NCBI GenBank assembly: GCA_017569305.1
Contig: CP069418.1
Span: 930,001 to 994,000 of the forward strand
DNA from: Clostridiales bacterium FE2011
Lineage (GTDB): Bacteria; Bacillota; Clostridia; Christensenellales; Aristaeellaceae
Length of the DNA stretch: 64,000 bases
Direction: 5' to 3'
This document shows, piece after piece, positions 1 to 64,000 of this stretch (positions within the stretch are counted from its first letter, which is position 1; the number at the start of each line of letters is the position of its first letter). Below the pieces are notes generated by a model. It was given only the letters and a program-made list of their open reading frames with translations, made no database searches and was not told the origin of the DNA. The position numbers were made by a program, and so were the translations under genes.

Positions 1-290
1 ACATAGTCCAGCCGTTTCCGGACACCCTGCAGCGTTCCGGCAAAAGCCTTCACGTACATCAGCATGCCGACCATGCTGTGTCCCCTGTACCAGGCCGGAC
101 AGGCTTCCCGTTCCCGGTCGATCTTCCGGAGATTCTCCGGCCTGCTTTCCCACATGCGGTACAGCATTCCGGTAAAGTATTCCCACGCTTTTTTGTCCCC
201 GTGATACAGTTCCATATACAGCCACTTCAGTTCATCCGCGTGACGCTCAAACCGTGCGGCAAATTCTTTATTCCACTCCTGATTGCTCAT
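1..290 (-). CDS. Amylosucrase-like GH13 enzyme, N-terminal part (cut by window edge)
   Basis: Only the first 96 codons lie in the window; the gene runs off the left edge. The translated start (MSNQEWNKEFAARFERH) and the later pieces LKWLYMELYHGDKKAWE, SRPENLRKIDRERE and MVGMLMYVKAFAGTLQGV match the all-helical N-terminal domain that comes before the GH13 barrel in amylosucrases (RF..H..EL..LY..LYG; MVGY..YVD.FAG.L.G). That family makes alpha-glucan from sucrose or splits sucrose-type sugars. The catalytic domain is outside the window, so the substrate cannot be told. Start chosen at the ATG at 288-290, 8 nt after a GAGAGGG site. It is transcribed away from the large synthase gene on its right. 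Confidence 0.72.
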   Translation of the reverse strand, partial: MSNQEWNKEFAARFERHADELKWLYMELYHGDKKAWEYFTGMLYRMWESRPENLRKIDREREACPAWYRGHSMVGMLMYVKAFAGTLQGVRKRLDY

Positions 291-358
291 CTGTTACCCT
301 CTCGTTTTTCTGTTTTCACTGTATATATTCTGTATTCTTCTTTTACCATTCTGCTTTA

Positions 359-387
359 TTTATAGCACACTTTACATTCCCGTACAA
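359..387 (-). promoter_or_regulatory. Promoter of the amylosucrase-like gene
   Basis: On the minus strand TTGTAC (382-387) and TATAAA (359-364) are separated by 17 nt, about 70 nt before the start codon. This is a good sigma-A match, inferred from sequence only. Confidence 0.55.
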
Positions 388-430
388 GACAACGTGCATT
401 CACGTAAACACTATATAATTCTTCATTTCT

Positions 431-465
431 CTTTCGGTTGCTTCACTTCGTGAAACAGCCGAAAG
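431..465. repeat. Imperfect inverted repeat in the divergent intergenic region
   Basis: CTTTCGG and CCGAAAG flank a second pair, TGCTTCAC and GTGAAACA, giving a stem of about 16 bp with one mismatch and a 3-nt loop. No T-run follows on either strand, so it is not a normal terminator. It lies between two divergent promoters and could be an operator or a leader hairpin. Confidence 0.5.
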
Positions 466-491
466 AAATTGTATGCACAACCGGCTTTTCA

Positions 492-500
492 TGATATAAT
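492..500 (+). promoter_or_regulatory. Extended -10 promoter of the ligase/carrier/AOS gene
   Basis: TGATATAAT is a TGn extended -10 element with a perfect TATAAT (495-500), about 118 nt before the chosen start codon. No convincing -35 hexamer stands at 17 nt, which is usual for extended -10 promoters. Confidence 0.5.
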
Positions 501-617
501 GAGATGATGCGGATTTCGGCATCGGGAAGATTTGATTTTTCTTATACGTTATTATTTTTTCCTTCCCTGCCGCCGTGTCAGAATATCGCTCTTGAACCGG
601 AATGGAAGGAGGCTTTC

Positions 618-3600
618 ATGAGCAATCTTGACGCGCAGTCTGTTTGCAGCAGACTGGAAGCTGACCAAACGCTGGCCACCCTGTTCGACATCCTCCGGGA
701 CTATGGTGAGGCCCCCGCTGCCTACTGGCTGGAAGGTGAACAGGAAAGAACCCGCTCCTATGCGGAAATGACCCTCCGGGCGGACGACTATGCCGCCTGC
801 CTTAACTCCCTCGATCTTGAAGAAGGCTGGATCGGCGTTGCCGTGGACACCTGCCACGACTGGCCGTCTCTGTACTGGGGCATCATGCGCTCCGGACATA
901 ACGCCCTGCTGCTGGACGCGTCCGCGCCCGACAACGTCATTCAGGGCCTGCTGGATGAAGCGCACTGCCGCCAGGTTATTTCCCTGAAACCCAGGGCCCT
1001 GTCCGGCAACGTCCGCCAGATCGACTTTAAAACCATCCGGGAAGCTCCGCGCACCATCGGTTTCACCCCTGTCTGGGGCGAATATACCGCCATGTGCACC
1101 AGCGGCACCACCGGCACCAGCCGCATCTTTGCCTACAACAGCAAGGCAATTTGCGCCCAGGCGCTGAACGCCTATGATCTTTTTAAGGTCAACCCCCGGA
1201 TTATCCACCCTGTGAACACCGGGCGTAAAACCCTGGCCTTCCTGCCCTTCCATCATGTGCTGGGATTCATGGGTAACATGATCCTTTCCATGTTCATGGG
1301 CACCGCCAACGTGTTCCTGCAGGATCGGACGCCCAACTCCATCCTGAACACCTGCCACCATTTCCCGCCGAACCTGCTGATCATGGTGCCCCTGGTAGGC
1401 AACAGCCTGGTTCGTTCCGTGGAAAAGGGACTGAAGAAAGAGAACAAGGCCAAGCAGAGCGCCTTTAAGACCCTGAAGGCCCTCTCCCTCGCCCGCCAGG
1501 CCATTTCTCCTGAAGCCGGCCTTAACTGGGCAGAAAAGTCCGCCTTTGCCGCGCTGAATGAGAAACTCATCGGCACCGAGGTGGATGTGGTCATCTTCGG
1601 CGGCAGCCATACACCGACTGAAACCCTGCGCACCCTGAATGCCCTGGGTTACTATACCGTCACCGGCTACGGCATGACGGAAACCGCCATCAACGGTTTC
1701 GAAAGGGAAATGTCCCTCAAGTACCGGCTGAACGGCTCCGTCGGTAAGCCCCTGCCCTCCGCTGAATACCGGATTGTCCCGGACAAGGAAGGCAGCAAAA
1801 CCGGCGAACTGCAGGTCCGCGGTTCCGGAATCCACTCCGGCCGGGTCATCAACGGCCAGATCCTCCCGCCCGACACAGTCGATGACGGCTGGCTGCCCAC
1901 CGGTGATATTGCCCAGCTGGACGCCACCGGCCGGCTGTATATCCGCGGCCGCCTGAAGGACGTCATCATTAACGAATCCGGCGAGAACGTCTATCCTGAT
2001 GACATGGAAGACGCCTTCGCCTCCATCAATGGCGTGGAGCAGTCCTGCGTGGTCGGCTTCCGCCGCAACCGCCGGGACAACAACGAAGACATCGTCCTGG
2101 TCATGAACGTCGGTGAAAACTACACCGATGATCAGTACCTGGATAAGCTGGCTGCAAAGGTGGCTGACGCCAACCGCCGCCTGCCCATCTACACCCAGCT
2201 GAACCGTGCCCTCGTTACGCCCAACAAGCTGCCCCTGGTCAGCGGCATCAAGGTCAAGCGGATCGAGCTCAAGCGCATGTATGAGGAAGGCGAACTCACC
2301 TACCGTGAGCTGGATCTTCACGGCCAGAACGTCGGCACCGAAGTGGCTGCCGCCGCCCGCCTGGAGACCAAGAGTGCCAAGCATGATGAGATCCTGAAGA
2401 AGGTTCGCACCATGTACGCGGAAGCGCTTGAAATCTCCGAGAGCGAAATCACCGATAACGCCAACTTCATCGAAGACCTCCAGGGCGACAGCCTGCAGGT
2501 GCTGTCCATCGCGCTGAAGGCTGAAGAGGAATGGGGCATCACCATTCCCGCGGAAGAATACGGCTCCTGCGCCACCGTCGCCGGTATGGCCCAGGTGGTG
2601 GAAGCCCTGCTGGAAGGCCCTGCCGAAAGCGACAAGCCCAAGGAACGCGTTCCCGTCCGGCCCATCACCCGCTTTGAGGACACGCCGGAATACAAGCACT
2701 TCCTGGAGCGTCAGGAAGCCCTGGTCGGCAAGGGTGATAACCCCTACTTCGTCGCCCATGAATCTCCCCTGCTGGATACCGGCATCATCGACGGCAAGGA
2801 AGTCCTGGAGTTCGGCAGCTACAACTACGTCGGTATGAGCGGCCGGAAGGAAGTCAAGGACGCCGCCAAGGCCGCCATTGACAAGTACGGCACCAGCGCC
2901 AGCGGCAGCCGCCTGCTGGCCGGCGAAAAGCAGATCCACAAGGACCTGGAAAAGGAAATTGCCGACTGGAAGCACACCGAGGACGCCATCGTCTGCGTCG
3001 GCGGTCACTCCACCAACGTAACCTTCGTCGGTAACTTCTGCGGCAAGAACGACCTGATCCTGTACGACGCCCTGGCCCACAATTCCATTGAGCAGGGCTG
3101 CAAGCTGTCCGATGCAACGTCCCGTCCCTTCCCCCACAGTGACACCGCTGCCCTGGAAACCATCCTGAAGAGCCAGCGTGCCTACTACGAGAAGGTCCTG
3201 ATCGTCATCGAAGGCGCTTACAGCATGGACGGCGACATCGCCCCCGTGCCGGAGTTTGTGCGGATCAAGAAGGAATACGGCTGCTTCCTCATGGTGGACG
3301 AAGCCCACAGCGCCTGCGTCATCGGCAAGACCGGCGGCGGCGTGGATGAGTACTTCGGCCTGAACGGCGATGATATCGACATCAAGTACGGTACCCTGTC
3401 CAAGGGCCTGGGCACCTGCGGCGGCTATCTGGCCGGCAAGAAGTGCCTGATCGACTATCTGCGGTACAACATGCCCGGTTTCGTCTTCAGCGTTGGTATT
3501 TCCCCCGCGCTGGCGGCCGGTTCCCTGGAAGCCATCCGCACCCTGCGGTCCCATCCGGAGATCATGGAGCACCTGCGTACCGCCATCAAGGCCTTTGCGG

Positions 3601-3914
3601 ACAGTGCGCGGCGCCGTCACCTGGATATCTGCCTGGCCGGTGAAACCGCGGTTCTGCCGGTGCTGGTCGGCAAGGACGAGGACGCCTGGTTCCTGTCCAA
3701 CGAGCTGAAAAAGCGGGGCGTCAGCGTTCCGCCCGCCATGTATCCCGCCGTTCCCAAGGGCAAAGCCCGGCTGCGCTTCTGCGTGATCAGCGAGCATAAG
3801 CCCGAGCAGATTGAAAAGGCGCTGGATATCCTGGAAGCCACTGCCCGTGAATACGGCATCGAGCTTCCCCGCCGTAACTACGACAAGGCAGAAGATCCGA
3901 CTCCGGTCCTGTAA
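618..3914 (+). CDS. Three-module enzyme: acyl-AMP ligase, acyl carrier domain, PLP alpha-oxoamine synthase
   Basis: 1098 aa. Residues about 20-570 are an ANL-type adenylating domain: the ATP loop starts at Cys160 (CTSGTTGTS), GYGMTETA is motif A5, GDIAQLD is the Asp motif, and the hinge is GRLKDVIINESGENVYP. Residues about 590-670 are a carrier domain with phosphopantetheine Ser625 in GDSLQ. Residues about 700-1098 are an alpha-oxoamine synthase (glycine C-acetyltransferase / serine palmitoyltransferase fold) with DEAHSACVIG and PLP-lysine Lys929 in GTLSKGLG. The layout implies activation of a carboxylic acid, loading on the carrier, and decarboxylative condensation with an amino acid to give an alpha-amino ketone, as in sphingoid base synthesis. 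Acid and amino acid are unknown. The start at 618 follows AGGAGG; an upstream in-frame ATG at 504 has no ribosome site. No helper genes adjoin. Confidence 0.85.
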   Translation: MSNLDAQSVCSRLEADQTLATLFDILRDYGEAPAAYWLEGEQERTRSYAEMTLRADDYAACLNSLDLEEGWIGVAVDTCHDWPSLYWGIMRSGHNALLLDASAPDNVIQGLLDEAHCRQVISLKPRALSGNVRQIDFKTIREAPRTIGFTPVWGEYTAMCTSGTTGTSRIFAYNSKAICAQALNAYDLFKVNPRIIHPVNTGRKTLAFLPFHHVLGFMGNMILSMFMGTANVFLQDRTPNSILNTCHHFPPNLLIMVPLVGNSLVRSVEKGLKKENKAKQSAFKTLKALSLARQAISPEAGLNWAEKSAFAALNEKLIGTEVDVVIFGGSHTPTETLRTLNALGYYTVTGYGMTETAINGFEREMSLKYRLNGSVGKPLPSAEYRIVPDKEGSKTGELQVRGSGIHSGRVINGQILPPDTVDDGWLPTGDIAQLDATGRLYIRGRLKDVIINESGENVYPDDMEDAFASINGVEQSCVVGFRRNRRDNNEDIVLVMNVGENYTDDQYLDKLAAKVADANRRLPIYTQLNRALVTPNKLPLVSGIKVKRIELKRMYEEGELTYRELDLHGQNVGTEVAAAARLETKSAKHDEILKKVRTMYAEALEISESEITDNANFIEDLQGDSLQVLSIALKAEEEWGITIPAEEYGSCATVAGMAQVVEALLEGPAESDKPKERVPVRPITRFEDTPEYKHFLERQEALVGKGDNPYFVAHESPLLDTGIIDGKEVLEFGSYNYVGMSGRKEVKDAAKAAIDKYGTSASGSRLLAGEKQIHKDLEKEIADWKHTEDAIVCVGGHSTNVTFVGNFCGKNDLILYDALAHNSIEQGCKLSDATSRPFPHSDTAALETILKSQRAYYEKVLIVIEGAYSMDGDIAPVPEFVRIKKEYGCFLMVDEAHSACVIGKTGGGVDEYFGLNGDDIDIKYGTLSKGLGTCGGYLAGKKCLIDYLRYNMPGFVFSVGISPALAAGSLEAIRTLRSHPEIMEHLRTAIKAFADSARRRHLDICLAGETAVLPVLVGKDEDAWFLSNELKKRGVSVPPAMYPAVPKGKARLRFCVISEHKPEQIEKALDILEATAREYGIELPRRNYDKAEDPTPVL

Positions 3915-3924
3915 TCCCAGAACA

Positions 3925-3960
3925 TTAAACGAGGCTGCCATCCGGCAGCCTCGTTTTAAT
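3925..3960. terminator. Bidirectional terminator between convergent genes
   Basis: GAGGCTGCC and GGCAGCCTC form a 9-bp stem with a 4-nt loop, flanked by an A-run on the left and CGTTTTAAT on the right. It sits between the synthase gene and mnmG, which converge here. Confidence 0.8.
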
Positions 3961-3968
3961 GTCACTTT

Positions 3969-5834
3969 TTATCCTTCACTTTTCATATTCTGCTTATGCA
4001 GCCATACTGCCAGCACAGCCACATCTGCCGGGTTCACGCCGGGGATCCGGCCCGCCGCACCCAGGGATACCGGTTTCTGCTTGTCCAGCTTCTGCCTGGC
4101 TTCCAGCCGCAGATGCTCAATCTCCGCATAGCAGATGTCCTTCGGCAGCAGGGTTTCCTCAATCTGCCGGGCTTGCTTGATCATATGGGCTTCCTTTTCC
4201 AGGTAGCCAGCATACTTCACGGATATTTCCGCCTGTTCCGCCACGGCGGGTGAAATCTCTGCCCACTCAGGCTGGAGTGTTGTCAGATCCTGCAGCCTGA
4301 TCTCCGGCCGTTTCAGCAGTTCCTCTGCTTTCAGGGATCCGGTCACTTCCGGCTGACCCTTTTCCTTCAGCAGGCTGTTCAGCTTTTCGCCCGGAGCAAA
4401 GCGGGTGGTTGAAAGCTGCCGGAGCAGTTCCTCTGTTCCCTCTTTCTTTTTCTTCGTCCGCTCCAGCCGTTCTTCAGACGCCAGGCCGGCCTTGTAGCCG
4501 ATCTCCGTGAGCCGCAGATCCGCGTTGTCCTGCCGCAGGTACAGCCGGTGTTCCGCCCGGGAAGTCATCATCCGGTAAGGTTCGTCCGTTCCCTTGGTGG
4601 TCAGGTCGTCCGTCAGCACGCCGATATATGCCATATCCCGGGTCAGGATGATCTGTTCCCTTCCCTGCAGTTCCAGGGCGGCGTTCATGCCGGCCAGCAG
4701 CCCCTGGCAGGCCGCTTCCTCATATCCGCTGGTGCCGTTGATCTGTCCGGCAAAAAACAGCCCGCTGATCCGCAGGCTTTCCAGCGTCGGGCGCAGCTCC
4801 AGCGAGTCAATGCAGTCATATTCAATGGCGTAGCCCAGCCGGGTAAAATCACAGTGCCGCAGTCCTGGAATCGTCCGGTACATCTGCCACTGCACATCCT
4901 CCGGCATGGAGGTACTCATACCCTGCACATACCATTCCCGGCTTTCCTTGCCTTCCGGCTCCAGGAAGATCTGGTGTCGGTCCTTGTCGGCAAACCGGAC
5001 CACCTTATCCTCAATACTCGGGCAGTACCGGGGGCCGATGCCGTGGATCTTCCCGCTGTACAGCGGAGCCCGGTGCAGGTTGTCCAGAATGATTTTATGC
5101 GTTTCCGGCGTGGTCCAGGTCAGATAGCAGCTGTAGGTGTTCTCCAGTTTCCGGTCTGTCAGGAAGGAGAACGGCACCACCGGATCGTCACCTTTCTGCT
5201 CCTGCATCTCGTCAAAGTCGATGGTCCGCACATCCACCCGGGCCGGGGTGCCGGTTTTGTACCGGCGCAGCTCAAAGCCCAGTTCCGTCAGGCTGGCGGA
5301 AAGTTCCGAGGCGTTCATCAGTCCCTGGGGGCCGCCGTCATGACGGTGCTCGCCGATGATAATGCTGCCCTTCAGGTACACGCCGGTGGCTACCACCACT
5401 GCCCGGCACGGGATCCGTGCGCCGGTGACCGTGGTCACCGCCGTGACCCGGCCGTTTTCCGTCTCAATGGAGGCCGCTTCTCCCTGCCGTACCGTCAGCC
5501 GGTCCGTGGTCATTAGCGCCCGTCGCATCCGATTCTGGTAAGCCTGCTTGTCCGCCTGCGCACGCAGGGAATGAACCGCCGGGCCCTTGCCGGTGTTCAG
5601 CATACGGCTCTGCAGGAAGGTGTCGTCAATCGCGAGGCCCATTTCCCCGCCAAGGGCATCCAGTTCACGAACCAGATGCCCCTTGGCGGAGCCGCCGATG
5701 ACCGGGTTACAGGCCATCAGCGCTACGCCGTCCATATTCAGTGTTAAGAGAAGTGTATCAATTCCCATCCGCGCGGCGGCAAGCGCTGCTTCACAGCCCG
5801 CATGCCCCGCGCCTATCACTACCAGATCTGCCAT
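3969..5834 (-). CDS. mnmG: tRNA uridine-5-carboxymethylaminomethyl modification enzyme MnmG
   Basis: 621 aa, normal for the family. It works with MnmE to put the carboxymethylaminomethyl group on U34 of tRNAs that read two-fold degenerate codons. The N-terminus has the FAD-binding loop [12 protein letters not shown] (residues 6-17), followed by [13 protein letters not shown] and the family stretch [16 protein letters not shown]. The C-terminal part (about 460-621) is the helical tRNA/MnmE-binding region. It begins 3 nt after the stop codon of the Big2-repeat gene with a GGGG-type ribosome site inside that gene's end, so the two are probably co-transcribed. The usual mnmE, rsmG and parA neighbours are absent, so the common Bacillota gene order is broken here. 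Confidence 0.96.
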
Positions 5835-5837
5835 TGA

Positions 5838-7910
5838 TTACCCCACGCCCTGTTCGGGATTATTGTAATTGTAATTGTAGTTGTACCTTGTCCACTGGGT
5901 CCGGACCTGATCGGCTTCCGGAATGTACCAGGTGTATTCGTCCGAATCCTTCCAGCTGAGGATCGTCAGCACCACCGAACCAAGCGGCTGGTCAATCTGA
6001 TAATTCCTGAAGTGGAAGCCTCCGTGCATGGATCTCTCATACGGATTCAGCACGAACGGATAATCTCCTTCAAAGAACACATTCTCCCCGTCTGTATTGC
6101 AGATCATGGGATTGCCGTCCGTATCGAAGCACTCGATTTTATAGTGCACGTTCTCCAGGACGATCTCCTGGCTCATGTTCCGCAGGATAATCCGGATTTC
6201 GTTGTTGGCGGTAACCTCCAGTGATTCCACCATCACCGCTTCGTTGAAATTCCCGACCCGGATCTGGGTGGAAGCCGTATAACCGCCGTCATCCGTATAG
6301 GCGTACACCGTCGTCATGCCGGGGGTAATACCGCTGACCATGCCCGTGATGGTTCCGTTGGAACGAACCGAGGCGATGCTGTCATCCGCGGAAGACCAGA
6401 TCACCTTCTGGTTATTGGCGTTCTTCGGCTGGACCACCGCCCGTACGTTGGACGCGCCGCCCCGCTGCACATAGTACAGATCCCGCTGCATCGTCACGCC
6501 GGTTACAGGCTGGATCACGGTCACCTTAACGGTTCCCTGTTTCTTGGACCCATCCTGTGCTGTCGCAATAATGTTGGCTACACCGCGGCCAACAGCAGTC
6601 ACCATACCGTTGGCGTCTACTGTAGCCACTTTGGGTGCCTGGCTCTTGAAGGTCAGTCCCTTGTTGGTGGCGTCATCCGGTTCCACGCTCCACCTCAGCT
6701 GGCCGCTTTCACCGGTCTTCAGCGTCAGTTCCGACGGATCATTCACGTTCACAATCTTCGTTACCGGCTGGCTCACCGTCACGGTTGCGGAGGCGGACAC
6801 ATCCGGATTGGAATTGCTTGTGCAGGTCACGGTACATACGCCCGCCTTCACGCCGGTGATCTGTCCGTTGCGTACTGTAGCGATGGCTGTATCGGAAGTG
6901 GACCAGGTCACGGTCTTGTCATTGGCGTCCGCAGGCAGCACCTGGATTTTTGCCTGTGCGGTCCGGCCGACCACAACCGGAATATCCGCCTGGGTAATGT
7001 TGATGGAAGTCACCGGCTGCGTCACGGTAATCATGACCGTTCCGGTTGCCTTGGAACCGTCCGCCGCCGTTGCGACGATGGTTGCAGTGCCCTTCTTCAC
7101 ACCCGTCACCATACCGCCCTCATCTACGGTCGCGATGGCCGGGTTCTTGGAGCTCCAGGTCACATCCGTGATCGAAGCGTTATCCGGGGAGCAGATCGCG
7201 TCCAGTTCCATTCTGGAACCTGCAGCAACCTTCTTGTCACCCGCGTCAATCGTAATCTTCTTGACCGGCTGAATCACCAGCACCCGGAAGGTTTCGGTCA
7301 CCTCGGGATTCTGGGCACTCTGCACGATCAGGTCACATTCGCCCCGCTGCACGGCTTTCAGGCTGGTGCTCGAAATCCGGGCGACGCCGGCGTCTGTGGT
7401 GGTATATGTTATTTTTTTGCTCGAGGCATCTTCAGGGGTGCAGGTCGCTGCCAGCGGCACCGCTGTACCAGCCGGAATCACCAGCACCTGGTTCTCCGTA
7501 GGCGCCTTCAGCAGGGAAGCCACCGCCGGATGATCCGGATCATAAACAGACAGTTTCACGGTATTCAGCGTGACCTTCTGCACGGCGCGCAGCACCGTCA
7601 CTGTCACTTTGGTCTGGCCGACGCGCTTTCCGTTCCGCATCAGGGAAGCGGTCACTTCCGTCGCGCCCTTGCCCACCGCGGTGATGATTCCGTCTTCGGA
7701 AACAGTCGCCACGTTTGTCTTTGTAGCTTTGTAGACAACCTCGCCCTCTCCGTCGTAGTTGCCTTCCCGGCGTAATTCCGTCTGATAGGTTTGTCCTTCA
7801 AACAGCTGCACGGATTTTGTCGTAAAAAGAAAAACATTGGCCGCCATTGCAGGGATCACAAGTCCTGCGCACAGCAGCATCACGAGCAGACAGGTCAATG
7901 CCTTTTTCAT
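5838..7910 (-). CDS. Secreted protein with about six bacterial Ig-like (Big2) repeats
   Basis: 690 aa with a Sec signal peptide (MKKALTCLLVMLLCAGLVIP, cut after AMA). The rest is a chain of about six Big2-type domains of 80-90 residues, each with a core like W(S/K)S..P.IA.V...G.VTG...G...I.A and joined by QPV linkers. A C-terminal region of about 110 residues without Big2 features follows, ending in a Tyr-Asn repeat. No lipobox, LPXTG or S-layer motif is seen, so attachment to the cell is unclear. Big2 domains usually give adhesive or spacer function. The start at 7910 follows GAGGGG and gives a clean signal peptide; a longer frame upstream lacks both. It probably forms a two-gene unit with mnmG, an unusual partner. 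Confidence 0.85.
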   Translation of the reverse strand: MKKALTCLLVMLLCAGLVIPAMAANVFLFTTKSVQLFEGQTYQTELRREGNYDGEGEVVYKATKTNVATVSEDGIITAVGKGATEVTASLMRNGKRVGQTKVTVTVLRAVQKVTLNTVKLSVYDPDHPAVASLLKAPTENQVLVIPAGTAVPLAATCTPEDASSKKITYTTTDAGVARISSTSLKAVQRGECDLIVQSAQNPEVTETFRVLVIQPVKKITIDAGDKKVAAGSRMELDAICSPDNASITDVTWSSKNPAIATVDEGGMVTGVKKGTATIVATAADGSKATGTVMITVTQPVTSINITQADIPVVVGRTAQAKIQVLPADANDKTVTWSTSDTAIATVRNGQITGVKAGVCTVTCTSNSNPDVSASATVTVSQPVTKIVNVNDPSELTLKTGESGQLRWSVEPDDATNKGLTFKSQAPKVATVDANGMVTAVGRGVANIIATAQDGSKKQGTVKVTVIQPVTGVTMQRDLYYVQRGGASNVRAVVQPKNANNQKVIWSSADDSIASVRSNGTITGMVSGITPGMTTVYAYTDDGGYTASTQIRVGNFNEAVMVESLEVTANNEIRIILRNMSQEIVLENVHYKIECFDTDGNPMICNTDGENVFFEGDYPFVLNPYERSMHGGFHFRNYQIDQPLGSVVLTILSWKDSDEYTWYIPEADQVRTQWTRYNYNYNYNNPEQGVG
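5862..5885. repeat. Hexanucleotide microsatellite encoding a Tyr-Asn tail
   Basis: About four copies of a TTGTAA-type hexamer (plus strand) encode alternating Tyr and Asn near the C-terminus of the Big2 protein. In-frame slippage would change tail length without a frameshift. Confidence 0.6.
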
Positions 7911-8017
7911 TCTGAATCCCCTCTCATCCAAGCGTTCATGGTTTCCTGTTGCCGTATTGACCGGCTGACAATAAAACGAAAGGCCTTTGCTCAACCTTCC
8001 GGTTTCGGTTTCCATTT

Positions 8018-8044
8018 GAAAACGGTGCCGTTATACGACACCGT
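8018..8044 (-). terminator. Terminator after ireB
   Basis: On the minus strand ACGGTGTCG and CGGCACCGT pair over a 5-nt loop (one G-T pair) and are followed by TTTTC. It separates ireB from the Big2 gene. Confidence 0.6.
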
Positions 8045-8055
8045 GCAGCACCGGA

Positions 8056-8310
8056 TTAATGCGTGTCCAGATAGGACCGGACCAGTTCCTCCAGTATTTC
8101 GTCTCTTTCCAGGCGGCAGATCAGACTTCTGGCGGAATTGTAACTGGTGATGTAGGTCGGCTCACCGGTCACCAGATAACCCACAAGCTGGGTGATCGGG
8201 TCATACCCCTTTGTCTGCAGGGCCTTATATACATACATGAGGATGTCATGCGCTTCATTTCCGGTTCCCACAATCGGATCCATTTTATGGGTGTTGAACA
8301 GTTCTTCCAT
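8056..8310 (-). CDS. ireB: IreB family (UPF0297) regulatory phosphoprotein
   Basis: 84 aa, the normal size for the family. Conserved features include the N-terminal FNTH segment, [21 protein letters not shown], and the C-terminal [14 protein letters not shown]. In Enterococcus the homologue is phosphorylated by the PASTA kinase IreK and controls cephalosporin tolerance; in Clostridia its role is mostly inferred. Start at 8310 follows GGAGG at 8 nt; a longer in-frame ATG at 8373 overlaps the promoter and is rejected. The gene normally lies beside alaS and the ruvX Holliday-junction resolvase gene, but here it is alone with its own promoter and terminator. Confidence 0.93.
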
Positions 8311-8343
8311 CCTGAATCCTCCTTCATCTGGGCTGTTTTTAGT

Positions 8344-8373
8344 ATTATACAACATACAGTATGCTAAAGACAA
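8344..8373 (-). promoter_or_regulatory. Promoter of ireB
   Basis: TTGTCT (8368-8373) and TATAAT (8344-8349) on the minus strand, spacer 18 nt, about 34 nt before the start codon. Confidence 0.6.
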
Positions 8374-8404
8374 TACTTTCCTTTATTATGTAACTAACTT
8401 TTTC

Positions 8405-8434
8405 TTGCTTCTCCTGTGCCATTAATTGTATAAT
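8405..8434 (+). promoter_or_regulatory. Promoter of glnS
   Basis: TTGCTT (8405-8410) and TATAAT (8429-8434), spacer 18 nt. A second TATAAT stands at 8487-8492 without a clear -35 element. Confidence 0.5.
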
Positions 8435-8441
8435 GTAACGT

Positions 8442-8485
8442 ACATCTTCAGGTTCGGCGAACGTCAGTCTGAAGATGTTTCAGAC
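8442..8485 (+). promoter_or_regulatory. Leader of glnS with two mutually exclusive hairpins
   Basis: ACATCTTCAG (8442-8451) pairs perfectly with CTGAAGATGT (8469-8478). GTCTGAA (8467-8473) pairs perfectly with TTCAGAC (8479-8485). Both use the same central bases, so only one can form. No T-run follows, so it is not a plain attenuator. Function is unknown. Confidence 0.45.
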
Positions 8486-8487
8486 CT

Positions 8488-8521
8488 ATAATTCTTAATT
8501 CTTAACTCTGAATTCTGAATT
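8488..8521. repeat. AATTCTGAATT-type short repeat cluster
   Basis: A run of AATTCTTAATT / GAATTCTGAATT units before glnS. Similar AT-rich runs occur at 16628-16665 and 18430-18466. Confidence 0.5.
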
Positions 8522-8541
8522 GTTTAGAAGGAGTCTTCACG

Positions 8542-10230
8542 ATGGAAGAGACAAACGCTCGCGGCAATTTTATCTGGGATGCAATCGATAAGGATCTGGA
8601 GGACAAACGGTATACGGAAGTCCATACCCGTTTCCCTCCCGAACCCAACGGTTATATGCACATTGGTCACTGCAAGGCGCTGATCATGGATTTCCTTACC
8701 GCTGAAAAATACGGCGGCAAGTGCAACCTGCGCTTTGACGATACCAATCCCGCCAAGGAAGACACCGAGTATGTCGAAGCCATCAAGCGGGATATTCACT
8801 GGCTGGGCTTCCACTGGACCGGCGGTGAATTCTATGCTTCGGACTATTACGATAAATGTTATGAGATCGCTGAGGAGTGGATCCGCCGCGGCCTCGCCTA
8901 CGTGGATGAGCTGAGCAAGGACGAAATGCGGGAATACCGCGGCACTCTGACCGAGCCCGGCAAAAACAGCCCCTGGCGCGACCGTCCCGCTGAGGAAAGT
9001 CTGGATCTCTTCCGCCGCATGAAAGCCGGCGAGTTCCCGGAAGGCAGCAAGACCCTTCGGATGAAGATTGACATGTCCTCACCGAACATCGTCATGCGGG
9101 ATCCTGCCATGTACCGCATCCTGTACAAGGAGCACTGGCGCACCGGCAACAAGTGGTGCATTTATCCCATGTATGACTTCTCCCATCCCATCGGCGACGC
9201 GCTGGAAGGCATCAGCCACTCCATGTGCTCCCTGGAGTATGAGATTCACCGTCCCCTCTATGACTGGGTGGTGGAAAAGAGCGCGGACATGCTGCCCGCA
9301 CGTCCCCGTCAGATCGAGTTCTCCCGCCTGAATATGACCGGCACAGTCATGTCCAAGCGTTATCTCCGCCAGCTGGTGGAAGGTCACTACGTGGCCGGCT
9401 GGGATGATCCCCGGATGCCCACCCTGTCCGCCATGCGCCGCCGCGGCTATCCCGCCATGGCCATCCGCAACTTCGTGGATACCATCGGCATGAGCAAGGC
9501 GGACTCCACCGTGGACTACGCCGTGCTGGAGCACTGCGTCCGTGACGTGCTGGGAGAATCCTCCCTCCGCGCCATGGCCGTCCTCAATCCCCTGAAGGTG
9601 GTTCTGACCAACTGGCCGGAAGGCGAAACCAAGACTGTCACCCTGGAAAACCATCCGGATCATCCGGAAATGGGTGAACGCACCCTCTCCTTCGGCCGGG
9701 AACTGTATATCGAACAGGAAGACTTCATGGAAGTCCCGGTCAAGAAGTATCAGCGGATGTTCCCCGGCAATGAAGTCCGCCTGAAGGGCGCCTACATTGT
9801 CCGCTGCGACGACTGTGTCAAGGATGCGGAAGGCAATGTGATCGAGGTGCACTGCACCGTGGATATGGATTCCTTCTCCGGCAGCGCCGGCGCCGACCGG
9901 AAGATCAAGGGCAAGACCCTCCACTGGGTGCCCGTGGATGACTGCATCCCCTTCGAAGCCCGGCTGTACGAGCCGCTGCTCAATGATGACGTGGCCGAAG
10001 AAGAGGACGAGGAAGTCGATAAGAAGGACTTCATCTCCCGCCTGAATCCTGAAAGCCTGAAGGTCTGCCGCGGCTTTGCTGAAAAAGTGATCGCCGAAGC
10101 GGAAACCGGCACTTCCTTCCAGTTCCTGCGCACCGGCTACTTCTGCAAGGATCCGGATTCCACCGCTGAACTGCCGGTTTACAACCGCACCGTCGGTCTC
10201 CGTGACACCTTCGCCAAGCAGACCAAATAA
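8542..10230 (+). CDS. glnS: Glutaminyl-tRNA synthetase
   Basis: 562 aa class I synthetase that charges tRNA-Gln. The HIGH motif is at residues 40-43 (GYMHIGHCKA) and the KMSKS-type loop is VMSKR near residue 272. RFPPEPNG and RFDDTNP are typical GlnRS sequences that separate it from GluRS. The C-terminal half has the two beta-barrel anticodon-binding domains (VDMDSFSG, HWVPVDD). The start follows AAGGAG at about 9 nt. Many Bacillota make Gln-tRNA by transamidation with GatCAB; GlnRS-bearing clostridia are thought to have acquired the gene. It heads a unit with gltX 77 nt downstream, and the matching tRNA genes follow. Confidence 0.96.
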   Translation: MEETNARGNFIWDAIDKDLEDKRYTEVHTRFPPEPNGYMHIGHCKALIMDFLTAEKYGGKCNLRFDDTNPAKEDTEYVEAIKRDIHWLGFHWTGGEFYASDYYDKCYEIAEEWIRRGLAYVDELSKDEMREYRGTLTEPGKNSPWRDRPAEESLDLFRRMKAGEFPEGSKTLRMKIDMSSPNIVMRDPAMYRILYKEHWRTGNKWCIYPMYDFSHPIGDALEGISHSMCSLEYEIHRPLYDWVVEKSADMLPARPRQIEFSRLNMTGTVMSKRYLRQLVEGHYVAGWDDPRMPTLSAMRRRGYPAMAIRNFVDTIGMSKADSTVDYAVLEHCVRDVLGESSLRAMAVLNPLKVVLTNWPEGETKTVTLENHPDHPEMGERTLSFGRELYIEQEDFMEVPVKKYQRMFPGNEVRLKGAYIVRCDDCVKDAEGNVIEVHCTVDMDSFSGSAGADRKIKGKTLHWVPVDDCIPFEARLYEPLLNDDVAEEEDEEVDKKDFISRLNPESLKVCRGFAEKVIAEAETGTSFQFLRTGYFCKDPDSTAELPVYNRTVGLRDTFAKQTK

Positions 10231-10307
10231 TCGCCGGTCCGGCTATGTTTATCCGCTTTAAGTCTTTATTATCTGTTATTCATACTTTTTTTCGGAGGAA
10301 AAAAACG

Positions 10308-11753
10308 ATGGTTCGCACTCGTTTCGCGCCCAGTCCTACGGGCTTTATGCATCTCGGCGGCGTCCGTACCGCCCTTTATGAGTACCTGATCGCAAAACAG
10401 AACAACGGCACCTTTATCCTGCGCATTGAGGATACCGACCAGGAGCGTTTTGTGCCCGGTGCCACAGAGGTCATCTATGACACCCTGCGCGCCTGCGGCC
10501 TGAACTGGGACGAAGGTCCGGACATCGGCGGTGACTACGGTCCCTATATCCAGTCCGAGCGGAAGGCCACCTACCTGCCCTACGCGAAGCAGCTGGTGGA
10601 ATCCGGCCATGCCTATTACTGCTTCTGCTCCAAGGAAGAGATCGATGAGCGCCGCGCCGCGGTGGAAGCCGCCGGCGGCACCTGGAAATATGACAAGCAC
10701 TGCATGCACCTTTCCAAAGAGGAAGTGCAGCAGAAGCTGGATGCCGGCATCCCGTGGACCATCCGCATGAACGCTCCCACCGAAGGTGAGACCAGCTACC
10801 ATGACATGGTCTTTGGCGATATGACCTTCCAGAACTCTGAAGCCATGGATGACATGGTCCTCATCAAGCAGGACGGCATGCCCACCTACAACTTCGCCAA
10901 CGTCATCGATGACCACCTGATGAACATCACCCACGTGGTCCGCGGCATGGAGTACCTGTCTTCCACCCCGCGCTACAACTATCTATACAACGCGTTCGGC
11001 TGGGACATCCCCACCTATGTGCATCTGCCCACCGTCATGCGGGACGCCACCCATAAGCTGTCCAAGCGGGATGGCGACGCCTATTATTCCGACTATATCG
11101 AGAAGGGCTTCCTGACTGAGGCGCTGATCAACTATCTGGCCCTGGTCGGCTGGAATCCCGGCACGGATCAGGAATTCTTCACCCTGCCGGAGCTGGTCAA
11201 AGCCTTCGATATCAAGCGGATCAACAACTCTCCCGGAATCTTTGACGTCAACAAGCTGGAGTGGATGAACAGCCAGTATGTGGCAAAGATGGATCCGGAG
11301 AAGTACCTCCAGATGGCAACCCCGTGGTTTGACAAGGTCCTTGCCGGAAAGAACATCGATTACCGCCGTCTGGCCGAGCTGATGCAGAGCCGCACGGATA
11401 TCTTCTCCCGCATTCCCGAGAAGATCGCTTTCCTGGCGGAAATGCCTGACTATGACACCGCCATCTTCTTCAACAAGAAGCAGAAGAGCGATGAGGCCGT
11501 TGCGAAAGAGGTCCTTCCCCTGCTGATTCCCGTTCTGGAGGGAATCACCGACTGGACCGAAGCAAACATCCACGATGTCGTCATGGAAAAGATCCAGGCC
11601 TGGGAGCGTAAAACCGGTTCAGTCCTCTGGCCCATGCGTATTTCCATCTCCGGTCAGGAGTCCACACCCGGCGGCGCCTTCGAGATTGCGTATCTCCTCG
11701 GCAAGGATGAGACCATTCGCCGCATGAAAGCTTCCCTGGCCAAACTTGGCTGA
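10308..11753 (+). CDS. gltX: Glutamyl-tRNA synthetase
   Basis: 481 aa. It charges tRNA-Glu with glutamate. The signature TRFAPSPTGFMHLGG is at the N-terminus (HLGG in the HIGH position), and KLSKRDG is near residue 252. LRIEDTDQERF is the second catalytic block and the C-terminal 150 residues are the helical anticodon domain. With glnS next door the enzyme is likely to be discriminating (tRNA-Glu only), but this cannot be proved from sequence alone. Start chosen at the ATG at 10308, 7-8 nt after GGAGGA; the longer frame from 10245 lacks a ribosome site. Ends in a strong terminator. Confidence 0.96.
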   Translation: MVRTRFAPSPTGFMHLGGVRTALYEYLIAKQNNGTFILRIEDTDQERFVPGATEVIYDTLRACGLNWDEGPDIGGDYGPYIQSERKATYLPYAKQLVESGHAYYCFCSKEEIDERRAAVEAAGGTWKYDKHCMHLSKEEVQQKLDAGIPWTIRMNAPTEGETSYHDMVFGDMTFQNSEAMDDMVLIKQDGMPTYNFANVIDDHLMNITHVVRGMEYLSSTPRYNYLYNAFGWDIPTYVHLPTVMRDATHKLSKRDGDAYYSDYIEKGFLTEALINYLALVGWNPGTDQEFFTLPELVKAFDIKRINNSPGIFDVNKLEWMNSQYVAKMDPEKYLQMATPWFDKVLAGKNIDYRRLAELMQSRTDIFSRIPEKIAFLAEMPDYDTAIFFNKKQKSDEAVAKEVLPLLIPVLEGITDWTEANIHDVVMEKIQAWERKTGSVLWPMRISISGQESTPGGAFEIAYLLGKDETIRRMKASLAKLG

Positions 11754-11773
11754 CGAAACTCACACAAAAGCAA

Positions 11774-11814
11774 GAGCCCCTGCCCGCGTCAAAAACCGGC
11801 AGGGGCTTATTTTT
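11774..11814 (+). terminator. Terminator after gltX
   Basis: AGCCCCTGCC and GGCAGGGGCT form a 10-bp stem over a loop of about 14 nt, followed by TATTTTT. Confidence 0.85.
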
Positions 11815-11867
11815 CAAAGCGCAGAAGGTTATTCATAAGGATGTACGATTTATTCTGAATTTTCTTG

Positions 11868-11896
11868 TTGACACGCCCTGTTCTCTCTGCTATAAT
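11868..11896 (+). promoter_or_regulatory. Consensus promoter for the tRNA-Gln/tRNA-Glu pair
   Basis: Perfect TTGACA (11868-11873), 17-nt spacer, perfect TATAAT (11891-11896), 21 nt before the first tRNA base. Confidence 0.9.
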
Positions 11897-11917
11897 ACCG
11901 CTTGCGGCTAAAGCCGA

Positions 11918-11988
11918 TGGGGAATGGTGTAACGGCAGCACCTACGACTCTGACTCGTATTGTCTAGGTTCGAATCCTAGTTCCCCAG
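11918..11988 (+). tRNA. tRNA-Gln (anticodon CTG)
   Basis: Acceptor strands TGGGGAA and TTCCCCA pair fully. The anticodon stem TACGA/TCGTA encloses loop CTCTGAC, giving anticodon CTG, which reads CAG. The T-arm contains GGTTCGAATCC and the discriminator base is G. CCA is not encoded. It lies 164 nt downstream of gltX. Confidence 0.92.
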
Positions 11989-12002
11989 CTTTTCTTTTTC
12001 TT

Positions 12003-12075
12003 GGCTCCGTTGTCTAGAGGCCTAGGACGCGGCCCTCTCAAGGCTGAAACACGGGTTCGAATCCCGTCGGAGCTG
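12003..12075 (+). tRNA. tRNA-Glu (anticodon CTC)
   Basis: Acceptor GGCTCCG pairs with CGGAGCT (one G-T pair at the end). The anticodon stem CGGCC/GGCTG encloses loop CTCTCAA, giving anticodon CTC, which reads GAG. The T-arm contains GGTTCGAATCC. CCA is not encoded. A run of seven T residues begins 2 nt after the end and may terminate the pair. Confidence 0.92.
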
Positions 12076-12184
12076 CTTTTTTTATGGTCTTGCACATGAG
12101 TGGGTGCAAGGTTATTTTTTTGCTCAAAAACACATTTTCACCAAAAAAACACAGACCCCTGACAGGCTTGAAATCAAAGGGGAA

Positions 12185-12285
12185 GAAGGGACATCTGCAG
12201 GTGCGGATGTCCCTTCTGGTCTTCCCTAGCGGAACAAAAACAACATGTGCATCGTTATATAGACATAGGACCTGCTGAAGGTCCT
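12185..12285 (+). other. Hairpin-rich leader before the small secreted protein
   Basis: GAAGGGACATC pairs with GATGTCCCTTC (12185-12216) with no T-run after it. A smaller hairpin, AGGACCT/AGGTCCT (12267-12285), lies just before the ribosome site. They may stabilise or control the mRNA. Nothing else is recognisable between the tRNA pair and the gene. Confidence 0.4.
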
Positions 12286-12308
12286 GTTCAGATAAAGGAG
12301 GGATACCT

Positions 12309-12980
12309 ATGAAGAAACTCGTTGCAATTTTGTCAATCGTAATGATTCTGCTGACCTCGGCGGCGCTGGCACAGGACTATGCGACCCCGACCGATATAGG
12401 CGCAACGCCGACCAACCTGAGGCCTTCCGCCCGGGATACGGTACAGAGGCCCTCATTCAACAACTTCGGGGAAGCCCTGAAGGCGAACCCCGCTGATGTA
12501 TGCACATATACTGATAAATCCTGCATCACGATGGTGGAATCCGACGGAATCTACTACCGCTTTGTGGCAAAGTATGACAACAAGGCCAAGAAGCTCTGGA
12601 AGGAAGGCCAGGAGGAACTGACCCCTGACCAGGTCTGGCCGGACCAGGAATTCATTGATTATGCCAGCACGCTGCCCGTGAAGTATGACGGCGAGTTTAC
12701 CGATCAGCCCTTTGACCAGGCAGTGCTGGATCAGCTGGTTGGCAAAACCGTGGCGGACGCGAAAAAATCCGGATATCAGTTTGTTGCCACCAGATATGAC
12801 GAAGCGCCCGCAGAAATCAACTGCACCCTGACCAACGGATATTATGAATACCAGGTGATTATCAACGAATCCTGGGACGAATACCAGGAACACAAAGAGA
12901 AGAACAACTATGACGACCTGACCATTAAGGGCATCTCCCTGTCCGAGATGATGTTCTCCCCCAAGGCCTGGGGCATCTGA
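12309..12980 (+). CDS. Secreted protein of unknown function
   Basis: 223 aa. The first 21 residues (MKKLVAILSIVMILLTSAALA) form a clear Sec signal peptide with an ALA cleavage site. The mature protein is acidic, has only two cysteines and no membrane segment or lipobox. I do not recognise a family. VGKTVADAKKSGYQF resembles the short helical motif found in surface proteins with small repeated domains, but only one copy is present. GGAGG stands 8 nt before the ATG. It is a single-gene unit between the tRNA pair and the PrsA-like gene. Confidence 0.75.
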   Translation: MKKLVAILSIVMILLTSAALAQDYATPTDIGATPTNLRPSARDTVQRPSFNNFGEALKANPADVCTYTDKSCITMVESDGIYYRFVAKYDNKAKKLWKEGQEELTPDQVWPDQEFIDYASTLPVKYDGEFTDQPFDQAVLDQLVGKTVADAKKSGYQFVATRYDEAPAEINCTLTNGYYEYQVIINESWDEYQEHKEKNNYDDLTIKGISLSEMMFSPKAWGI

Positions 12981-13011
12981 TCCGCAGGCTGAACACTTAT
13001 GATTGACAAAA

Positions 13012-13041
13012 AGCCCGCTGCCGTTTGGCAGCGGGTATCCT
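13012..13041 (+). terminator. Probable terminator after the small secreted protein
   Basis: CCCGCTGCC and GGCAGCGGG form a 9-bp stem with a 4-nt loop. The tail TATCCTTCT is T-rich but weak. Confidence 0.55.
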
Positions 13042-13155
13042 TCTGATCAGCGTCTGCTGGTCTGTTGCCGGTTCGGTGTAAATTTTCGTCAATGAAAGCC
13101 TTTTCCCTGGCACGCTCATCGGCTTCATTGTTTACACCATGTTCACATAACCGCA

Positions 13156-13184
13156 TTGATCCTCTTTTTTCTTTTGTGTATAAT
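13156..13184 (+). promoter_or_regulatory. Promoter of the PrsA-like gene
   Basis: TTGATC (13156-13161), 17-nt spacer, TATAAT (13179-13184), about 50 nt before the start codon. Confidence 0.65.
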
Positions 13185-13234
13185 ATTATCGTCGGGTTAT
13201 GCCCTTCACTCTTTTTCACGGAGGAATAACAATC

Positions 13235-14683
13235 ATGATGAAACGTCTTTTCTGTATCCTGCTGTCGCTGGTTATGCTGATGAGCGTATCTTTCGCGCTG
13301 GCAGAAGATACTGCGGATGCCGCTGCAGAGGCCGAGACCGCGGAAGTTATTTCTGATGAACCGGTTCTGCTGGTCACCGTTAACGGCCAGGAAATCCAGT
13401 CTGACAATGATTACCTGCTCTATATGCAGTCCAATTATCTGAACTGGGCCTCTTCCAGCGGTTACGACACCAGCGATGCTTCCCTGATCACCGCTGTCAA
13501 CCAGCAGTCTCTGTATGACACCATCGGATACTTCCTGGTCCTGCAGAAGGGCAAGGAACTGGGACTGGATCAGTTTACTGATGATGACAAAGCCGCTTTT
13601 GCTGCAACCGCAAAAGAGCAGTGGGAAGAAATCGTCAACAGCTTTGTTTCTGCCAACGAAGCAAACACCGAAGATTCCTCTGATGAGGACAAGGCTGCTG
13701 CCCGCGCCGATGCGGAAGCCCAGCTGCTGTCTGACTATGGTTATGACGAAGCCCGCTACATCAAGGAATACGGCGATCAGGCTGTCAATAACACAATCTA
13801 TCAGCGTGTGACCGATCATCTTTCCAAAGATCTTAAGGTGACCGATGAGGACATCCAGACTTACTTCGATGATCTCGTGAAAGACGATCAGGAAATCTAT
13901 GAAAACGACGCCGGATCTTACGAGTTCTACACCCGGTATTACGGCCAGCCTTCCTACTACATGCCCGCAGGTTACCGCGGCATCACTCACATCCTGCTGA
14001 AGGTGGATGATGAGCTGCTGAACACCTGGAAGGATCTGAGCGCGCGGCTGGAAGAGCAGAAGTCCGCGGCTGAAGAAGCCGCCGAAGCGACTCCTGCTGC
14101 GGATGCAGAGCCGACAGCTGAACCCGAGCCCACCGAAGAACCTGTCACCGAAGAAATGGTCAGCAACGCAAAACAGGCCATTCTGGACAGCGTTAAGGCC
14201 ACAGTCGATGAGATCAAGGCCAAGCTGGACGGCGGTGCCACCTTCGAGGACCTGATCAAGGAATACGGCACGGATCCCGGTATGGAAGACGCTGCCACTC
14301 TTGCGGAAGGTTATCCCGTACACAATGACAGCATCCTGTACGATCCTGCCTTCAAGGATGCCGCCATGGCGCTTGAAAAAGTCGGCGACATCAGTGATCC
14401 CGTGGTCGGCCAGTATGGCGTGCATATCCTGCAGTACCTGCGTGACGTTCCCAGCGGTGCTGTGGAACTGACCGATGAAATGAAGGATGAGTTCCGTGCA
14501 ACCATCCTGCAGGAAATGATTACGGAGACGGTGCACAGTGCTGTGGACCAGTGGATGGAAGAAGCCGAAATCGTCTACACTGAAGCCGGCGAGCCCTGGA
14601 AGGCGCCCGTGGATGATGAAGGCGATGCTGAGGAAGCTGCTGAAGCTCCCGCCGAGGAAGCCGCCGAAACCCCGGCCGAATAA
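13235..14683 (+). CDS. Secreted PrsA/SurA-like peptidyl-prolyl isomerase
   Basis: 482 aa. A signal peptide (MMKRLFCILLSLVMLMSVSF, cut after ALA) has no lipobox cysteine, unlike classical PrsA, so the protein may be free or held through its acidic ends. Residues about 45-240 are the helical SurA/trigger-factor-like chaperone part (VTVNGQEI at its start). The parvulin domain begins at about residue 249 (GITHILLKV) and continues with GATFEDLIKEYGTDPGM and GQYGVHILQYL. Between its first strand and first helix there is an insertion of about 60 residues rich in Ala, Glu, Pro and Thr. The C-terminus is also an Ala-Glu-Pro tail. The role would be folding of exported proteins. The first of two adjacent ATGs lies about 10 nt after GGAGG. 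Confidence 0.85.
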   Translation: MMKRLFCILLSLVMLMSVSFALAEDTADAAAEAETAEVISDEPVLLVTVNGQEIQSDNDYLLYMQSNYLNWASSSGYDTSDASLITAVNQQSLYDTIGYFLVLQKGKELGLDQFTDDDKAAFAATAKEQWEEIVNSFVSANEANTEDSSDEDKAAARADAEAQLLSDYGYDEARYIKEYGDQAVNNTIYQRVTDHLSKDLKVTDEDIQTYFDDLVKDDQEIYENDAGSYEFYTRYYGQPSYYMPAGYRGITHILLKVDDELLNTWKDLSARLEEQKSAAEEAAEATPAADAEPTAEPEPTEEPVTEEMVSNAKQAILDSVKATVDEIKAKLDGGATFEDLIKEYGTDPGMEDAATLAEGYPVHNDSILYDPAFKDAAMALEKVGDISDPVVGQYGVHILQYLRDVPSGAVELTDEMKDEFRATILQEMITETVHSAVDQWMEEAEIVYTEAGEPWKAPVDDEGDAEEAAEAPAEEAAETPAE

Positions 14684-14696
14684 GCATCCTGCATAT

Positions 14697-14738
14697 CAAA
14701 GAAGAGCTGTGAGTTCAATCTCACAGCTCTTCTTTATT
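14697..14738. terminator. Strong bidirectional terminator
   Basis: AAGAAGAGCTGTGAG pairs perfectly with CTCACAGCTCTTCTT (15 bp, loop TTCAA), flanked by A-rich and T-rich sides. It lies between the convergent PrsA-like gene and typA. Confidence 0.88.
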
Positions 14739-14766
14739 GAGAATAATCATTTATACCTTATGTATA

Positions 14767-16593
14767 TCAGGTTCCCTCGCCCCGGCTGCGTGCTTTGGCC
14801 CGCAGGGCGTGATCCAGCTGGCGTTTCCGCATGCGCAGGCTCTTGGGAGTGATCTCCAGCAGTTCATCATCGTCAATGAACTCCAGGCACTCTTCCAGGG
14901 TCAGCGGATGCACGGAGATCAGGCGCATGGCATCTTCGGAAGCGGAAGCGTTGCGCATATTGGTCACGTGCTTTGCCTTGCAGACGTTGCACACCAGGTC
15001 GCCCGGGCGGGCATTCTGGCCGCAGATCATACCGGCATAGACGTTCTCACCGGCGCCGATGAACAGCGTGCCGCGTTCCTGCGTGTAGAACAGGCCGTAG
15101 CTGGTGGAAACACCGGTTTCAAAGCAGATCAGGGCACCGGCATTGCGGTGCGGAATATCACCCTTCACGGGCTCGTAACGCTCAAACACGGAGGACATGA
15201 TGCCTTCGCCGCGGGTGTCGGTCATGAACTCGCTGCGGTAGCCGAACAGGCCGCGGGAGGGTACCAGGAACTCCAGGCGTACCCGGTCCAGGCCGCTCAT
15301 ATGCTCCAGGGTGCCGCGGCGGCGGCCGATCTTTTCAATAACCGCACCGGCGGACGCCTGGGGCGTATCCACGATCAGGCGCTCAATGGGCTCGCACTTG
15401 ACTCCGTCAATCTCCTTGTAGATGACCTTGGGCTTGCTCACGGCAAATTCATAGCCCTGGCGGCGCATATTCTCGATCAGGATGGACAGGTGAAGCTCAC
15501 CGCGGCCGCACACCTCAAAGGAGTCTGTGGTCTCTGTATCGTTTACCCGCAGGGAAACATCGGTCTGCAGTTCCTTCATCAGGCGGGCACGCAGGTGGCG
15601 GCTGGTCACGAACTGGCCTTCACGGCCGGCAAAGGGGCTGTCGTTGACGGAGAAGGTCATGGTCACGGTAGGCTCGGAAATCTTCACGAAGGGCAGGCCT
15701 TCCACGCAGGAAGGATCGCAGACCGTATCACCGATGGAGATGTCCTCCGCGCCATACAGGGCAACAATATCACCCATGCTGGCTTCAGCGGCGTTCACCC
15801 GCTTCAGGCCGTCATACAGGAACAGACCGCCCAGGCGCCACATGGGGCTGGTCACACCGGTTTCCAGGTTCGTGTGCACAACGTTCATACCTTCGGTAAA
15901 GGTACCGCGGACAATGCGGCCGACACCGATACGACCCACATACTCGCTGTAGTCAACGGTGGAGATCAGCACCTGCGCGGGGCCTTCCGCGTCGCCTTCC
16001 GGAGCGGGAATATACTTCAGGATCGCGTCAAACAGGGGCTGCAGATCGGTGCCGGGCTGTTCCAGGTCCAGCGTCGCCGTACCCTTCCGGGCGGAAACAT
16101 ACAGGATCGGATTCTCGATGGTGCTTTCATCCGCTTCCAGGTCAATCAGCAGATCCAGGATCTCGTTGACCACTTCGTCGCATCTCGCGTCCGGACGGTC
16201 AATCTTGTTGATCACGATCAGGACCTTCAGCTTCAGTTCCAGTGCCTTTTTCAGCACGAAACGGGTCTGGGGCATCGGACCTTCAAAGCTGTCGATCAGC
16301 AGCAGCACGCCGTCCACCATCTTCAGCACGCGCTCCACTTCGCCGCCGAAGTCGGCGTGGCCGGGCGTGTCGACGATATTGATCTTATGGCCGCGGTAGT
16401 GTACCGCAGTGTTTTTGCTCAGGATGGTAATGCCGCGTTCACGTTCCAGATCGTTGGAGTCCATAACGCGGTCCACGGTCTGCTGGTTCTCGCGGTATAC
16501 GCCGCCCTGCTTGAGCATCTGGTCAACCAGGGTTGTCTTGCCGTGGTCAACGTGCGCGATAATTGCTATATTTCTGATATCTTCCCGAATCAT
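14767..16593 (-). CDS. typA: Ribosome-associated GTPase TypA/BipA
   Basis: 608 aa, normal size. G1 is AHVDHGKTT near the N-terminus, G2 lies in RERGITI, G3 is DTPGHADF, G4 is NKIDRPDAR. The EF-G-like domains II, III and V and the TypA-specific C-terminal domain follow, with the family stretch GRGELHLSILIENMRRQGYE. It helps 50S assembly and stress-related translation. Start at 16593 follows a GGAAAGGG site; a longer frame to 16623 is rejected because it has no site and does not fit the family start (IRNIAIIAHVD). It lies 68 nt after prfC on the same strand and may be co-transcribed with it. Confidence 0.96.
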   Translation of the reverse strand: MIREDIRNIAIIAHVDHGKTTLVDQMLKQGGVYRENQQTVDRVMDSNDLERERGITILSKNTAVHYRGHKINIVDTPGHADFGGEVERVLKMVDGVLLLIDSFEGPMPQTRFVLKKALELKLKVLIVINKIDRPDARCDEVVNEILDLLIDLEADESTIENPILYVSARKGTATLDLEQPGTDLQPLFDAILKYIPAPEGDAEGPAQVLISTVDYSEYVGRIGVGRIVRGTFTEGMNVVHTNLETGVTSPMWRLGGLFLYDGLKRVNAAEASMGDIVALYGAEDISIGDTVCDPSCVEGLPFVKISEPTVTMTFSVNDSPFAGREGQFVTSRHLRARLMKELQTDVSLRVNDTETTDSFEVCGRGELHLSILIENMRRQGYEFAVSKPKVIYKEIDGVKCEPIERLIVDTPQASAGAVIEKIGRRRGTLEHMSGLDRVRLEFLVPSRGLFGYRSEFMTDTRGEGIMSSVFERYEPVKGDIPHRNAGALICFETGVSTSYGLFYTQERGTLFIGAGENVYAGMICGQNARPGDLVCNVCKAKHVTNMRNASASEDAMRLISVHPLTLEECLEFIDDDELLEITPKSLRMRKRQLDHALRAKARSRGEGT

Positions 16594-16627
16594 ATATTCC
16601 CTTTCCTTCTTATCTGTTGGCACCGAC

Positions 16628-16665
16628 TCATAATTCTGAATTATGAATTGTGAATTGTGAATTAT
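16628..16665. repeat. AATTCTGAATT-type short repeat cluster between prfC and typA
   Basis: CATAATTCTGAATTATGAATT followed by two GAATTGT units, overlapping the prfC stop codon. Same family as the runs at 8488 and 18430. Confidence 0.5.
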
Positions 16666-18278
16666 CTCTCTGCTGTCTCCTTCAGTTCCAGGCCTTCATT
16701 GTTTTCCACGGCCAGGCGGATGCTCCACTCGTTTTCAAACAGCAGCACGTCCCGTCCATGGCTGTCTTTGGCCCGGCCGGAGGTGGAGGTCAGCTTCAGA
16801 TCCTCCACAGGCTTCGGGGTCTTGATGACCCACCGGACGTGGCGGAAGGGCATACCCTCCATCACGATCTCCGTCTGGTATTCGGTCCGCAGGCGGTGCT
16901 CCAGTACTTCAAACTGCAGCACGCCGACTACGCCGACCATGAACTCTTCCAGGCCCGTTTCCGTCCGGATGAAGGTCTGGATGGCGCCTTCCTCGGCCAG
17001 CTGGCTGATGCCTTTCTGGAACTGTTTGCGCTTCATGCTGTCCATCGGGCGCACCCGATTGAAGAACTCAGGCGCGAACACCGGAATGTTGGCATAGTGC
17101 ATTTTCGGTCCGGTGGAAAGCGTGTCTCCCAGCCGGTATATCCCGGGGTCAAACAGGCCGATGATGTCGCCTGCCCATGCCTCCTCCACCGCTTCACGCT
17201 CATCCGCCATGAACTGCTGGGGCTGCTTGAGCGCCACGATCTTGTTAGTGCCGGAATGCCACACTTCCATGCCCTTTTCAAAGGCACCGGAAACAATCCG
17301 CATAAAGGCGAGCCGATCCCGGTGAGCCGGGTTCATGTTCGCCTGGATCTTGAAGATGAAACCGGAAAAATACGGTTCTTCCGGCCCGATGATTCCGGTG
17401 TCGCTTTCCCGGGGCAGCGGCGGGGGCGTGAAGGACAGGAACCTGTCCAGGAACGGCTCCACACCGAAGTTGGTAACAGCGGAACCAAAGAACATGGGCG
17501 TCAGTTCGCCCGCCCGCACCTTTTCCAGGTCAAAGGAGTCTCCTGCTTCATCCAGCAGTTCCACTTCCTCCGCCAGCCGGTCGCGGTAATGCTTCTCCAG
17601 CACCTTTTCCAGTTCCGGATCATCAATGCTGATGTCCGTCTTTTCAACCATCTTTTTACCGTGATCACCGCCGGTGTACAGTTCCACCATCCGGGTATCC
17701 CGGTGATATACGCCCTGGAAGTCTCCGTCTACGCCGATGGGCCAGTTGATGGGGCAGGAACGGATGCCCAGCACCTGCTCCAGCTCTTCCATCAGGGAGA
17801 AGGGATCCTTCGCGGCCCGGTCCATCTTGTTTACAAAGGTGAAAATCGGGATGTTCCGCATCCGGCAGACCTTGAACAGCTTGATGGTCTGTGCTTCGAC
17901 GCCCTTTGCGGCGTCCAGCAGCATAACCGCTGCGTCCGCGGCAACCAGTACCCGGTAGGTATCTTCCGAGAAGTCCTGGTGGCCGGGGGTGTCCAGGATG
18001 TTGATCCTGTATCCGTCATACACGAACTGCATGGCGGAGCTTGTCACGGAAATACCGCGCTGCTTCTCAATCTCCATCCAGTCCGAAGTGGCGTGCTTGT
18101 CCGTCTTCCGGGCTTTAACGCTGCCCGCGCTGCGAATTGCTCCGCCGTACAGCAGCAGCTTTTCAGTCAGCGTGGTTTTACCCGCGTCAGGATGGGAGAT
18201 AATGGCAAAGGTACGCCGCTTCTCCACCTCTTCGTGCAGAAGCGTCCGGAACTCCCGGGAATCTCTCTCTGGCAGCAT
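16662..18278 (-). CDS. prfC: Peptide chain release factor 3
   Basis: 538 aa. This GTPase recycles RF1/RF2 from the ribosome after termination. Features are G1 SHPDAGKTTLTEKLLLYGG, the RF3-specific sequence SDWMEIEKQRGISVTSS, G3 DTPGHQDFSEDTYR, G4 NKMDR, and VGVVGVLQFEVLEHRL in the C-terminal part. The start at 18278 follows GGGGAGA at about 6 nt; the frame upstream to 18350 is rejected because RF3 begins close to this point. Own promoter upstream; typA lies 68 nt downstream. Confidence 0.96.
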   Translation of the reverse strand: MLPERDSREFRTLLHEEVEKRRTFAIISHPDAGKTTLTEKLLLYGGAIRSAGSVKARKTDKHATSDWMEIEKQRGISVTSSAMQFVYDGYRINILDTPGHQDFSEDTYRVLVAADAAVMLLDAAKGVEAQTIKLFKVCRMRNIPIFTFVNKMDRAAKDPFSLMEELEQVLGIRSCPINWPIGVDGDFQGVYHRDTRMVELYTGGDHGKKMVEKTDISIDDPELEKVLEKHYRDRLAEEVELLDEAGDSFDLEKVRAGELTPMFFGSAVTNFGVEPFLDRFLSFTPPPLPRESDTGIIGPEEPYFSGFIFKIQANMNPAHRDRLAFMRIVSGAFEKGMEVWHSGTNKIVALKQPQQFMADEREAVEEAWAGDIIGLFDPGIYRLGDTLSTGPKMHYANIPVFAPEFFNRVRPMDSMKRKQFQKGISQLAEEGAIQTFIRTETGLEEFMVGVVGVLQFEVLEHRLRTEYQTEIVMEGMPFRHVRWVIKTPKPVEDLKLTSTSGRAKDSHGRDVLLFENEWSIRLAVENNEGLELKETAER

Positions 18279-18355
18279 AACTTTCTCCCCCTGAACAGAC
18301 TGAAAAAAGGTAACCAGCACGGACCTTCCGGCCCGCGTGGCACAAAACACTGTAT

Positions 18356-18383
18356 TTTATACCTTGTAGGCTTGAATTGTCAA
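18356..18383 (-). promoter_or_regulatory. Promoter of prfC
   Basis: TTGACA (18378-18383) and TATAAA (18356-18361) on the minus strand with a 16-nt spacer. Confidence 0.65.
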
Positions 18384-18429
18384 GGGATGCCGCTCACAGC
18401 AATCCTGAAATCTTATCGATGTTAAACCA

Positions 18430-18466
18430 TGTAATTCTGAATTCTGAATTCATAATTCTGAATTAT
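18430..18466. repeat. AATTCTGAATT-type short repeat cluster
   Basis: Three AATTCTGAATT-like units in tandem at the 3' end of the sulfatase-fold gene, overlapping its stop codon. Confidence 0.55.
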
Positions 18467-20787
18467 TCTTCTACGCTCCAGTTCTCCGCGTTGAAGATAT
18501 CCTGATTACGGAAGGTAATCTTCAGCGGATCTGAGAAGGTGTTGCCGCAATTGGTCACAATATGCCAGTCGGATTCCACGATATGGTGTTCCGGGATCGT
18601 CTGAACCTCGCTCTTCACTGCCTTGCCGGTAAACGGATTCACAGGATCCGTAACGGTATTCTCGAAGGCCAGGGCAGGTGTTTCCGCGTTGGTCATGAAA
18701 GTTGTATCCGTGGTGAAGCCCTGTGCCCCGAAGTCCTTGACCATCAGCAGCGGATTATAGCAGGTGGTGTCCGCCCATTCGTCCGCCAGGTACCGACCTG
18801 CGGTTCCTTCGTTCGTCAGGCGGTCCCGCAAATCTATCCCGGTCAGTCCCAGGTAACAGCCATGGTCGGATACCACAATGATCCGGGTATTGTCATACAC
18901 ACCCTGTTCCCGCAGCTCGTCAAACCAGCTGCCAAGCTGGATAAACGCGGCCATGTCGGACTGATAATGGATCCGCACGTTCTCATCCGCCTGGGTCAGG
19001 TCCAGTTCCTTTCCGTCTTCGGTACGGCGGATGCCATGCTCCGCTTCATAGGCGGTGTTGTCAACACTGTTGGTTGGCGTATAATCCGGCTCCTGCAGTT
19101 CGATAACGTCATGGGTCATTTCATTGGTCAGCATCAGGAAGGTGTTGGTTCCCTCATCCGTCACCCGGGTCATGGTGTGGAGGTTCTTCATCACCATATA
19201 GTTGTTCAGGAAGTCCGGGGATACGCCGATCAGTTCGGACCCTTCTCCTTCATCCGCTTTCACGTCCATCTCCAGGTACCGGCCCTGGTCATACAGGGTC
19301 TCCTGGAGCACCAGGGGGGCAGAGCGGAACAGGCTGTAGAAGAAGATATTCCGGTTGCGGTTCCGGTCCAGGTTCTCCAGCATCTGCACCTTGTATTCGT
19401 CAAACATGCCGATGGTGTTATAGGTGCGGATTTCCGGATACTCATCGTAGATGCTCATATCCGAAATCCACTGGTAATTGGCATAGGGCGCGTCACATAC
19501 CGTCACTTCATAACCCGCGTTCATAAAGTTGACCGGCATGATCTTCAGCGCCTCGTTCTGCTTGTCCTTCAGGGAAAGCTCATCCCGTTCCTCCAGGCCA
19601 TCCGGGGTATACTCATATCCCCCGAAGAGTGCCGGGGACGCTATATTGGTATGATAGCCGTAGGAAAGCGTATTCGGATAATATGTGAAGCCGTCAAACT
19701 GTTCCTTCAGTTCAGGCTTTTCATTCAGAAGATAGGGAACAAATCCGCTGATAGCCCGGTCAACCATGATCACGACCACATTTTTGCCTTCCCTGTCCAG
19801 CCGGAAGGTAACGTCCTCCGCCTTGATCCTGGCAGTAATATCCCGGACCTCCACTGCTTTTTTCTCCATGCCGTTGATGTTGATCACGGACATCACCACC
19901 AGGGCAATACAGCCATACAGGCTCACAATCCGCAGGATCACAGAATGCTTCCTGCGCAGAAGGCATACTCCCGCAATTGCGGCAAGCACACAGCCCGTGT
20001 TCAGCAGCACTTTCCAGAGCTGGTTGGAGATATTTGTCTCATACTGCAATGCGGACGAGATGAATCCGTAGTCTTTGCCGAAGAACATATAGTTCACTGC
20101 CGCGGAAACCGCGCAGATCGCCATAAACAGCGTAAACCGCTTACGCGCCTTGGGCGCAAGCAGCATACCGTACAGGATTCCCCAGAACAGGAATGTGCCC
20201 GCCGCCAGCAGGGAGGAAGAAAGCAGGTACTGGGCCGGGTTCTGGTAGTAATGGGCATCCACAAACTCTGCCGGGGATGCCCCGATCAGGGCGGAAGGAA
20301 CAAACACACCCGTCAGGATGGCCATATACAGGCAGCAGAGGATCAGCAGGATTTTATTGTTCTTATCCGTTTTCCGCTGCCGTTTGTTCAGTTCCATGGG
20401 CTGGTATCCCAGCTTCGTCAGCTGCCGCAGCAGGGCGAACACAGCGTATCCGATCCAGAACAGAATCAGTCCGCCGTATTGTCCCAGGTCTTTGATGGGA
20501 CCGAAGGATGCGCCGCGGAAAGCCCGCAGTCCGGTAAACCAGCGGTAGGTGGCATACAGGCACAGCAGCTGGACGCCCCAGAGCATGATCGTTCTTCCGG
20601 CTTCCTTCCGGAAATCCGGCTTATGCTTCGGTTTCAGCGGGGAGGTGATCAGGCAGAATACCAGGCTCAGGCAGATGATTGCCATACCCGGGCTCATGGA
20701 CATCCGGGTAAAAAGGGAGCAGAGCACTTCAAGGAGCAGCTGCACGGGTTTCACCGTCAGTGTCCCCAGCATTGTCCATATTTTCAC
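18463..20787 (-). CDS. Multi-span membrane protein with LTA-synthase-type sulfatase domain
   Basis: 774 aa. About eight hydrophobic segments fill residues 1-310, and an extracytoplasmic alkaline-phosphatase/sulfatase fold domain fills about 330-774. In that domain VVVIMVDRAISGF begins the metal site, Thr in GYHTNIASP fits the nucleophile position of lipoteichoic-acid synthases, MTHD lies in the middle, and VVSDHG is the late metal ligand block. The family transfers glycerol-phosphate or phosphoethanolamine groups, or modifies sugars. Residues 10-50, with SPGMAIICLSLVFCLITSPL, resemble the first span of YidC/Oxa1 insertases. The start is GTG at 20787, 6 nt after GGGGGAG, with no better ATG nearby. 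The substrate is not known. Confidence 0.8.
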   Translation of the reverse strand: MKIWTMLGTLTVKPVQLLLEVLCSLFTRMSMSPGMAIICLSLVFCLITSPLKPKHKPDFRKEAGRTIMLWGVQLLCLYATYRWFTGLRAFRGASFGPIKDLGQYGGLILFWIGYAVFALLRQLTKLGYQPMELNKRQRKTDKNNKILLILCCLYMAILTGVFVPSALIGASPAEFVDAHYYQNPAQYLLSSSLLAAGTFLFWGILYGMLLAPKARKRFTLFMAICAVSAAVNYMFFGKDYGFISSALQYETNISNQLWKVLLNTGCVLAAIAGVCLLRRKHSVILRIVSLYGCIALVVMSVININGMEKKAVEVRDITARIKAEDVTFRLDREGKNVVVIMVDRAISGFVPYLLNEKPELKEQFDGFTYYPNTLSYGYHTNIASPALFGGYEYTPDGLEERDELSLKDKQNEALKIMPVNFMNAGYEVTVCDAPYANYQWISDMSIYDEYPEIRTYNTIGMFDEYKVQMLENLDRNRNRNIFFYSLFRSAPLVLQETLYDQGRYLEMDVKADEGEGSELIGVSPDFLNNYMVMKNLHTMTRVTDEGTNTFLMLTNEMTHDVIELQEPDYTPTNSVDNTAYEAEHGIRRTEDGKELDLTQADENVRIHYQSDMAAFIQLGSWFDELREQGVYDNTRIIVVSDHGCYLGLTGIDLRDRLTNEGTAGRYLADEWADTTCYNPLLMVKDFGAQGFTTDTTFMTNAETPALAFENTVTDPVNPFTGKAVKSEVQTIPEHHIVESDWHIVTNCGNTFSDPLKITFRNQDIFNAENWSVEE

Positions 20788-21097
20788 GTGCTGCTCCCCC
20801 TTTCAATCGTACGGTCAATTATGTTACCACAGGTCTCCGCCGCTGACAACTGACCGGAATCGGTCATTTTCCCGCAAAAAAGGGTACGCCGCAGCGTACC
20901 CTTAACGGGCAGATTGTATGATGCCTTTCCTGATTTCTGATTCATTTTTTCCGCCATGTCAAAAAGTACCGTCCGCATGGCAGGATGATCACGGAAAACT
21001 TCTTCATTCCCGGTTGCATACTCCTTCTCTGTGATACTGATAGAACGATCCTTGCCCGTTCTTTCTTCCCTGCATCCGGGAGAACTCTGCATTTTCC
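20788..21097 (-). other. 310-bp gap holding a 3' untranslated region
   Basis: A 102-codon open frame (20784-21092) crosses this stretch but has no ribosome site, runs through the terminator hairpin and resembles no family. I see only the tail of the upstream gene, the terminator at 20875-20903, and the ribosome site of the sulfatase-fold gene. Confidence 0.5.
20875..20903 (-). terminator. Terminator downstream of the nucleotidyltransferase-GNAT gene
   Basis: On the minus strand AAGGGTACGC and GCGTACCCTT pair over a 4-nt loop, followed by six T residues. It lies about 195 nt after the stop codon. Confidence 0.8.
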
Positions 21098-22645
21098 TCA
21101 GTCCCGGTCAAGTTCCTTGCTCAGCAGGTAACGGTCCCCGTCGTCCCTGAAGATTGTATAACCCAGCCTTTCATAGAAGCGGAAAGCGGATTCATTGCTC
21201 TTTTCAACGTGCAGGACAATGGCCGGAATACCGATCTCCATCGCGTAAGCCTCAGCTGTCTCCATCAGCTTCGTTCCGATTCCGCTGCCTCTGTAAGCGG
21301 CCGTCACCGAGAAATCGTCAAGATAGAGATAGGCCTGCTCTTCACGATACACTTCAATGGACAGGAACGCTCTGACGGCATCATCTTCCGCGACATAGAT
21401 CCGGTTTTCTCCGCCGTTCCAGAATGAATCCAGATAACCGGCTTCATATCCCTTCACATCATCTTTATGATAGATGGTCTGCAGCATTTCCCGGAACAGT
21501 GCGTCTATTTTTTCCGCGTCTTCCGGAACGGCCGTCCTGATCCGGCAGGCTGCCTTCCCCGATTCGGTTTTCCCTTTGTTCAGGTATGCAGCGGTAAAAG
21601 CGTCAATATCCGCATAGTGTTCTGCTTTCATCCCGGCTTTTTCATATTCCTGCAGATACTGTTCCAGCACTTTGTCAAAACCTGCCGCGGTCTTCTTCAG
21701 GTCATTCGGATCATAAGTCTGGAGTACGTCATGTGTTCCGATTTCGACCGCATTGCTGATATCGGCCAGCATTTCGTTCAGGCTTTCAAGGCTCATAAAA
21801 GCCAGATGGCGGTCACCGTTCTCGGCAGCCTGCACCATCTTTCCGTGCCAGTTGGAGAACATCTCCTCATAGGTTCCGGACAGTGTATCCGCGCAGGCGG
21901 GTTTTTTCTCCGGCTGAAGAGACTGCCTCGCCGTCCGGAAACAGGCTGTCAGCTCTTTCATCAGCCATGTCAGCCGTTCTTTCACACTGCCCGCGGTTTC
22001 CGCTGCCAGAATATCCTCGATCATGCCGCACAGGTTTTCCGGCCTTTTTTTCATGGCATTCAGTTCTTCATAGCGCCGTTTGACGCCCAGCCGGAAATAT
22101 GTTTTGTTCAGCAGGGCAACCGCGTTTTCCGCGTAATAGATCGCGCCGCCTGCCCGTCTGCGCACCTCGTTCAGGCCTTCCTCAGTCATGGCTTCTGCGA
22201 AGCAGCACTGTGCCTCTTTCAGTTCTTTTTCCGCCTTTTCGCAGTCTGCCTCCCCAAAGGGCTCCGACATCGTCTTCCGCACTTCATCCCGCAGCTTCTC
22301 CAGTTCCACCCTGTACTTTTCGTCAGCACAGTATACAATCCGGGAATCCATCAGCTTGCCGATATGGGGATGTTCATAACGGGCGTCCTGCCGCAATCCT
22401 TCCCAGTTCGTGCAGTAAATGTCATGCCCTACGCCCAGGTCATCCTGGATAAAGGCTTTTCCAAGCTGCCAGCCCCGGTCGTCATTGATGAGGATCAGCA
22501 GATCCAGGTCCGACAGCGGGTGAATATCCCCCGTCTGAAAGGATCCGTATATTCCGATCAATGCTACCGAACCCGGGCACAATGCTTGTTCTTTTTCAAT
22601 GACAGCGTCAATAATCTTCTGGTTCCTGATTTCCAGTTCTTTCAT
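21098..22645 (-). CDS. Nucleotidyltransferase-GNAT acetyltransferase fusion
   Basis: 515 aa. The N-terminal part (about 1-100) has the pol-beta-type nucleotidyltransferase motif GSFQTGDIHPLSDLDLL, with Gly34-Ser35 and the metal-binding Asp46 and Asp48, as in antibiotic nucleotidyltransferases. The middle (about 110-350) is helical and acidic. The C-terminal part (about 365-515) is a GNAT acetyltransferase with RGSGIGTKLMETAE as the acetyl-CoA loop and NESAFRFYERLGY. Both activities could modify small molecules such as aminoglycosides, but the target is unknown. Start ATG at 22645 follows GGAAG at 9 nt; the longer GTG start at 22654 overlaps that site. Two more GNAT genes follow upstream on the same strand. 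Confidence 0.82.
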   Translation of the reverse strand: MKELEIRNQKIIDAVIEKEQALCPGSVALIGIYGSFQTGDIHPLSDLDLLILINDDRGWQLGKAFIQDDLGVGHDIYCTNWEGLRQDARYEHPHIGKLMDSRIVYCADEKYRVELEKLRDEVRKTMSEPFGEADCEKAEKELKEAQCCFAEAMTEEGLNEVRRRAGGAIYYAENAVALLNKTYFRLGVKRRYEELNAMKKRPENLCGMIEDILAAETAGSVKERLTWLMKELTACFRTARQSLQPEKKPACADTLSGTYEEMFSNWHGKMVQAAENGDRHLAFMSLESLNEMLADISNAVEIGTHDVLQTYDPNDLKKTAAGFDKVLEQYLQEYEKAGMKAEHYADIDAFTAAYLNKGKTESGKAACRIRTAVPEDAEKIDALFREMLQTIYHKDDVKGYEAGYLDSFWNGGENRIYVAEDDAVRAFLSIEVYREEQAYLYLDDFSVTAAYRGSGIGTKLMETAEAYAMEIGIPAIVLHVEKSNESAFRFYERLGYTIFRDDGDRYLLSKELDRD

Positions 22646-22688
22646 CTTTACCACTTCCTTTTAGTTCAGAAACCGGCGGCTGAAGCAC

Positions 22689-23219
22689 TCAGCCGCGCAG
22701 CTTCTTGGACAGGAACAGGACGAGATCGTCGTCAACGGTGCAGACCGTTTCATACTGTTCACATTGTTTACCCTGATACCATACGCCGGTTCCGTCCGGA
22801 ATATATCCGCGCTTGATATACATCCGCTGGGCAGCGCCATATCCGTCATGCAGTCCCACAGCCAGACATACGGTGTCCGCATACAGTCCCGCAATCTGTT
22901 CCGCCGCGTCCATCAGTTTGCTGCCGATTCCTTTTCTCTGGTATTTCTGCAGCACACTGAAATCATGGATTTCCGGCCAGCCTTTTTCTTTGAAAGGACC
23001 ATTATGCGGGGTCAGGTAAACATACACTGAGCCGGCAGGTTGCCCCTGATACTCAGCTGTCAGCGCAACGCATCTGCCTTCTGCCTGATCCTGTATTCTC
23101 TTCTGGTATACGGCAATATCCGGATGCCAGCCCTGGGCAGTAAATTCTTCTACAAAAACCTGCCCGTCTGCCTCTTCCATATTGCGGATAACCAGTCCGT
23201 CATCTTTATAATAAATCAT
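22689..23219 (-). CDS. GNAT family N-acetyltransferase
   Basis: 176 aa, single GNAT domain. The acetyl-CoA-binding stretch is LQKYQRKGIGSKLMDAAEQIA, and AAQRMYIKRGYIPDGTGVWY is the usual C-terminal strand. EEFTAQGWHPDIAVYQKRI occupies the N-terminal acceptor-binding region. The substrate cannot be predicted. GGAGA stands 7 nt before the ATG. It lies 43 nt before the nucleotidyltransferase-GNAT gene and 41 nt after the next GNAT gene, so the group is probably an operon. Confidence 0.88.
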   Translation of the reverse strand: MIYYKDDGLVIRNMEEADGQVFVEEFTAQGWHPDIAVYQKRIQDQAEGRCVALTAEYQGQPAGSVYVYLTPHNGPFKEKGWPEIHDFSVLQKYQRKGIGSKLMDAAEQIAGLYADTVCLAVGLHDGYGAAQRMYIKRGYIPDGTGVWYQGKQCEQYETVCTVDDDLVLFLSKKLRG

Positions 23220-23260
23220 ACTTTTCTCCCTGATTCATATTGATCATTCCGTTCGTTGGC

Positions 23261-23983
23261 TCACTCAGCCATATCCCGTAAACAATAAACAGCATATTCA
23301 GTCAGGGACCGGAAGCCATGGCCTTTTGCCAGCTCTGCCGATATCCTGTTCTGTGCGTCCCAGTGGATGGTCAGTCCCTTCCTGCTGCACTGGCTCATTA
23401 TTTCCGTCGTGCAATGATCCGCAAGCCCCCGCTTCCGGTGTCCGGGATCAGTACAGATATCCAGCTCCGCCTGGTCTTCAAACGTCAGAAAACTTGACGC
23501 GGCTGCAACGACCTGTCCGTTGTACAGCACGGCTGCTCCTGCGCCCCGTTCCGAAAAGTCTTCAAAACCGGCATAGTTTCCCCCGTGGCCAAAGGGATGC
23601 GCTTCAAAAATGGCCGGGGTAAACGGAGTTAAGATGTATCCTTCCGGCAGCGGCTTCAAAGGCTTTACAGATTCCGCACAAAGCGGCTCCATCACTTCCC
23701 GCCGGAATACGGCCTGCATCGGCAGCTTCCGGAGATAGTTTTCCCATTCAGCGCTCAAGCACACCAGCCAGCTTCCATAAAACAGCTCCGGATGTGCTGA
23801 GAAAAAACCTTCGTCCGGTTTCCCGGTCAGGTAGGTAAACAGGGCTTGATACACGCATCCGCCCGGATAGGAAAAGGCAGTGCCGAATTTTCCTTCCATG
23901 CAGGCTGTCAGTAAAAGCGGTATTTCCGTCAGCACGCCGCTGCCGGTTTTGTTCCAGATCTCTGTCTTCGGTTCAGTTGCCAT
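23261..23983 (-). CDS. GNAT acetyltransferase (ZmaR-like, PF12746 type)
   Basis: 240 aa. The C-terminal half has a GNAT core: AAVLYNGQVVAAASSFLTF, then ELDICTDPGHRKRGLADHCTTEIM with the acetyl-CoA loop, then IHWDAQNRISAELAKGHGF. The N-terminal half follows the pattern of the GNAT_acetyltran family, which includes the zwittermicin A resistance protein ZmaR; many members have no known substrate. The ATG lies 2 nt after the stop codon of the XRE regulator gene, with GGAAGAGAG inside that gene's end as ribosome site. Translation of the two is therefore coupled. Confidence 0.85.
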   Translation of the reverse strand: MATEPKTEIWNKTGSGVLTEIPLLLTACMEGKFGTAFSYPGGCVYQALFTYLTGKPDEGFFSAHPELFYGSWLVCLSAEWENYLRKLPMQAVFRREVMEPLCAESVKPLKPLPEGYILTPFTPAIFEAHPFGHGGNYAGFEDFSERGAGAAVLYNGQVVAAASSFLTFEDQAELDICTDPGHRKRGLADHCTTEIMSQCSRKGLTIHWDAQNRISAELAKGHGFRSLTEYAVYCLRDMAE

Positions 23984-23985
23984 CT

Positions 23986-24600
23986 TTACTCTCTTCCCAT
24001 CACTTTACGGCACCAGGACTTTTCCCCGCAGTGCGGACACTTCAGGTGCCTCTTTGAAATCATGTTGAATCCGGACATGTGCGCCCAGAACTTAGGCACA
24101 AAGGCCTCCCCGCATTTTGCGCACTGATAATACCCGATCTTCCGCTGTCCTTCCATAACGGCCACGCAGCCAACCGCAAAGATCACGCACGCAATGGCAA
24201 TCAGAATCAGTTTTACGTTCAGTGGGATCACATTCGTATACACGCACACCACAATCAGCAGCGTAATGAAGGAAACCAGCGATACGCCGCCCAGGATAAG
24301 CGTTAACACAAACTGTTTTTTGTTTGCTTCTCTTTCCTTGATCATTTCCACCATATTATCCTCCGCCTTTTTCTGATAATCTTCTCCCGAAACAAGTTCT
24401 CCGGACAGCAGATCATTAACGGTAATACCCAGCTCCCCGCACAGCGGAAGCAGCAGGGATACTTCCGGGAATCCGTTGCCGCACTCCCATTTGGAAATTG
24501 TCTTGTCGCTGATATTCAGCTTCTCTGCCAGCTGTTTCTGGGTATAGCCTTTCTTTTTCCGTTCTTCGGCAATAAAGCGTCCGCTTCTGACCTGGTCCAT
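23986..24600 (-). CDS. XRE-family regulator with two membrane spans and a zinc ribbon
   Basis: 204 aa. Residues 6-65 are a Cro/CI helix-turn-helix (GYTQKQLAEKLNISDKTISKW). Residues about 98-120 and 125-150 are two transmembrane segments. The C-terminus has paired CxxC motifs (CAKCGEA and CPHCGEK), a zinc-ribbon pattern. A membrane-bound repressor that senses an envelope or redox signal is plausible but is inference. GGAGG lies 6 nt before the ATG. It is the first gene of the run leading into the three acetyltransferase genes, so it may control them. Confidence 0.85.
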   Translation of the reverse strand: MDQVRSGRFIAEERKKKGYTQKQLAEKLNISDKTISKWECGNGFPEVSLLLPLCGELGITVNDLLSGELVSGEDYQKKAEDNMVEMIKEREANKKQFVLTLILGGVSLVSFITLLIVVCVYTNVIPLNVKLILIAIACVIFAVGCVAVMEGQRKIGYYQCAKCGEAFVPKFWAHMSGFNMISKRHLKCPHCGEKSWCRKVMGRE

Positions 24601-24741
24601 GATCTTCCTCCTTCCGGGATTGATTATCCTGCTGTCTTTCTCTCATTTACACCCACGAATCGTAGAATCTGGTGGAAATGGCGGAATCCACGATCCGTAG
24701 AGTCGATTTATGCGGTTTCTTTTTGCTCTCCTCCCCTGGGT

Positions 24742-25056
24742 TCACTTCTTCTTTTGTTTCGGTGCCGGAAGCTCATCATACATGGCTTCCAGCAGTTCTT
24801 CCAGGAACTCCCGGTTGTCCACGTCTGCCAGCAGCATTTCTTTTGCCCCCTCATAGGGAAGCTCCCGTTCAGCGTCCGGCATCATCGCGACGGCGGATTT
24901 TGTGGGCTTCACCAGGAACCGGTCGTCATAGATCCCCCCGACGATCTTTCCACGCCAGTAAATGATGTACTCCCCCATCATTGTCTTCCAGGTCACATTC
25001 TCCAGACCCGAAAGCTGCTCCAGGATAAAATCCAGGTATTCCCTGCTCGATGCCAT
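24742..25056 (-). CDS. TfoX N-terminal domain protein
   Basis: 104 aa, one TfoX_N domain: MASSREYLDFILEQL, then MMGEYIIYWRGKIVGGIYDD, then LVKPT and PYEGAKEMLLAD. Such short stand-alone proteins are common in Bacillota and Actinobacteria. Full-length TfoX/Sxy is a competence regulator, but no such role is shown for the short form. The C-terminus is a basic PKQKKK tail. GGAGA stands 7 nt before the ATG. It is a single-gene unit. Confidence 0.9.
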   Translation of the reverse strand: MASSREYLDFILEQLSGLENVTWKTMMGEYIIYWRGKIVGGIYDDRFLVKPTKSAVAMMPDAERELPYEGAKEMLLADVDNREFLEELLEAMYDELPAPKQKKK

Positions 25057-25207
25057 ATCATGTCTCCCCTGTTCACTTTCATGCGCTGAATCAGTTATAT
25101 TTCATCATATCATAAACTCAGGAGAACAGGAACCTACCGAAAGTATGAAAAAAGCCGGATACGACTGATATATACAGTATGTGATCCGCCAATCTTCTGC
25201 CGGATTC

Positions 25208-25236
25208 TTGTCCTGTCCCGGGTAACATGCTAATAT
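25208..25236 (+). promoter_or_regulatory. Promoter of the macrodomain/Nudix pair
   Basis: TTGTCC (25208-25213), 17-nt spacer, TAATAT (25231-25236) with a TGn extension. Confidence 0.55.
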
Positions 25237-25282
25237 GAATGGAGTGTTCATCAAAACATCTGCAAAGGGTGCGTGAAAGCGA

Positions 25283-26053
25283 ATGAATCAGAAGCAAAGA
25301 CGGGTCTGGCTGATCCGTGCGCTGCTGGAGGAAATGCCGCAGTATCAGTACCCTGTGTTTCCTTATACGCCGGATCGCCAGTGGCGGCTTTTACGCAGCC
25401 TGATGAATGTCCGCCCGCCGGTACCTGTTACAGAGGAATTCCTTCAGGTTCAGGACGCTTTCCTGCGGGAAATGACAGAAGAAAAAGGGATTGTGGAGGC
25501 GGAAAGCCTGCTGCCCTGTGCGAAAGACAGCCGGCTTGTCCTCTGGCAGGGAGATATCACAGCCCTCAGATGCGACGCCATCGTCAATGCGGCCAGCAGC
25601 CGGCTTCTGGGATGCTTTCAGCCCTGCCACGACTGCATTGACAATATCATCCATACCATGAGCGGTGTTCAGCTGCGCCTGGCCTGTCATGAGCTGATGC
25701 AGGACCGGGAAGAGCCTGCAGGACGGGCAGAAATCACTCCCGGCTTCAATCTTCCCGCCAGATATGTGCTGCATACAGTTGCACCGGTTATTGAGGGCGA
25801 TATTACTGCAGAAGCAGAAGCCTTGCTGGCCTCCTGCTGTCGCTCCTGCCTGGAGCTTGCTGAAAACAATGATCTGCACTCCATTGCCTTCTGCAGTCTC
25901 TCCGACGGTTCCCGTTTTCCGCAGGATCGCGCAGCTGAAATTACCTTTCGGACGGCGGCTGCATTCCTGCAGAAGGAAACCTGTATCCGGCGGGTCATCT
26001 TTACTGTGCCGAAAGGCAGCAGCCTGGCTGTATGGCAGGATCTGCTCGCGTAA
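25283..26053 (+). CDS. Zinc-type macrodomain ADP-ribosyl hydrolase
   Basis: 256 aa. A helical N-terminal part (about 1-85) leads into a macrodomain (about 85-250) with DAIVNAASSRLLGCFQPCHDCIDNIIHT. The Cys-His-Cys set (GCFQPCHDC) and the NAA...GC..PCH pattern define the zinc-dependent macrodomain class found in Firmicutes, such as the enzymes of Staphylococcus and Streptococcus. Those remove ADP-ribose from proteins and usually sit with a SirTM sirtuin, a GcvH-like carrier and a lipoate ligase. None of these partners is seen here. The Nudix gene that follows after 16 nt could take free ADP-ribose. The ribosome site before the ATG is weak (AAAGGGTG). Confidence 0.88.
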   Translation: MNQKQRRVWLIRALLEEMPQYQYPVFPYTPDRQWRLLRSLMNVRPPVPVTEEFLQVQDAFLREMTEEKGIVEAESLLPCAKDSRLVLWQGDITALRCDAIVNAASSRLLGCFQPCHDCIDNIIHTMSGVQLRLACHELMQDREEPAGRAEITPGFNLPARYVLHTVAPVIEGDITAEAEALLASCCRSCLELAENNDLHSIAFCSLSDGSRFPQDRAAEITFRTAAAFLQKETCIRRVIFTVPKGSSLAVWQDLLA

Positions 26054-26069
26054 GGGAGAAGAAGTACGC

Positions 26070-26570
26070 ATGACAAAAATCGACTGGGTCGCGGAAGCTG
26101 TACCGGCGGAAATGGCAGTCCGGCAGGTATACTGCATCATGCTGGACCGGAAAGGCCGCGTCATGCTGCGTGTTGAAAAGAAACCGGACAGAATCAAATA
26201 CTCGCTGGCCGGCGGCCGTCCCGAGGTCTATGATAACGGAATAGAAGGCACCTGCCGCCGCGAGCTTCTGGAAGAAGTGAATACAGAGATCGAAACGCCC
26301 GTATATATCGGTTACCAGCTGGTGAACGAAGGAAACGGCACACCCGCATATGCCCAGGTCAGGATGGCGGCATTGATCCGGAAGATCGGCAAAAAGCAGC
26401 CGGATCCTGATAACGGCAAAACCTACGACCGCCTGCTGGTTGCCCCGGAAAAAGCCGCCGCCCTCCTGAACTGGGGCGATGTGGGATACAGCCAGGTCAT
26501 GAAGGCAAAAGAAGTGATATACCGCCGGTATGGCATCACAGAAGCAAGCAATACGGAAGAATGGGTCTGA
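26070..26570 (+). CDS. Nudix-fold hydrolase with altered Nudix box
   Basis: 166 aa. The Nudix region is GGRPEVYDNGIEGTCRRELL followed by EEV; the metal-binding R-E-L-L-E-E core is present, but the glutamate usually seven residues before it is replaced, so the box is atypical. Nudix enzymes cleave nucleoside diphosphates linked to another group. The neighbouring macrodomain enzyme suggests ADP-ribose as substrate, which is inference. GGGAGAAG lies about 8 nt before the ATG at 26070; longer in-frame starts fall inside the macrodomain gene and are rejected. Confidence 0.78.
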   Translation: MTKIDWVAEAVPAEMAVRQVYCIMLDRKGRVMLRVEKKPDRIKYSLAGGRPEVYDNGIEGTCRRELLEEVNTEIETPVYIGYQLVNEGNGTPAYAQVRMAALIRKIGKKQPDPDNGKTYDRLLVAPEKAAALLNWGDVGYSQVMKAKEVIYRRYGITEASNTEEWV

Positions 26571-26619
26571 CCCCCTGGATGATCCGTGGCATTCGCCTCT
26601 TTTCCCGGGGCCGAAATCA

Positions 26620-26628
26620 TGTTATACT
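26620..26628 (+). promoter_or_regulatory. Extended -10 promoter of pyrH
   Basis: TGTTATACT is a TGn extended -10 element 28 nt before the pyrH start codon, in the gap after the Nudix gene. Confidence 0.5.
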
Positions 26629-26655
26629 GTTAAAAATACATTTGGGAGGCATTAT

Positions 26656-27366
26656 ATGGCTGTATATCACCGGATCCTGCTGAAGCTCAGCGGTGAAGCG
26701 CTCAAATCCGGCTCCGATCTCTTTGATTTTGAAAAAGTTAACGAAGTCGCATCCATCGTTCGCAGGATGCATGATATGGGTGTGGAAGTCGGCATCGTCA
26801 TCGGCGCCGGCAACATCTGGCGCGGCCGTCAGGGCCCCGCGGCAAATATGGACGCGGTAACCGCCGATCAGATGGGTATGCTGGGCACGGTCATCAACTG
26901 CCTGTGCGTGGCGGACGCACTGCGCAAAGCCGGCCTGGATGCCATCGTGCAGTCCGCCGTGGATATGAACCGCTTTGCCGAGCCCTTCAATGCCATGGCT
27001 GCCCGCCGTCACCTGTCCGAAGGCCGGGTGGTGCTCTTCGCCTGCGGTACCGGCAACCCCTTCTTCTCCACCGACTCCGGCGTGGCGCTCCGTGCCATTG
27101 AAATGGAAGTGGACGCGGTCCTGATGGCCAAGAATATCGACGGTGTCTACACCGCCGACCCGATGAAGGATCCCACCGCCACCCTGATCAAGGACATCAC
27201 CTACACCGACGCCCTGGCTAAAGGCCTCAAGGTCATGGATGCTTCCGCCTTCGCGCTCTGCGCGGAGAACAAGGTCCCCATGGTTCGGGTCTTCGGCCTG
27301 GATGATCCGGAAAACCTGCTCAGGGTCCTGGAAGGCAGCGATATCGGCACCTTCGTTCATCCCTGA
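26656..27366 (+). CDS. pyrH: Uridylate kinase
   Basis: 236 aa. UMP kinase of the amino-acid-kinase fold, making UDP from UMP. Family sequences are RILLKLSGEAL at the N-terminus, VGIVIGAGNIWRGRQG, ADQMGMLGTVINCL, and GTGNPFFSTDSGVALRAIE followed by KNIDGVYTADP. GGGAGG lies 7 nt before the ATG. The gene usually stands in rpsB-tsf-pyrH-frr; here it is alone between the Nudix gene and a convergent glycosyltransferase gene, with its own promoter and terminator. Confidence 0.96.
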   Translation: MAVYHRILLKLSGEALKSGSDLFDFEKVNEVASIVRRMHDMGVEVGIVIGAGNIWRGRQGPAANMDAVTADQMGMLGTVINCLCVADALRKAGLDAIVQSAVDMNRFAEPFNAMAARRHLSEGRVVLFACGTGNPFFSTDSGVALRAIEMEVDAVLMAKNIDGVYTADPMKDPTATLIKDITYTDALAKGLKVMDASAFALCAENKVPMVRVFGLDDPENLLRVLEGSDIGTFVHP

Positions 27367-27378
27367 TTCAACCGCATA

Positions 27379-27412
27379 CAAAAACCGGGATGCATTCGCA
27401 TCCCGGTTTTAT
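27379..27412. terminator. Bidirectional terminator after pyrH
   Basis: AAAACCGGGATGC and GCATCCCGGTTTT pair perfectly over ATTC, serving both pyrH and the convergent glycosyltransferase gene. Confidence 0.85.
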
Positions 27413-27422
27413 GATGTCTTTC

Positions 27423-28733
27423 TTATGCAGCCTTGCCGCGCAGCTGGATCTGCTGCCGCTCTTCCACGGTCTTCGCTTCGATGGCATGCTCGGTCTTCAC
27501 CCAGTGCTGCTGATCGCCGCAGCGGATCAGGCCCACAATCTCATTGAAGATACCCACGATCAGGTTGGCGAAGAAACCGCCGATCATTACCGGAATAGTC
27601 CGGATGCTGAAGGGAATCTTGTTATCCATCCAGTCGGCCACATAGAACAGGAACAGGTAGGTATAGCCGAAAAGGAGGCCGCCAACCATCAGGCCGCTCA
27701 GGGAAATATCGAAGAATGGTCTACCGGGCACCACCAGGCAAAGCGCGGTGGTCACCACCAGCTGCACAGCCGCCACCACGTAAGCCGCGATGCTGTACAT
27801 ATAGGTCAGCAGACTCAGGAACTCCCAGAAGCTGATTCTTCCGTCAGAAAGCGCACGGAACGTCTTGCCGGTGTTGTGCAGCGCCACATACCAGTGACCC
27901 TGTCCCCAGCGGATCTTCTGCCGGATGGAGGCCAGCAGGGAGGTGGGCTTTTCGTCATACACCCGGGTATGATGGTTCCACAGGATCCGGCGGCCTTCCA
28001 GCGTCGCTTCCACCTGGATTTCAAAGTCCTCTGTCAGGGACATGGTGGTCCAGCCGCCCCGCTTATACAGGTAGGACGTGGTCATCGCAAATCCCGTACC
28101 GCCGATGGCGCAGTTCAGGCCCAGCCGGTATTTGGCCAGGTCGAAGAAGCGGTTGGTCAGCGTATATCCGGTGTAGTAGAACCAGGCCACGACGCCCTTC
28201 TTGTTCTTGGCGCCCAGGTAGCACTGGATGAAATCCGGCTTACCCTTGTCCAGGTACTGGCTGTTCACTTCACGGAACATATTGGTATCCATCAGGTTGT
28301 CCGCGTCAAAGATCATCATCAGATCATAGCGGTCCTGATAGTCGCCGATAGCCTGCAGCGCCTTCTTCAGGGCAATAGGCTTACCGGTCGGAGCGTCCGG
28401 GGATTCCTTGCAGGTCTCGATCACGTTCGCACCGAGATTCCGGGCCACTTCGGCTGTGTTATCCGTGCAGTTATCGGCAATAATATAAAAATCGTACAAT
28501 TCTTTGGGGTAGTCCATATCATTCAGATTCTGGATGATATCCCCGATGACTTTCTCCTCATTATGAGCGGGAACCAAAACCAGGAACCGGGATTCCGGAT
28601 CATGATCAGCATAATCTTTCTTTGCTTTTTTGAAACCGAAAAAACCAATCACGATCTGATAGACCATGATGAATGTCAGAAAGAAGCTGCATACCCCCGC
28701 CAGTGTTTCAAGGAGTATCCTGATGAACTCCAC
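27423..28733 (-). CDS. Membrane family-2 glycosyltransferase
   Basis: 436 aa. One N-terminal membrane span, then a GT-A domain with LVPAHNEEKVIG, the first Asp block DFYIIADNCTD, the DAD block (MMIFDADNL), the acceptor Asp in LTEDFE, and the QxxRW motif in RQKIRWGQGHW. Several further spans fill the C-terminal 130 residues. This is the layout of processive enzymes such as cellulose, hyaluronan and poly-GlcNAc synthases, so an exported polysaccharide is likely, but the sugar is unknown. Start chosen at GTG 28733 because GGAGG stands 9 nt before it; the longer frame to 28781 covers that ribosome site. Confidence 0.85.
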   Translation of the reverse strand: MEFIRILLETLAGVCSFFLTFIMVYQIVIGFFGFKKAKKDYADHDPESRFLVLVPAHNEEKVIGDIIQNLNDMDYPKELYDFYIIADNCTDNTAEVARNLGANVIETCKESPDAPTGKPIALKKALQAIGDYQDRYDLMMIFDADNLMDTNMFREVNSQYLDKGKPDFIQCYLGAKNKKGVVAWFYYTGYTLTNRFFDLAKYRLGLNCAIGGTGFAMTTSYLYKRGGWTTMSLTEDFEIQVEATLEGRRILWNHHTRVYDEKPTSLLASIRQKIRWGQGHWYVALHNTGKTFRALSDGRISFWEFLSLLTYMYSIAAYVVAAVQLVVTTALCLVVPGRPFFDISLSGLMVGGLLFGYTYLFLFYVADWMDNKIPFSIRTIPVMIGGFFANLIVGIFNEIVGLIRCGDQQHWVKTEHAIEAKTVEERQQIQLRGKAA

Positions 28734-28800
28734 TTTCCTTTTCCTCCTACAAACCCACAGGGCACCGGCCCTGTCACACACAAAAACACGTAACGGGCTA

Positions 28801-28829
28801 ATTTAACATCACAATCCGTTATTTGTCAA
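28801..28829 (-). promoter_or_regulatory. Promoter of the glycosyltransferase gene
   Basis: TTGACA (28824-28829), 17-nt spacer, TTAAAT (28801-28806) on the minus strand. Confidence 0.65.
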
Positions 28830-28865
28830 GCCTTGCAATCTTTTATCAGGTTAGAAGTGCCTGTA

Positions 28866-29339
28866 TTATTTGTACAGATTTTGTTTCCCGTTCAGCACTG
28901 CGGACAGCAGTTTCTCGCCGTTGTATACAAGTTTCAGGGAGAAAAACGGGATCTCTTCATCCAGCAGCCTGTGAAAGATCCGGTCGCCTTCCCACTGGGG
29001 CAGGGCATCCAGGTCCTTCTTCTTCATCCAGACCAGCTCGCCCTCGTCGCAGTCCGTCAGTTCGCCCGTGTATTCATCGGAAGTAAACAGATGCATCCGT
29101 TCCGTTTCATACTGATCGCTGACGAAGGTCACGATCCCCCGGTAGCGCCAGGAGGTCATGGTCAGCCCGGTCTCCTCCCACACCTCGCGGAGAGCGCAGT
29201 CCTCCGGGCTTTCCTTGTCCTCAAAGCGGCCGCCGATGGCAACCCACTTGTCGTGGTTCATATCATTCTTTTTCCGCGTCCGGTGCATCATCAGCACCTC
29301 ATCCCCGCGGTAAAGATAGCACAGCGTGGAATCAATCAC
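28866..29339 (-). CDS. Nudix hydrolase, MutT/8-oxo-dGTP diphosphatase type
   Basis: 157 aa. The full Nudix box GRFEDKESPEDCALREVWEE is at about residues 38-57 and TGL completes it. MIDSTLCYLYRGDEVLMMHR at the N-terminus is typical of the 8-oxo-dGTPase group in Bacillota. The substrate assignment rests on family likeness only. The start is a GTG that overlaps the TGA stop of the XRE-cupin-ligase gene (GTGA), so translation is coupled and the gene is under the same T-box. A role in that ligase's pathway is possible, for example removal of a side product, but this is speculative. Confidence 0.85.
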   Translation of the reverse strand: MIDSTLCYLYRGDEVLMMHRTRKKNDMNHDKWVAIGGRFEDKESPEDCALREVWEETGLTMTSWRYRGIVTFVSDQYETERMHLFTSDEYTGELTDCDEGELVWMKKKDLDALPQWEGDRIFHRLLDEEIPFFSLKLVYNGEKLLSAVLNGKQNLYK

Positions 29340-31633
29340 AGCAGTGCCCTCTGGATCTTTCCGGAAACCGTCTTGGGCAGTTCATCACGGAACACAACAA
29401 TCCGGGGATACTTGTAGGGAGCGGTATGCTGCTTGACGTAGTTCTGGATTTCCTTTTTCAGTTCTTCCGTGGGCTCAGTACCCTTGGTCAGCACGATGCT
29501 GGCCTTGACTACCTGGCCGCGGACTTCGTCAGGCGCAGCGCTGACGCCGCACTCCAGCACGTAAGGCAGTTCCATGATCACGCTCTCGATTTCGAACGGT
29601 CCGATGCGGTAGCCGCTGGACTTGATCACGTCGTCCGCGCGGCCCACATACCAGTAGAAGCCGTCTTCATCGCACCATGCCACGTCACCGGTATGGTACC
29701 AGCCGTCGTGCATAACTTCCTTGGTCTTTTCCTCGTCCCGGTAATACTCCCGGAACAGGCCGATCGGAATGCCGTTGGAGATATCCACACAGATCTCGCC
29801 GGAGGTACCGACGGGGACTTCTTTTCCTTCCGGATCCAGCAGCGCCACCTTGTAGATCGGCACCACCTTGCCCATGGAACCCAGCTTGTGATCCGCACCC
29901 GCCAGGTTGCCGATGATCATCGTGCTCTCCGTCTGGCCGAAGCCCTCCATAACCTGCAGGCCCGTCTGCTTCTCAATCTGCCGGAACACTTCCGGGTTCA
30001 GCGCTTCACCGGCGCTGGACGCATGCGTCACAGAGGACAGGTCATACTTGCTCAGGTCCTGCTTGATCAGCATCCGCCACATGGTGGGCGGCGCGCAGAA
30101 AGTAGTGATATGGTACTTCGCAAACAGCGGCAGGATATCCGCTGCGTCAAAGCGGTCAAAGTCATACACGAAGATGGCAGCCTCGCACAGCCACTGGCCG
30201 TAGATTTTGCCCCAGCCGGCCTTTGCCCAGCCTGTATCGGAGATCGTCAGGTGCAGGCCGTTCGGGTTCACACAGTGCCAGTACTTGGCGGTATGCAGAT
30301 GTCCCAGGGGATGCTTGTAGCTGTGGGCGGCAATCTTCGGATAGCCGGTGGTGCCGGAGGTGAAGTACATCAGCATCAGGTCGTCGCCGCAGGGCGTATC
30401 GTCCGTACGGTGGAAGTGGGTGGAATACATCTGGTATTCTTCGTCAAAGTTATGCCAGCCTTCCCGTGTTCCGTTCACGATCAGCTTCAGCTCCAGGCTC
30501 GGCGCGTTCTTGGCGGCCAGGTCTGCCTGGTGGGCGGTATCCCCGTCCGCGGTGCAGATGATGGCCTTGATGCCGGCCGCGTTGAACCGGTATTCAAAAT
30601 CATGCTCCTGGAGCTGGGCCACCGCCGGAATACCGATGGCGCCGATCTTCTCCAGGGCCAGGATCGAGAACCAGAACTGGTAGTGCCGCTTCAGCACCAG
30701 CAGCACCCGGTCACCCTTTTTGATACCCAGGGATTTGAAATAGTTCGCGCAACGGTTGGAAGCGCGCTTCAGGTCGTTGAAGGTGAAGCGGTGCTCGTTC
30801 TTATCCTTGTCCAGGTGAAGCATCGCCAGCTTGTTCGGCACTTCGTCCGCAATGGCGTCGATCACGTCAAAGGCGAAGTTGAACTTTTCGGTGTTCTTGA
30901 AGGCAATCTTCACGGGCGTACCGTTCTCGTCCTTTTCCACGTCCGCATAGCGGTGCCACACACGGGTACGGCCGTTTTCCGCCGGGAACTCCTGCAGGGC
31001 GGTACCGGGCACAGCCTTTTCCGGCGTCAGTTCCGGAATCGGGGCGCCGGTGGGATTCAGGACGATGGCATAGAAGAGGCAGTCCTGGCCGCCCACGGCA
31101 ATCATACCGTGAGGCGTACCGGAATCGTAGTAGATGGAATCGCCGGGATTCAGCACGCTGATATGCTCGCCCACCTGCACCTTCAGCTGGCCTTCGATGA
31201 CGATATCGCACTCCTGGCCTTCATGGGTGGTCAGCTTGATGTCTTCCTTTTCGGCTTCCGCGCTATAGGCGGCCTGCACGTACAGCGGCTCAGCAATCCT
31301 GTTCCGGAAGGAAGCCGCCATGTTGTAGTAAATCATGTCATGGGCTTCCTCAATCCGCTGGCCTTCGCCCCGCCGGGTCACGGTAAAGGAGTTCAGGTTC
31401 GGGCTGGAACCTTCGATAATGTCTCCGACGTCGACGCCGAAGGCAAGCGCGCAGCGATACAGAAACGCAAAGTTCAGGTCGGAGCGGCCCAGTTCGCAGT
31501 CGATATACTCCTGCTCGGTCACGCCGGTCTTCATTGCCATTTCAGCAATCGTGAAGTTTTCAATTTCCCGCAGCTCCCGGATCCGGTGAGCCATCTCCTG
31601 AATCTTGTAATTCAGTCCCGTCATCTGTGCCAT
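29336..31633 (-). CDS. XRE regulator-cupin-acyl-CoA ligase fusion
   Basis: 765 aa, three parts. Residues about 10-72 are an XRE helix-turn-helix (HRIRELREIENFTIAEMAMK). Residues about 118-192 are a cupin_2 sensor domain (HEGQECDIVIEG, LNPGDSIYYDSGTPHGM). Residues about 240-765 are an acid-CoA ligase of the medium-chain/aryl type: ATP loop YFTSGTTGYPK, GFGQTEST, the Asp motif HTGDVAW, the hinge GRADDVIKSSGYRIGPFE, and catalytic Lys in PKTVSGKIQR at the C-terminus. XRE-cupin proteins are usually separate regulators, so a regulator fused to a 525-residue enzyme is unusual. The start at 31633 follows GGAGG at 8 nt. A T-box lies directly upstream, which implies a role tied to amino acid supply. 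Confidence 0.87.
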   Translation of the reverse strand: MAQMTGLNYKIQEMAHRIRELREIENFTIAEMAMKTGVTEQEYIDCELGRSDLNFAFLYRCALAFGVDVGDIIEGSSPNLNSFTVTRRGEGQRIEEAHDMIYYNMAASFRNRIAEPLYVQAAYSAEAEKEDIKLTTHEGQECDIVIEGQLKVQVGEHISVLNPGDSIYYDSGTPHGMIAVGGQDCLFYAIVLNPTGAPIPELTPEKAVPGTALQEFPAENGRTRVWHRYADVEKDENGTPVKIAFKNTEKFNFAFDVIDAIADEVPNKLAMLHLDKDKNEHRFTFNDLKRASNRCANYFKSLGIKKGDRVLLVLKRHYQFWFSILALEKIGAIGIPAVAQLQEHDFEYRFNAAGIKAIICTADGDTAHQADLAAKNAPSLELKLIVNGTREGWHNFDEEYQMYSTHFHRTDDTPCGDDLMLMYFTSGTTGYPKIAAHSYKHPLGHLHTAKYWHCVNPNGLHLTISDTGWAKAGWGKIYGQWLCEAAIFVYDFDRFDAADILPLFAKYHITTFCAPPTMWRMLIKQDLSKYDLSSVTHASSAGEALNPEVFRQIEKQTGLQVMEGFGQTESTMIIGNLAGADHKLGSMGKVVPIYKVALLDPEGKEVPVGTSGEICVDISNGIPIGLFREYYRDEEKTKEVMHDGWYHTGDVAWCDEDGFYWYVGRADDVIKSSGYRIGPFEIESVIMELPYVLECGVSAAPDEVRGQVVKASIVLTKGTEPTEELKKEIQNYVKQHTAPYKYPRIVVFRDELPKTVSGKIQRALL

Positions 31634-31674
31634 GATCTTACCTCCCGTGTCATCCTGAACAAAGTGAAGATAAT

Positions 31675-31713
31675 GAAAAAGCCCGTCCCAAAGTTTAGAC
31701 TTTGAGACGAGCT
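31675..31713 (-). terminator. T-box terminator hairpin
   Basis: On the minus strand GCTCGTCTCAAAGT pairs with ACTTTGGGACGGGC over a short loop and is followed by TTTTT. It starts a few bases after the antiterminator core and ends about 42 nt before the start codon. Confidence 0.85.
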
Positions 31714-31946
31714 TGAATAGCCCGCGGTACCACTCAAATTGCGGCTCATCACCGCCACTCTTGAACCCCAACAGGTTCTATGCCCTTACGCGGCAGTCAC
31801 GGGAAGGTTCTACTTGCGCCTTCGCTTTCTTCCTTCCGGCTCTGGAGCTACAGCTCGCGGGCTCTTCCCACGGCTTGCACCAACCGCCGTGTCTCTGAAA
31901 GCCGATACCCGTTGCCCTCTCCTTCAAGGCCTTTATCGGAAGTTTA
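31675..31946 (-). promoter_or_regulatory. T-box riboswitch leader
   Basis: On the minus strand the antiterminator core TGGTACCGCGG is at 31722-31732, directly before the terminator. Stem I is recognisable from GGCTTTCAGAGA, the distal-loop sequence GGTTGGTGCAAGCC and the returning strand AGAGCC. T-boxes sense uncharged tRNA and normally control synthetases and amino acid genes. I could not fix the specifier codon: it probably lies in CTGTAG (31848-31853), which would allow Leu CUG, Val GUA or Cys UGU. The switch controls the XRE-cupin-ligase gene and the coupled Nudix gene. Confidence 0.85.
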
Positions 31947-31969
31947 CGCTCTTCCCCCTGTCTTGTCAA
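31941..31969 (-). promoter_or_regulatory. Promoter of the T-box transcript
   Basis: TTGACA (31964-31969), 17-nt spacer, TAAACT (31941-31946) on the minus strand. Confidence 0.7.
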
Positions 31970-32128
31970 CAAAAAATAATGTACGTCTTCTGTTTCCCCG
32001 TCAAAAAAGTTCGTCTTTCAGGCAAAAAAAGCATGTCTTCAGGACCTTTTTGCCTTCTGTCAATGGCATTCCCCGAAAAAAATCATTCTTTTATAAGAAT
32101 TGCTTCATGCTTTTGTCATGTTTTCCGA

Positions 32129-32157
32129 TTGACACTTCTCCTCTCTTTTCCTATGCT
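32129..32157 (+). promoter_or_regulatory. Promoter of guaA
   Basis: TTGACA (32129-32134), 17-nt spacer, TATGCT (32152-32157), 49 nt before the start codon. Confidence 0.7.
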
Positions 32158-32206
32158 TGTGCATGTATTCCCCTATGGAATAAACGGATCGATTGGAGGA
32201 TAAGAA

Positions 32207-33193
32207 ATGGATAGCAACAAACGGCCCGAAAGCATGGAACGGATTACGACTCCCGCCCTCGCACAGGCATTCATTGCCGAGCAGGTGGAAGCAGTCCGCA
32301 AACAGGTGGGTGACAAAAAGGTTCTGCTGGCTCTTTCCGGCGGTGTGGACAGCTCCGTTGTCGCTGCCCTGCTGATCAAGGCCATCGGCCAGCAGCTGGT
32401 ATGCGTGCATGTCAATCATGGCCTGCTCCGCAAAGGTGAACCCGAACAGGTTATCGAAGTTTTCCGCAACCAGATGAAAGCCAACCTGGTGTACGTGGAT
32501 GCAGTCGACCGCTTCCTGGACAAGCTGGCTGGCGTCAGCGATCCCGAACAGAAGCGCAAGATCATCGGTGCCGAGTTTATCCGTGTCTTTGAGGAAGAAG
32601 CCCGCAAACAGGATGGCATCGCTTTCCTGGCACAGGGTACCATCTATCCTGATATTACAGAGAGCGTCGGCGTCAAGGCTCACCACAATGTCGGCGGCCT
32701 GCCGGACGACCTCCAGTTTGAACTGGTCGAGCCCGTCAAACTGCTCTACAAGGACGAAGTCCGCGTTGTCGGTAAAGAACTGGGACTGCCGGACGGCATG
32801 GTTTACCGTCAGCCCTTCCCCGGCCCCGGCCTGGGCGTGCGCTGCGTCGGCGCCATCACCCGTGACCGCCTGGAAGCGCTCCGTGAAGCCGATGCCATCG
32901 TCCGTGAGGAGATCGGCAAGCTGCCCGAGGTTCCGTGGCAGTACTTCTGCACCATTCCCGATTTCCAGTCCACCGGTATCAAGTATGTGGACGGCAAGGG
33001 CCAGCGCTACATGGGCTGGGCAGTGATCATCCGCGCAGTCAACACCGTGGACGCCGTCACCGCCACCGTGCCGGAGATTCCCTTCAGCGTGCTGTGCACC
33101 ATGCGTGACCGGATCATCTCCACCGTCGACGGTGTCAACCGCGTTCTGTGGGATATCAGCGAAAAGCCCGTCGCCACCATCGAGTTCGAATAA
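32207..33193 (+). CDS. guaA: GMP synthase, ATP-pyrophosphatase part only (no glutaminase domain)
   Basis: 328 aa, compared with about 510-525 for the usual bacterial enzyme. It starts at the ATP-pyrophosphatase domain: P-loop LALSGGVDSSVVAALL near residue 42, then VHVNHGLLRKGE, and the dimerisation domain with RQPFPGPGLGVRC and the C-terminus KPVATIEFE. The N-terminal class I glutamine amidotransferase domain is absent, and the upstream 230 bases encode no remnant of it. This is the split form known mainly from archaea (subunit B). A separate amidotransferase subunit must exist elsewhere, or ammonia is used. GGAGG lies 8 nt before the ATG, so the start is not in doubt. The 3' end is repeated downstream (44489 and 45423). 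Confidence 0.93.
   Translation: MDSNKRPESMERITTPALAQAFIAEQVEAVRKQVGDKKVLLALSGGVDSSVVAALLIKAIGQQLVCVHVNHGLLRKGEPEQVIEVFRNQMKANLVYVDAVDRFLDKLAGVSDPEQKRKIIGAEFIRVFEEEARKQDGIAFLAQGTIYPDITESVGVKAHHNVGGLPDDLQFELVEPVKLLYKDEVRVVGKELGLPDGMVYRQPFPGPGLGVRCVGAITRDRLEALREADAIVREEIGKLPEVPWQYFCTIPDFQSTGIKYVDGKGQRYMGWAVIIRAVNTVDAVTATVPEIPFSVLCTMRDRIISTVDGVNRVLWDISEKPVATIEFE
33167..33193 (+). repeat. guaA 3'-end repeat, copy A (inside the intact gene)
   Basis: The last 27 nt of guaA, coding PVATIEFE plus stop. Copies B and C have two differences each. Copy A would be the functional junction if an element entered here. Confidence 0.75.
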
Positions 33194-33204
33194 GCGCATA
33201 ATCT

Positions 33205-33246
33205 TCCCGGGTATCCTTGTTCTTCAAGGTGCCCGGGTATTTTTTT
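33205..33246 (+). terminator. Terminator of guaA
   Basis: CCCGGG and an inner CCTTG pair with CAAGG and CCCGGG, followed by TATTTTTTT. Confidence 0.85.
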
Positions 33247-33364
33247 GTATTCCGGACAACTTTGCTGCGTCCTTTTTCCCGGGCAAAGTGCTCATTCCGG
33301 AAACAATGAACCGTCCTTCTTTTATCGGCACTCTATACGGAAAGACAACCGCCCTTCTCGAATT

Positions 33365-33391
33365 AAAAAATCCCGGGATGAATTCCCGGGA
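33365..33391 (-). terminator. Terminator of the fructan operon
   Basis: On the minus strand TCCCGGGA pairs with TCCCGGGA over ATTCA, followed by six T residues, about 75 nt after the fructokinase stop codon. Confidence 0.85.
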
Positions 33392-33467
33392 AAGCATATA
33401 TCGTTCATTTCAGTACTTTTTCCTTACTGTGAGAGACATCCATTGTCATCCCGCACCTCAGAAGCGG

Positions 33468-34439
33468 TCACTCTTCCATTTTCCGGGTAACATCCGAATA
33501 CTCCGGAACGCTTGCGATTCCACCGTGCGTCTGCGTTGAAAGGCTTGCAGCGGTACAGGCAAAACTGACAATCCGGCGGAGTTCTGTTTCTGTCAGATCT
33601 GCCGGCGTTTTTTTGCACCTGATAAACTGACTCATTGCGCTGCCGCCGAATATATCGCCGGCGCCGGTTGTGTCGACAACATGAATACCGGACGGACTTT
33701 GCACTGTCACGCGATTCGTGCCATTTGCAGCATAGCAGCCCTTGGGTCCCAGCGTGGCATACACCAGTGAGACGCCGTATTCCCGCAGCAGCTTTTCAGC
33801 GCCTTCTTCCGGGGAAAAGCCCCACAGCCAGTCAATCTCCTCATCACTGATCTTGACAATATCCGCCTGATGCAGGCTCCACTCAATCGCTTCCCTGGCA
33901 TCCTCCTCCCGCTTCCACAGTGGCTTGCGCAGATTGGGATCCAGGCTGATCAGCGCACCGTGGCGCTTTGCCAGTTCAATGGCATGTCGGGTAGCCCCGG
34001 CGGCAGGCTCATCCGTCAGAGAGAGCGTGCCGAAGTGGAAAACTTTCGCGTCCGCGATGAGCTCTTCATCCACTTCTTCCGGGGTCAGACAGGTATCGGC
34101 GCCCGGTTTACGAGCGAAGCTGAAATCCCGGTTCCCGGACGCGTCCAGGGAAACAAAGGCCAGCGTTGTAAAAATGTTCGGGTCAATCCGGATCCCCCGG
34201 GCATCTATCCCGGCATCCTCCAGTGTTTTCACCAGCGCTTTCCCGAAGGCGTCATCGCCGACTTTTCCGATCATGGCAGTCCTGCAGCCGTACTTTGTCA
34301 GCGCTGCCAGGAAATTGCCCGGCGCTCCGCCCGGGTTGGCGGACAGGACCGGGTATCCTGCCTCATTGACGGAATGTGGGGCAAAATCGATCAGCAGTTC
34401 ACCGAGCGCAACCACGTCATAATGTTTCATCCGTGTCAT
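33468..34439 (-). CDS. Fructokinase, PfkB/ribokinase family
   Basis: 323 aa. It phosphorylates a sugar, most likely fructose released by the GH32 enzymes. The N-terminal signature is ALGELLIDFAPHSV, with GGAPGNFLAALTKYG as the sugar-binding loop and DTTGAGDIFGGSAM as the PfkB signature with catalytic Asp. Length is normal. The ATG overlaps the stop codon of the cytosolic GH32 gene (ATGA), so the two are translationally coupled. It is the last gene of the seven-gene operon. Confidence 0.92.
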   Translation of the reverse strand: MTRMKHYDVVALGELLIDFAPHSVNEAGYPVLSANPGGAPGNFLAALTKYGCRTAMIGKVGDDAFGKALVKTLEDAGIDARGIRIDPNIFTTLAFVSLDASGNRDFSFARKPGADTCLTPEEVDEELIADAKVFHFGTLSLTDEPAAGATRHAIELAKRHGALISLDPNLRKPLWKREEDAREAIEWSLHQADIVKISDEEIDWLWGFSPEEGAEKLLREYGVSLVYATLGPKGCYAANGTNRVTVQSPSGIHVVDTTGAGDIFGGSAMSQFIRCKKTPADLTETELRRIVSFACTAASLSTQTHGGIASVPEYSDVTRKMEE

Positions 34440-35929
34440 TCCTTTTCAATCAGCGAGTATTTTGTGACATCCATCATCACTTGGCCATCGGCTTCAAACG
34501 AGATCTTCCGTGCATCGGACCCTGTGAGGATGGTGGCGGTCATCACCTGTTCCCCGTCATTGATAAAAACCTCCATACTGAAGCGGTCCAGAATCACATG
34601 CAGCCGGATTTCACCCCGCTGATCGGATACCAGGCATCGGCGCTGATGGATATATGCTCGCCTGGATCCTGAGAATTTGCGGTCAATCTGCAGCCATGAC
34701 TCATAAGGCCGGTAGCTGAGAACTGAATGGTATTTCTCATTCTGGGCAAACTTCATGATGAACTTCTGGTAGGGGGTATCCGGATCAGCGCATCGCAGAT
34801 GGATATCCAGTTCAACAACCCGCCCTTCGATTCCTTCCAGGCTCTTTTCTCCGTCCAAAAGGACATCCCGATACTCCACTTTCCCGCTTCTGTACTGCGC
34901 CAATTCCCGGACCGGCTGCTGGTAAAGACGGCCATTCCTGAAGAACAGTTCCCGCGGCAGGCTCATCTGGCCAAACCAGGGCCGTTCTTCATAACCGGTT
35001 GTTTTGCAGGTGTCCCAGTTTTGCATCCAGCCGATCATCACACGCCTTCCGTCAGGAGTCAGAATGGTCTGCGGAGCGTAAAAGTCAATCCCGTAATCGA
35101 TCGCCTGGTTATTCTCCTCGACGAACCGGTCTCCGTCCATTCGCCCTGTGAGGCAGACGGTACCGTTACCGTTATGGTATTCAAAGTCTTCCGGAAGCAT
35201 ATCCTGCGGGCTGACAAACAGTACATGTTTTCCGTCCAGTGGGAAGAAATCAGGGCATTCCCACATGAGGCCGAACCGTCCGTCATTCTCTGCCAGTACT
35301 CCGACATACCGCCATTCAAATCCGTCCCGGCTTTCATACTGGAGCAGAACGCCCCGTTTGTCCTCCCGGCGTGCACCCACCACGCAGCGGTATGCCCCGT
35401 TCTCTGTCCGCCAGATCTTCGGATCCCTGAAATCGTAGGGACTCAGGTCTTCCGGAAGTGCATTGCTGCCGAGAACCGGGTTCTTTTCATACTTTTGGTA
35501 ATCTGTTCCGTCGCCGACTGCAATGCACTGGGTCTGAAACTCTCTGGACTTATCCCCGCCCTCCTGCCGCACGCCCGTATACATCAGCAGTTGCCTGCCG
35601 TCCGGCAATTCCGTCGCGCTGCCCGAAAAGCATCCGAAGGAATCATACGGAGCGTCCGGAGCCAATGCGGCAGGCAGATAAGTCCAGTGAAGCAGGTCAT
35701 GGCTGACTGCATGTCCCCAGTGCATGGCATCCCATTCCGTATCATACGGATTGTACTGGTAGAACAGGTGATACTGGCCGTGGTAATAGCAGAAACCGTT
35801 GGGATCGTTCATCCATCCGGTCAAAGGCGTCAGGTGGAAAACCGGACGGCTTTCCCGCGGGATTTTTCCGCCTTCAGCCTGCTCATACGCCCTGGCAAAC
35901 AGCAGGCTGTGGTTTACCGTTTTCTTCAT
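34436..35929 (-). CDS. Cytosolic GH32 beta-fructosidase (sucrose/fructo-oligosaccharide hydrolase)
   Basis: 497 aa without a signal peptide. All GH32 landmarks are present: the nucleophile block GWMNDPNG with Asp42, the transition-state block FRDP at residues 167-170, and the acid/base block WECPD with Glu224. The C-terminal beta-sandwich module follows from about 340. It would split sucrose, sucrose-6-phosphate or imported fructo-oligosaccharides in the cytosol. As the transporter is an ABC type and not a PTS, an unphosphorylated substrate is more likely. It starts 4 nt after the stop codon of the lipoprotein gene, with GAGGT as ribosome site. Confidence 0.94.
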   Translation of the reverse strand: MKKTVNHSLLFARAYEQAEGGKIPRESRPVFHLTPLTGWMNDPNGFCYYHGQYHLFYQYNPYDTEWDAMHWGHAVSHDLLHWTYLPAALAPDAPYDSFGCFSGSATELPDGRQLLMYTGVRQEGGDKSREFQTQCIAVGDGTDYQKYEKNPVLGSNALPEDLSPYDFRDPKIWRTENGAYRCVVGARREDKRGVLLQYESRDGFEWRYVGVLAENDGRFGLMWECPDFFPLDGKHVLFVSPQDMLPEDFEYHNGNGTVCLTGRMDGDRFVEENNQAIDYGIDFYAPQTILTPDGRRVMIGWMQNWDTCKTTGYEERPWFGQMSLPRELFFRNGRLYQQPVRELAQYRSGKVEYRDVLLDGEKSLEGIEGRVVELDIHLRCADPDTPYQKFIMKFAQNEKYHSVLSYRPYESWLQIDRKFSGSRRAYIHQRRCLVSDQRGEIRLHVILDRFSMEVFINDGEQVMTATILTGSDARKISFEADGQVMMDVTKYSLIEKE

Positions 35930-35933
35930 CGTT

Positions 35934-37514
35934 TTACCTCGTATACTCTCTCAGGTCAGTCCATGTAACCGTATTGCTCTCCGTGAACAGGCGGATAGGC
36001 TTCCCGCTGACGCCGTACAGCCGCACGGTCAGGGATGCCTCGTCTCCCAGCCAGAAGATTCCGGCGGAACCTTCCTGGATATAGGTAAAGCTGTATTCCT
36101 TTCCGGCTTCCAGCGCCGCGGCTGTTTCAGTAATCAGGGTACCGCCCTCATTGAATGTCAGCTGCAGCTTCTGTTCTTTCGGATTCAGGCAGATAATCTT
36201 TGTTTTTTCATCCTGTCCGTTATAGTCAAAAGCCAGCCCGAAGCTTCCTTTCCCCGTATACGTCACTTTTCCCTTCAGCATGAAACTCTCATAGGCGGTA
36301 AAAGCATCCGTATAACTGTAACGGGATCCTGCGCGGATTTCAATCTGATCCTGTTCAATCAGCAGCTCCCGCCGTTTGTCAAACTGGGCCTCAACCGCTT
36401 TTACCGGAATCAGCGCCAGCTCGCCGTTTTCTTTCTGCGCCAGCTGCTGTACTGCCAGATTGCCGGCCCAGCCGGAAACCTCCGAGGTGGAGGAGGGGGA
36501 TTCGCTCCGGCGCGCCCAGCCGACCATATAGGAACCGTCCTGGTTTTCCACATGCTTTGCAGCATAGAAAAGCTTGCCGTCCAGCCGTTTTGCTTCCCCG
36601 TAGGGGCCATACGGAGTATCTGACATTGCGTACCAGAGGGTATCGTCCTGGGCGGAATACGTCAGGTAATACCTGTCCCCGATCCGGAAAGTGTCGCTGC
36701 ATTCCAGGTTCCAGAAGTTTTCCTTCGCTGTATTTGTAAAAATGATCCCGTCGTAATCAGCCTTCTGCAGGTCTCCGCTCAGGGTATATTTGAGGATCCT
36801 GGCCTTACCGTCCTGTGCAGCGGTCACAGTCATATGGATCACGTCGTTTTCCGCGTCGTAATACGCCTGCGGATCCCGGAAATCCCGTTTCTGTCCCAGT
36901 TCGGCCGGCGGTGTGATTTCCCAGCCTTCCACCTTCTCAAACTGATCCGGAGCAGTTCCCTTCGCTACCATGATTTTTTCCATATACTCATAGATATCGT
37001 AAGAAGCATGGCCGGTGTAGAAGAAATAATAGGTATCCTTTACTTTTACAACAGAACCCGTGCCTGCCCATCCGTCCTGTCCGCCGCTGCGGCTGCTCTC
37101 CAGGATGGGATTGTCGTATTCGGTATAGGTTACGAAGTCCTTTGTTGTCGCCAGGTAAATAGAGTGGTTGTAGGAATCGCCGCCCTCTTTCAGGTAATAG
37201 ATATACCAGGTGCCGTCCTCATAATAAGGCATCGTGTCGCCCACATAGGGCTGGTTGATGCCGTCAATGGCCGGCCTGAAAAAGGTTCTGTACTCATAGG
37301 CTTCCTCCTGGCTTCCCGGTGTCCGCAGTGCGGAAAAATCCTTGTCATTCTCAACAGCGGCAAACGGTTCCCCGCTTTCCGGAGCTATCGGGGCAGCTGC
37401 TGCAGGAGCCTCTGTCACAGTGTTCTGTGTGTTCCCGTTGTTCTGGCATCCGGCCAGCAGCATCGCGCAGGCCAGGAGAAGGGCCAGGAGAAGGGCCAGT
37501 CTTTTCTTGTTCAT
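35934..37514 (-). CDS. Surface lipoprotein, GH32/GH43-like five-bladed propeller enzyme
   Basis: 526 aa. Signal peptide with lipobox LLAGC (Cys23), then an Ala/Pro/Thr/Glu linker and a beta-propeller plus sandwich of GH32 size. FRDPQAYYD fits the transition-state block and NLECSDTF the acid/base block, but the usual WMNDPNG is replaced by GINQPYVGDTMPYYEDGTWY, where Asp of VGDT would be the nucleophile. It is therefore a divergent member, probably acting on levan, inulin or a related fructan at the cell surface. Start set at the second of two adjacent ATGs (37514), 6 nt after AGGAGG; the first is only 3 nt away. Confidence 0.78.
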   Translation of the reverse strand: MNKKRLALLLALLLACAMLLAGCQNNGNTQNTVTEAPAAAAPIAPESGEPFAAVENDKDFSALRTPGSQEEAYEYRTFFRPAIDGINQPYVGDTMPYYEDGTWYIYYLKEGGDSYNHSIYLATTKDFVTYTEYDNPILESSRSGGQDGWAGTGSVVKVKDTYYFFYTGHASYDIYEYMEKIMVAKGTAPDQFEKVEGWEITPPAELGQKRDFRDPQAYYDAENDVIHMTVTAAQDGKARILKYTLSGDLQKADYDGIIFTNTAKENFWNLECSDTFRIGDRYYLTYSAQDDTLWYAMSDTPYGPYGEAKRLDGKLFYAAKHVENQDGSYMVGWARRSESPSSTSEVSGWAGNLAVQQLAQKENGELALIPVKAVEAQFDKRRELLIEQDQIEIRAGSRYSYTDAFTAYESFMLKGKVTYTGKGSFGLAFDYNGQDEKTKIICLNPKEQKLQLTFNEGGTLITETAAALEAGKEYSFTYIQEGSAGIFWLGDEASLTVRLYGVSGKPIRLFTESNTVTWTDLREYTR

Positions 37515-37581
37515 CATTAACCTCCTGACAGAAGGACAGGGAGGATGAACTGATCCATCCTCCCTGCGGTTCGTCTGCTGT

Positions 37582-39411
37582 TTACTGGACGGTCATCTGG
37601 TAAATTGTCATATTCTGGAACTCTATCGTGACCTCACCCATCTTGGACAGGGCTTCCGAGCCGAACTGGAACAGCAGTTCGAAATCCATGTCCACCACAA
37701 ACGTATCCTTTGTGGAGAAACGGAAGGTCTGGAATTCCGTCGTCAGGTCCATGCCTTCAGAGAAGCGGGGATCCCAGCCTCCCATCGGGTTCAGGAACAC
37801 GCCGCAGGATACCGGCTGCGTCGCTCTCGCGGTGATTTCCACGGTATAGTAGCTGTCGGAAGCCAGCGTCAGGGGATTGCCGCCGATACCGCAGATCAGC
37901 TTGTTGTGCCAGTCGACGGTGCCACCGTTGTCAATCCGGTAGAAGAAGCTGCCGTCCTGCGCCCAGATGGTGCCGACGCCGCGCTCGTTGTCTTCATCCG
38001 TTCCGTTGAAGGTTGCCCACGGGCAGTCTGGATTTGTCGCATTGGCCGTATTCGATCCGAATGGCATGAACGCGTCAATCGTCTTGTGGGTTTCCTTGTC
38101 TCCTTCCACATTGCCGAAGACGACGTCGCTGATCACAATGCTGTTGGACGTCACGCCTTCCGGAGGATTGCCAATCTGCAGGCGGATCACGGGATCATCC
38201 ACATCCGCTTCCGCGGTGAAGACGCTGGAGACGACAGTTTCTTCCCCGGCACCGGCACTGATGCCGTTGAAGTTTGCCCGGTTTTCCCATCCTTTTTCCG
38301 CGCTTTCCACCAGTGCTTCACCGCCCTGGCCGTTGGCCGCCGTCATCTTGAAGCTGTAGAAGTACTTCTTGCCCTTCTCGACCTTCGTGTCGCCCAGCAG
38401 GATGTCTGCCTTGACGCTCCATACGCCGCCGTCCGCGTTGGGATAGGTGTCGATGGTCACCGTCGCTTTGCCGTCCGCGAAGCCGACGCTTCCCGTTGCT
38501 TCTTCACTGGTTGTAACTGCCACGCCTTCGCCGGCAGCGAATTCGGATGTGTAGACCGGAACCTGGGTCTCTTCACCGGAAATCTCATACAGTTCGATCT
38601 TATCAATCGTCACTTTGAAATCTTCCGGTGTGGTATCTTCCGCGTTGTCCGGATTCGGGGTAATCTTGCCCAGGTTGAACAGCAGTTCTGCGCTGCCTTC
38701 GCCGGGAGAAGTGAAGTTCAGCTCCAGCGGAGCGATCTCCGGACCGATCTCCACATTGAACGCGCCGCCGAAGGTTTCCCAGCCCTCCGCCTGTTCGTTC
38801 CGGGCAAGGATATGCGCATAGGTCTTCTTGGTGGATTTCGCCCAGATCTTAATCCTGTAGTCCGCCGCTTTCAGCGGATATCCCGCCTTGGCCAGCTGCA
38901 CGGCGCCGTCTCCGTCACCCGGATTCTTGATTTCAATAACGTAAGCGCCTTCTTTCAGCTCTGCTGTGGCTTCGGCAACCTCGGTATTGATCTTTGCTTC
39001 CCAGCCGCGGTTGTCCGTCACAGCGGCAGTGCTGAAATCAAAGGTTTTGTAAACCGTCTCTTCGCTGGTTTTCTTGGTAACCGTCAGGGTCGCGTAATCC
39101 TCAGCTGTCTCGCCGTTCGCGTCTGTTACGGTATAAGTCAGTTCATAGTCACCCGGATTTTCAGGGGTTGCTTTTCCGTTTCTGAAATCCAGAGCCGGCA
39201 TGGCGTCTATCTCGATCAGATCCGTCAGATCGCCGCCCGCGCCGTCGGTTGCGGTAACGCCTGCCAGGGCATCAAACTCAGTTCCGGCCATCACGCTCTG
39301 GTCATGCACCCCGTCCAGCGTCGGCGCGCCGTCCGCGAAAGCAGGTCCGGCCGCGGCCAGCATGCATACAGCCAGCAGCAGGGAAAGAATGATATGCAGC
39401 CTGTTCCTCAT
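37582..39411 (-). CDS. Secreted multi-domain carbohydrate-binding protein
   Basis: 609 aa. Signal peptide MRNRLHIILSLLLAVCMLAA, cut after AFA. Residues about 30-115 form an Ig/cadherin-like domain (LDGVHDQSVMAGTEFD, GDYELTYTVTDANGETA). Then follow about three jelly-roll modules of 140-170 residues resembling CBM4/9-type or levan-binding modules, with YRIKIWAKSTKK, YFYSFKMTAANG and YYTVEITARATQ at equal places. No catalytic motif is seen. It probably binds fructan outside the cell. No lipobox, sortase or S-layer motif was found, so its attachment is unclear. GGAGG lies 9 nt before the ATG. Confidence 0.72.
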   Translation of the reverse strand: MRNRLHIILSLLLAVCMLAAAGPAFADGAPTLDGVHDQSVMAGTEFDALAGVTATDGAGGDLTDLIEIDAMPALDFRNGKATPENPGDYELTYTVTDANGETAEDYATLTVTKKTSEETVYKTFDFSTAAVTDNRGWEAKINTEVAEATAELKEGAYVIEIKNPGDGDGAVQLAKAGYPLKAADYRIKIWAKSTKKTYAHILARNEQAEGWETFGGAFNVEIGPEIAPLELNFTSPGEGSAELLFNLGKITPNPDNAEDTTPEDFKVTIDKIELYEISGEETQVPVYTSEFAAGEGVAVTTSEEATGSVGFADGKATVTIDTYPNADGGVWSVKADILLGDTKVEKGKKYFYSFKMTAANGQGGEALVESAEKGWENRANFNGISAGAGEETVVSSVFTAEADVDDPVIRLQIGNPPEGVTSNSIVISDVVFGNVEGDKETHKTIDAFMPFGSNTANATNPDCPWATFNGTDEDNERGVGTIWAQDGSFFYRIDNGGTVDWHNKLICGIGGNPLTLASDSYYTVEITARATQPVSCGVFLNPMGGWDPRFSEGMDLTTEFQTFRFSTKDTFVVDMDFELLFQFGSEALSKMGEVTIEFQNMTIYQMTVQ

Positions 39412-39428
39412 TATAATATCCTCCTTCA

Positions 39429-41192
39429 TTATTTCGCGGCAAAGCGGTCATAGGCGTCCTGGTATACTTTCTGGATGCCGGCCAGGTTGACCTTACCGTT
39501 CAGGTCGTTCTGGAATGCTGTCCAGGCATCGTCGCTCACGCCGCCCTTCATCAGCCAGCTGATCAGGTTGGTCCGGATATAGTCATTCAGGTTCGTCTCA
39601 TAGTTGCTCAGCGTGTTCAGTTCTTCCAGGGTAAACTGGAGGTTCGGGAACGGAATCACATTTTCCGGTACGAAGGGCTTGGCGCACTGCTGCAGGCGTT
39701 CCAGGCGCAGCTGGGCGCGGGGTTCCATATGAACCACATTGTTCCAGGCGTATTCGCCCAGATAAATGATACCCAGCGGTGCATTCTGCAGCCGCAGCTC
39801 GTCCGTGGTCACGCCTTCCGGCAGCGGCTTCTGCATCAGCATGCCCTTCTCATCCCGCTCTTCCTCATAGACGATGCCGATGGGGCCGTAGTTGATCTGG
39901 GCGGAAATCACGGGATCGTAATACCGGTCAAAATAAGCAAGCAGGATCTCAGGATACTTGCAGTCGGAGAACAGGATCACTTCGCCGGTGCTGACCTCCG
40001 GATTGTTGGAAACGCAGATGGTCTGATCCCCGTTCGGTCCGATCAGCGGACTGCACACAATATAGTTTTCGGGATTGGAAACCACCGTTTCGCTTTCCCA
40101 CCAGTAGAAGGCGCCGTAGGTCTCCAGGCCCTTGCCGTTGGCCAGGAAGTTGTCCTGGCTCTGTTCAAAGCTGACCTTGTCGATCAGGCCCGCGTCCACC
40201 CACTTGGCAATGAAGTTCGTCGCTTCCTTGAAGCGGTCGTCCTGAATCGTGTAAGTGGCTTTGCCGTCCACAATCACCCGGTGCTCCAGGTTGTCGTTCA
40301 GGCCGAACATGCCGTACAGATCGCACTGGTTGCCCTGCCAGTTGTTGTAAACGAAGCTCAGGGGCCGCTCATCGTCAGTCTTGCCGTTTCCGTTCATGTC
40401 ATGATCCCGGAAATAGGTCAGGATTTCTTCCATCTGGCTGCTCTTCAGCGCCAGGCCGTCCTTCAGCTGGTCTGCCGTCAGGTCGCTGACTGCGCCGGCT
40501 TCGATGGCTTCCTTCGTCCAGGCAATATTCAGGAACAGCAGGTTCGGGCTCTGCAGCAGGCCCATTTCTTCAATGCGGGGGAGAGAATAAATCTTTCCGT
40601 TTTCCACGTTCAGCAGCTGGTTCTTGATGTCAGGCCGTTCTTCCAGCAATTTGGAGAAATTCGGCATATACTCCAGGTAATCGCTGATCGGCACCAGCAC
40701 CTTGCGCTTGGCGTATTTGATGATTTCTCCGGCGCCCATACCAGCGTGGTAAATCGCATCCGGACGGTTGTCCTTGTTGCCGAAGATCAGGTTTTTCTGC
40801 TGGGAATATACAGACTCGGATACATTTTCCCAGTTGACCTGCACGTTCGTCTGGGCGAACAGGTCAGTCATGATCTTCATGTCGTTGTAATCCTTCGCGC
40901 TGGCATTTTTGGAGGAATACACCTTGAAGGAAATCTCCTTTGCGCCCTGCTCATTCAGGATCGGGGCGGAAGGATCCTTCCACTGGAATCCGTAGGTATC
41001 GGTCAGTGCGTTGCCGGTCGCGGGTGCCGCAGCGGTATCATCCTTCTTCTCTTCAGCCGGCGCTGCTGCGGTTTCTTCCTTCTTTTCTGCCGGTGCTGCG
41101 GCGTCCTTCTTGTCTCCGCCGCTGCAGGCAGTCAGTGTAACCGCCAGAACGATCATCATCAGGACAAGCAGCCATTTTTTCAGGTTTTTCAT
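39429..41192 (-). CDS. ABC transporter solute-binding lipoprotein (fructan locus)
   Basis: 587 aa. Lipobox LTACS sets the anchor cysteine near residue 23, followed by a low-complexity Ala-Lys-Glu linker of about 35 residues. The rest has the large two-lobed fold of the LplA/family-1 binding proteins that serve oligosaccharide importers. DHDMNGNGKTDDE is an EF-hand-like calcium loop often found in this group. It would capture fructo-oligosaccharides for the two permeases encoded just upstream (gap 17 nt). Start at 41192 follows AGGAGG at 8 nt; the longer frame to 41276 overlaps the permease gene and is rejected. Confidence 0.9.
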   Translation of the reverse strand: MKNLKKWLLVLMMIVLAVTLTACSGGDKKDAAAPAEKKEETAAAPAEEKKDDTAAAPATGNALTDTYGFQWKDPSAPILNEQGAKEISFKVYSSKNASAKDYNDMKIMTDLFAQTNVQVNWENVSESVYSQQKNLIFGNKDNRPDAIYHAGMGAGEIIKYAKRKVLVPISDYLEYMPNFSKLLEERPDIKNQLLNVENGKIYSLPRIEEMGLLQSPNLLFLNIAWTKEAIEAGAVSDLTADQLKDGLALKSSQMEEILTYFRDHDMNGNGKTDDERPLSFVYNNWQGNQCDLYGMFGLNDNLEHRVIVDGKATYTIQDDRFKEATNFIAKWVDAGLIDKVSFEQSQDNFLANGKGLETYGAFYWWESETVVSNPENYIVCSPLIGPNGDQTICVSNNPEVSTGEVILFSDCKYPEILLAYFDRYYDPVISAQINYGPIGIVYEEERDEKGMLMQKPLPEGVTTDELRLQNAPLGIIYLGEYAWNNVVHMEPRAQLRLERLQQCAKPFVPENVIPFPNLQFTLEELNTLSNYETNLNDYIRTNLISWLMKGGVSDDAWTAFQNDLNGKVNLAGIQKVYQDAYDRFAAK

Positions 41193-41209
41193 GTTGTTTT
41201 CCTCCTTCT

Positions 41210-42127
41210 TTATCCCTTCAGGGAGCCAATCATGACACCTTGTGCAAAGTATTTCTGGACAAACGGATACAGGCACAGCACCGGCAGGCTGGAGACGATC
41301 ACGGATACATACTTCAGCTGGTTTGCCAGGCGGTACTGCTGCAGAATCGTTTCGCCGCTTCCGCCCACGGTGCTCTCACTTGCAATCAGGATTTCCTTCA
41401 GCACCAGCTGCAGCGGATACTTGTTTTCATCCTGCAGGAAAATCATGGCGTTGAAGTAGCTGTTCCACTGTCCGACCGCATAATATAGCGCCATAACGGC
41501 AATGATTGCCTTGGACAGCGGCAGCACAATGGAGAAGAAGGTCCGGAATTTTCCGGCGCCGTCAATCCGTGCTGCTTCCAGCATGCCCTCCGGAATGGAC
41601 GATTCAAAGAACGTCTTGCTCATGAACAGGTTCCAGACGCTCAGGATTGCCGGAAGGATCACCGACCAGGCGGAGTTGATCAGCTTCAGGCTGCTCATCA
41701 CGTTATAGAACGGGATCAGGCCGCCGCCGAAGAACATCGGGATAATGAAGTAAATCATCCAGAACTTTTTCCCGGGGGTGGTTCTGCGGCTCAGTCCCCA
41801 GCCGGCGGGAATCGTCACCACCAGCGAAAGAACTACCGTCACCACGGTATAGATAATGGTGTTGAGGTATCCCCTCCAGATATCACCCCGCTGGAATACT
41901 TTCTCATAGCCTTCAAAGGTGATATTCACGGGAGCCAGCACCACCTGTCCGCCCAGCACCGCGTCCGGGTCGGAGATGGAGGCAATCACGATAAAGTAAA
42001 GGGGATACAGAATGATCAGTGCAAGCAGGCCGAGGATACAGGCGTTGATCACAAAGAATATCTTGTCGCCCTTTGTATCCTTCAGTGCGTTGTTCCTGAT
42101 ATTGATTGCGGGTGCTTTCTGAGTCAT
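41210..42127 (-). CDS. Carbohydrate ABC transporter permease, LplC/MalG type
   Basis: 305 aa with six membrane spans. The EAA loop that docks the ATPase is EAARIDGAGKFRTFFSIVLP. The C-terminus FVQKYFAQGVMIGSLKG is the usual ending of the CUT1 MalG-type subunit. GGAGG lies 10 nt before the ATG; 14 nt separate it from the partner permease. Confidence 0.92.
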   Translation of the reverse strand: MTQKAPAINIRNNALKDTKGDKIFFVINACILGLLALIILYPLYFIVIASISDPDAVLGGQVVLAPVNITFEGYEKVFQRGDIWRGYLNTIIYTVVTVVLSLVVTIPAGWGLSRRTTPGKKFWMIYFIIPMFFGGGLIPFYNVMSSLKLINSAWSVILPAILSVWNLFMSKTFFESSIPEGMLEAARIDGAGKFRTFFSIVLPLSKAIIAVMALYYAVGQWNSYFNAMIFLQDENKYPLQLVLKEILIASESTVGGSGETILQQYRLANQLKYVSVIVSSLPVLCLYPFVQKYFAQGVMIGSLKG

Positions 42128-42141
42128 CTTCGTTCCCCTCC

Positions 42142-43107
42142 TTACCACAGCGAGTTCTCGGAGAACCGTTTGGATGTCGTGTTGGCAATGATCAGCAGCA
42201 CAACGTTGATCACGGAGTTGAACAGACCGATGGCCGTTGCGTAAGCCTGATCCGGAACGCCTGTCAGACCGCGTTTGTACACGTATGTGGCGATCAGTTC
42301 ACTGACAGCCAGGTTTCCGTCGGTCTGCATCAGCAGGGCCTTTTCATAACCCACGCCCATCAGGCCGCCGATGGACATGATCAGCATCACGCTGATCATC
42401 GGCATGATTGCGGGAATGTCCACATGGAGCACCCGCTGGAACCGGCTTGCGCCGTCGATCATGGCCGCTTCATGCTGTACAGGATCCACGTTGCTCAGGG
42501 CGGCGATGTAGATAACCGCGCTCCAGCCGAAGTCCTGCCAGTTGCTGGACAGGATATACAGCGGGCGGAAGGCGGAGCTTTCCAGGAAATAGGATACCCG
42601 CTCCGCGCCCAGGCTTGCGGCAATGTTGTTCACCAGGCCGTAACGCCCGAAGAACAGCTGCAGCATACCGACCAGAACAACCAGCGAGATAAAATGGGGA
42701 GCGGTATAGATAGTCTGGAAAACCTTCCCCGTCTTCTTCCGTTTCAGCGCGTTGAGTGCGAGGGATACGATGATCGGAAGCGGGAAACCGATGACAAATC
42801 CGACAATACACAGGATGAATGTGTTCTTCATCAGCGGCCAGAACTGTACATCGTTGAAGAATCTCGCAAAGTTTTCAAAGCCGACCCAGATCGTGGTGTC
42901 AGAGAGAATTTTATCTCCCGGCATAAAATCCTGGAACGCAATCAGGACGCCATAGATCGGAAGATAGTTAAACAGGAATACCACCAGAACGGCCGGCAGA
43001 ATCATCGTGAGATACGGAAAGTTCTCCCTGAAATTCCGCAGCCGGTATCCGGGGGTCACGTTTTTCTGCCGCTTTGAAGCGGCAGGCAGTTGCTTCACGC
43101 CTTGCAT
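42142..43107 (-). CDS. Carbohydrate ABC transporter permease, LplB/MalF type
   Basis: 321 aa with six membrane spans (first FPYLTMILPAVLVVFLF). The EAA loop is HEAAMIDGASRFQRVLHVDIP, and the C-terminus has the family ending NTTSKRFSENSLW. It is the first gene of the seven-gene fructan operon. No ATPase gene is linked, so a shared MsmX-type ATPase elsewhere is expected. GGAGGGG lies 6 nt before the ATG. Confidence 0.92.
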   Translation of the reverse strand: MQGVKQLPAASKRQKNVTPGYRLRNFRENFPYLTMILPAVLVVFLFNYLPIYGVLIAFQDFMPGDKILSDTTIWVGFENFARFFNDVQFWPLMKNTFILCIVGFVIGFPLPIIVSLALNALKRKKTGKVFQTIYTAPHFISLVVLVGMLQLFFGRYGLVNNIAASLGAERVSYFLESSAFRPLYILSSNWQDFGWSAVIYIAALSNVDPVQHEAAMIDGASRFQRVLHVDIPAIMPMISVMLIMSIGGLMGVGYEKALLMQTDGNLAVSELIATYVYKRGLTGVPDQAYATAIGLFNSVINVVLLIIANTTSKRFSENSLW

Positions 43108-43190
43108 TTTTCCCCTCCTCGCCAGTTTGCAATGTCGCGTCGTTTATGCAGTTGTAACATCCGTTATCCGGCTTCCCGGATTTCAATTGT

Positions 43191-43219
43191 ATTTTACACA
43201 TTGATTTACATATTGTCAA
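43191..43219 (-). promoter_or_regulatory. Promoter of the fructan operon with overlapping operator
   Basis: TTGACA (43214-43219), 17-nt spacer, TAAAAT (43191-43196) on the minus strand. An operator-like sequence ATTTACATATTGTCAAT (43204-43220) overlaps the -35 element and matches 12 of 16 arm positions of the perfect operator at 43309, which fits repression. Confidence 0.65.
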
Positions 43220-43308
43220 TTGTTTTTGTGCAGTTTGTATATTTTTATTTTATTATGTTCGTTTTATTGCCATTTTTAACAATCTATTTCGATGTCAGGA
43301 CGTGATAT

Positions 43309-43325
43309 GTTTACATTATGTAAAC
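43309..43325. promoter_or_regulatory. LacI-type operator, perfect palindrome
   Basis: GTTTACATTATGTAAAC has two perfect 8-nt arms around a central T. It lies just before the -35 of the LacI gene promoter. Confidence 0.7.
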
Positions 43326-43362
43326 TTGTTTTGATCGTTCCGTTGTGTTACAATATGTAAAC
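43326..43362 (+). promoter_or_regulatory. Promoter of the fructan LacI regulator with second operator
   Basis: TTGTTT (43326-43331), 17-nt spacer, TACAAT (43349-43354). TGTTACAATATGTAAAC (43346-43362) overlaps the -10 and keeps one full operator arm. Its centre is 37 nt from that of the perfect palindrome. This suggests autoregulation. Confidence 0.58.
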
Positions 43363-43405
43363 AAAACAGGCATAATGTCACAAAAAAACAGAAAGGTCGG
43401 AAACG

Positions 43406-44437
43406 ATGCCTTCCAAAAGAATCACTATGCAGGACATCGCGGATGCCTGCGGTCTTTCCCGAAATACAGTTTCCAAAGTTTACAATGGCCGCGGTTCTGT
43501 TCCCCAGAACACCCGGAATCTTGTTTTACAAAAAGCAAAGGAACTGGGATACGGGTCCCCCGCGGAAAAAGTCTTCGCTTCTCCCCCGTCTGTCGGGAAT
43601 ATCGCCCTGCTGACCTGCCACCTCCCCAGCCAGCTCCATTTTGGCACCCTGTTCCTTTCTTCTTTTACAGATATGATCAGCCGGGAAGGCTATGCGCTGA
43701 AAATTTATGAAATTTCACAGGAGGAGCTGGAAAAAAGGCAACTTCCCCCTCATTTTGTTCCGGAGCAGATTGCCGGGATCGTCGGAATCGAGCTTTTTGA
43801 TCCCGATTATGTAAGCACGCTCTGTCATCTTGGCATTCCGATGGTTCTGACGGACAGTTCGGCTGAAACAATCACCTCGCTGATTGAGTGCGACTATGTG
43901 ACTATGGAAAACATTGCCGGAATTATGGCAGTCATCCGGCGTCTTGTGAGGGCAGGTGCCCGGCAGATCGGATTCGTCGGGGATTATAACCACTGCGGCT
44001 CTTTCCGGGAACGGTGGTACGGCTATCAGCAGGGGCTGATGGTAAACGGACTTCAGTACGATAAGCGATTCTGTATCTGTGAACCCGACTCCTCACCCTA
44101 TGATGATTCCGCCTGGCTGCTGTCGAGGATCAATCAGATGCCGTCTCTGCCCGATGCTTTTGTCTGTGCCAACGATTACCTGGCGATTTCACTGATACAG
44201 GCTCTGAAAAAAAAGGACCTGTCAATCCCGGAGGATATCATGATTACCGGTTTTGACGGAACAATGCAGTCTGCCTTCACCGATCCCCCGTTGACCACGG
44301 TCAAGATCTGTGGTACGGAAATCGGACGCCTGGCGGCTGAATCGCTGCTCAACCGGATCCGTATTCCTTCCTTCCCATACAGTTGGACCCATGTGAAATC
44401 AACCCCGATCTGGCGGGAAAGCATCCGTAAAACCTGA
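43406..44437 (+). CDS. LacI-family regulator of the fructan operon
   Basis: 343 aa. Residues 5-26 are the helix-turn-helix (ITMQDIADACGLSRNTVSKV) with the hinge region after it. Residues 60-343 are the periplasmic-binding-protein-like sensor (VGNIALLTCHLP, RQIGFVGDY, PDAFVCANDYLAISLIQAL, IMITGFDGT). It is divergent from the fructan operon, and three operator-like sites lie between them, so it most likely represses that operon and itself until a fructan-derived sugar binds. The ribosome site AAAGGT lies 8 nt before the ATG. It ends 51 nt before guaA repeat copy B. Confidence 0.9.
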   Translation: MPSKRITMQDIADACGLSRNTVSKVYNGRGSVPQNTRNLVLQKAKELGYGSPAEKVFASPPSVGNIALLTCHLPSQLHFGTLFLSSFTDMISREGYALKIYEISQEELEKRQLPPHFVPEQIAGIVGIELFDPDYVSTLCHLGIPMVLTDSSAETITSLIECDYVTMENIAGIMAVIRRLVRAGARQIGFVGDYNHCGSFRERWYGYQQGLMVNGLQYDKRFCICEPDSSPYDDSAWLLSRINQMPSLPDAFVCANDYLAISLIQALKKKDLSIPEDIMITGFDGTMQSAFTDPPLTTVKICGTEIGRLAAESLLNRIRIPSFPYSWTHVKSTPIWRESIRKT

Positions 44438-44488
44438 CGCTTTGCGTATCGTTTTCTTCAGCGGGAAGTTCCGGGCATCCCGGAGAAA

Positions 44489-44515
44489 CCCGTGGCGACC
44501 ATCGAGTTCGAATAA
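44489..44515 (+). repeat. guaA 3'-end repeat, copy B
   Basis: 27 nt with two differences from copy A, both synonymous: the frame still reads PVATIEFE plus stop, and the bases just before encode EK as in guaA. It is not part of any gene. The pattern fits a displaced 3' end from a different guaA allele. Confidence 0.8.
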
Positions 44516-44518
44516 TAT

Positions 44519-44565
44519 CAATATCCCGGGGACCTTATTTACAAAGGTCCCCGGGATATTTTTTA
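44519..44565 (+). terminator. Terminator after guaA repeat copy B
   Basis: ATATCCCGGGGACCTT pairs with AAGGTCCCCGGGATAT, followed by TTTTTT. It would end the LacI transcript and resembles the guaA terminator. Confidence 0.85.
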
Positions 44566-44607
44566 TCTTGCGGCAGGTCAGTAAGACAAATGGCATTGAA
44601 ATACAGC

Positions 44608-44640
44608 GTAAGCCGGGCATGATGCCCGGCTTACGTTTTT
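44608..44640. terminator. Second hairpin near the end of the phosphoribosyltransferase gene
   Basis: GTAAGCCGGGCAT and ATGCCCGGCTTAC form a perfect 13-bp stem with almost no loop, followed by GTTTTT on the plus strand. On the minus strand there is no T-run, so its use for the minus-strand gene is doubtful. Confidence 0.5.
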
Positions 44641-44655
44641 CCAAAAAGTGCGTCC

Positions 44656-45297
44656 TCAGAAGGAAGAAACGCCGTGGCTGTTGACCAGTCCCGTCAGCTT
44701 TTCCCCTGCCTTGCACATCGGGCAGTTGTGGGAGGAGCAGCTGACATAATCGGGGAGGTTCTCCTTTACGGTGAAAACACTCTTGACCGGGAAGCCTTCA
44801 CATTCATCAATCGCGGAGAAGATGGCTGCAACACCTGCGGGAACACCGCTGTAATACCTGATAGCCTCGATGGCGGAGCGGGCGGTAAAGCCGGTGGCCA
44901 GGGAGGCTGCCAGCACCAGCACATGCTTGCCCACAATCATCGGGGCAATATTGTCCCGGAAGATCAGCTGGCTTCCGGAGGTATGTTCCGGAGTCACAAC
45001 GTAAATCGTCTGGTGTGCATTCATGCTCCGGAACCCGGCCTCGGACAGTGCTGAAGCCATGCAGGCGCCCAGCACCTCCGTTCCGTCCAGGCAGAGGATG
45101 GAGTCCACGATCGTGGAATTCTTGTACATGCCGCACAATTCTTCTGCGGCAATCCGGGCTTCTGACAGCCGGTGCTTGGTCATAGTCAGGTCAATGTAGT
45201 AATTGATATGGCTGTGGCTTGTGGCGAAATGCCCATGGGCGACGCGCAGACGTACCTTGTTCTGGTGATTCGGAATCTCAACAATCTGGATAGACAT
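44656..45297 (-). CDS. Phosphoribosyltransferase (orotate phosphoribosyltransferase-like family)
   Basis: 213 aa. It belongs to a family in gut Clostridia usually labelled orotate phosphoribosyltransferase: MSIQIVEIPNHQNKVRLRV, GHFATSHSHINYYIDLT, IVDSILCLDGTEVLGA, NAHQTIYVVTPE, FRDNIAPMIVGKHVLVLAAS and the Cys pair in NCPMCKAG. The PRPP loop is not a textbook match, so the true base or substrate is uncertain. GGAGGAGG stands about 7 nt before the ATG. It is the only gene between guaA repeat copies B and C. Confidence 0.75.
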   Translation of the reverse strand: MSIQIVEIPNHQNKVRLRVAHGHFATSHSHINYYIDLTMTKHRLSEARIAAEELCGMYKNSTIVDSILCLDGTEVLGACMASALSEAGFRSMNAHQTIYVVTPEHTSGSQLIFRDNIAPMIVGKHVLVLAASLATGFTARSAIEAIRYYSGVPAGVAAIFSAIDECEGFPVKSVFTVKENLPDYVSCSSHNCPMCKAGEKLTGLVNSHGVSSF

Positions 45298-45350
45298 GAT
45301 TCGTTCCTCCTCCTGTATGAAATTCTGTAAAACGGTATTTCTGTGAATCT

Positions 45351-45379
45351 ACTATAAACCATTTCCCTCTTGAGAGCAA
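45351..45379 (-). promoter_or_regulatory. Promoter of the phosphoribosyltransferase gene
   Basis: TTGCTC (45374-45379), 17-nt spacer, TATAGT (45351-45356) on the minus strand. Confidence 0.55.
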
Positions 45380-45422
45380 GTGGGCCGGCGGACATACGGT
45401 AAAACAGTTTGGATAAAAACCG

Positions 45423-45449
45423 CCCGTCGCAACCATCGGGTTCGAATAA
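45423..45449 (+). repeat. guaA 3'-end repeat, copy C
   Basis: 27 nt with two differences from copy A. The frame reads PVATIGFE plus stop, so one change is a missense, which fits an older decayed copy. It is not in any gene. Confidence 0.75.
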
Positions 45450-45472
45450 TCACATTTTGGCAAAAAAAGGAA

Positions 45473-45502
45473 GCCCGGCTGCAAAAAACAGCCGGGTTTT
45501 TA
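45473..45502 (+). terminator. Terminator after guaA repeat copy C
   Basis: CCCGGCTG pairs with CAGCCGGG over a 7-nt A-rich loop, followed by TTTTTATT. Confidence 0.8.
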
Positions 45503-45598
45503 TTGCCTGAAATCAGCCCGGTGTGGTAATATGTTGTATCAAGAGCAGACAATTAAATCCGTCTGTTAATCTTACACAGAAGCAACCGGAGGTATAGT

Positions 45599-46309
45599 AT
45601 GGTTTTTGACTGGGTAACTTTTGGAGAACCGCTTTCTTTCTGGCAGATGGTTCTCAGAATCGTGGCCGCGGTCATCTTCGGAGCCATTATCGGTGTCGAA
45701 CGGGAAATGAAAAACAGGCCGGCAGGCATGCGGACGCATGTGCTGGTCTGCCTGGGTGCCGCGCTGATCGGTCTGGTGGAACAGCAGACCATTGCCCATG
45801 TGGTAGCGCTTGGTGCATCTCAAATCAATGTCAGCGTAGGGCGTCTGACAGCACAGATTGTATCAGGCGTCGGTTTCCTGGGTGCCGGAACAATCATCAT
45901 TGCCGACCGTCGGATCTCCGGCCTCACCACCGCGGCCTCCCTGTGGTGCGCCGCCTGCCTGGGCCTGGCTGTCGGTGCCGGATTCACCACCATGGCGCTG
46001 GTAGCCTGTCTGGTGGTCATGGCCGTGCTGAAGATGATGCAGCAGATCGTACATGTGAATACCTACAAGCGGCTTGAAATCCAGTTTATTCATCGGAATG
46101 AAACGCTGAAATACATCCGGGACACGTTTGACCAGATGGAAGTCAAAATCCTTGATCAGGATTTTCACGCGGAAAATACACAGGATGGACAGAATATTTA
46201 TACAAACGTATATACGCTGTCCATGCCCGGCAAAACGGAATACCAGGATTTGATTACGATCCTGTCCGAGCATCCGAACATCAGAACCGTCAGAACCCGG
46301 AACGTATAA
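45599..46309 (+). CDS. MgtC/SapB family membrane protein
   Basis: 236 aa. Four to five membrane spans in residues 18-140 with the family motifs IIGVEREMKNRPAGMRTHVL, QIVSGVGFLGAGTII and GLTTAASLWCAACLGLA. The C-terminal 90 residues form a soluble ACT-like domain (LEIQFIHRNETLKYIRDTF). The family is linked to growth in low magnesium and to regulation of F-type ATPase in pathogens; in gut Clostridia the role is undefined. GGAGG lies 6 nt before the ATG. It ends in a bidirectional terminator. Confidence 0.93.
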   Translation: MVFDWVTFGEPLSFWQMVLRIVAAVIFGAIIGVEREMKNRPAGMRTHVLVCLGAALIGLVEQQTIAHVVALGASQINVSVGRLTAQIVSGVGFLGAGTIIIADRRISGLTTAASLWCAACLGLAVGAGFTTMALVACLVVMAVLKMMQQIVHVNTYKRLEIQFIHRNETLKYIRDTFDQMEVKILDQDFHAENTQDGQNIYTNVYTLSMPGKTEYQDLITILSEHPNIRTVRTRNV

Positions 46310-46352
46310 ACGGAATCAGGCGCATACAGATGCGCAGCTTCAGCAATGTTCA

Positions 46353-46389
46353 AAAAGCCCGATCCTTTTACAACGAGGATCGGGCTTTT
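46353..46389. terminator. Bidirectional terminator
   Basis: AAAAGCCCGATCC pairs perfectly with GGATCGGGCTTTT over an 11-nt loop, between the MgtC-type gene and the convergent unknown gene. Confidence 0.85.
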
Positions 46390-46401
46390 CATATACGCAG
46401 A

Positions 46402-46932
46402 TCAATCCCACAAGGGTGAAAAATGCTCATAGATGAAATCACGGTATTCAGCGAAAAGAGGATCGTTCAGATCATCACGGAAACAGTTGGCAACTTCCTT
46501 CTGTTCATCCGGATCAATATCGGCATAGCGGCGGATCATCACATTCCCGGCCGCTTCCTCCTTCAGGATCTCTGCATAGACGTTGTGGATATGTTCCAGA
46601 AGGACGACCGGAACGTCCACGGAGCTCTCCCAGCTATGACCTCTGGTGTTTTTCAGTGTCTCCGCAGATACAGGCCTGTAAATAAAGCCTTCTTTTCCGT
46701 CATACAGGACCTTCAGCTGATCGGGAAACCGTTCAAAATAAGTTTGGATTCCATCCCTCAGTCCCATGGTGACAAAGTTCTCCTGCCTGCTTCTGCAGCA
46801 GACAAGCGCGTATACCCTGTCCGTCGTAAAGTACGCGACTTTGCTCCCGTCAACATGGGATTTTGCGTTGGCGAGGATCGTGTCCAGTCCGCCGATTACC
46901 GTACCGTGGAAAAAAGCATTTTCCGGTATCAA
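46402..46932 (-). CDS. Unknown cytosolic protein, probable TTG start
   Basis: 176 aa if translation starts at TTG 46932, where AAAGGAGG stands 7 nt before. The open frame continues to an ATG at 47076, but that region has no ribosome site and overlaps the start region of the divergent secreted-protein gene. The resulting N-terminus, IPENAFFHGTVIGGLDTILA, resembles the YHG-type start of small families related to ADP-ribosyltransferase-like folds (xFHG...L). TTDRVYALVC in the next strand fits the same pattern. This likeness is weak, and no function is claimed. Confidence 0.65.
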   Translation of the reverse strand: MIPENAFFHGTVIGGLDTILANAKSHVDGSKVAYFTTDRVYALVCCRSRQENFVTMGLRDGIQTYFERFPDQLKVLYDGKEGFIYRPVSAETLKNTRGHSWESSVDVPVVLLEHIHNVYAEILKEEAAGNVMIRRYADIDPDEQKEVANCFRDDLNDPLFAEYRDFIYEHFSPLWD

Positions 46933-47065
46933 ACTGAATCCTCCTTTTACCCATAAAACATACACGTTCTTCAACTGCTTTTTGTGGAACTTTTCCTGCT
47001 CCCATGCGTCATACAGAGTGAAAGCACTGAAAACCATCTCCACCGACCCGTAAGGAGGAATCCCC

Positions 47066-48031
47066 ATGAAACGCAATCAGATCCTGACCGCAATCCTGCT
47101 GGTCCTGCTGCTCACGCTCTGCTTCGTCGCCTGTGCCTGTGCCGCGGAAATCCGTCCCATCCCGGTTGATCATGACAGTCTCGACCAGGGCAACGGCGAA
47201 TTCCGGCTCTCCTTCCGGAGCACAGACCGGATCGGTAACGGCGGATACTTCATTGCTGTTCTGTATCTGCAGGATCATTACGATGCGAAACAGATCCGTA
47301 CACTCAAGCCCGGAAACCGGATTCTGGTCAATGACCGGTCCTGGACCGTAAAGGAAATCATTCCGCATACGGATCCGGATTCACCAGGCTCCGTCACTGC
47401 CTTTGAAATCTGTCCCGAAGAAGTCTTCGACGGTTATATAGTTTTCGAGTCCTGCAAAGATGGCTCCTTTATCGCCGTTGTCAACGACTGGATTCCTGTC
47501 ACGTCTGTGGGCTTTGCAAAGGTTCTTCTTCCCCTGCCGGACAGTTTCAGGTACACCCCCGTCGTTTCAGGTGAAGAAGATATGCCTTTAAGCGCTGAAG
47601 AATTCCTTAATTCGCTGCAGGCGGATGAAAACCCTTTCAATGCTTATAACACTTCCGGCATTTTCGAGAACGGAAACCTGGTCTCCATCACCCATGCCTC
47701 CTATCCAAACGGCCCGGATAATGATGAAGAGCAGCCTCCGGTCTGGAAGTTCTGTCACGGTCTGCGCGACGGTCTCGATACCGCTGTCATCACAGCGTAT
47801 TTCACAGACTGCGAGACAGGTGCTGAGCTGGCAGAGGTCTCTCCTGAAGAAGCAGAGTGGGTCCGTTGCATCGCCATGAACAGCAGGGTCATGGAAAAAG
47901 CCGATGACACTTCTGTCACCGGCGGCACCTGGATATACTCTTTTGAAACACCCGGCGGAAAACATCTCCTGTCCATTGAGATGTACCGCGGCCTGATTGT
48001 CGGAAGCGACGGTATGTACGCTTACCGGTGA
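47066..48031 (+). CDS. Secreted protein of unknown function
   Basis: 321 aa. The N-terminal 27 residues form a signal peptide (ILTAILLVLLLTLCFVACAC, cut near AAE); two cysteines near its end do not form a good lipobox. The mature part is acidic and rich in beta-type sequence, with no motif that I recognise. GGAGG lies 8 nt before the ATG. Its 3' end overlaps that of the convergent polysaccharide deacetylase gene by 10 nt. Confidence 0.72.
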   Translation: MKRNQILTAILLVLLLTLCFVACACAAEIRPIPVDHDSLDQGNGEFRLSFRSTDRIGNGGYFIAVLYLQDHYDAKQIRTLKPGNRILVNDRSWTVKEIIPHTDPDSPGSVTAFEICPEEVFDGYIVFESCKDGSFIAVVNDWIPVTSVGFAKVLLPLPDSFRYTPVVSGEEDMPLSAEEFLNSLQADENPFNAYNTSGIFENGNLVSITHASYPNGPDNDEEQPPVWKFCHGLRDGLDTAVITAYFTDCETGAELAEVSPEEAEWVRCIAMNSRVMEKADDTSVTGGTWIYSFETPGGKHLLSIEMYRGLIVGSDGMYAYR

Positions 48032-49383
48032 GCCTGAATGCTTACTTCCGTTCCTTCCGGCGGGCAGTTTTGCAATACGGTCCCGGCTTTCAGCGAAACG
48101 CCGCGCAGCGCACACAGGTCATTGACGGTCACAAGCAGCATGTTTTCCTGCTCAAAGAACCGCATGGATCGTTCCGCCAGATCCCCGGCATAGATTTTGA
48201 CATCGTGGAAAAGCACGATACTTCCGTCACAGGCAATGCTGGCGCGGCCGCAGCAGCCCAGCATGTCCTGTTTTCCTTCACCGGCGGACGAATCCGTGGA
48301 ATTGGTATCCCACAGGATCTGGGCCAGCTCGGTGCCTGAATTGACGTATCCCTTCCAGTTTCCTCCCGGAGGACGCATCATGATCGGGAGCCTGCCGATG
48401 ATGCTGCCCATAGTCTCGTTATACTGCGTTTCCCAGTCAGTCACCTTTTCCGTTGTCACGCCTTTGGTGGCATGTGCCCAGGTATGGCTTTGCACGCTGT
48501 GACCGGCGTCAAACTCCATATGAAGCATCTCGGCATTGCCCTCCAGGCGGTGCCCTGTCGTAAAGAAGGTCACCTGCCCGGGATGGCGGACGGATGAACT
48601 CAGCACGCCCCTGGTTGTCCCCTTTCCGGGGCCGTCGTCATAGGTCAGTGCAACCAGCTTGTAGCCGGTGCAGTCTGTTTCTTTCCGTGCCTCTTCCGTC
48701 AGGATTTCACGCAGCTCCGGCACATAGATTTCCACCCGCAGGAGCGCCTCGGCATGGGCAGGATACACGTCTGCCGCGGGGAAAAACAGTGCCAGATGCC
48801 CGGGAGTCACGATGAACCCGGCCTCCGTCAGGCTTTCACGGCTGCAAATCGCGTTCAGCGCTTTCTCATTTGGTTTGTCTTCAGGAAAGCTTTCCTCTAC
48901 CTGCTTCCGGATTTCATCCAGCAGTTTCTCCCAGCCCTCCTCACGGATAATATCTCCCAGCCGGATCAGCCGGCCGGATTCCATATCGTAGGTATAATCT
49001 TCACATTTCACCCAGTTCTGGTTGCTCTTTGCCGAGGTCTGTGCGCATACATGGAAGCTCAGCCAGCGGTCACCGGTCCGGGTAATCTGTGTATAGATAT
49101 CCGCATGGGCACATCTCTTGTTGAAATCCTGTCCCTCCGGTACCATCGCTTCTGCTTCTTCTTTCAGTGCCGCCACCCTGCCATTGATCACGTCATTCAC
49201 GTCTTCCCTGGCGGACTGCAGTTCTGAATAGGTAACGATCCGATAGCCCTTTGCCCTGTAGCTTTTGACCTCCTGCGTCACCTTCAGCACATCCGGGATC
49301 GTCCGTTCTGCTGCGGCTGCGGATACAAAAACAGATAAAGCCAAAATGCACAGTAAAAGCCATCGGATCTTTTTCATTTGCAT
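48022..49383 (-). CDS. Secreted CE4 polysaccharide deacetylase (PdaC-like)
   Basis: 453 aa. Signal peptide MQMKKIRWLLLCILALSVFV, cut after the AAA region. Residues about 65-230 form a DUF4163/DUF3298-type domain, as in PdaC and RsiV. Residues 240-430 are the NodB domain: LTYDDGP at 246-252 gives the catalytic and metal Asp pair, HTWAH at 300-304 the two zinc histidines, and RPPGGN the third motif. Expected action is N-deacetylation of peptidoglycan or a related glycan at the cell surface. GAGGAAG lies about 10 nt before the ATG. Confidence 0.88.
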   Translation of the reverse strand: MQMKKIRWLLLCILALSVFVSAAAAERTIPDVLKVTQEVKSYRAKGYRIVTYSELQSAREDVNDVINGRVAALKEEAEAMVPEGQDFNKRCAHADIYTQITRTGDRWLSFHVCAQTSAKSNQNWVKCEDYTYDMESGRLIRLGDIIREEGWEKLLDEIRKQVEESFPEDKPNEKALNAICSRESLTEAGFIVTPGHLALFFPAADVYPAHAEALLRVEIYVPELREILTEEARKETDCTGYKLVALTYDDGPGKGTTRGVLSSSVRHPGQVTFFTTGHRLEGNAEMLHMEFDAGHSVQSHTWAHATKGVTTEKVTDWETQYNETMGSIIGRLPIMMRPPGGNWKGYVNSGTELAQILWDTNSTDSSAGEGKQDMLGCCGRASIACDGSIVLFHDVKIYAGDLAERSMRFFEQENMLLVTVNDLCALRGVSLKAGTVLQNCPPEGTEVSIQAHR

Positions 49384-49561
49384 ATCACGTTACTTCCTCA
49401 ATCAGCTTATAGAACCGGGTCTCATTGCCTTTTGTCAAGGATTATACCAGAAAAACGCAAATTTGTACCCGTTTTTCAAAAAAATACTGACAAATCATAT
49501 GAAGTATACCGAATTGCCGTCAAAAACATCTTATGATATCGGCAATATCAGATAAATTGCC

Positions 49562-49590
49562 TTGCTGAAGCGGCCGGTCCGGGGTATGAT
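49562..49590 (+). promoter_or_regulatory. Promoter of the GH2 gene
   Basis: TTGCTG (49562-49567), 17-nt spacer, TATGAT (49585-49590). Confidence 0.55.
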
Positions 49591-49620
49591 AAGGGCAGTA
49601 AAAATCTGAGGTAAATGGCC

Positions 49621-52299
49621 ATGAGAACCGTTGATCTGTCGGGTATCTGGGAATGCTCCATCCCGGGGCAGTCCGGAGAAATCCGTCTGCCCGGAACACT
49701 GGATGAGGGCGGCTTCGGCCTGCCGGATGATCCCCATAAACAATGGCAGGCAGAGGAAGTCAAAAAGCTTGGCTTCTGGCAGGAAGGCGATCCTATTGTC
49801 ACGCGCCTGACCCGCAGGTATTCCTTCGAAGGCCAGGCAAAGTTCAGCCGGAAAGTCTCCTGGGGCTGCTCTGCTGACTGCCGCGTCTTTCTGGAATGTG
49901 AACGAGCCCGCCGTCTGCGGCTCATCGTCAACGGTCAGGAAGTCCCTGCCGTGGAGCCGGTCTGTCTTTCCGCCCCTGCTGTTTTTGAAGTAACCGGCCT
50001 GGTCACAGGCGAGGATGAATTTACCCTGCTTTCAGACAACAGCTATCCCGGCTGGCCCCGGGATGCCATCGTATATGCTTCCGCCGCTTCAGATGAAACC
50101 CAGACAAACTGGAACGGCATCACCGGGTATCTCCGCCTGAGGATTGAGAAGCCGGATTATATTGCCGGAATCCGTGTTTATCCCGGGGACGGCCGGGTGG
50201 ACATCCGGATCGGGCTGAACCTGTCCCGTCCCGTGGACGGCCCGCTTCATATCGTCTCCCCGGCCCTGCAGGAAGAACCGGAGATACTTCTCCCGTCCAG
50301 GGTCGGAACCTTTGAAGTCGCATGTACTGCCCGGCTGCGCCCGGAGATCCGCTTCTGGGATCTGGAGGAAGGAAACCTGTATCCCCTGACCGTCAGTGGA
50401 GAAGGACTGGAGAGCCGGACCGTATCTTTCGGTGTGCGCAATTTCGCTGCCCGTGACGGTCACCTGACCCTGAACGGAAGGCGTATCTTCCTCCGCGGCG
50501 AAACAAACTGTGCCGCCTATCCCGAAACAGGATACATCCCGACAGATGTGGACACGTGGACGGCCATTCTGGAAAAATACCGGTCATATGGCGTGAACTG
50601 CGTACGCTTTCACAGCCATTGTCCGCCGGAAGCCGCCTTTACTGCCGCGGACAAGCTGGGCATGCTGATGCAGCCCGAGCTTTCCCACTGGGATCCAAAG
50701 GATGCCTTCGCCACAGAGGAAGCCCAAAGCTATTACGCAGCCGAAGCCAGGCAGATCCTCCGCCATCTGGCAAACCACCCGTCCTTTGTTATGCTCAGCT
50801 TTGGCAACGAACTGCATTTCCGTGACGAATTCCGTCCGTATATCGACTGCCTGCTGCGGGAGCTTCGGGAAATGGATCCGACAAGACTGTATACTTCCGG
50901 ATCCAACGCTTTCTATGGTGCAAAAGGGCCGAATCCGTCGGATGATTTCTATACTTCCAGCGATGACCGGGGGCAAATGCTCCGCGCCGCCTCCGCAAAC
51001 TTCCAGGGCTGGCTGAACCAGGCTAACCCGAACGCCTGCATCGATTATTCTGCTGTAATGACAAGGCTCCGTGCAAATTCAGCCCACCCTGTCTTCTCCT
51101 TCGAGGTCGGGCAGTACGAAGTACTTCCGGACTTCAGTGAAATCCGGGATTACCGCGGCGTGACCGTTCCCGGCAACCTGAGGCGGATGGAACAGAAAAT
51201 GCGTTCTGCCGGACTGGAAAAGATCTGGCCCCGCATGGTCAGTGCCACAGGCGAAAACGCGCTGCAGTGCTACCGGGCGGAAGTGGAAGCCGCCCTGCGC
51301 ACGGAAGATTTCAGCGGCATCTCCCTGCTGAGCCTGCAGGATTTCCCGGGTCAGGGCACCGCGCTGGTAGGCATGATGAATACACACCTGCAGCCCAAGC
51401 CGTATCCTTTTGCAGATCCCACACGGTTCGCTGCGTTCTTCCGGGATGTACTGCCCCTGGCGCTGCTGCCCCGGTATGTTTTCACCGCCGGTGAGGAGAT
51501 CTCCGTCCCCGTGCGGATCGCCAACTATGGCAAAACGGATCTGGATGGTCCCTGTACCTGGGTTCTTTCCGGAGAAGGGACTGCTCTTTCCGGCGGAACA
51601 GAATCCATCCGTGTTCCGGCCGGTTCCCTGTCCGGAACAGCTGAAATCACCCTCCGTCTGCCCCGTCAGGATGAAGCCGTACAGCTGACCCTGTCCCTGC
51701 AGTACTGCGGAAGCAGCAACACTTATCCGCTCTGGGTCTATCCGGATGAAAAGCCGGTTTGCCCGGCGGATGTCCTGGAATGCCGCGTACTGGATGAAGC
51801 CGCCCGGCAGGTGCTTGCCTCCGGCGGAAAAGTATACCTTGCGCCAGACAGTACGGCGGAAGCGCTCCCCTGCTCTGTCCAGGCACAGTTCACCCCGGAT
51901 TTCTGGTCGGTCTGCACCTTCCCCACCCAGTCCGGATGCATGGGGCAGCTCATCGATAAGGATCACCCCTTGTTCCGGGCTTTCCCCACAGAAAGCTGGA
52001 GTACCTGGCAATGGCATCCCATGGCGTGCCAGCGGGCTCTTCTCCTTCCCCGGAGGATGAAAGCCATTATCACGGAAATGGATTCCTGCGCCCTGCTCCG
52101 CCCGATGGCCCAGCTGTTTGAATGCCGCTGCGGCAGCGGACGCCTGATGGTTTCCTCCCTGGGCCTGCACCAGCAGGAGCAGTCACCGAACGTCAGGGCA
52201 TTACAAAAAGCCATATATGACTATATGGCTTCAGATCTGTTCCAGCCAGAAGAAGAACTCAGCCTTGAAACAGCGGCGGAGTTTCTTCCCTTCCGTTAA
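49621..52299 (+). CDS. Cytosolic GH2-family glycoside hydrolase (rhamnogalacturonan locus)
   Basis: 892 aa, no signal peptide. It starts with the GH2 jelly-roll sugar-binding domain (DLSGIWECSIPG, ITGYLRLRIEKPDYI) and an Ig-like domain. The TIM barrel follows from about residue 280 (LNGRRIFLRGETNC, GVNCVRFHSHCPPEAAF). Glu in LSFGNEL is the acid/base, and Glu in SFEVGQYE is the likely nucleophile. The C-terminal 250 residues are extra sandwich domains. With pectin genes around it, a beta-galactosidase- or glucuronidase-type action on rhamnogalacturonan side chains is likely, but the sugar is not known. Start at the second ATG (49621), 9 nt after GAGG; the first at 49615 is too near. Its stop codon abuts that of the convergent SGNH gene. 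Confidence 0.86.
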   Translation: MRTVDLSGIWECSIPGQSGEIRLPGTLDEGGFGLPDDPHKQWQAEEVKKLGFWQEGDPIVTRLTRRYSFEGQAKFSRKVSWGCSADCRVFLECERARRLRLIVNGQEVPAVEPVCLSAPAVFEVTGLVTGEDEFTLLSDNSYPGWPRDAIVYASAASDETQTNWNGITGYLRLRIEKPDYIAGIRVYPGDGRVDIRIGLNLSRPVDGPLHIVSPALQEEPEILLPSRVGTFEVACTARLRPEIRFWDLEEGNLYPLTVSGEGLESRTVSFGVRNFAARDGHLTLNGRRIFLRGETNCAAYPETGYIPTDVDTWTAILEKYRSYGVNCVRFHSHCPPEAAFTAADKLGMLMQPELSHWDPKDAFATEEAQSYYAAEARQILRHLANHPSFVMLSFGNELHFRDEFRPYIDCLLRELREMDPTRLYTSGSNAFYGAKGPNPSDDFYTSSDDRGQMLRAASANFQGWLNQANPNACIDYSAVMTRLRANSAHPVFSFEVGQYEVLPDFSEIRDYRGVTVPGNLRRMEQKMRSAGLEKIWPRMVSATGENALQCYRAEVEAALRTEDFSGISLLSLQDFPGQGTALVGMMNTHLQPKPYPFADPTRFAAFFRDVLPLALLPRYVFTAGEEISVPVRIANYGKTDLDGPCTWVLSGEGTALSGGTESIRVPAGSLSGTAEITLRLPRQDEAVQLTLSLQYCGSSNTYPLWVYPDEKPVCPADVLECRVLDEAARQVLASGGKVYLAPDSTAEALPCSVQAQFTPDFWSVCTFPTQSGCMGQLIDKDHPLFRAFPTESWSTWQWHPMACQRALLLPRRMKAIITEMDSCALLRPMAQLFECRCGSGRLMVSSLGLHQQEQSPNVRALQKAIYDYMASDLFQPEEELSLETAAEFLPFR

Positions 52300-52962
52300 T
52301 TATTCCTTTTCTGCCGGTAAAATATATCCCAGGGTCTTCAGTTCCCGGGCCGCGGCGGCAGCAAAGCGCTCCGCGCCGGCCCGCTGCGTATGCGCGTTGT
52401 CCTGCAGCCCTTCCGGATAAGCAGGATCCTCACCGGGAGAGAAATGCATAAACAGGGCTTTGCTCCCCTCTTCTCCCATTGCTTCGACGATCCGGAAACT
52501 TTCCGAGTACAGGTCGATCAGCGGAACCTGCATTTCTTCCGCCACAGACCGCATGGCCGCCGGGTATTCCCCATGGGTCGGCTGCAGTTTCCCGTCCTGC
52601 CAGATCCGCATGCAGATGGATGTCAGCAGGATCGGTACTGCGTTCCTTTCCCTCGCAAAGCGGATAAAAAAGCGAAGATTCTCCGTATACTCCGTCCAGG
52701 GTGCCGCATAGCGCTCCGGCTTTTTTTCATTCTCATCATTATGGGCAAACTGAATCAGGATCAGGTCGCCGGGGCATGCTTTTTCCGCCGGCTGCAGCCT
52801 GTTTTCAGCCAGGAAGGTTTTCGTGCTCCGCCCGGCCATCGCCAGATTCACAACGGAAACCCCGGGAAGAAAATCCCCCAGCAACTGCCCCCAGCCAACC
52901 ATCCTGGTTTCCCCGGCTCGATAGGAGGCGGCGGTGGAATCGCCGCAGATAAAAATTTGCAT
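52300..52962 (-). CDS. SGNH hydrolase, rhamnogalacturonan acetylesterase type (first)
   Basis: 220 aa without signal peptide. Block I is GDSTAASY with the nucleophile Ser, block III is QFAHNDE (usually GHND), and block V is DNAHTQRAGA with the catalytic Asp-His. The middle GWGQLLGDFLPG and GRSTKTF are typical of the RGAE/YesT group, which removes acetyl groups from rhamnogalacturonan fragments. Start at the ATG at 52962 after GGGGA; a GTG at 52980 overlapping the previous stop codon is the alternative. Last gene of the nine-gene operon. Confidence 0.88.
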   Translation of the reverse strand: MQIFICGDSTAASYRAGETRMVGWGQLLGDFLPGVSVVNLAMAGRSTKTFLAENRLQPAEKACPGDLILIQFAHNDENEKKPERYAAPWTEYTENLRFFIRFARERNAVPILLTSICMRIWQDGKLQPTHGEYPAAMRSVAEEMQVPLIDLYSESFRIVEAMGEEGSKALFMHFSPGEDPAYPEGLQDNAHTQRAGAERFAAAAARELKTLGYILPAEKE

Positions 52963-52976
52963 GTTTTCTTCCCCGC

Positions 52977-53816
52977 TCACAGTTTTCCGGCAGCCCGTTC
53001 CAGGTAAAGCCTTGCTTCTTCCGCATTTTCAGGCACGGTGTTTTCCAGCGTCATGGGCAGGCCACGCGCTGCCGCAAAGGTCAGCAGCTGTTCATACCGC
53101 ATGGAGCCCAGGCCGCAGGCGCAGGCGTCCATTTCGCCTTGCGGAGTAATCACATAATCCTTCATATGCAGGATCCGCACCCGGTCTCCCAGCATGGAGA
53201 TGGCATTGCGGATGATGTCCTCCGCCCGGTCCGCCTCTTCCGGTGCAATCAGGTTCACTGCATCCAGGATAATCTGCAGGTTTTCGGAGGGCAGCTCTTC
53301 CAGCATGCGTGCCGCTCGTTCCGGGGTGGAAATGATATGGCACCAGACCGGTTCCACCGCCAGCACCGCCCCGCATTCCTCCGCGCAGCGGACAACAGGT
53401 TTCAGGCTGTCCAGCTGCAGCCGGAAAGCTTCCTCGCTCTGCGGTGCCGGATCTGAAAAAGCTGATTCAGGGTTGGCATAGGTCTCTGTGCCCACAACCC
53501 GGGCGCCGATCTTTGCCGCGAAGCGCAGGTGTGCTTTGTAGATTTCCTGAGTCTGTGCCCTGCGTTCCGGATTCGGATCCGCCAGGTTCAGGTAGCAGCC
53601 CAGCACTGCGCATTCCAGGCCAGATTCATCAAATTCCTTCCGGACGCGAAGCGCATATTCATCCGTCAGTTTCTCCGGTGCGTCTTCCATGGCGAAATCG
53701 TCCAGCACCTTGCTCAGTGCCACATGCGCGCAGGAAAAGCCCTGCGCCCGTGCAAACGCCAGGCGCTCCTTTAAGCTTCCGGGTTCCGTATCGTGAAGAC
53801 GAATTCCGATATTCAT
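52977..53816 (-). CDS. Sugar phosphate isomerase/epimerase-like TIM-barrel protein
   Basis: 279 aa. AP-endonuclease-2/xylose-isomerase-like fold: LAFARAQGFSCAHVALSK at strand 1, CAVLGCYLNLADP, IGARVVGTETY, VLAVEPVWCHII with a metal-binding Glu, IILDAVNLI and ILHMKDY. Such proteins interconvert or dehydrate sugars and sugar acids. In this operon a product of pectin breakdown, such as an unsaturated uronate or rhamnose derivative, is a likely substrate, but this is inference. GGAGG lies 5 nt before the ATG. Confidence 0.85.
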   Translation of the reverse strand: MNIGIRLHDTEPGSLKERLAFARAQGFSCAHVALSKVLDDFAMEDAPEKLTDEYALRVRKEFDESGLECAVLGCYLNLADPNPERRAQTQEIYKAHLRFAAKIGARVVGTETYANPESAFSDPAPQSEEAFRLQLDSLKPVVRCAEECGAVLAVEPVWCHIISTPERAARMLEELPSENLQIILDAVNLIAPEEADRAEDIIRNAISMLGDRVRILHMKDYVITPQGEMDACACGLGSMRYEQLLTFAAARGLPMTLENTVPENAEEARLYLERAAGKL

Positions 53817-53837
53817 GAATACCTCCGGCTGTCGCGG

Positions 53838-54494
53838 TTATTTCAGGAACGGAACACAGGCAGGGATGCGCCGCATGCCGTTCACAACCAGGCGGCAGAT
53901 TTCCTCCGCGCCGTATGCGTTGAAATGGGTTTTATCGTCGTGTCCGTCCGGGAAGTCCGGGTTCTCCCCGGGTGCAAGGCGTACAAAGAGCTCCGCTGTT
54001 TTCTCCTCCCCAAGGGAGAGATACAGTTCCCGGCTGTCCTTCTTCAGGTCAATCAGGGGAATATTCTTTTCTTCCGCCAGCTTCCGTACTGCCCGGGGAT
54101 ATTCCCCGTGGGTATACAGCATGGCGCCGCCGCCTACAAAGAACCGGCGGGAAACCGGCGTCAGCAGCACGGGATACGCGCCGCGTTCCATCGCGGCTTC
54201 GCAGTAACGCCACAGGTTTTCCGGATAGGTGGTATCCGGATCTGTATGGCGCTCGTCATCCTTTTCATCGTTATGGCCGAACTGGATCAGCAGGAGATCC
54301 CCTGCGGACAGTCCTTTCTCCACCGGATCCCAGAGGCCTTCCGCCCGGAAGCTGCGGGTGCTGCAGCCGGAAAGCGCATGGTTTCGTACCTCCACGCCTT
54401 CCTTCACATATTTCGGCAGTGCCCATCCCCAGCCGCGGAACGGCGGTTTGTTATCCTCCACCGTGGAGTCGCCGATGATATAGATTGCAGCCAT
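53838..54494 (-). CDS. SGNH hydrolase, rhamnogalacturonan acetylesterase type (second)
   Basis: 218 aa without signal peptide. IYIIGDSTVEDN is block I, LLIQFGHNDEKD block III, and DDKTHFNAYGAEEI block V. RGWGWALPKYVKEGVEVRNHA and GCSTRSFRAEGLWDP match RhgT/YesT-type rhamnogalacturonan acetylesterases closely, more so than the first SGNH protein. It begins 4 nt after the stop codon of the PL22-type gene with a weak ribosome site, which suggests coupled translation. Confidence 0.92.
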   Translation of the reverse strand: MAAIYIIGDSTVEDNKPPFRGWGWALPKYVKEGVEVRNHALSGCSTRSFRAEGLWDPVEKGLSAGDLLLIQFGHNDEKDDERHTDPDTTYPENLWRYCEAAMERGAYPVLLTPVSRRFFVGGGAMLYTHGEYPRAVRKLAEEKNIPLIDLKKDSRELYLSLGEEKTAELFVRLAPGENPDFPDGHDDKTHFNAYGAEEICRLVVNGMRRIPACVPFLK

Positions 54495-54498
54495 AGGC

Positions 54499-55560
54499 TT
54501 ACCAATCCTGCCAGACCTGTTTCAGGTCAATCACGCAGACCTGTCCCACTCCGTTCTCATCGGGATTGGAGAAGAGGATCTGGTCTCCCCTGCGGTTGAA
54601 GGAAGGATGCTGGTGATCCGCACCGGTCTTGCAGCTGCCGGTGAAAGCAATGAACTTCGATTTGCCGGTGGCCCGCTCAAAGAGAACCACACCCTCCTGG
54701 ACCGTGGTGCCCAGGTAGCTGATCCGGTCGGCGCACAGCCACTTGTGATCCCGGCTGATACAGGGATGGAGGATCTGCATGCTTTGCGCAGCGATGTCAA
54801 AATGCCGTCCGTCCTTATCGCCGATGATGATGTTGCCGGTATGGAATTCTCCCTTGCTGCCGTCCACAAATCCGGCTGGATCCAGCTTCATCAGCGCCAT
54901 TTCCGTACCGTCGGAAGACCACACCTCATGGGTGATCCACTCGCTGGGATGCTCCACGTAGTAGGGACGCACATACCGTTCCTTCACGTCAAACATCCAG
55001 GTACGCTGGAAGGCGTCCCCTTCAGTCTCGTGGATATAGAAGATCAGGTTCTCATCCGACGGGCAGATCTGTGCGTGGCCCAGGCGGTAATCGCTCTGGT
55101 AGACCACTTCCGCTTCCTTTCCGGGATCCATGATCACCAGGCCGTAATACTTGTTCGCCAGGTGATAGCTGCAGGCGATCCGGCCTGAAGCGGATGCCGT
55201 CAGGTGGCCCGTAATCTGGCCGCCCTTCGGCAGATCGCCGATCTTCGTCATTTCATTGGTGGCCAGATCCACGGCATACACTTCCGTCTCGTTTTTGCAG
55301 GTGTAGCCGATATTCTTTTCCCGGTCCGTGGCAAAGCCCCGGAAGGAGTAATCCGTCACCCGGTCGATTTCACCGGTTTCCACATTGGCCCGGTAGCATC
55401 CGCCGTCGGTCTTTCCTTCCAGCTGCTGCTTCATGAAGAAGAAGTATTTGTCATCCACGGAGAAATTCTCGCAGGTGAAGTACAGTTTGGCATTTCTTTC
55501 AGGGCCGTTGGCGTAGCGCCGGATTTCATAGCCCGTAACCGGATCGCGATAGATTTCCAT
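54499..55560 (-). CDS. Oligogalacturonate lyase-type protein (PL22 family)
   Basis: 353 aa seven-bladed propeller, no signal peptide. It follows the PL22 pattern: DPVTGYEIRR near the N-terminus, RLGHAQICPSDENLIFYIHE in the middle, WITHEVWSSDG, and HQHPSFNRRGDQILFSN at the end, supplying the conserved metal-binding His residues. PL22 enzymes split digalacturonate and short oligogalacturonates in the cytosol to unsaturated monomers. With GH105 and acetylesterases in the same operon, a rhamnogalacturonan-derived substrate is also possible. GGAGG lies 9 nt before the ATG. Confidence 0.85.
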   Translation of the reverse strand: MEIYRDPVTGYEIRRYANGPERNAKLYFTCENFSVDDKYFFFMKQQLEGKTDGGCYRANVETGEIDRVTDYSFRGFATDREKNIGYTCKNETEVYAVDLATNEMTKIGDLPKGGQITGHLTASASGRIACSYHLANKYYGLVIMDPGKEAEVVYQSDYRLGHAQICPSDENLIFYIHETEGDAFQRTWMFDVKERYVRPYYVEHPSEWITHEVWSSDGTEMALMKLDPAGFVDGSKGEFHTGNIIIGDKDGRHFDIAAQSMQILHPCISRDHKWLCADRISYLGTTVQEGVVLFERATGKSKFIAFTGSCKTGADHQHPSFNRRGDQILFSNPDENGVGQVCVIDLKQVWQDW

Positions 55561-55579
55561 ATTTTCAGGTCCTCCTGTG

Positions 55580-56380
55580 TTATAGCGTTACGGTCTTGCC
55601 GGCGGGAACGCATACAATCATCCCGTCATTGACCGCAATCCAGCAATCCCGTGCATTGGGATTGAAAACGAAGCTGTTGTCCGCCGCAAACTGCAGGCGG
55701 GCGAAATCGTCCATGCAGTCCATGAACTCTATATTGGTACAGTACCAGATATCAGCCTTCCCGCCCATCATGGCGCAGAATTCTTCCATCAGGTCCCAGT
55801 TGTCTTTATCGTCAAATTCATAGCTGTGTCCCCAGACGTACATCAGGTACAGATACTGCTTTTTGTATAGGTCCAGGAACTGTTCTCCAAGCTCCAGCAG
55901 CCTGTGATTGTGGTGGCAGGTCGCCTGCCAGCGGTAGGGGTTTTCCGGCAGCGCAAAGCTGTCCGAAGAGCCCACCACCCGGGAATAGCGGATTCCCAGG
56001 GATGGGAGAAGTTTCTCGATATCCCGGGTCACGGAACCGTTCGGATAACTGAGGCCCCGTACAGGATATCCTGTCTGTTTCTCCAGGAATTTACGGTCTG
56101 CCAGCACCTCCTGCGCCACTTCCGGCAGGGGGCAGCGGGCAATGGTGGGATGGGTCACGGTATGGCAGGCTACTTCATGTCCTGCGTACAGGGTGGAAAT
56201 CTCTTCCGGCAGGACCCTGTCTCCCCTGTCAAACAACCCGCTGTTCAGATGGAAAGTTCCTTTGATCCCGTTCCGGTTGAAAATGTCCACCAGGCGGCGG
56301 TCCTGCGTGCGTCCGTCGTCATAGCTCAGGGTCAGGGCTTTATGCTTTCCGCCGGGAAAGCAGCAATAAATCCGGTTCAT
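55580..56380 (-). CDS. Cytosolic CE4/NodB-like polysaccharide deacetylase
   Basis: 266 aa with no signal peptide. LTLSYDDGRTQDRRL carries the Asp pair of NodB motif 1, HEVACHTVTHPTI the two zinc His, and GLSYPNGSVT motif 3. Most CE4 enzymes are exported and act on chitin-like or peptidoglycan chains. This one stays in the cytosol inside a pectin operon, so a small N- or O-acetylated oligosaccharide is the more likely substrate. GGAGG lies 7 nt before the ATG. A GC-rich hairpin separates it from the binding-protein gene. Confidence 0.82.
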   Translation of the reverse strand: MNRIYCCFPGGKHKALTLSYDDGRTQDRRLVDIFNRNGIKGTFHLNSGLFDRGDRVLPEEISTLYAGHEVACHTVTHPTIARCPLPEVAQEVLADRKFLEKQTGYPVRGLSYPNGSVTRDIEKLLPSLGIRYSRVVGSSDSFALPENPYRWQATCHHNHRLLELGEQFLDLYKKQYLYLMYVWGHSYEFDDKDNWDLMEEFCAMMGGKADIWYCTNIEFMDCMDDFARLQFAADNSFVFNPNARDCWIAVNDGMIVCVPAGKTVTL

Positions 56381-56416
56381 CGTCTGCCTCCTGTGATGTT
56401 CCTTCTCATGAAGGGA

Positions 56417-56442
56417 GGGGCTGCCGCATCTGCGGCAGCCCC
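56417..56442. repeat. GC-rich hairpin inside the rhamnogalacturonan operon
   Basis: GGGGCTGCCGCA pairs with TGCGGCAGCCCC over 2 nt, directly after the binding-protein gene, without a T-run. It may stabilise the 3' end of the abundant transporter mRNA or partly stop transcription. Confidence 0.6.
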
Positions 56443-56459
56443 GGAATGCGTTTCAGAGC

Positions 56460-57968
56460 TTACTGCTGAGCAGCGTGATAAGCTTCGTTGTACTCCTGGG
56501 TCATGGCGTCTCCGCCCTGTGCGGCCCAGTCTGCCCATGCAGCGCGGAGTCCGGCTTCATCAATGATGCCGGCAATGTACTGCACAGCCGCGTCAGAGAT
56601 GATGGGGCTCAGCTGGGCGCCGTAGTCGATGTTGGTCTGGCTGACCAGCGGATAGCAGGGATCCAGCACCGCGTAGGGAGCCAGTTCCACGTTCAGGTCA
56701 GCAAAGCGCTGACGGGACTCGCTCAGCTTCATGGCGGGTTCCACCGCGTGGTAGGAGACGCCCATGTTCAGCTGGTTCAGGTCATGCAGGAACTGTTTGC
56801 CCGCGTTGCTCTTTTCATTGTACTCTTCTTCGGGCAGCTTGGAAATATCAATGCGGTATCCGTCATCACCCATCCAGTAGGTCACATTTTCAACGCCCAG
56901 GTTCAGCATGGAGATACCGGCGTCGCTGTTGCACCAGTCAAGGAACTTCATGACCTTTTCCATGTCTTCCGCCTTAACGGACTTGGTCACCAGGATTTCA
57001 CCGGAGAAGCCGGGGTTCTGGGGCCAGATGGTGATGGAGCCGTCAGCCTTGGCCAGCGGTCCGACCTGTGCGAAGATCGTTTCGGTAACGCCTTCCACAT
57101 TGTTTTCGAACCATTCCTGCTGACGGTAGGCATTGTCCAGGCAGTCAAACCGCATGAACGCCTTGTTGGTGCGCTCGATGTCGTTCCAGTCGTTGGTGGA
57201 GATCTGTGCGAAGTTGGGGTCGATGCCGCCGATTTCATACAGATGGCGCAGCCAGTTCAGGCCTTCCAGGTAAGCGGGAGACAGATGTGCGGGATAGATG
57301 TTGCCGTTCTCGTCAACACCCCAGTTGTTGGGAGCGCCGTAAGCCACGGTGATGAAGCTGATCGTGCCGGCGGTATAGGAGCAGATATTCAGGGCATAGG
57401 TGTCATCGCTGTACTTGGCCAGCGCTTCAGCCAGCTCGGTCAGGTCGTCCAGGGTCTTGACTTCCTTGTCGAAGCCGACTTCCTTGGCGATATCGGAGCG
57501 GTAGTAGGCACCGCCGCGGGGATAGTTGCGGGTACGATAGATGCCGTATACGCGGCCGTCCACGGAGATGTTGTTGTAGATCTGGCTGTCACCAAGGGCC
57601 AGGTTCGGATAGTTTTCCGCGTCGGAGACGTAATCGGTCAGATCCCAGAAAGCGCCTGCGCGGGCGGAGTTCATGATCAGCGGGCTGCGCGCGTCGGTCG
57701 CGGCAATCAGCATCGGCAGATCCTTGTCCGCCATGGTGGTATTCAGGATATCACCATAGTTTTCGTTCGGAGCCCAGGTGATCTGGAGGCGAACGCCGGT
57801 TGCTTCCTCAATCGCGTCCAGGATGGGGTTATTCTCCGCCACAAAATCCACGTCCATCGTGAATTCGGGCAGCAGCACGGTAACCACAAGGGGTTCATCC
57901 GCAGAGGCGAAGCTCATCATGCCGAGGGCAAGCAGCAGCGCCAGGAGAACAGAGACCAGTTTCTTCAT
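56460..57968 (-). CDS. ABC transporter solute-binding protein (rhamnogalacturonan locus)
   Basis: 502 aa. The signal peptide MKKLVSVLLALLLALGMMSF ends at ASA without a lipobox cysteine, which is odd for a Gram-positive binding protein that must stay near the cell. The remainder is a two-lobed family-1 binding fold (VVTVLLPEFTMDVDF, GYDILNTT-like ENYGDILNTTMADKDLP, GFSGEILVTKSVKAEDMEKV). It should bind pectin oligosaccharides for the two permeases encoded upstream. GGAGG lies 8 nt before the ATG. Confidence 0.88.
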   Translation of the reverse strand: MKKLVSVLLALLLALGMMSFASADEPLVVTVLLPEFTMDVDFVAENNPILDAIEEATGVRLQITWAPNENYGDILNTTMADKDLPMLIAATDARSPLIMNSARAGAFWDLTDYVSDAENYPNLALGDSQIYNNISVDGRVYGIYRTRNYPRGGAYYRSDIAKEVGFDKEVKTLDDLTELAEALAKYSDDTYALNICSYTAGTISFITVAYGAPNNWGVDENGNIYPAHLSPAYLEGLNWLRHLYEIGGIDPNFAQISTNDWNDIERTNKAFMRFDCLDNAYRQQEWFENNVEGVTETIFAQVGPLAKADGSITIWPQNPGFSGEILVTKSVKAEDMEKVMKFLDWCNSDAGISMLNLGVENVTYWMGDDGYRIDISKLPEEEYNEKSNAGKQFLHDLNQLNMGVSYHAVEPAMKLSESRQRFADLNVELAPYAVLDPCYPLVSQTNIDYGAQLSPIISDAAVQYIAGIIDEAGLRAAWADWAAQGGDAMTQEYNEAYHAAQQ

Positions 57969-58045
57969 GGGTATTTCCTCCTTATAAATAATTGATATCA
58001 TTCAGCAGCGTTACCCAGCGCTGCGGACAACCTTTGGAAAGAGGT

Positions 58046-59011
58046 TCATCCTTTTAGTGCGCCGACCATAACGCCCTTCACGAAATACTTCTGCAGGAAG
58101 GGATAGACGCACATGATCGGCACGGTGGAAACCACAATAACCGCCATCTTGACGGACTGTTCCGGGGGCTGGATGAATTCCGGATCCATGTTGGTGATAT
58201 CGCCTGCGGAGCCGTTGGCCAGGATGATCAGTTCCCGCAGCAGCACCTGCAGCGGCCACTTTTCCTTGGCGCCGGTCATATAGATCATGGCACCGAAATA
58301 GGCGTTCCAGTGACCCACGGCATAGAACAGGCCGAAGGTAGCCAGCACGGGCAGGGAAAGCGGAAGTACAATCTTCCACAGGATTCCGATATCGGTGCTG
58401 CCGTCGATGGCCGCAGACTCCTCCAGTTCCTGGGGAATCCCCTGGAAGAAATTCTTGACAATCATCAGGTTATAGGAGGAGATCGCCCCGGGCAGCAGTA
58501 CGGCCCAGAAGGTATTCTTCAGGTTCAGGACGTTGGCGATGATGATATAGCCCGGGATCATGCCGCCGGAAAAGAACATGGAGATGATGACCATATTCAG
58601 GAAGAAGTTCCGTCCGCGCAGCCGCTTCTTGGACAGGGCATAGGCCATGGTCACCGTGAAAAACAGGTTGATGGCCGTACCGCAGACGGTGATGAAAATC
58701 GAATTGCGGAAACCTTGCAGGATTTTGTTCGAGGAGAAGATAAACTTGTAAGCGTTCAGGGTCACATCCTGCGGGATGATGAACATCGGCCGGGTTGTGA
58801 TTTCATATTCCGTGGCAAAGGACGCGCTGATAATGTAAATGAAGGGGAACAGCGTCGTCAGGGCAATCAGGGTAACAATCAGGTAGTTCATCACGTCGAA
58901 GATCCTGCTGCCCAGCGTGGCATTCTGGCCGACCGGACCGCTGGAGATCTTCATCTTCGTGATGTCCTTGCCGTTGATGATGATGCTTTCGGGCATCTGC
59001 TTTTTCTTCAT
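58046..59011 (-). CDS. Carbohydrate ABC transporter permease, LplC/MalG type
   Basis: 321 aa, six membrane spans. The EAA loop is degenerate at its first residues (EESAAIDGSTDIGILWKIVLP). The C-terminus FLQKYFVKGVMVGALKG is the normal family ending. AGGAGG lies 9 nt before the ATG at 59011; the longer frame to 59074 overlaps the partner permease gene and is rejected. Confidence 0.92.
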   Translation of the reverse strand: MKKKQMPESIIINGKDITKMKISSGPVGQNATLGSRIFDVMNYLIVTLIALTTLFPFIYIISASFATEYEITTRPMFIIPQDVTLNAYKFIFSSNKILQGFRNSIFITVCGTAINLFFTVTMAYALSKKRLRGRNFFLNMVIISMFFSGGMIPGYIIIANVLNLKNTFWAVLLPGAISSYNLMIVKNFFQGIPQELEESAAIDGSTDIGILWKIVLPLSLPVLATFGLFYAVGHWNAYFGAMIYMTGAKEKWPLQVLLRELIILANGSAGDITNMDPEFIQPPEQSVKMAVIVVSTVPIMCVYPFLQKYFVKGVMVGALKG

Positions 59012-59024
59012 GCCGGTTCCCTCC

Positions 59025-59981
59025 TCAGTACAGCCCCTGCTCGCCGAGCAGGTGGGCAATCTTGTTGGAGCCAAGCACGAGTGTCACACTCACGATGGAC
59101 TTCATCAGGCCGATGGCGGAAGCATAGCTGAACTGTCCCTGCTGGATACCCTGCTGGTAGACGAACACGTCCAGCGTCTGGCTGGCGGAACGGTTCAGCG
59201 GGTTTGCCATCAGGATCAGGTGGTCGTAACCGGTATCCAGCATGCTGCCCATCCGCAGGATCAGCATCAGCACGATGGTGGAACGGATAGCCGGCAGGGT
59301 GATGTGCCACAGGCGGCGGAGCCGTCCGGCGCCGTCCACCATGGCCGCCTCGTACAGCTGGGTATCCACATTGGTCAGGGCTGCCAGGAAAATGATGGTG
59401 CCCCACCCGGTTTCCTTCCAGATCGTCTGGCCGATAATCATCCAGCGGAAGGTATCCGGCGATCCCATGTAGTTGATGGCGTGTCCCAGCAGGTTCTGGG
59501 TTGCCTTGTACACAATTCCGGAAGGTCCGAACATCACGAAGGTGATGGATACGACAATCACGATGGAAATGAAATGCGGCACATACAGGAATGTCTGCAG
59601 CAGTTTCTTGTACCGCAGTTTGCGCATTTCATTGAGCAGCAGTGCCAGGATAATCGGTGCCGGGAAGAAGAACACAATGTTCATCAGGGAAAGGATCAGC
59701 GTATTCTTCAGGTAGGTCAGCCATGCCGGAAACCGGAAGAAGCTGTTGAACCACTTGAGGCCGACCCATTCGCTTCCCAGCACGCCGGAGAACGGGACGT
59801 AGTTTTCAAAGGCAATCACGATCCCGAACATGGGGAGATACTTGAACACAATGAAATAGATCAGGCCGGGCAGCAGCAGAAAATACAGCCACTTGTCCCG
59901 CCGGACTTCATTGCCGAGCCTGCGCCAGTATTGCTTTCCCGTTCCGTGTATCGCACGGCGCTCTATCGCTTTCGTTGTCAT
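59025..59981 (-). CDS. Carbohydrate ABC transporter permease, LplB/MalF type
   Basis: 318 aa, six membrane spans (first YFLLLPGLIYFIVFKYLP). The EAA loop is YEAAMVDGAGRLRRLWHITLP, and NKIAHLLGEQGLY is the usual C-terminus. Start at ATG 59981 after GGAG; a GTG at 59993 overlaps that site. No ATPase gene is linked. Confidence 0.92.
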   Translation of the reverse strand: MTTKAIERRAIHGTGKQYWRRLGNEVRRDKWLYFLLLPGLIYFIVFKYLPMFGIVIAFENYVPFSGVLGSEWVGLKWFNSFFRFPAWLTYLKNTLILSLMNIVFFFPAPIILALLLNEMRKLRYKKLLQTFLYVPHFISIVIVVSITFVMFGPSGIVYKATQNLLGHAINYMGSPDTFRWMIIGQTIWKETGWGTIIFLAALTNVDTQLYEAAMVDGAGRLRRLWHITLPAIRSTIVLMLILRMGSMLDTGYDHLILMANPLNRSASQTLDVFVYQQGIQQGQFSYASAIGLMKSIVSVTLVLGSNKIAHLLGEQGLY

Positions 59982-60002
59982 GTGTTTCTCCACTTTCTCG
60001 CT

Positions 60003-61064
60003 TTATTCGGGCTGTGTGTTCCGGATCATCAGCTCCGTCAGCATCAGGAAGGTCAGCCCCTGTCCGTAGGCCGTCGGGGTTACAATAATGTCCTTGTAAT
60101 GCTGCAGGTTATGCCCCATGCCGGTGCCGCCGGAAACGCCCTGCACAGCGCCGGTTTCATCAATCTGGCCCAGCACGGCGTTTGCGGAGAGCATTCCCAT
60201 CTGCTGGTAGGGTTCCTCCGGCAGCCAGCCCAGCCGGATGCCTTTCAGCACGCCGTAGGCAATCGCTGCGGTGGCGCTGGTTTCGCAGTAGGTTTCCTCC
60301 ACGTCAATCAGCGTCGTGAACAGTCCGTTCACCCGCTGGTACTTCCACAGCGCCAGCACCTGATCCAGCCAGGCGGAACGGATCAGCCTCATGGCCGCGT
60401 TGTCCCGCTTCGTAATGTCGTACAGCTCAATAGCAGATACGGTGAACCAGGCATTCCCCCTGGCCCAGAAGGCTTCGGCAAAGTTGTGCCGCCGGTCAAA
60501 CGTCCATCCGTGGTAGAACAGGCCGTTCACCTTGTCCTGCAAATACCGGATATGGATCAGGAACTGATATTCCGCTTCCTCAATCAGTTCCGGCCGGTTC
60601 AGCACTACGCCGGCCTTTGCCAGGAAGAGACAGACCATGAAAAGGGTGTCGCACCAGAGCTGCTGGTAATGCTTGTTCCATACCGTGCAGTGCTGCAGTC
60701 CGCCGTATTCCGTGCGGGGCATTTCATTCAGCACCCAATCCAGCCAGCTTTCAATTTCAGGAAGATACTTTTCGTTCTTCGTTTCATCATACAGGCAGGT
60801 CAGCGTCAGCACCGGCGCCACCGTATTCACATTGCGGTGCGGCTTCTCTTCCCGGGAAAGCATATCGTCGTACCAGCCGGTCAGGTAGTCCAGCACGGTA
60901 CGATCCCCGCTCTGCTGATAAGTTTTATAGATGCCGTAGAGGGCGACACCCGTCGGCCACTCCCAGTTGTTCATCGTCAGATGTCCGCGGGAAGGATCGT
61001 TCCCGTCTGCCCGCTGCAGCATGCCCAGAACCCGGTCAGCTGTCTGTCGATACGTTTCACCCAT
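60003..61064 (-). CDS. GH105 unsaturated rhamnogalacturonyl hydrolase
   Basis: 353 aa (alpha/alpha)6 barrel without signal peptide. It hydrates and so removes the unsaturated galacturonyl residue left by lyases at the non-reducing end of rhamnogalacturonan oligosaccharides. Asp139 in LWCDTLFM corresponds to the catalytic Asp of YteR. NWEWPTGVALYGIYKTY, FYHGWTFD and FWARGNAWF are family signatures. First gene of the nine-gene operon; AGGTGAT serves as ribosome site. Its promoter carries an operator at the transcription start. Confidence 0.94.
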   Translation of the reverse strand: MGETYRQTADRVLGMLQRADGNDPSRGHLTMNNWEWPTGVALYGIYKTYQQSGDRTVLDYLTGWYDDMLSREEKPHRNVNTVAPVLTLTCLYDETKNEKYLPEIESWLDWVLNEMPRTEYGGLQHCTVWNKHYQQLWCDTLFMVCLFLAKAGVVLNRPELIEEAEYQFLIHIRYLQDKVNGLFYHGWTFDRRHNFAEAFWARGNAWFTVSAIELYDITKRDNAAMRLIRSAWLDQVLALWKYQRVNGLFTTLIDVEETYCETSATAAIAYGVLKGIRLGWLPEEPYQQMGMLSANAVLGQIDETGAVQGVSGGTGMGHNLQHYKDIIVTPTAYGQGLTFLMLTELMIRNTQPE

Positions 61065-61093
61065 GTATGATCACCTGCTTGTTTTCTTGTTTA

Positions 61094-61135
61094 TGATAGC
61101 GCTTACAGTATAAAGATATCCTTTGCAAATGTCAA
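61094..61135 (-). promoter_or_regulatory. Promoter of the rhamnogalacturonan operon with cre/LacI operator
   Basis: TTGACA (61130-61135), 17-nt spacer, TATACT (61107-61112) on the minus strand. On the plus strand TGATAGCGCTTACA (61094-61107) matches the cre consensus TGWNANCGNTNWCA at every position and covers the transcription start. LacI-family operators look alike, so CcpA or the neighbouring LacI protein may bind. Confidence 0.72.
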
Positions 61136-61201
61136 TATCATGTTTAAAAATGGCCAAAATAGATATTTATACCTTGATTAGATGGAAAATATTAGTTATA
61201 A

Positions 61202-61236
61202 TGTTAGCGCTTACATAAGCGATGAAGTGTTATAAT
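61202..61236 (+). promoter_or_regulatory. Promoter of the LacI gene with second cre/LacI operator
   Basis: Extended -10 TGTTATAAT (TATAAT at 61231-61236). TGTTAGCGCTTACA (61202-61215) is again a full cre-consensus match and lies where the -35 would be. Confidence 0.68.
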
Positions 61237-61271
61237 CATATAAATCTGACTATCAGGTATGGGGGAATACG

Positions 61272-62297
61272 ATGAGCAGCGAAAGCGTCACGATCTATGA
61301 CATTGCGTCGGAAGCCGGAGTTTCCATCGCCACGGTCTCCCGCGTTCTGCGCGGGGAGGCAAACGTGTCCGAAGCCACCCGGAAAAAGGTCCAGGATGTC
61401 ATTGACCGCCGGAATTACCGGCCCAGTTCCATTGCCAGGGGACTGACCAGCAAAACCACCCATTCCTTGGGAATTATCCTGCCTAAACTGCTGAATCCCC
61501 ACTACGCCATGATCTTTACCGGTGCCCAGGAGGAAGCCCGGAAGCTCGGCTATACCATGAGCCTCTTTCCCTGGTCCAGTCTGGATACCCGGGAATACAA
61601 TCCCGCCGCCATGCTGGCGGAACGCCGTCTGGACGGATTGATCGTCTGTGTTGAGTATCTGCCGCCCGATCATGACGTGCAGGTGCTTTCCGCCCTGCAT
61701 GACCTGCGCCAGTATATGCCGGTGGTCCTGATCGGCTGTGTGCCTCCCTCCTATGATTTCCCTGCCGTTACCAATAACTCCGCCGCCATGATGCAGGAGG
61801 TCGTCCGGTATCTGACCGGCCTTGGCCACGAGCGCATCGCCTTTATCGGCGGTGTTGAGGAAGACCGGGATCCCCTGCGCCGGGACGTGGGATATGAGAA
61901 CGGGCTGAAGGATGCCCGCCTGCCCTATACCGCTTCCTATCGGATCTATTGCAAAGGAACAACCGAAGCCGGCAGCGCCGCACTGAACCAGATGCTGGAT
62001 TCCCTGAAACCGGAATACTGGCCCACCGCCGTCATTGCCCTGAATGACCTGGTCGCCATGGGATGCATGGCCGCCGCGCGTGACCGCGGTCTTTCCATTC
62101 CGGATCAGCTGTCTGTGATCGGCTGCGACAACCTGTTCTGCGCGCCCTATCTGTATCCGCCGCTGACCAGTATCAACACATATCAGCAGCGCACCGGTGC
62201 CCGGGCTGTCCAGCTGCTGATCAGCGGCGAAAACAAACAGGAAACCGCGGACTGGGAACTGGTGGAGCGCGCATCCTGCGCCCGGCTTAAACCATAA
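61272..62297 (+). CDS. LacI-family regulator of the rhamnogalacturonan locus
   Basis: 341 aa. Helix-turn-helix at residues 6-27 (VTIYDIASEAGVSIATVSRV) with the hinge RNYRPSSIARGL. The sensor domain has HSLGIILPKLLNPHYAMI, LDGLIVCVEYLP, HERIAFIGGVEED and SVIGCDNLF. Divergent from the GH105 operon, with matching operator sites at both promoters, so it probably represses both. The ribosome site GGGGGA lies 6 nt before the ATG. Followed by the rhamnose mutarotase gene after 21 nt. Confidence 0.92.
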   Translation: MSSESVTIYDIASEAGVSIATVSRVLRGEANVSEATRKKVQDVIDRRNYRPSSIARGLTSKTTHSLGIILPKLLNPHYAMIFTGAQEEARKLGYTMSLFPWSSLDTREYNPAAMLAERRLDGLIVCVEYLPPDHDVQVLSALHDLRQYMPVVLIGCVPPSYDFPAVTNNSAAMMQEVVRYLTGLGHERIAFIGGVEEDRDPLRRDVGYENGLKDARLPYTASYRIYCKGTTEAGSAALNQMLDSLKPEYWPTAVIALNDLVAMGCMAAARDRGLSIPDQLSVIGCDNLFCAPYLYPPLTSINTYQQRTGARAVQLLISGENKQETADWELVERASCARLKP

Positions 62298-62318
62298 GCT
62301 TACAGGAGGAAAAGGAAG

Positions 62319-62636
62319 ATGGAACGTTTTGCCTGGAAAGGTCGTATCAAACCCGGTATGCAGGAGGAATACAAGCGCCGCCATGATGAAATCTGGCCGG
62401 AGATGCTCGCACTCCTGAAAGAGGCCGGCATCCGGAACTATTCCATCTGGAGTGACGGCCGGGATGTCTTCGGTTATTACGAGTGCGAGAAAGGAATCGC
62501 TTTCGCGGAGAAAACCCAGGCCGGAAGCCCCATTGTCGACAAGTGGAACGACTATATGGAAGACGTGCTGGATCTGGTCATGGATCCGGAAACCGGTGCC
62601 CAGCCCAAGCTCCGGATGATGTTTATGATGGAATAA
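62319..62636 (+). CDS. rhaM: L-rhamnose mutarotase
   Basis: 105 aa, normal size. It speeds interconversion of alpha- and beta-L-rhamnose, feeding rhamnose isomerase. Family features are RFAWKGRIKPGMQEEYKRRH with the catalytic His, IWPEMLALLKEAGIRNYSIW, and WNDYMEDVLDLVMD near the end. Its place between the LacI and AraC genes supports rhamnogalacturonan as the locus substrate. GGAGG lies about 10 nt before the ATG. Confidence 0.95.
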   Translation: MERFAWKGRIKPGMQEEYKRRHDEIWPEMLALLKEAGIRNYSIWSDGRDVFGYYECEKGIAFAEKTQAGSPIVDKWNDYMEDVLDLVMDPETGAQPKLRMMFMME

Positions 62637-62660
62637 CGCCAAAGGCGGAGGAAACACTGC

Positions 62661-63608
62661 ATGGCACGTCCAAAGCGCATGATCCTTGAATACCGGAACT
62701 ATGAACTGCCTCCGGATTTCCCCATTCTCGTACTGACCGGGGATCGGTGGCATATCAGTCCTGTGCCCGGAAAACATCTGCATATCCATAACTGCCTGGA
62801 AATCGGCCTGTGCCATTCTTCCGGCGGCACCATGGTTTTCGGGGATCAGCAGGTTCACTTTACCGCCGGGGATGTCACCTGTATAGCGAGGAATGTCCCC
62901 CACACAACCTGGTCCGATCCGGAGGAGGCCAGCCGGTGGAGCTACCTGTTCCTGGATGCGGACACCCTGCTGGGACCTTCCGTTCTCCGGCAGCACAGCG
63001 GCCTGAAGGACGCCGGACATTTCCTCTCTGACTGCCGCCTGCTGCTGCACTCGAAAGATCATCCCTGGATTCAGTCCCAGGTTGAGGAAATCATCGATGA
63101 AATGCAGCGTAAAGCGCCGGGATACCACACCTGTGTCCGGAGCCTGTGCACCGCATTGCTCATCGGGATGCTCCGGGTGTACAGTCAGGAGAACAAAAGC
63201 AGCGTACGGGATCCGCATATGTCGGTAATCTCCCCCGCCCTGGATTATATTCATGAAAACTACATGCTGGATTTCCCGCAGGAAGTCCTGAGCAGCCTGT
63301 GTCATTTGAGCCCCACCCATTTCCGGCGGCTTTTCCGGGAGCAGATCGGTACCTCTCCCCTGTCCTTCCTGCATCAGACCCGCATTCTGAAAAGCTGTAC
63401 ACTTCTGCGTTCCTCCGCCCTTTCTGTTACGGAGATTGCCGACAAGGTCGGCTATAACTCCCTGAGCAGCTATAATCGGCATTTTGCCCAGGCGCTGGGC
63501 AGTACACCCAGGGCCTGGCGGAAAGCTTCCGGTGACAGCCTTCAGCCGTCCCTGCTCACTTTTACCGGCTGGACGGAGGCGGAGGATCTCCCGCAGGAAA
63601 TGACGTAA
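62661..63608 (+). CDS. AraC-family regulator with cupin sensor
   Basis: 315 aa. Residues about 30-110 form a cupin-type sugar-binding domain (HLHIHNCLEIGLCHSS, FTAGDVTCIARNVPHTT). Residues about 195-290 hold two helix-turn-helix motifs (EVLSSLCHLSPTHFRRLFRE and VTEIADKVGYNSLSSYNRHF). Such proteins usually activate sugar catabolic genes. It is third in the LacI-rhaM-AraC unit and may control the importer genes that start at 63826. GGAGG lies 8 nt before the ATG. Confidence 0.92.
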   Translation: MARPKRMILEYRNYELPPDFPILVLTGDRWHISPVPGKHLHIHNCLEIGLCHSSGGTMVFGDQQVHFTAGDVTCIARNVPHTTWSDPEEASRWSYLFLDADTLLGPSVLRQHSGLKDAGHFLSDCRLLLHSKDHPWIQSQVEEIIDEMQRKAPGYHTCVRSLCTALLIGMLRVYSQENKSSVRDPHMSVISPALDYIHENYMLDFPQEVLSSLCHLSPTHFRRLFREQIGTSPLSFLHQTRILKSCTLLRSSALSVTEIADKVGYNSLSSYNRHFAQALGSTPRAWRKASGDSLQPSLLTFTGWTEAEDLPQEMT

Positions 63609-63641
63609 GTCCTTTATTTGTACAGCTGAACAATGATTTTA

Positions 63642-63677
63642 TGCCCCGGCGCCCCCCGAACAGGCGGCCGGGGTTTA
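63642..63677 (+). terminator. Probable terminator after the AraC gene
   Basis: GCCCCGGC pairs with GCCGGGG around an inner GCC/GGC, followed by a short TTTATGG tail. Confidence 0.55.
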
Positions 63678-63735
63678 TGGTCGTTTTTGCATAGTTTTAA
63701 CAGGAAACAGAGTGGAAATAGCCATCTGCTCCTCC

Positions 63736-63741
63736 TATAAT
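63736..63741 (+). promoter_or_regulatory. Possible promoter -10 of the next importer
   Basis: TATAAT with a poor -35 (GTGGAA) 18 nt upstream, about 85 nt before the next start codon. A weak -35 fits a promoter that needs an activator, such as the AraC protein. Confidence 0.35.
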
Positions 63742-63825
63742 TGAATTAAATAAGAATGCACATAAACATACAAATCGTTTTTACGAAATCATGCAAACCG
63801 AAACGTTTTAAGGGAGAAACAAGGT

Positions 63826-64000
63826 ATGGATGCGAAAAAGGTGAAAGCTCCTTCCCTCAGGGAAAGGACTTCCTGGAAAAAAGCCCTGCAAAGGGACTGG
63901 CATCTGTATCTGTTGCTGCTGATTCCGGTCACGCTGGTCATTCTGTTCAATTACGGTGCCTATCCGGGTCTGCGCATGGTTTTCTACGACTATAAGCCTG
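63826..64000 (+). CDS. Carbohydrate ABC transporter permease, N-terminal part (cut by window edge)
   Basis: The first 58 residues only; the gene continues past the right edge. MDAKKVKAPSLRERTSWKKA, then RDWHLYLLLLIPVTLVILFN and the conserved YPGLRMVFYDYKP are typical of LplB/YtcP-type permeases. It is likely the start of a second importer operon linked to the rhamnogalacturonan locus. GGGAGA lies 11 nt and AAGGT 1-2 nt before the ATG. Confidence 0.85.
   Translation, partial: MDAKKVKAPSLRERTSWKKALQRDWHLYLLLLIPVTLVILFNYGAYPGLRMVFYDYKP

Follow-up and report, generated by a model that had tools for sequence, protein, structure and literature searches.

How did three copies of the 3′ end of one gene, guaA, come to lie one behind another around a set of sugar-use genes, with no integrase in sight? 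We examined this in a 64,000-nucleotide stretch of DNA, here called the window, about which an earlier note had proposed that two nested segments, an 11.3-kb fructan island and a 0.93-kb remnant, had been inserted at the end of guaA. Related genomes are designated G followed by a number, G000 being the genome of the window.

Three copies of the guaA end and the genes between them

The last 27 nt of guaA (33167-33193, copy A) were found again at 44489-44515 (copy B) and 45423-45449 (copy C), exactly where the note had placed them. The features of the locus are as follows.

32207..33193, plus strand: guaA paralogue, 328 aa, ATP-pyrophosphatase and C-terminal part, holding the live copy A
33194..33464, no strand: left spacer, 98.9-99.3% identity in G035, G001 and G002
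33206..33237, plus strand: terminator hairpin 3′ of copy A, fold -23.7 kcal/mol, z -5.6
33468..34439, minus strand: PfkB-family sugar kinase, fructokinase-like (PF00294; top NCBIfam match fructokinase, below cut-off)
34436..35929, minus strand: GH32 enzyme, sucrose-6-phosphate hydrolase subfamily (profile matches)
35934..37517, minus strand: GH32-like protein (PF00251), lipoprotein-like start as judged by eye
37582..39429, minus strand: surface protein, Ig-like and carbohydrate-binding domains (PF16403, PF02018)
39429..41198, minus strand: probable sugar-binding lipoprotein, from position and start, without Pfam match
41210..42130, minus strand: ABC sugar permease, NCBIfam matches below cut-offs
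42142..43107, minus strand: ABC permease (PF00528)
43406..44437, plus strand: LacI-family regulator (PF00356, PF13377)
44477..44515, plus strand: copy B, read as displaced native guaA end, 39 nt, best-scoring guaA identity 34 matches/39 nt
44520..44560, plus strand: terminator 3′ of copy B, fold -31.2 kcal/mol, z -8.0, counterpart in G009 directly 3′ of guaA
44656..45297, minus strand: 213-aa gene, weakly orotate-phosphoribosyltransferase-like (27.6 bits, cut-off 115)
45422..45449, plus strand: copy C, older shortened guaA end, 28 nt, best-scoring guaA identity 26 matches/28 nt
45474..45496, plus strand: terminator hairpin 3′ of copy C, fold -25.9 kcal/mol, z -4.7
45599..46309, plus strand: MgtC-family membrane protein gene (PF02308)

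The guaA paralogue gave profile matches to GMP_synt_C and guaA_Cterm only and is without the glutaminase part. Its reading frame is intact despite the insertion at its 3′ end. Because a full-length guaA exists elsewhere in the genome (C1:1157109), the partial paralogue that forms the landing place is possibly spare. The left spacer had no match in the remaining stretches compared. Ten proteins of the segment and its flanks were scanned, and none is a relaxase or mobilization protein. Foreign base composition was considered as a mark of the segment and rejected, G+C being 0.50-0.57 inside and 0.50-0.59 around it in 2-kb steps; the composition check proposed for the cargo thus returned nothing remarkable.

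Copies A and B are identical over the final 15 nt and alike over 27 nt apart from synonymous changes, with frame and stop kept (P-V-A-T-I-E-F-E-stop). Copy C carries one missense change, E to G. It looks old also because ~230 bp, flanked by two CCCGTCG repeats, are absent from the window relative to G008 and G009, which agrees with the age suggested for it; copy C is read as the remainder of an older native guaA end. Folding with z-scores confirmed a hairpin followed by a T-run 3′ of all three copies, and a simpler terminator scan called a plus-strand site at copy B only.

The terminator after each copy could suggest a repeat, either dispersed or tied to terminators, or else a tandem duplication of guaA as the source of the copies. 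A degenerate form of the 27-mer (up to three mismatches) nevertheless matched three times in the window and in none of 100 shuffles, and a 21-nt part of it (up to two mismatches) found those three places and no others across the genome (3,562,493 bases, one contig), where a reversed control pattern gave no matches. The 27-mer is thus not spread over unrelated terminators. Since relatives moreover hold different cargo between the same flanks, we regard a repeat or duplication of this kind as extremely improbable.

What relatives carry behind guaA

guaA and the 44656 gene were found on one contig in seven genomes. Between them lies the fructan segment in G000, G035, G001 and G002, a different sugar cluster of 14.6 kb in G008, and, in G005, about 2.5 kb left over from an integrase element, with a repressor remnant and with a right end of 12 nt at the exact position of copy B. 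The empty site is represented by one genome, G009 (also named L078), in which guaA is followed directly by the copy B terminator and the 44656 gene; this genome matches the window over 947 nt from 44483 on, at 93% identity. An empty site had been predicted and is present, with guaA joined to the gene at 44656-45297 and not to the MgtC-type gene, which adjoined guaA at no guaA locus examined. The 0.93-kb piece already stands behind guaA in G009, so that its status as a separate remnant is not borne out.

The relatives do not share one gene order devoid of repeats but differ at precisely the insertion point, supporting the 3′ end of guaA as an insertion hotspot. Support likewise exists for copy B being the displaced 3′ end of a different guaA allele. 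These comparisons establish that guaA was natively followed by the copy B terminator and the 44656 gene, that the 11.3-kb fructan segment now parts them, and that the live guaA has another 3′ end and terminator than the native one.

The same locus bears traces of exchange. In A. lactis (G002), identity to the window is 99-100% at the segment ends but only about 87% over most of the cargo, which instead matches other species (up to 98.6%). Near-identical ends around divergent cargo reveal exchange of the cargo by recombination. The 3′ part of guaA has been exchanged as well: it is mosaic between G000, G035 and G008, as produced by homologous exchange in the anchor gene, and in G008 the last part of the gene follows G000 up to nt 951 and is swapped from nt 952 on. 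Taken together, we hold with good confidence that the 3′ end of the guaA paralogue is an insertion hotspot, that copies B and C are displaced ends, and that cargo is exchanged by recombination.

Integrases at the same gene end

No integrase is encoded in the window, as had been stated: the two PF00589 matches of the genome are at 666680 and 3551155, and its three resolvase-family matches also lie outside the window. A search of relatives, which the earlier note had recommended, did reveal tyrosine integrase elements beside the same guaA gene, in G006, G018, G007, G032, G028 and, by weak match, G022. They were counted at 7 of 80 named loci, a lower bound because several fetched contigs end shortly after guaA; absence of an integrase from a contig was judged on the fetched stretches with two kinds of integrase query. 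These elements carry NikA/MobC-type and relaxase genes and leave repeats of 12-15 nt. The guaA core reads GAGTTCGA in the window and GAGTGGGA in many relatives, and counts of the core pattern leave out variant cores such as those of L105 and L138, which scored below the top null values. The fructan cluster was also detected in G021:C48 and G033:C17, there with an integrase-type right end of 15 nt ahead of the same terminator. On viral contigs, a relative of the integrase is encoded at two loci, at which the scan found no guaA core. A serine recombinase was rejected as the agent: resolvase matches occur in 42 of 61 genomes, and among the places listed none is within 20 kb of a split guaA.

The segment could accordingly have arrived as an ordinary integrase element like those in the relatives, its integrase and arm sites being deleted later. 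The elements at these loci are consistent with such an arrival, as are the G005 remnant at the place of copy B and the 15-nt right ends in G021 and G033. Deletion of the arm would, however, leave a core of 12-15 nt and not 39 nt of guaA, and we consider this history unlikely, if not strongly so. Absence of the arm motif from the window proves little, since the motif is also missing in the integrase-bearing G018 and G007.

Lengths of guaA tails and entry of the segment

Long guaA tails at right ends measure 39 nt for copy B of the window, 38 nt for copy B of G001, 33-35 nt for copy C in G009 and G008, 33 nt in G013 and 29 nt in G030; further tails are of 22, 24, 155 and 223 nt. Two tails, one in G001 and one in G006:C22, abut the interior of a gene. 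A fixed tail border was rejected, as its position varies, and so was simple integrase action for copy B, with which 24 extra guaA nt do not fit. Given that copy B keeps 39 nt of guaA, compared with 12-15 nt for integrase repeats, it is best read from its sequence as a displaced native gene end.

We propose, at about an even chance, that recombination anchored in guaA brought the segment in. On the right, the joint would be non-homologous and lie within the end of the recipient's guaA, an arrangement that would explain both the 39-nt tail and the missing integrase. Alternatively, entry may have occurred via an integrase that was then lost. Most tails cluster at 22-39 nt, an observation that counts against anchored entry and could point to another integrase whose core is longer. 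Such an enzyme, unseen and crossing over about 40 nt before the stop codon, would account for the tails of 29-39 nt and for the late divergence of the G008 gene from G000, past nt 951; in streptococcal ICEs, repeat lengths of 12-54 bp have been reported (PMC4701971). Tails of 22, 24, 155 and 223 nt also occur, though, and in the predicted proteins searched neither integrase query gave a hit beside a long tail, making a second integrase improbable.

Comparison with known systems

Tn5801-like elements of Gram-positive bacteria, as described in PMC4844618, have a tyrosine integrase and are inserted in the 3′ end of guaA with 11 bp direct repeats at both ends. The window segment resembles them in its site and its short direct repeats at both ends; unlike them, it lacks integrase and transfer genes, carries sugar-use genes and lies behind a partial guaA paralogue. 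GIsul2 inserts at the guaA 3′ end at GAGTGGGA, with three att sites that bound nested units and on all of which its integrase was shown to act (PMC9376610). The three gene-end copies of the window recall these three att sites, and the core of relatives contains the GIsul2 sequence, but the window has its own core, its outer copies are decayed and its own integrase is absent. In ICE_SmiB6_guaA of Streptococcus mitis, the repeats likewise hold only the exact guaA 3′ end, although that element is a complete conjugative one (PMC4701971).

A further parallel is offered by displacement arrays of T6SS immunity genes, attributed in PMC5361080 to homology-facilitated illegitimate recombination. In both cases successive insertions anchored in a shared gene would shift older 3′ ends downstream, and in both the mechanism is inferred. 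What is displaced in the T6SS arrays are immunity genes and effector ends; in the window it is the gene end together with its terminator, and integrases use the site as well.

Discussion

guaA hotspots are already known from Tn5801 and GIsul2, and the window is ordinary in kind, an unusually legible new example. The literature search on ICE integration at guaA in the rumen returned no papers. Within this rumen genus, sugar-use segments may move from one species to another by two routes that lead into a single gene end, the one through integrase elements with a 15-nt core, the other through integrase-free, guaA-anchored recombination with its right joint in the recipient's guaA end, the cargo being swapped afterwards. 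We rate this reading slightly below an even chance; it gains support because exchange of cargo inside the segment is seen. Integrase-free events would leave a guaA tail and its terminator, and, with cargo between such scars swapped by homologous exchange, the array behind guaA could be read as a record of acquisitions.

These results place a well-known integration site in a little-studied rumen group, Aristaeella, and link that site to the interspecies spread of sugar-use clusters, the fructan cluster among them. The contrast of short (12-15 nt) and long guaA ends may separate integrase insertions from others by sequence alone.

Three copies of the guaA 3′ end lie at and behind a partial guaA

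The three copies of the guaA 3′ end claimed in the earlier note, A (33167-33193, the live gene), B (44489-44515) and C (45423-45449), were recovered as the sole occurrences in the genome (G000; other G-handles are compared genomes, with the contig after a colon, and L-handles are loci). They sit at and 3′ of a guaA paralogue of 328 aa that consists of the ATP-pyrophosphatase and C-terminal parts only; the genome keeps this partial gene alongside a full-length guaA. The terminators proposed behind each copy were also found, as a hairpin and T-run 3′ of A, B and C; a simple terminator scan listed a site 3′ of B only. The 11.3 kb between A and B (the fructan segment) hold eight genes for the use of sugars of fructan or sucrose type.

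Features of the guaA region
32207-33193, guaA paralogue, partial, without glutaminase part
C1:1157109-1158050 (own genome's contig), full-length guaA
between A and B, PfkB kinase
between A and B, GH32 enzyme
between A and B, GH32-like protein
between A and B, surface protein with carbohydrate-binding domain
between A and B, probable binding lipoprotein, without Pfam match
between A and B, two permeases
between A and B, LacI regulator
44656-45297, 213-aa gene between B and C (the 44656 gene)
3′ of C, MgtC-family gene

A T-box leader match (RF00230, 31700-31936, minus strand; 87.5 bits, E 1.3e-19), just below the gathering score of 93 and absent from the list at the gathering threshold, precedes an acyl-CoA-synthetase-like gene ending at 29336.

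G002, of the same genus as the window genome, has a contig identical to the Aristaeella lactis WTE2008 plasmid over 5,453 bases, and the genus is therefore Aristaeella. That plasmid (G002:C2) carries an integrase region twice (2097-7549 and 40811-44127), the second being partial, 95% identical and reaching the record's end. Many of the named relatives' assemblies originate from ruminant gut. Of 61 genomes, 57 have the guaA paralogue or a relative, and sites were compared on fetched stretches downstream of it. Of 45 genus genomes, 16 (own counted) have a fructan-cluster protein; in G006 it is 92% identical, versus 76% for the guaA protein.

One site has an empty state and varied occupants

The 44656 gene was detected at ≥96% identity in 8 of the 45 genus genomes (own counted; one truncated by a contig end), in seven of them on the same contig as guaA. 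Nothing separates the two genes in G009. The fructan segment lies between them in G000, G035, G001 and G002; G008 has 14.6 kb there that include GH42, GH3 and transporter genes, and G005 about 2.5 kb that include a repressor gene. Since TATCAACATCCCGGG, the counterpart of the sequence 3′ of B, comes right after the guaA stop in G009, and 947 nt from window position 44483 onward match there at 93%, G009 represents the empty site, which makes B plus its terminator a native guaA end. This empty site is known from one genome, L078 (RGIG2590, goat jejunum) being the same genome by name. An empty site had thus been rightly anticipated, but guaA there adjoins the 44656 gene and not the MgtC-type gene.

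Further occupants were seen in G002, where an extra insertion of >20 kb separates the 44656 gene from a decayed C, and in G016, where sugar-use genes (named by eye from translations) lie between two downstream guaA tails (longer gene-end remnants) of ~155 and 223 nt; no relative of the two query integrases was found among the predicted proteins of this G016 stretch. A contig end lies ≤10 kb downstream of guaA in 55 of 80 named loci, 12 of these ≤120 nt from the stop, and ≤10 kb upstream in 30 of 80, none ≤120 nt from the start. Assembly breaks at the guaA end are what would be expected of a variable site.

Cargo and the guaA end have been exchanged

Window and G002 are 92.9% identical over the first 799 nt of guaA, 99.3% over the left spacer and 100% over the 78 nt up to B's end; their cargo is 94.5% identical for PfkB and 85-91% for the remaining genes. 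Over the GH32-LacI stretch, the cargo of G002 is instead 95.8-98.8% identical to G021:C48. Near-identical ends around divergent cargo therefore indicate that the segment ends were recently common to both lineages, and that most cargo was replaced in the window's or G002's lineage. Of the 24 differences between the guaA genes of G000 and G035, 5 fall in the first 799 nt and 19 in the final 188 (split picked after inspection; Fisher p about 2e-10), and the G000 and G008 genes differ at 60 sites to nt 831, at none in 832-951 and at 7 beyond. DNA common with the window starts at 33465 in L160, L162, L163 and L164 and stops at 44468 in L161, L162 and L169; several of these contigs (L160-L164, L169) are short draft-assembly pieces in which wrong binning is possible, and G002 is a cultured strain.

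Integrase elements lie behind guaA in relatives

A search for tyrosine recombinases beside guaA, proposed in the earlier note, revealed integrases in several relatives. A relative of the G006 integrase was found in 6 of 32 guaA loci (the window plus 31 others, several with little sequence 3′ of guaA), namely G006, G007, G018, G022 (weak), G028 and G032, and in 7 of the 80 named loci, a set sharing some members with the first (L091, L093, L099, L121, L126, L143 and L132, this last a match of 39 residues ahead of the contig end). The usual order is HTH repressor (opposite strand), excisionase, integrase and mobilization protein. In G006 these genes match HTH_3, ICEBs1 excisionase (below cut-off), an integrase with Arm-DNA-bind_4 and SAM_3, and NikA. 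The G018 element has a relaxase. A second, XerC-like tyrosine recombinase (L063 10595-11635, minus) also lies in the G018 segment behind guaA.

Right ends consist of an arm plus a 15-nt core (short guaA-end repeat) in G006 and twice in G032, which carries two segments in tandem. G006 and G032 carry a 19-nt motif (≤2 mismatches) close to each end; it is absent from the window and from the searched G018 and G007 stretches. The 407,526 bases lying downstream of guaA across the 80 loci contained the degenerate core twice on the guaA strand and never on the opposite strand; in 690,581 upstream bases it was absent from both strands. Integrase relatives (47% identity) also stand directly behind full guaA in G010 and G004; these (L175 10944-12002, L176 10800-11858) are convergent with it. 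A Subdoligranulum variabile plasmid record (L188, OY725880.1 61337-72404) encodes an integrase of 72% identity together with a repressor, an excisionase and a mobilization protein, and has an adjoining guaA-like core; two tet(W) genes are predicted in this stretch.

Right ends are short or long

Measured as the best-scoring guaA stretch, integrase-type ends span 12-15 nt in G032 (twice), G017, G021:C48, G033:C17, G005 and G018; the G006 end scores 30 (25 matches) through weak extension, its core being 15 by eye. Long tails reach 39 at window B, 38 in G001, 33 in G013, 29 in G030, 24 in L109 and 22 in G006:C22; those of C reach 33-35 in G009 and G008 and 28 in the window, and the G016 pair is the longest. 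In the window, G035 and G002 the fructan cluster has a long tail at its right end; in G021:C48 and G033:C17 it has an integrase-type end, with a terminator of the same kind behind it. These two contigs lack guaA, and we infer that their clusters occupy the guaA site; for G033:C17 this is supported because a fragment of the 44656 gene stands behind the core.

Two guaA tails are fused to the inside of another gene: in G001 a decayed mgtC copy, in G006:C22 a gene with a longer version in G002. The decayed second mgtC start of G001 (L040 12400-12597, guaA orientation) is 94% identical over 66 codons. Such joints to gene interiors would favour, and do not prove, non-site-specific joining. Homology-facilitated illegitimate recombination is proposed as a displacement route in T6SS immunity arrays (PMC5361080) and described in competent bacteria and E. 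coli conjugation (PMC3240628). A second integrase behind the long tails would also fit, as most tails fall within 22-39 nt and the G008 guaA end diverges only past nt 951.

The site is a hotspot of a known kind

guaA is an already established integration site, and a 2012 survey reportedly lists it as an island hotspot. Tn5801-like islands at guaA are described with 11-bp repeats (PMC4844618), GIsul2 as inserting at GAGTGGGA and having three att sites (PMC9376610), and ICE_SmiB6_guaA as a further guaA-site element (PMC4701971). The window segment resembles guaA islands in how it works; unlike a complete one, it has neither integrase nor mobilization gene, and its core differs. The hotspot claimed for this gene end holds, with occupants differing between genomes at this point and gene ends displaced. 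Taken together, the insertion hotspot is real, has displaced gene ends and belongs to a kind already known. Less usual is that, at a single site, the same cargo has short as well as long gene ends, and that cargo exchange between species is visible in the sequence.
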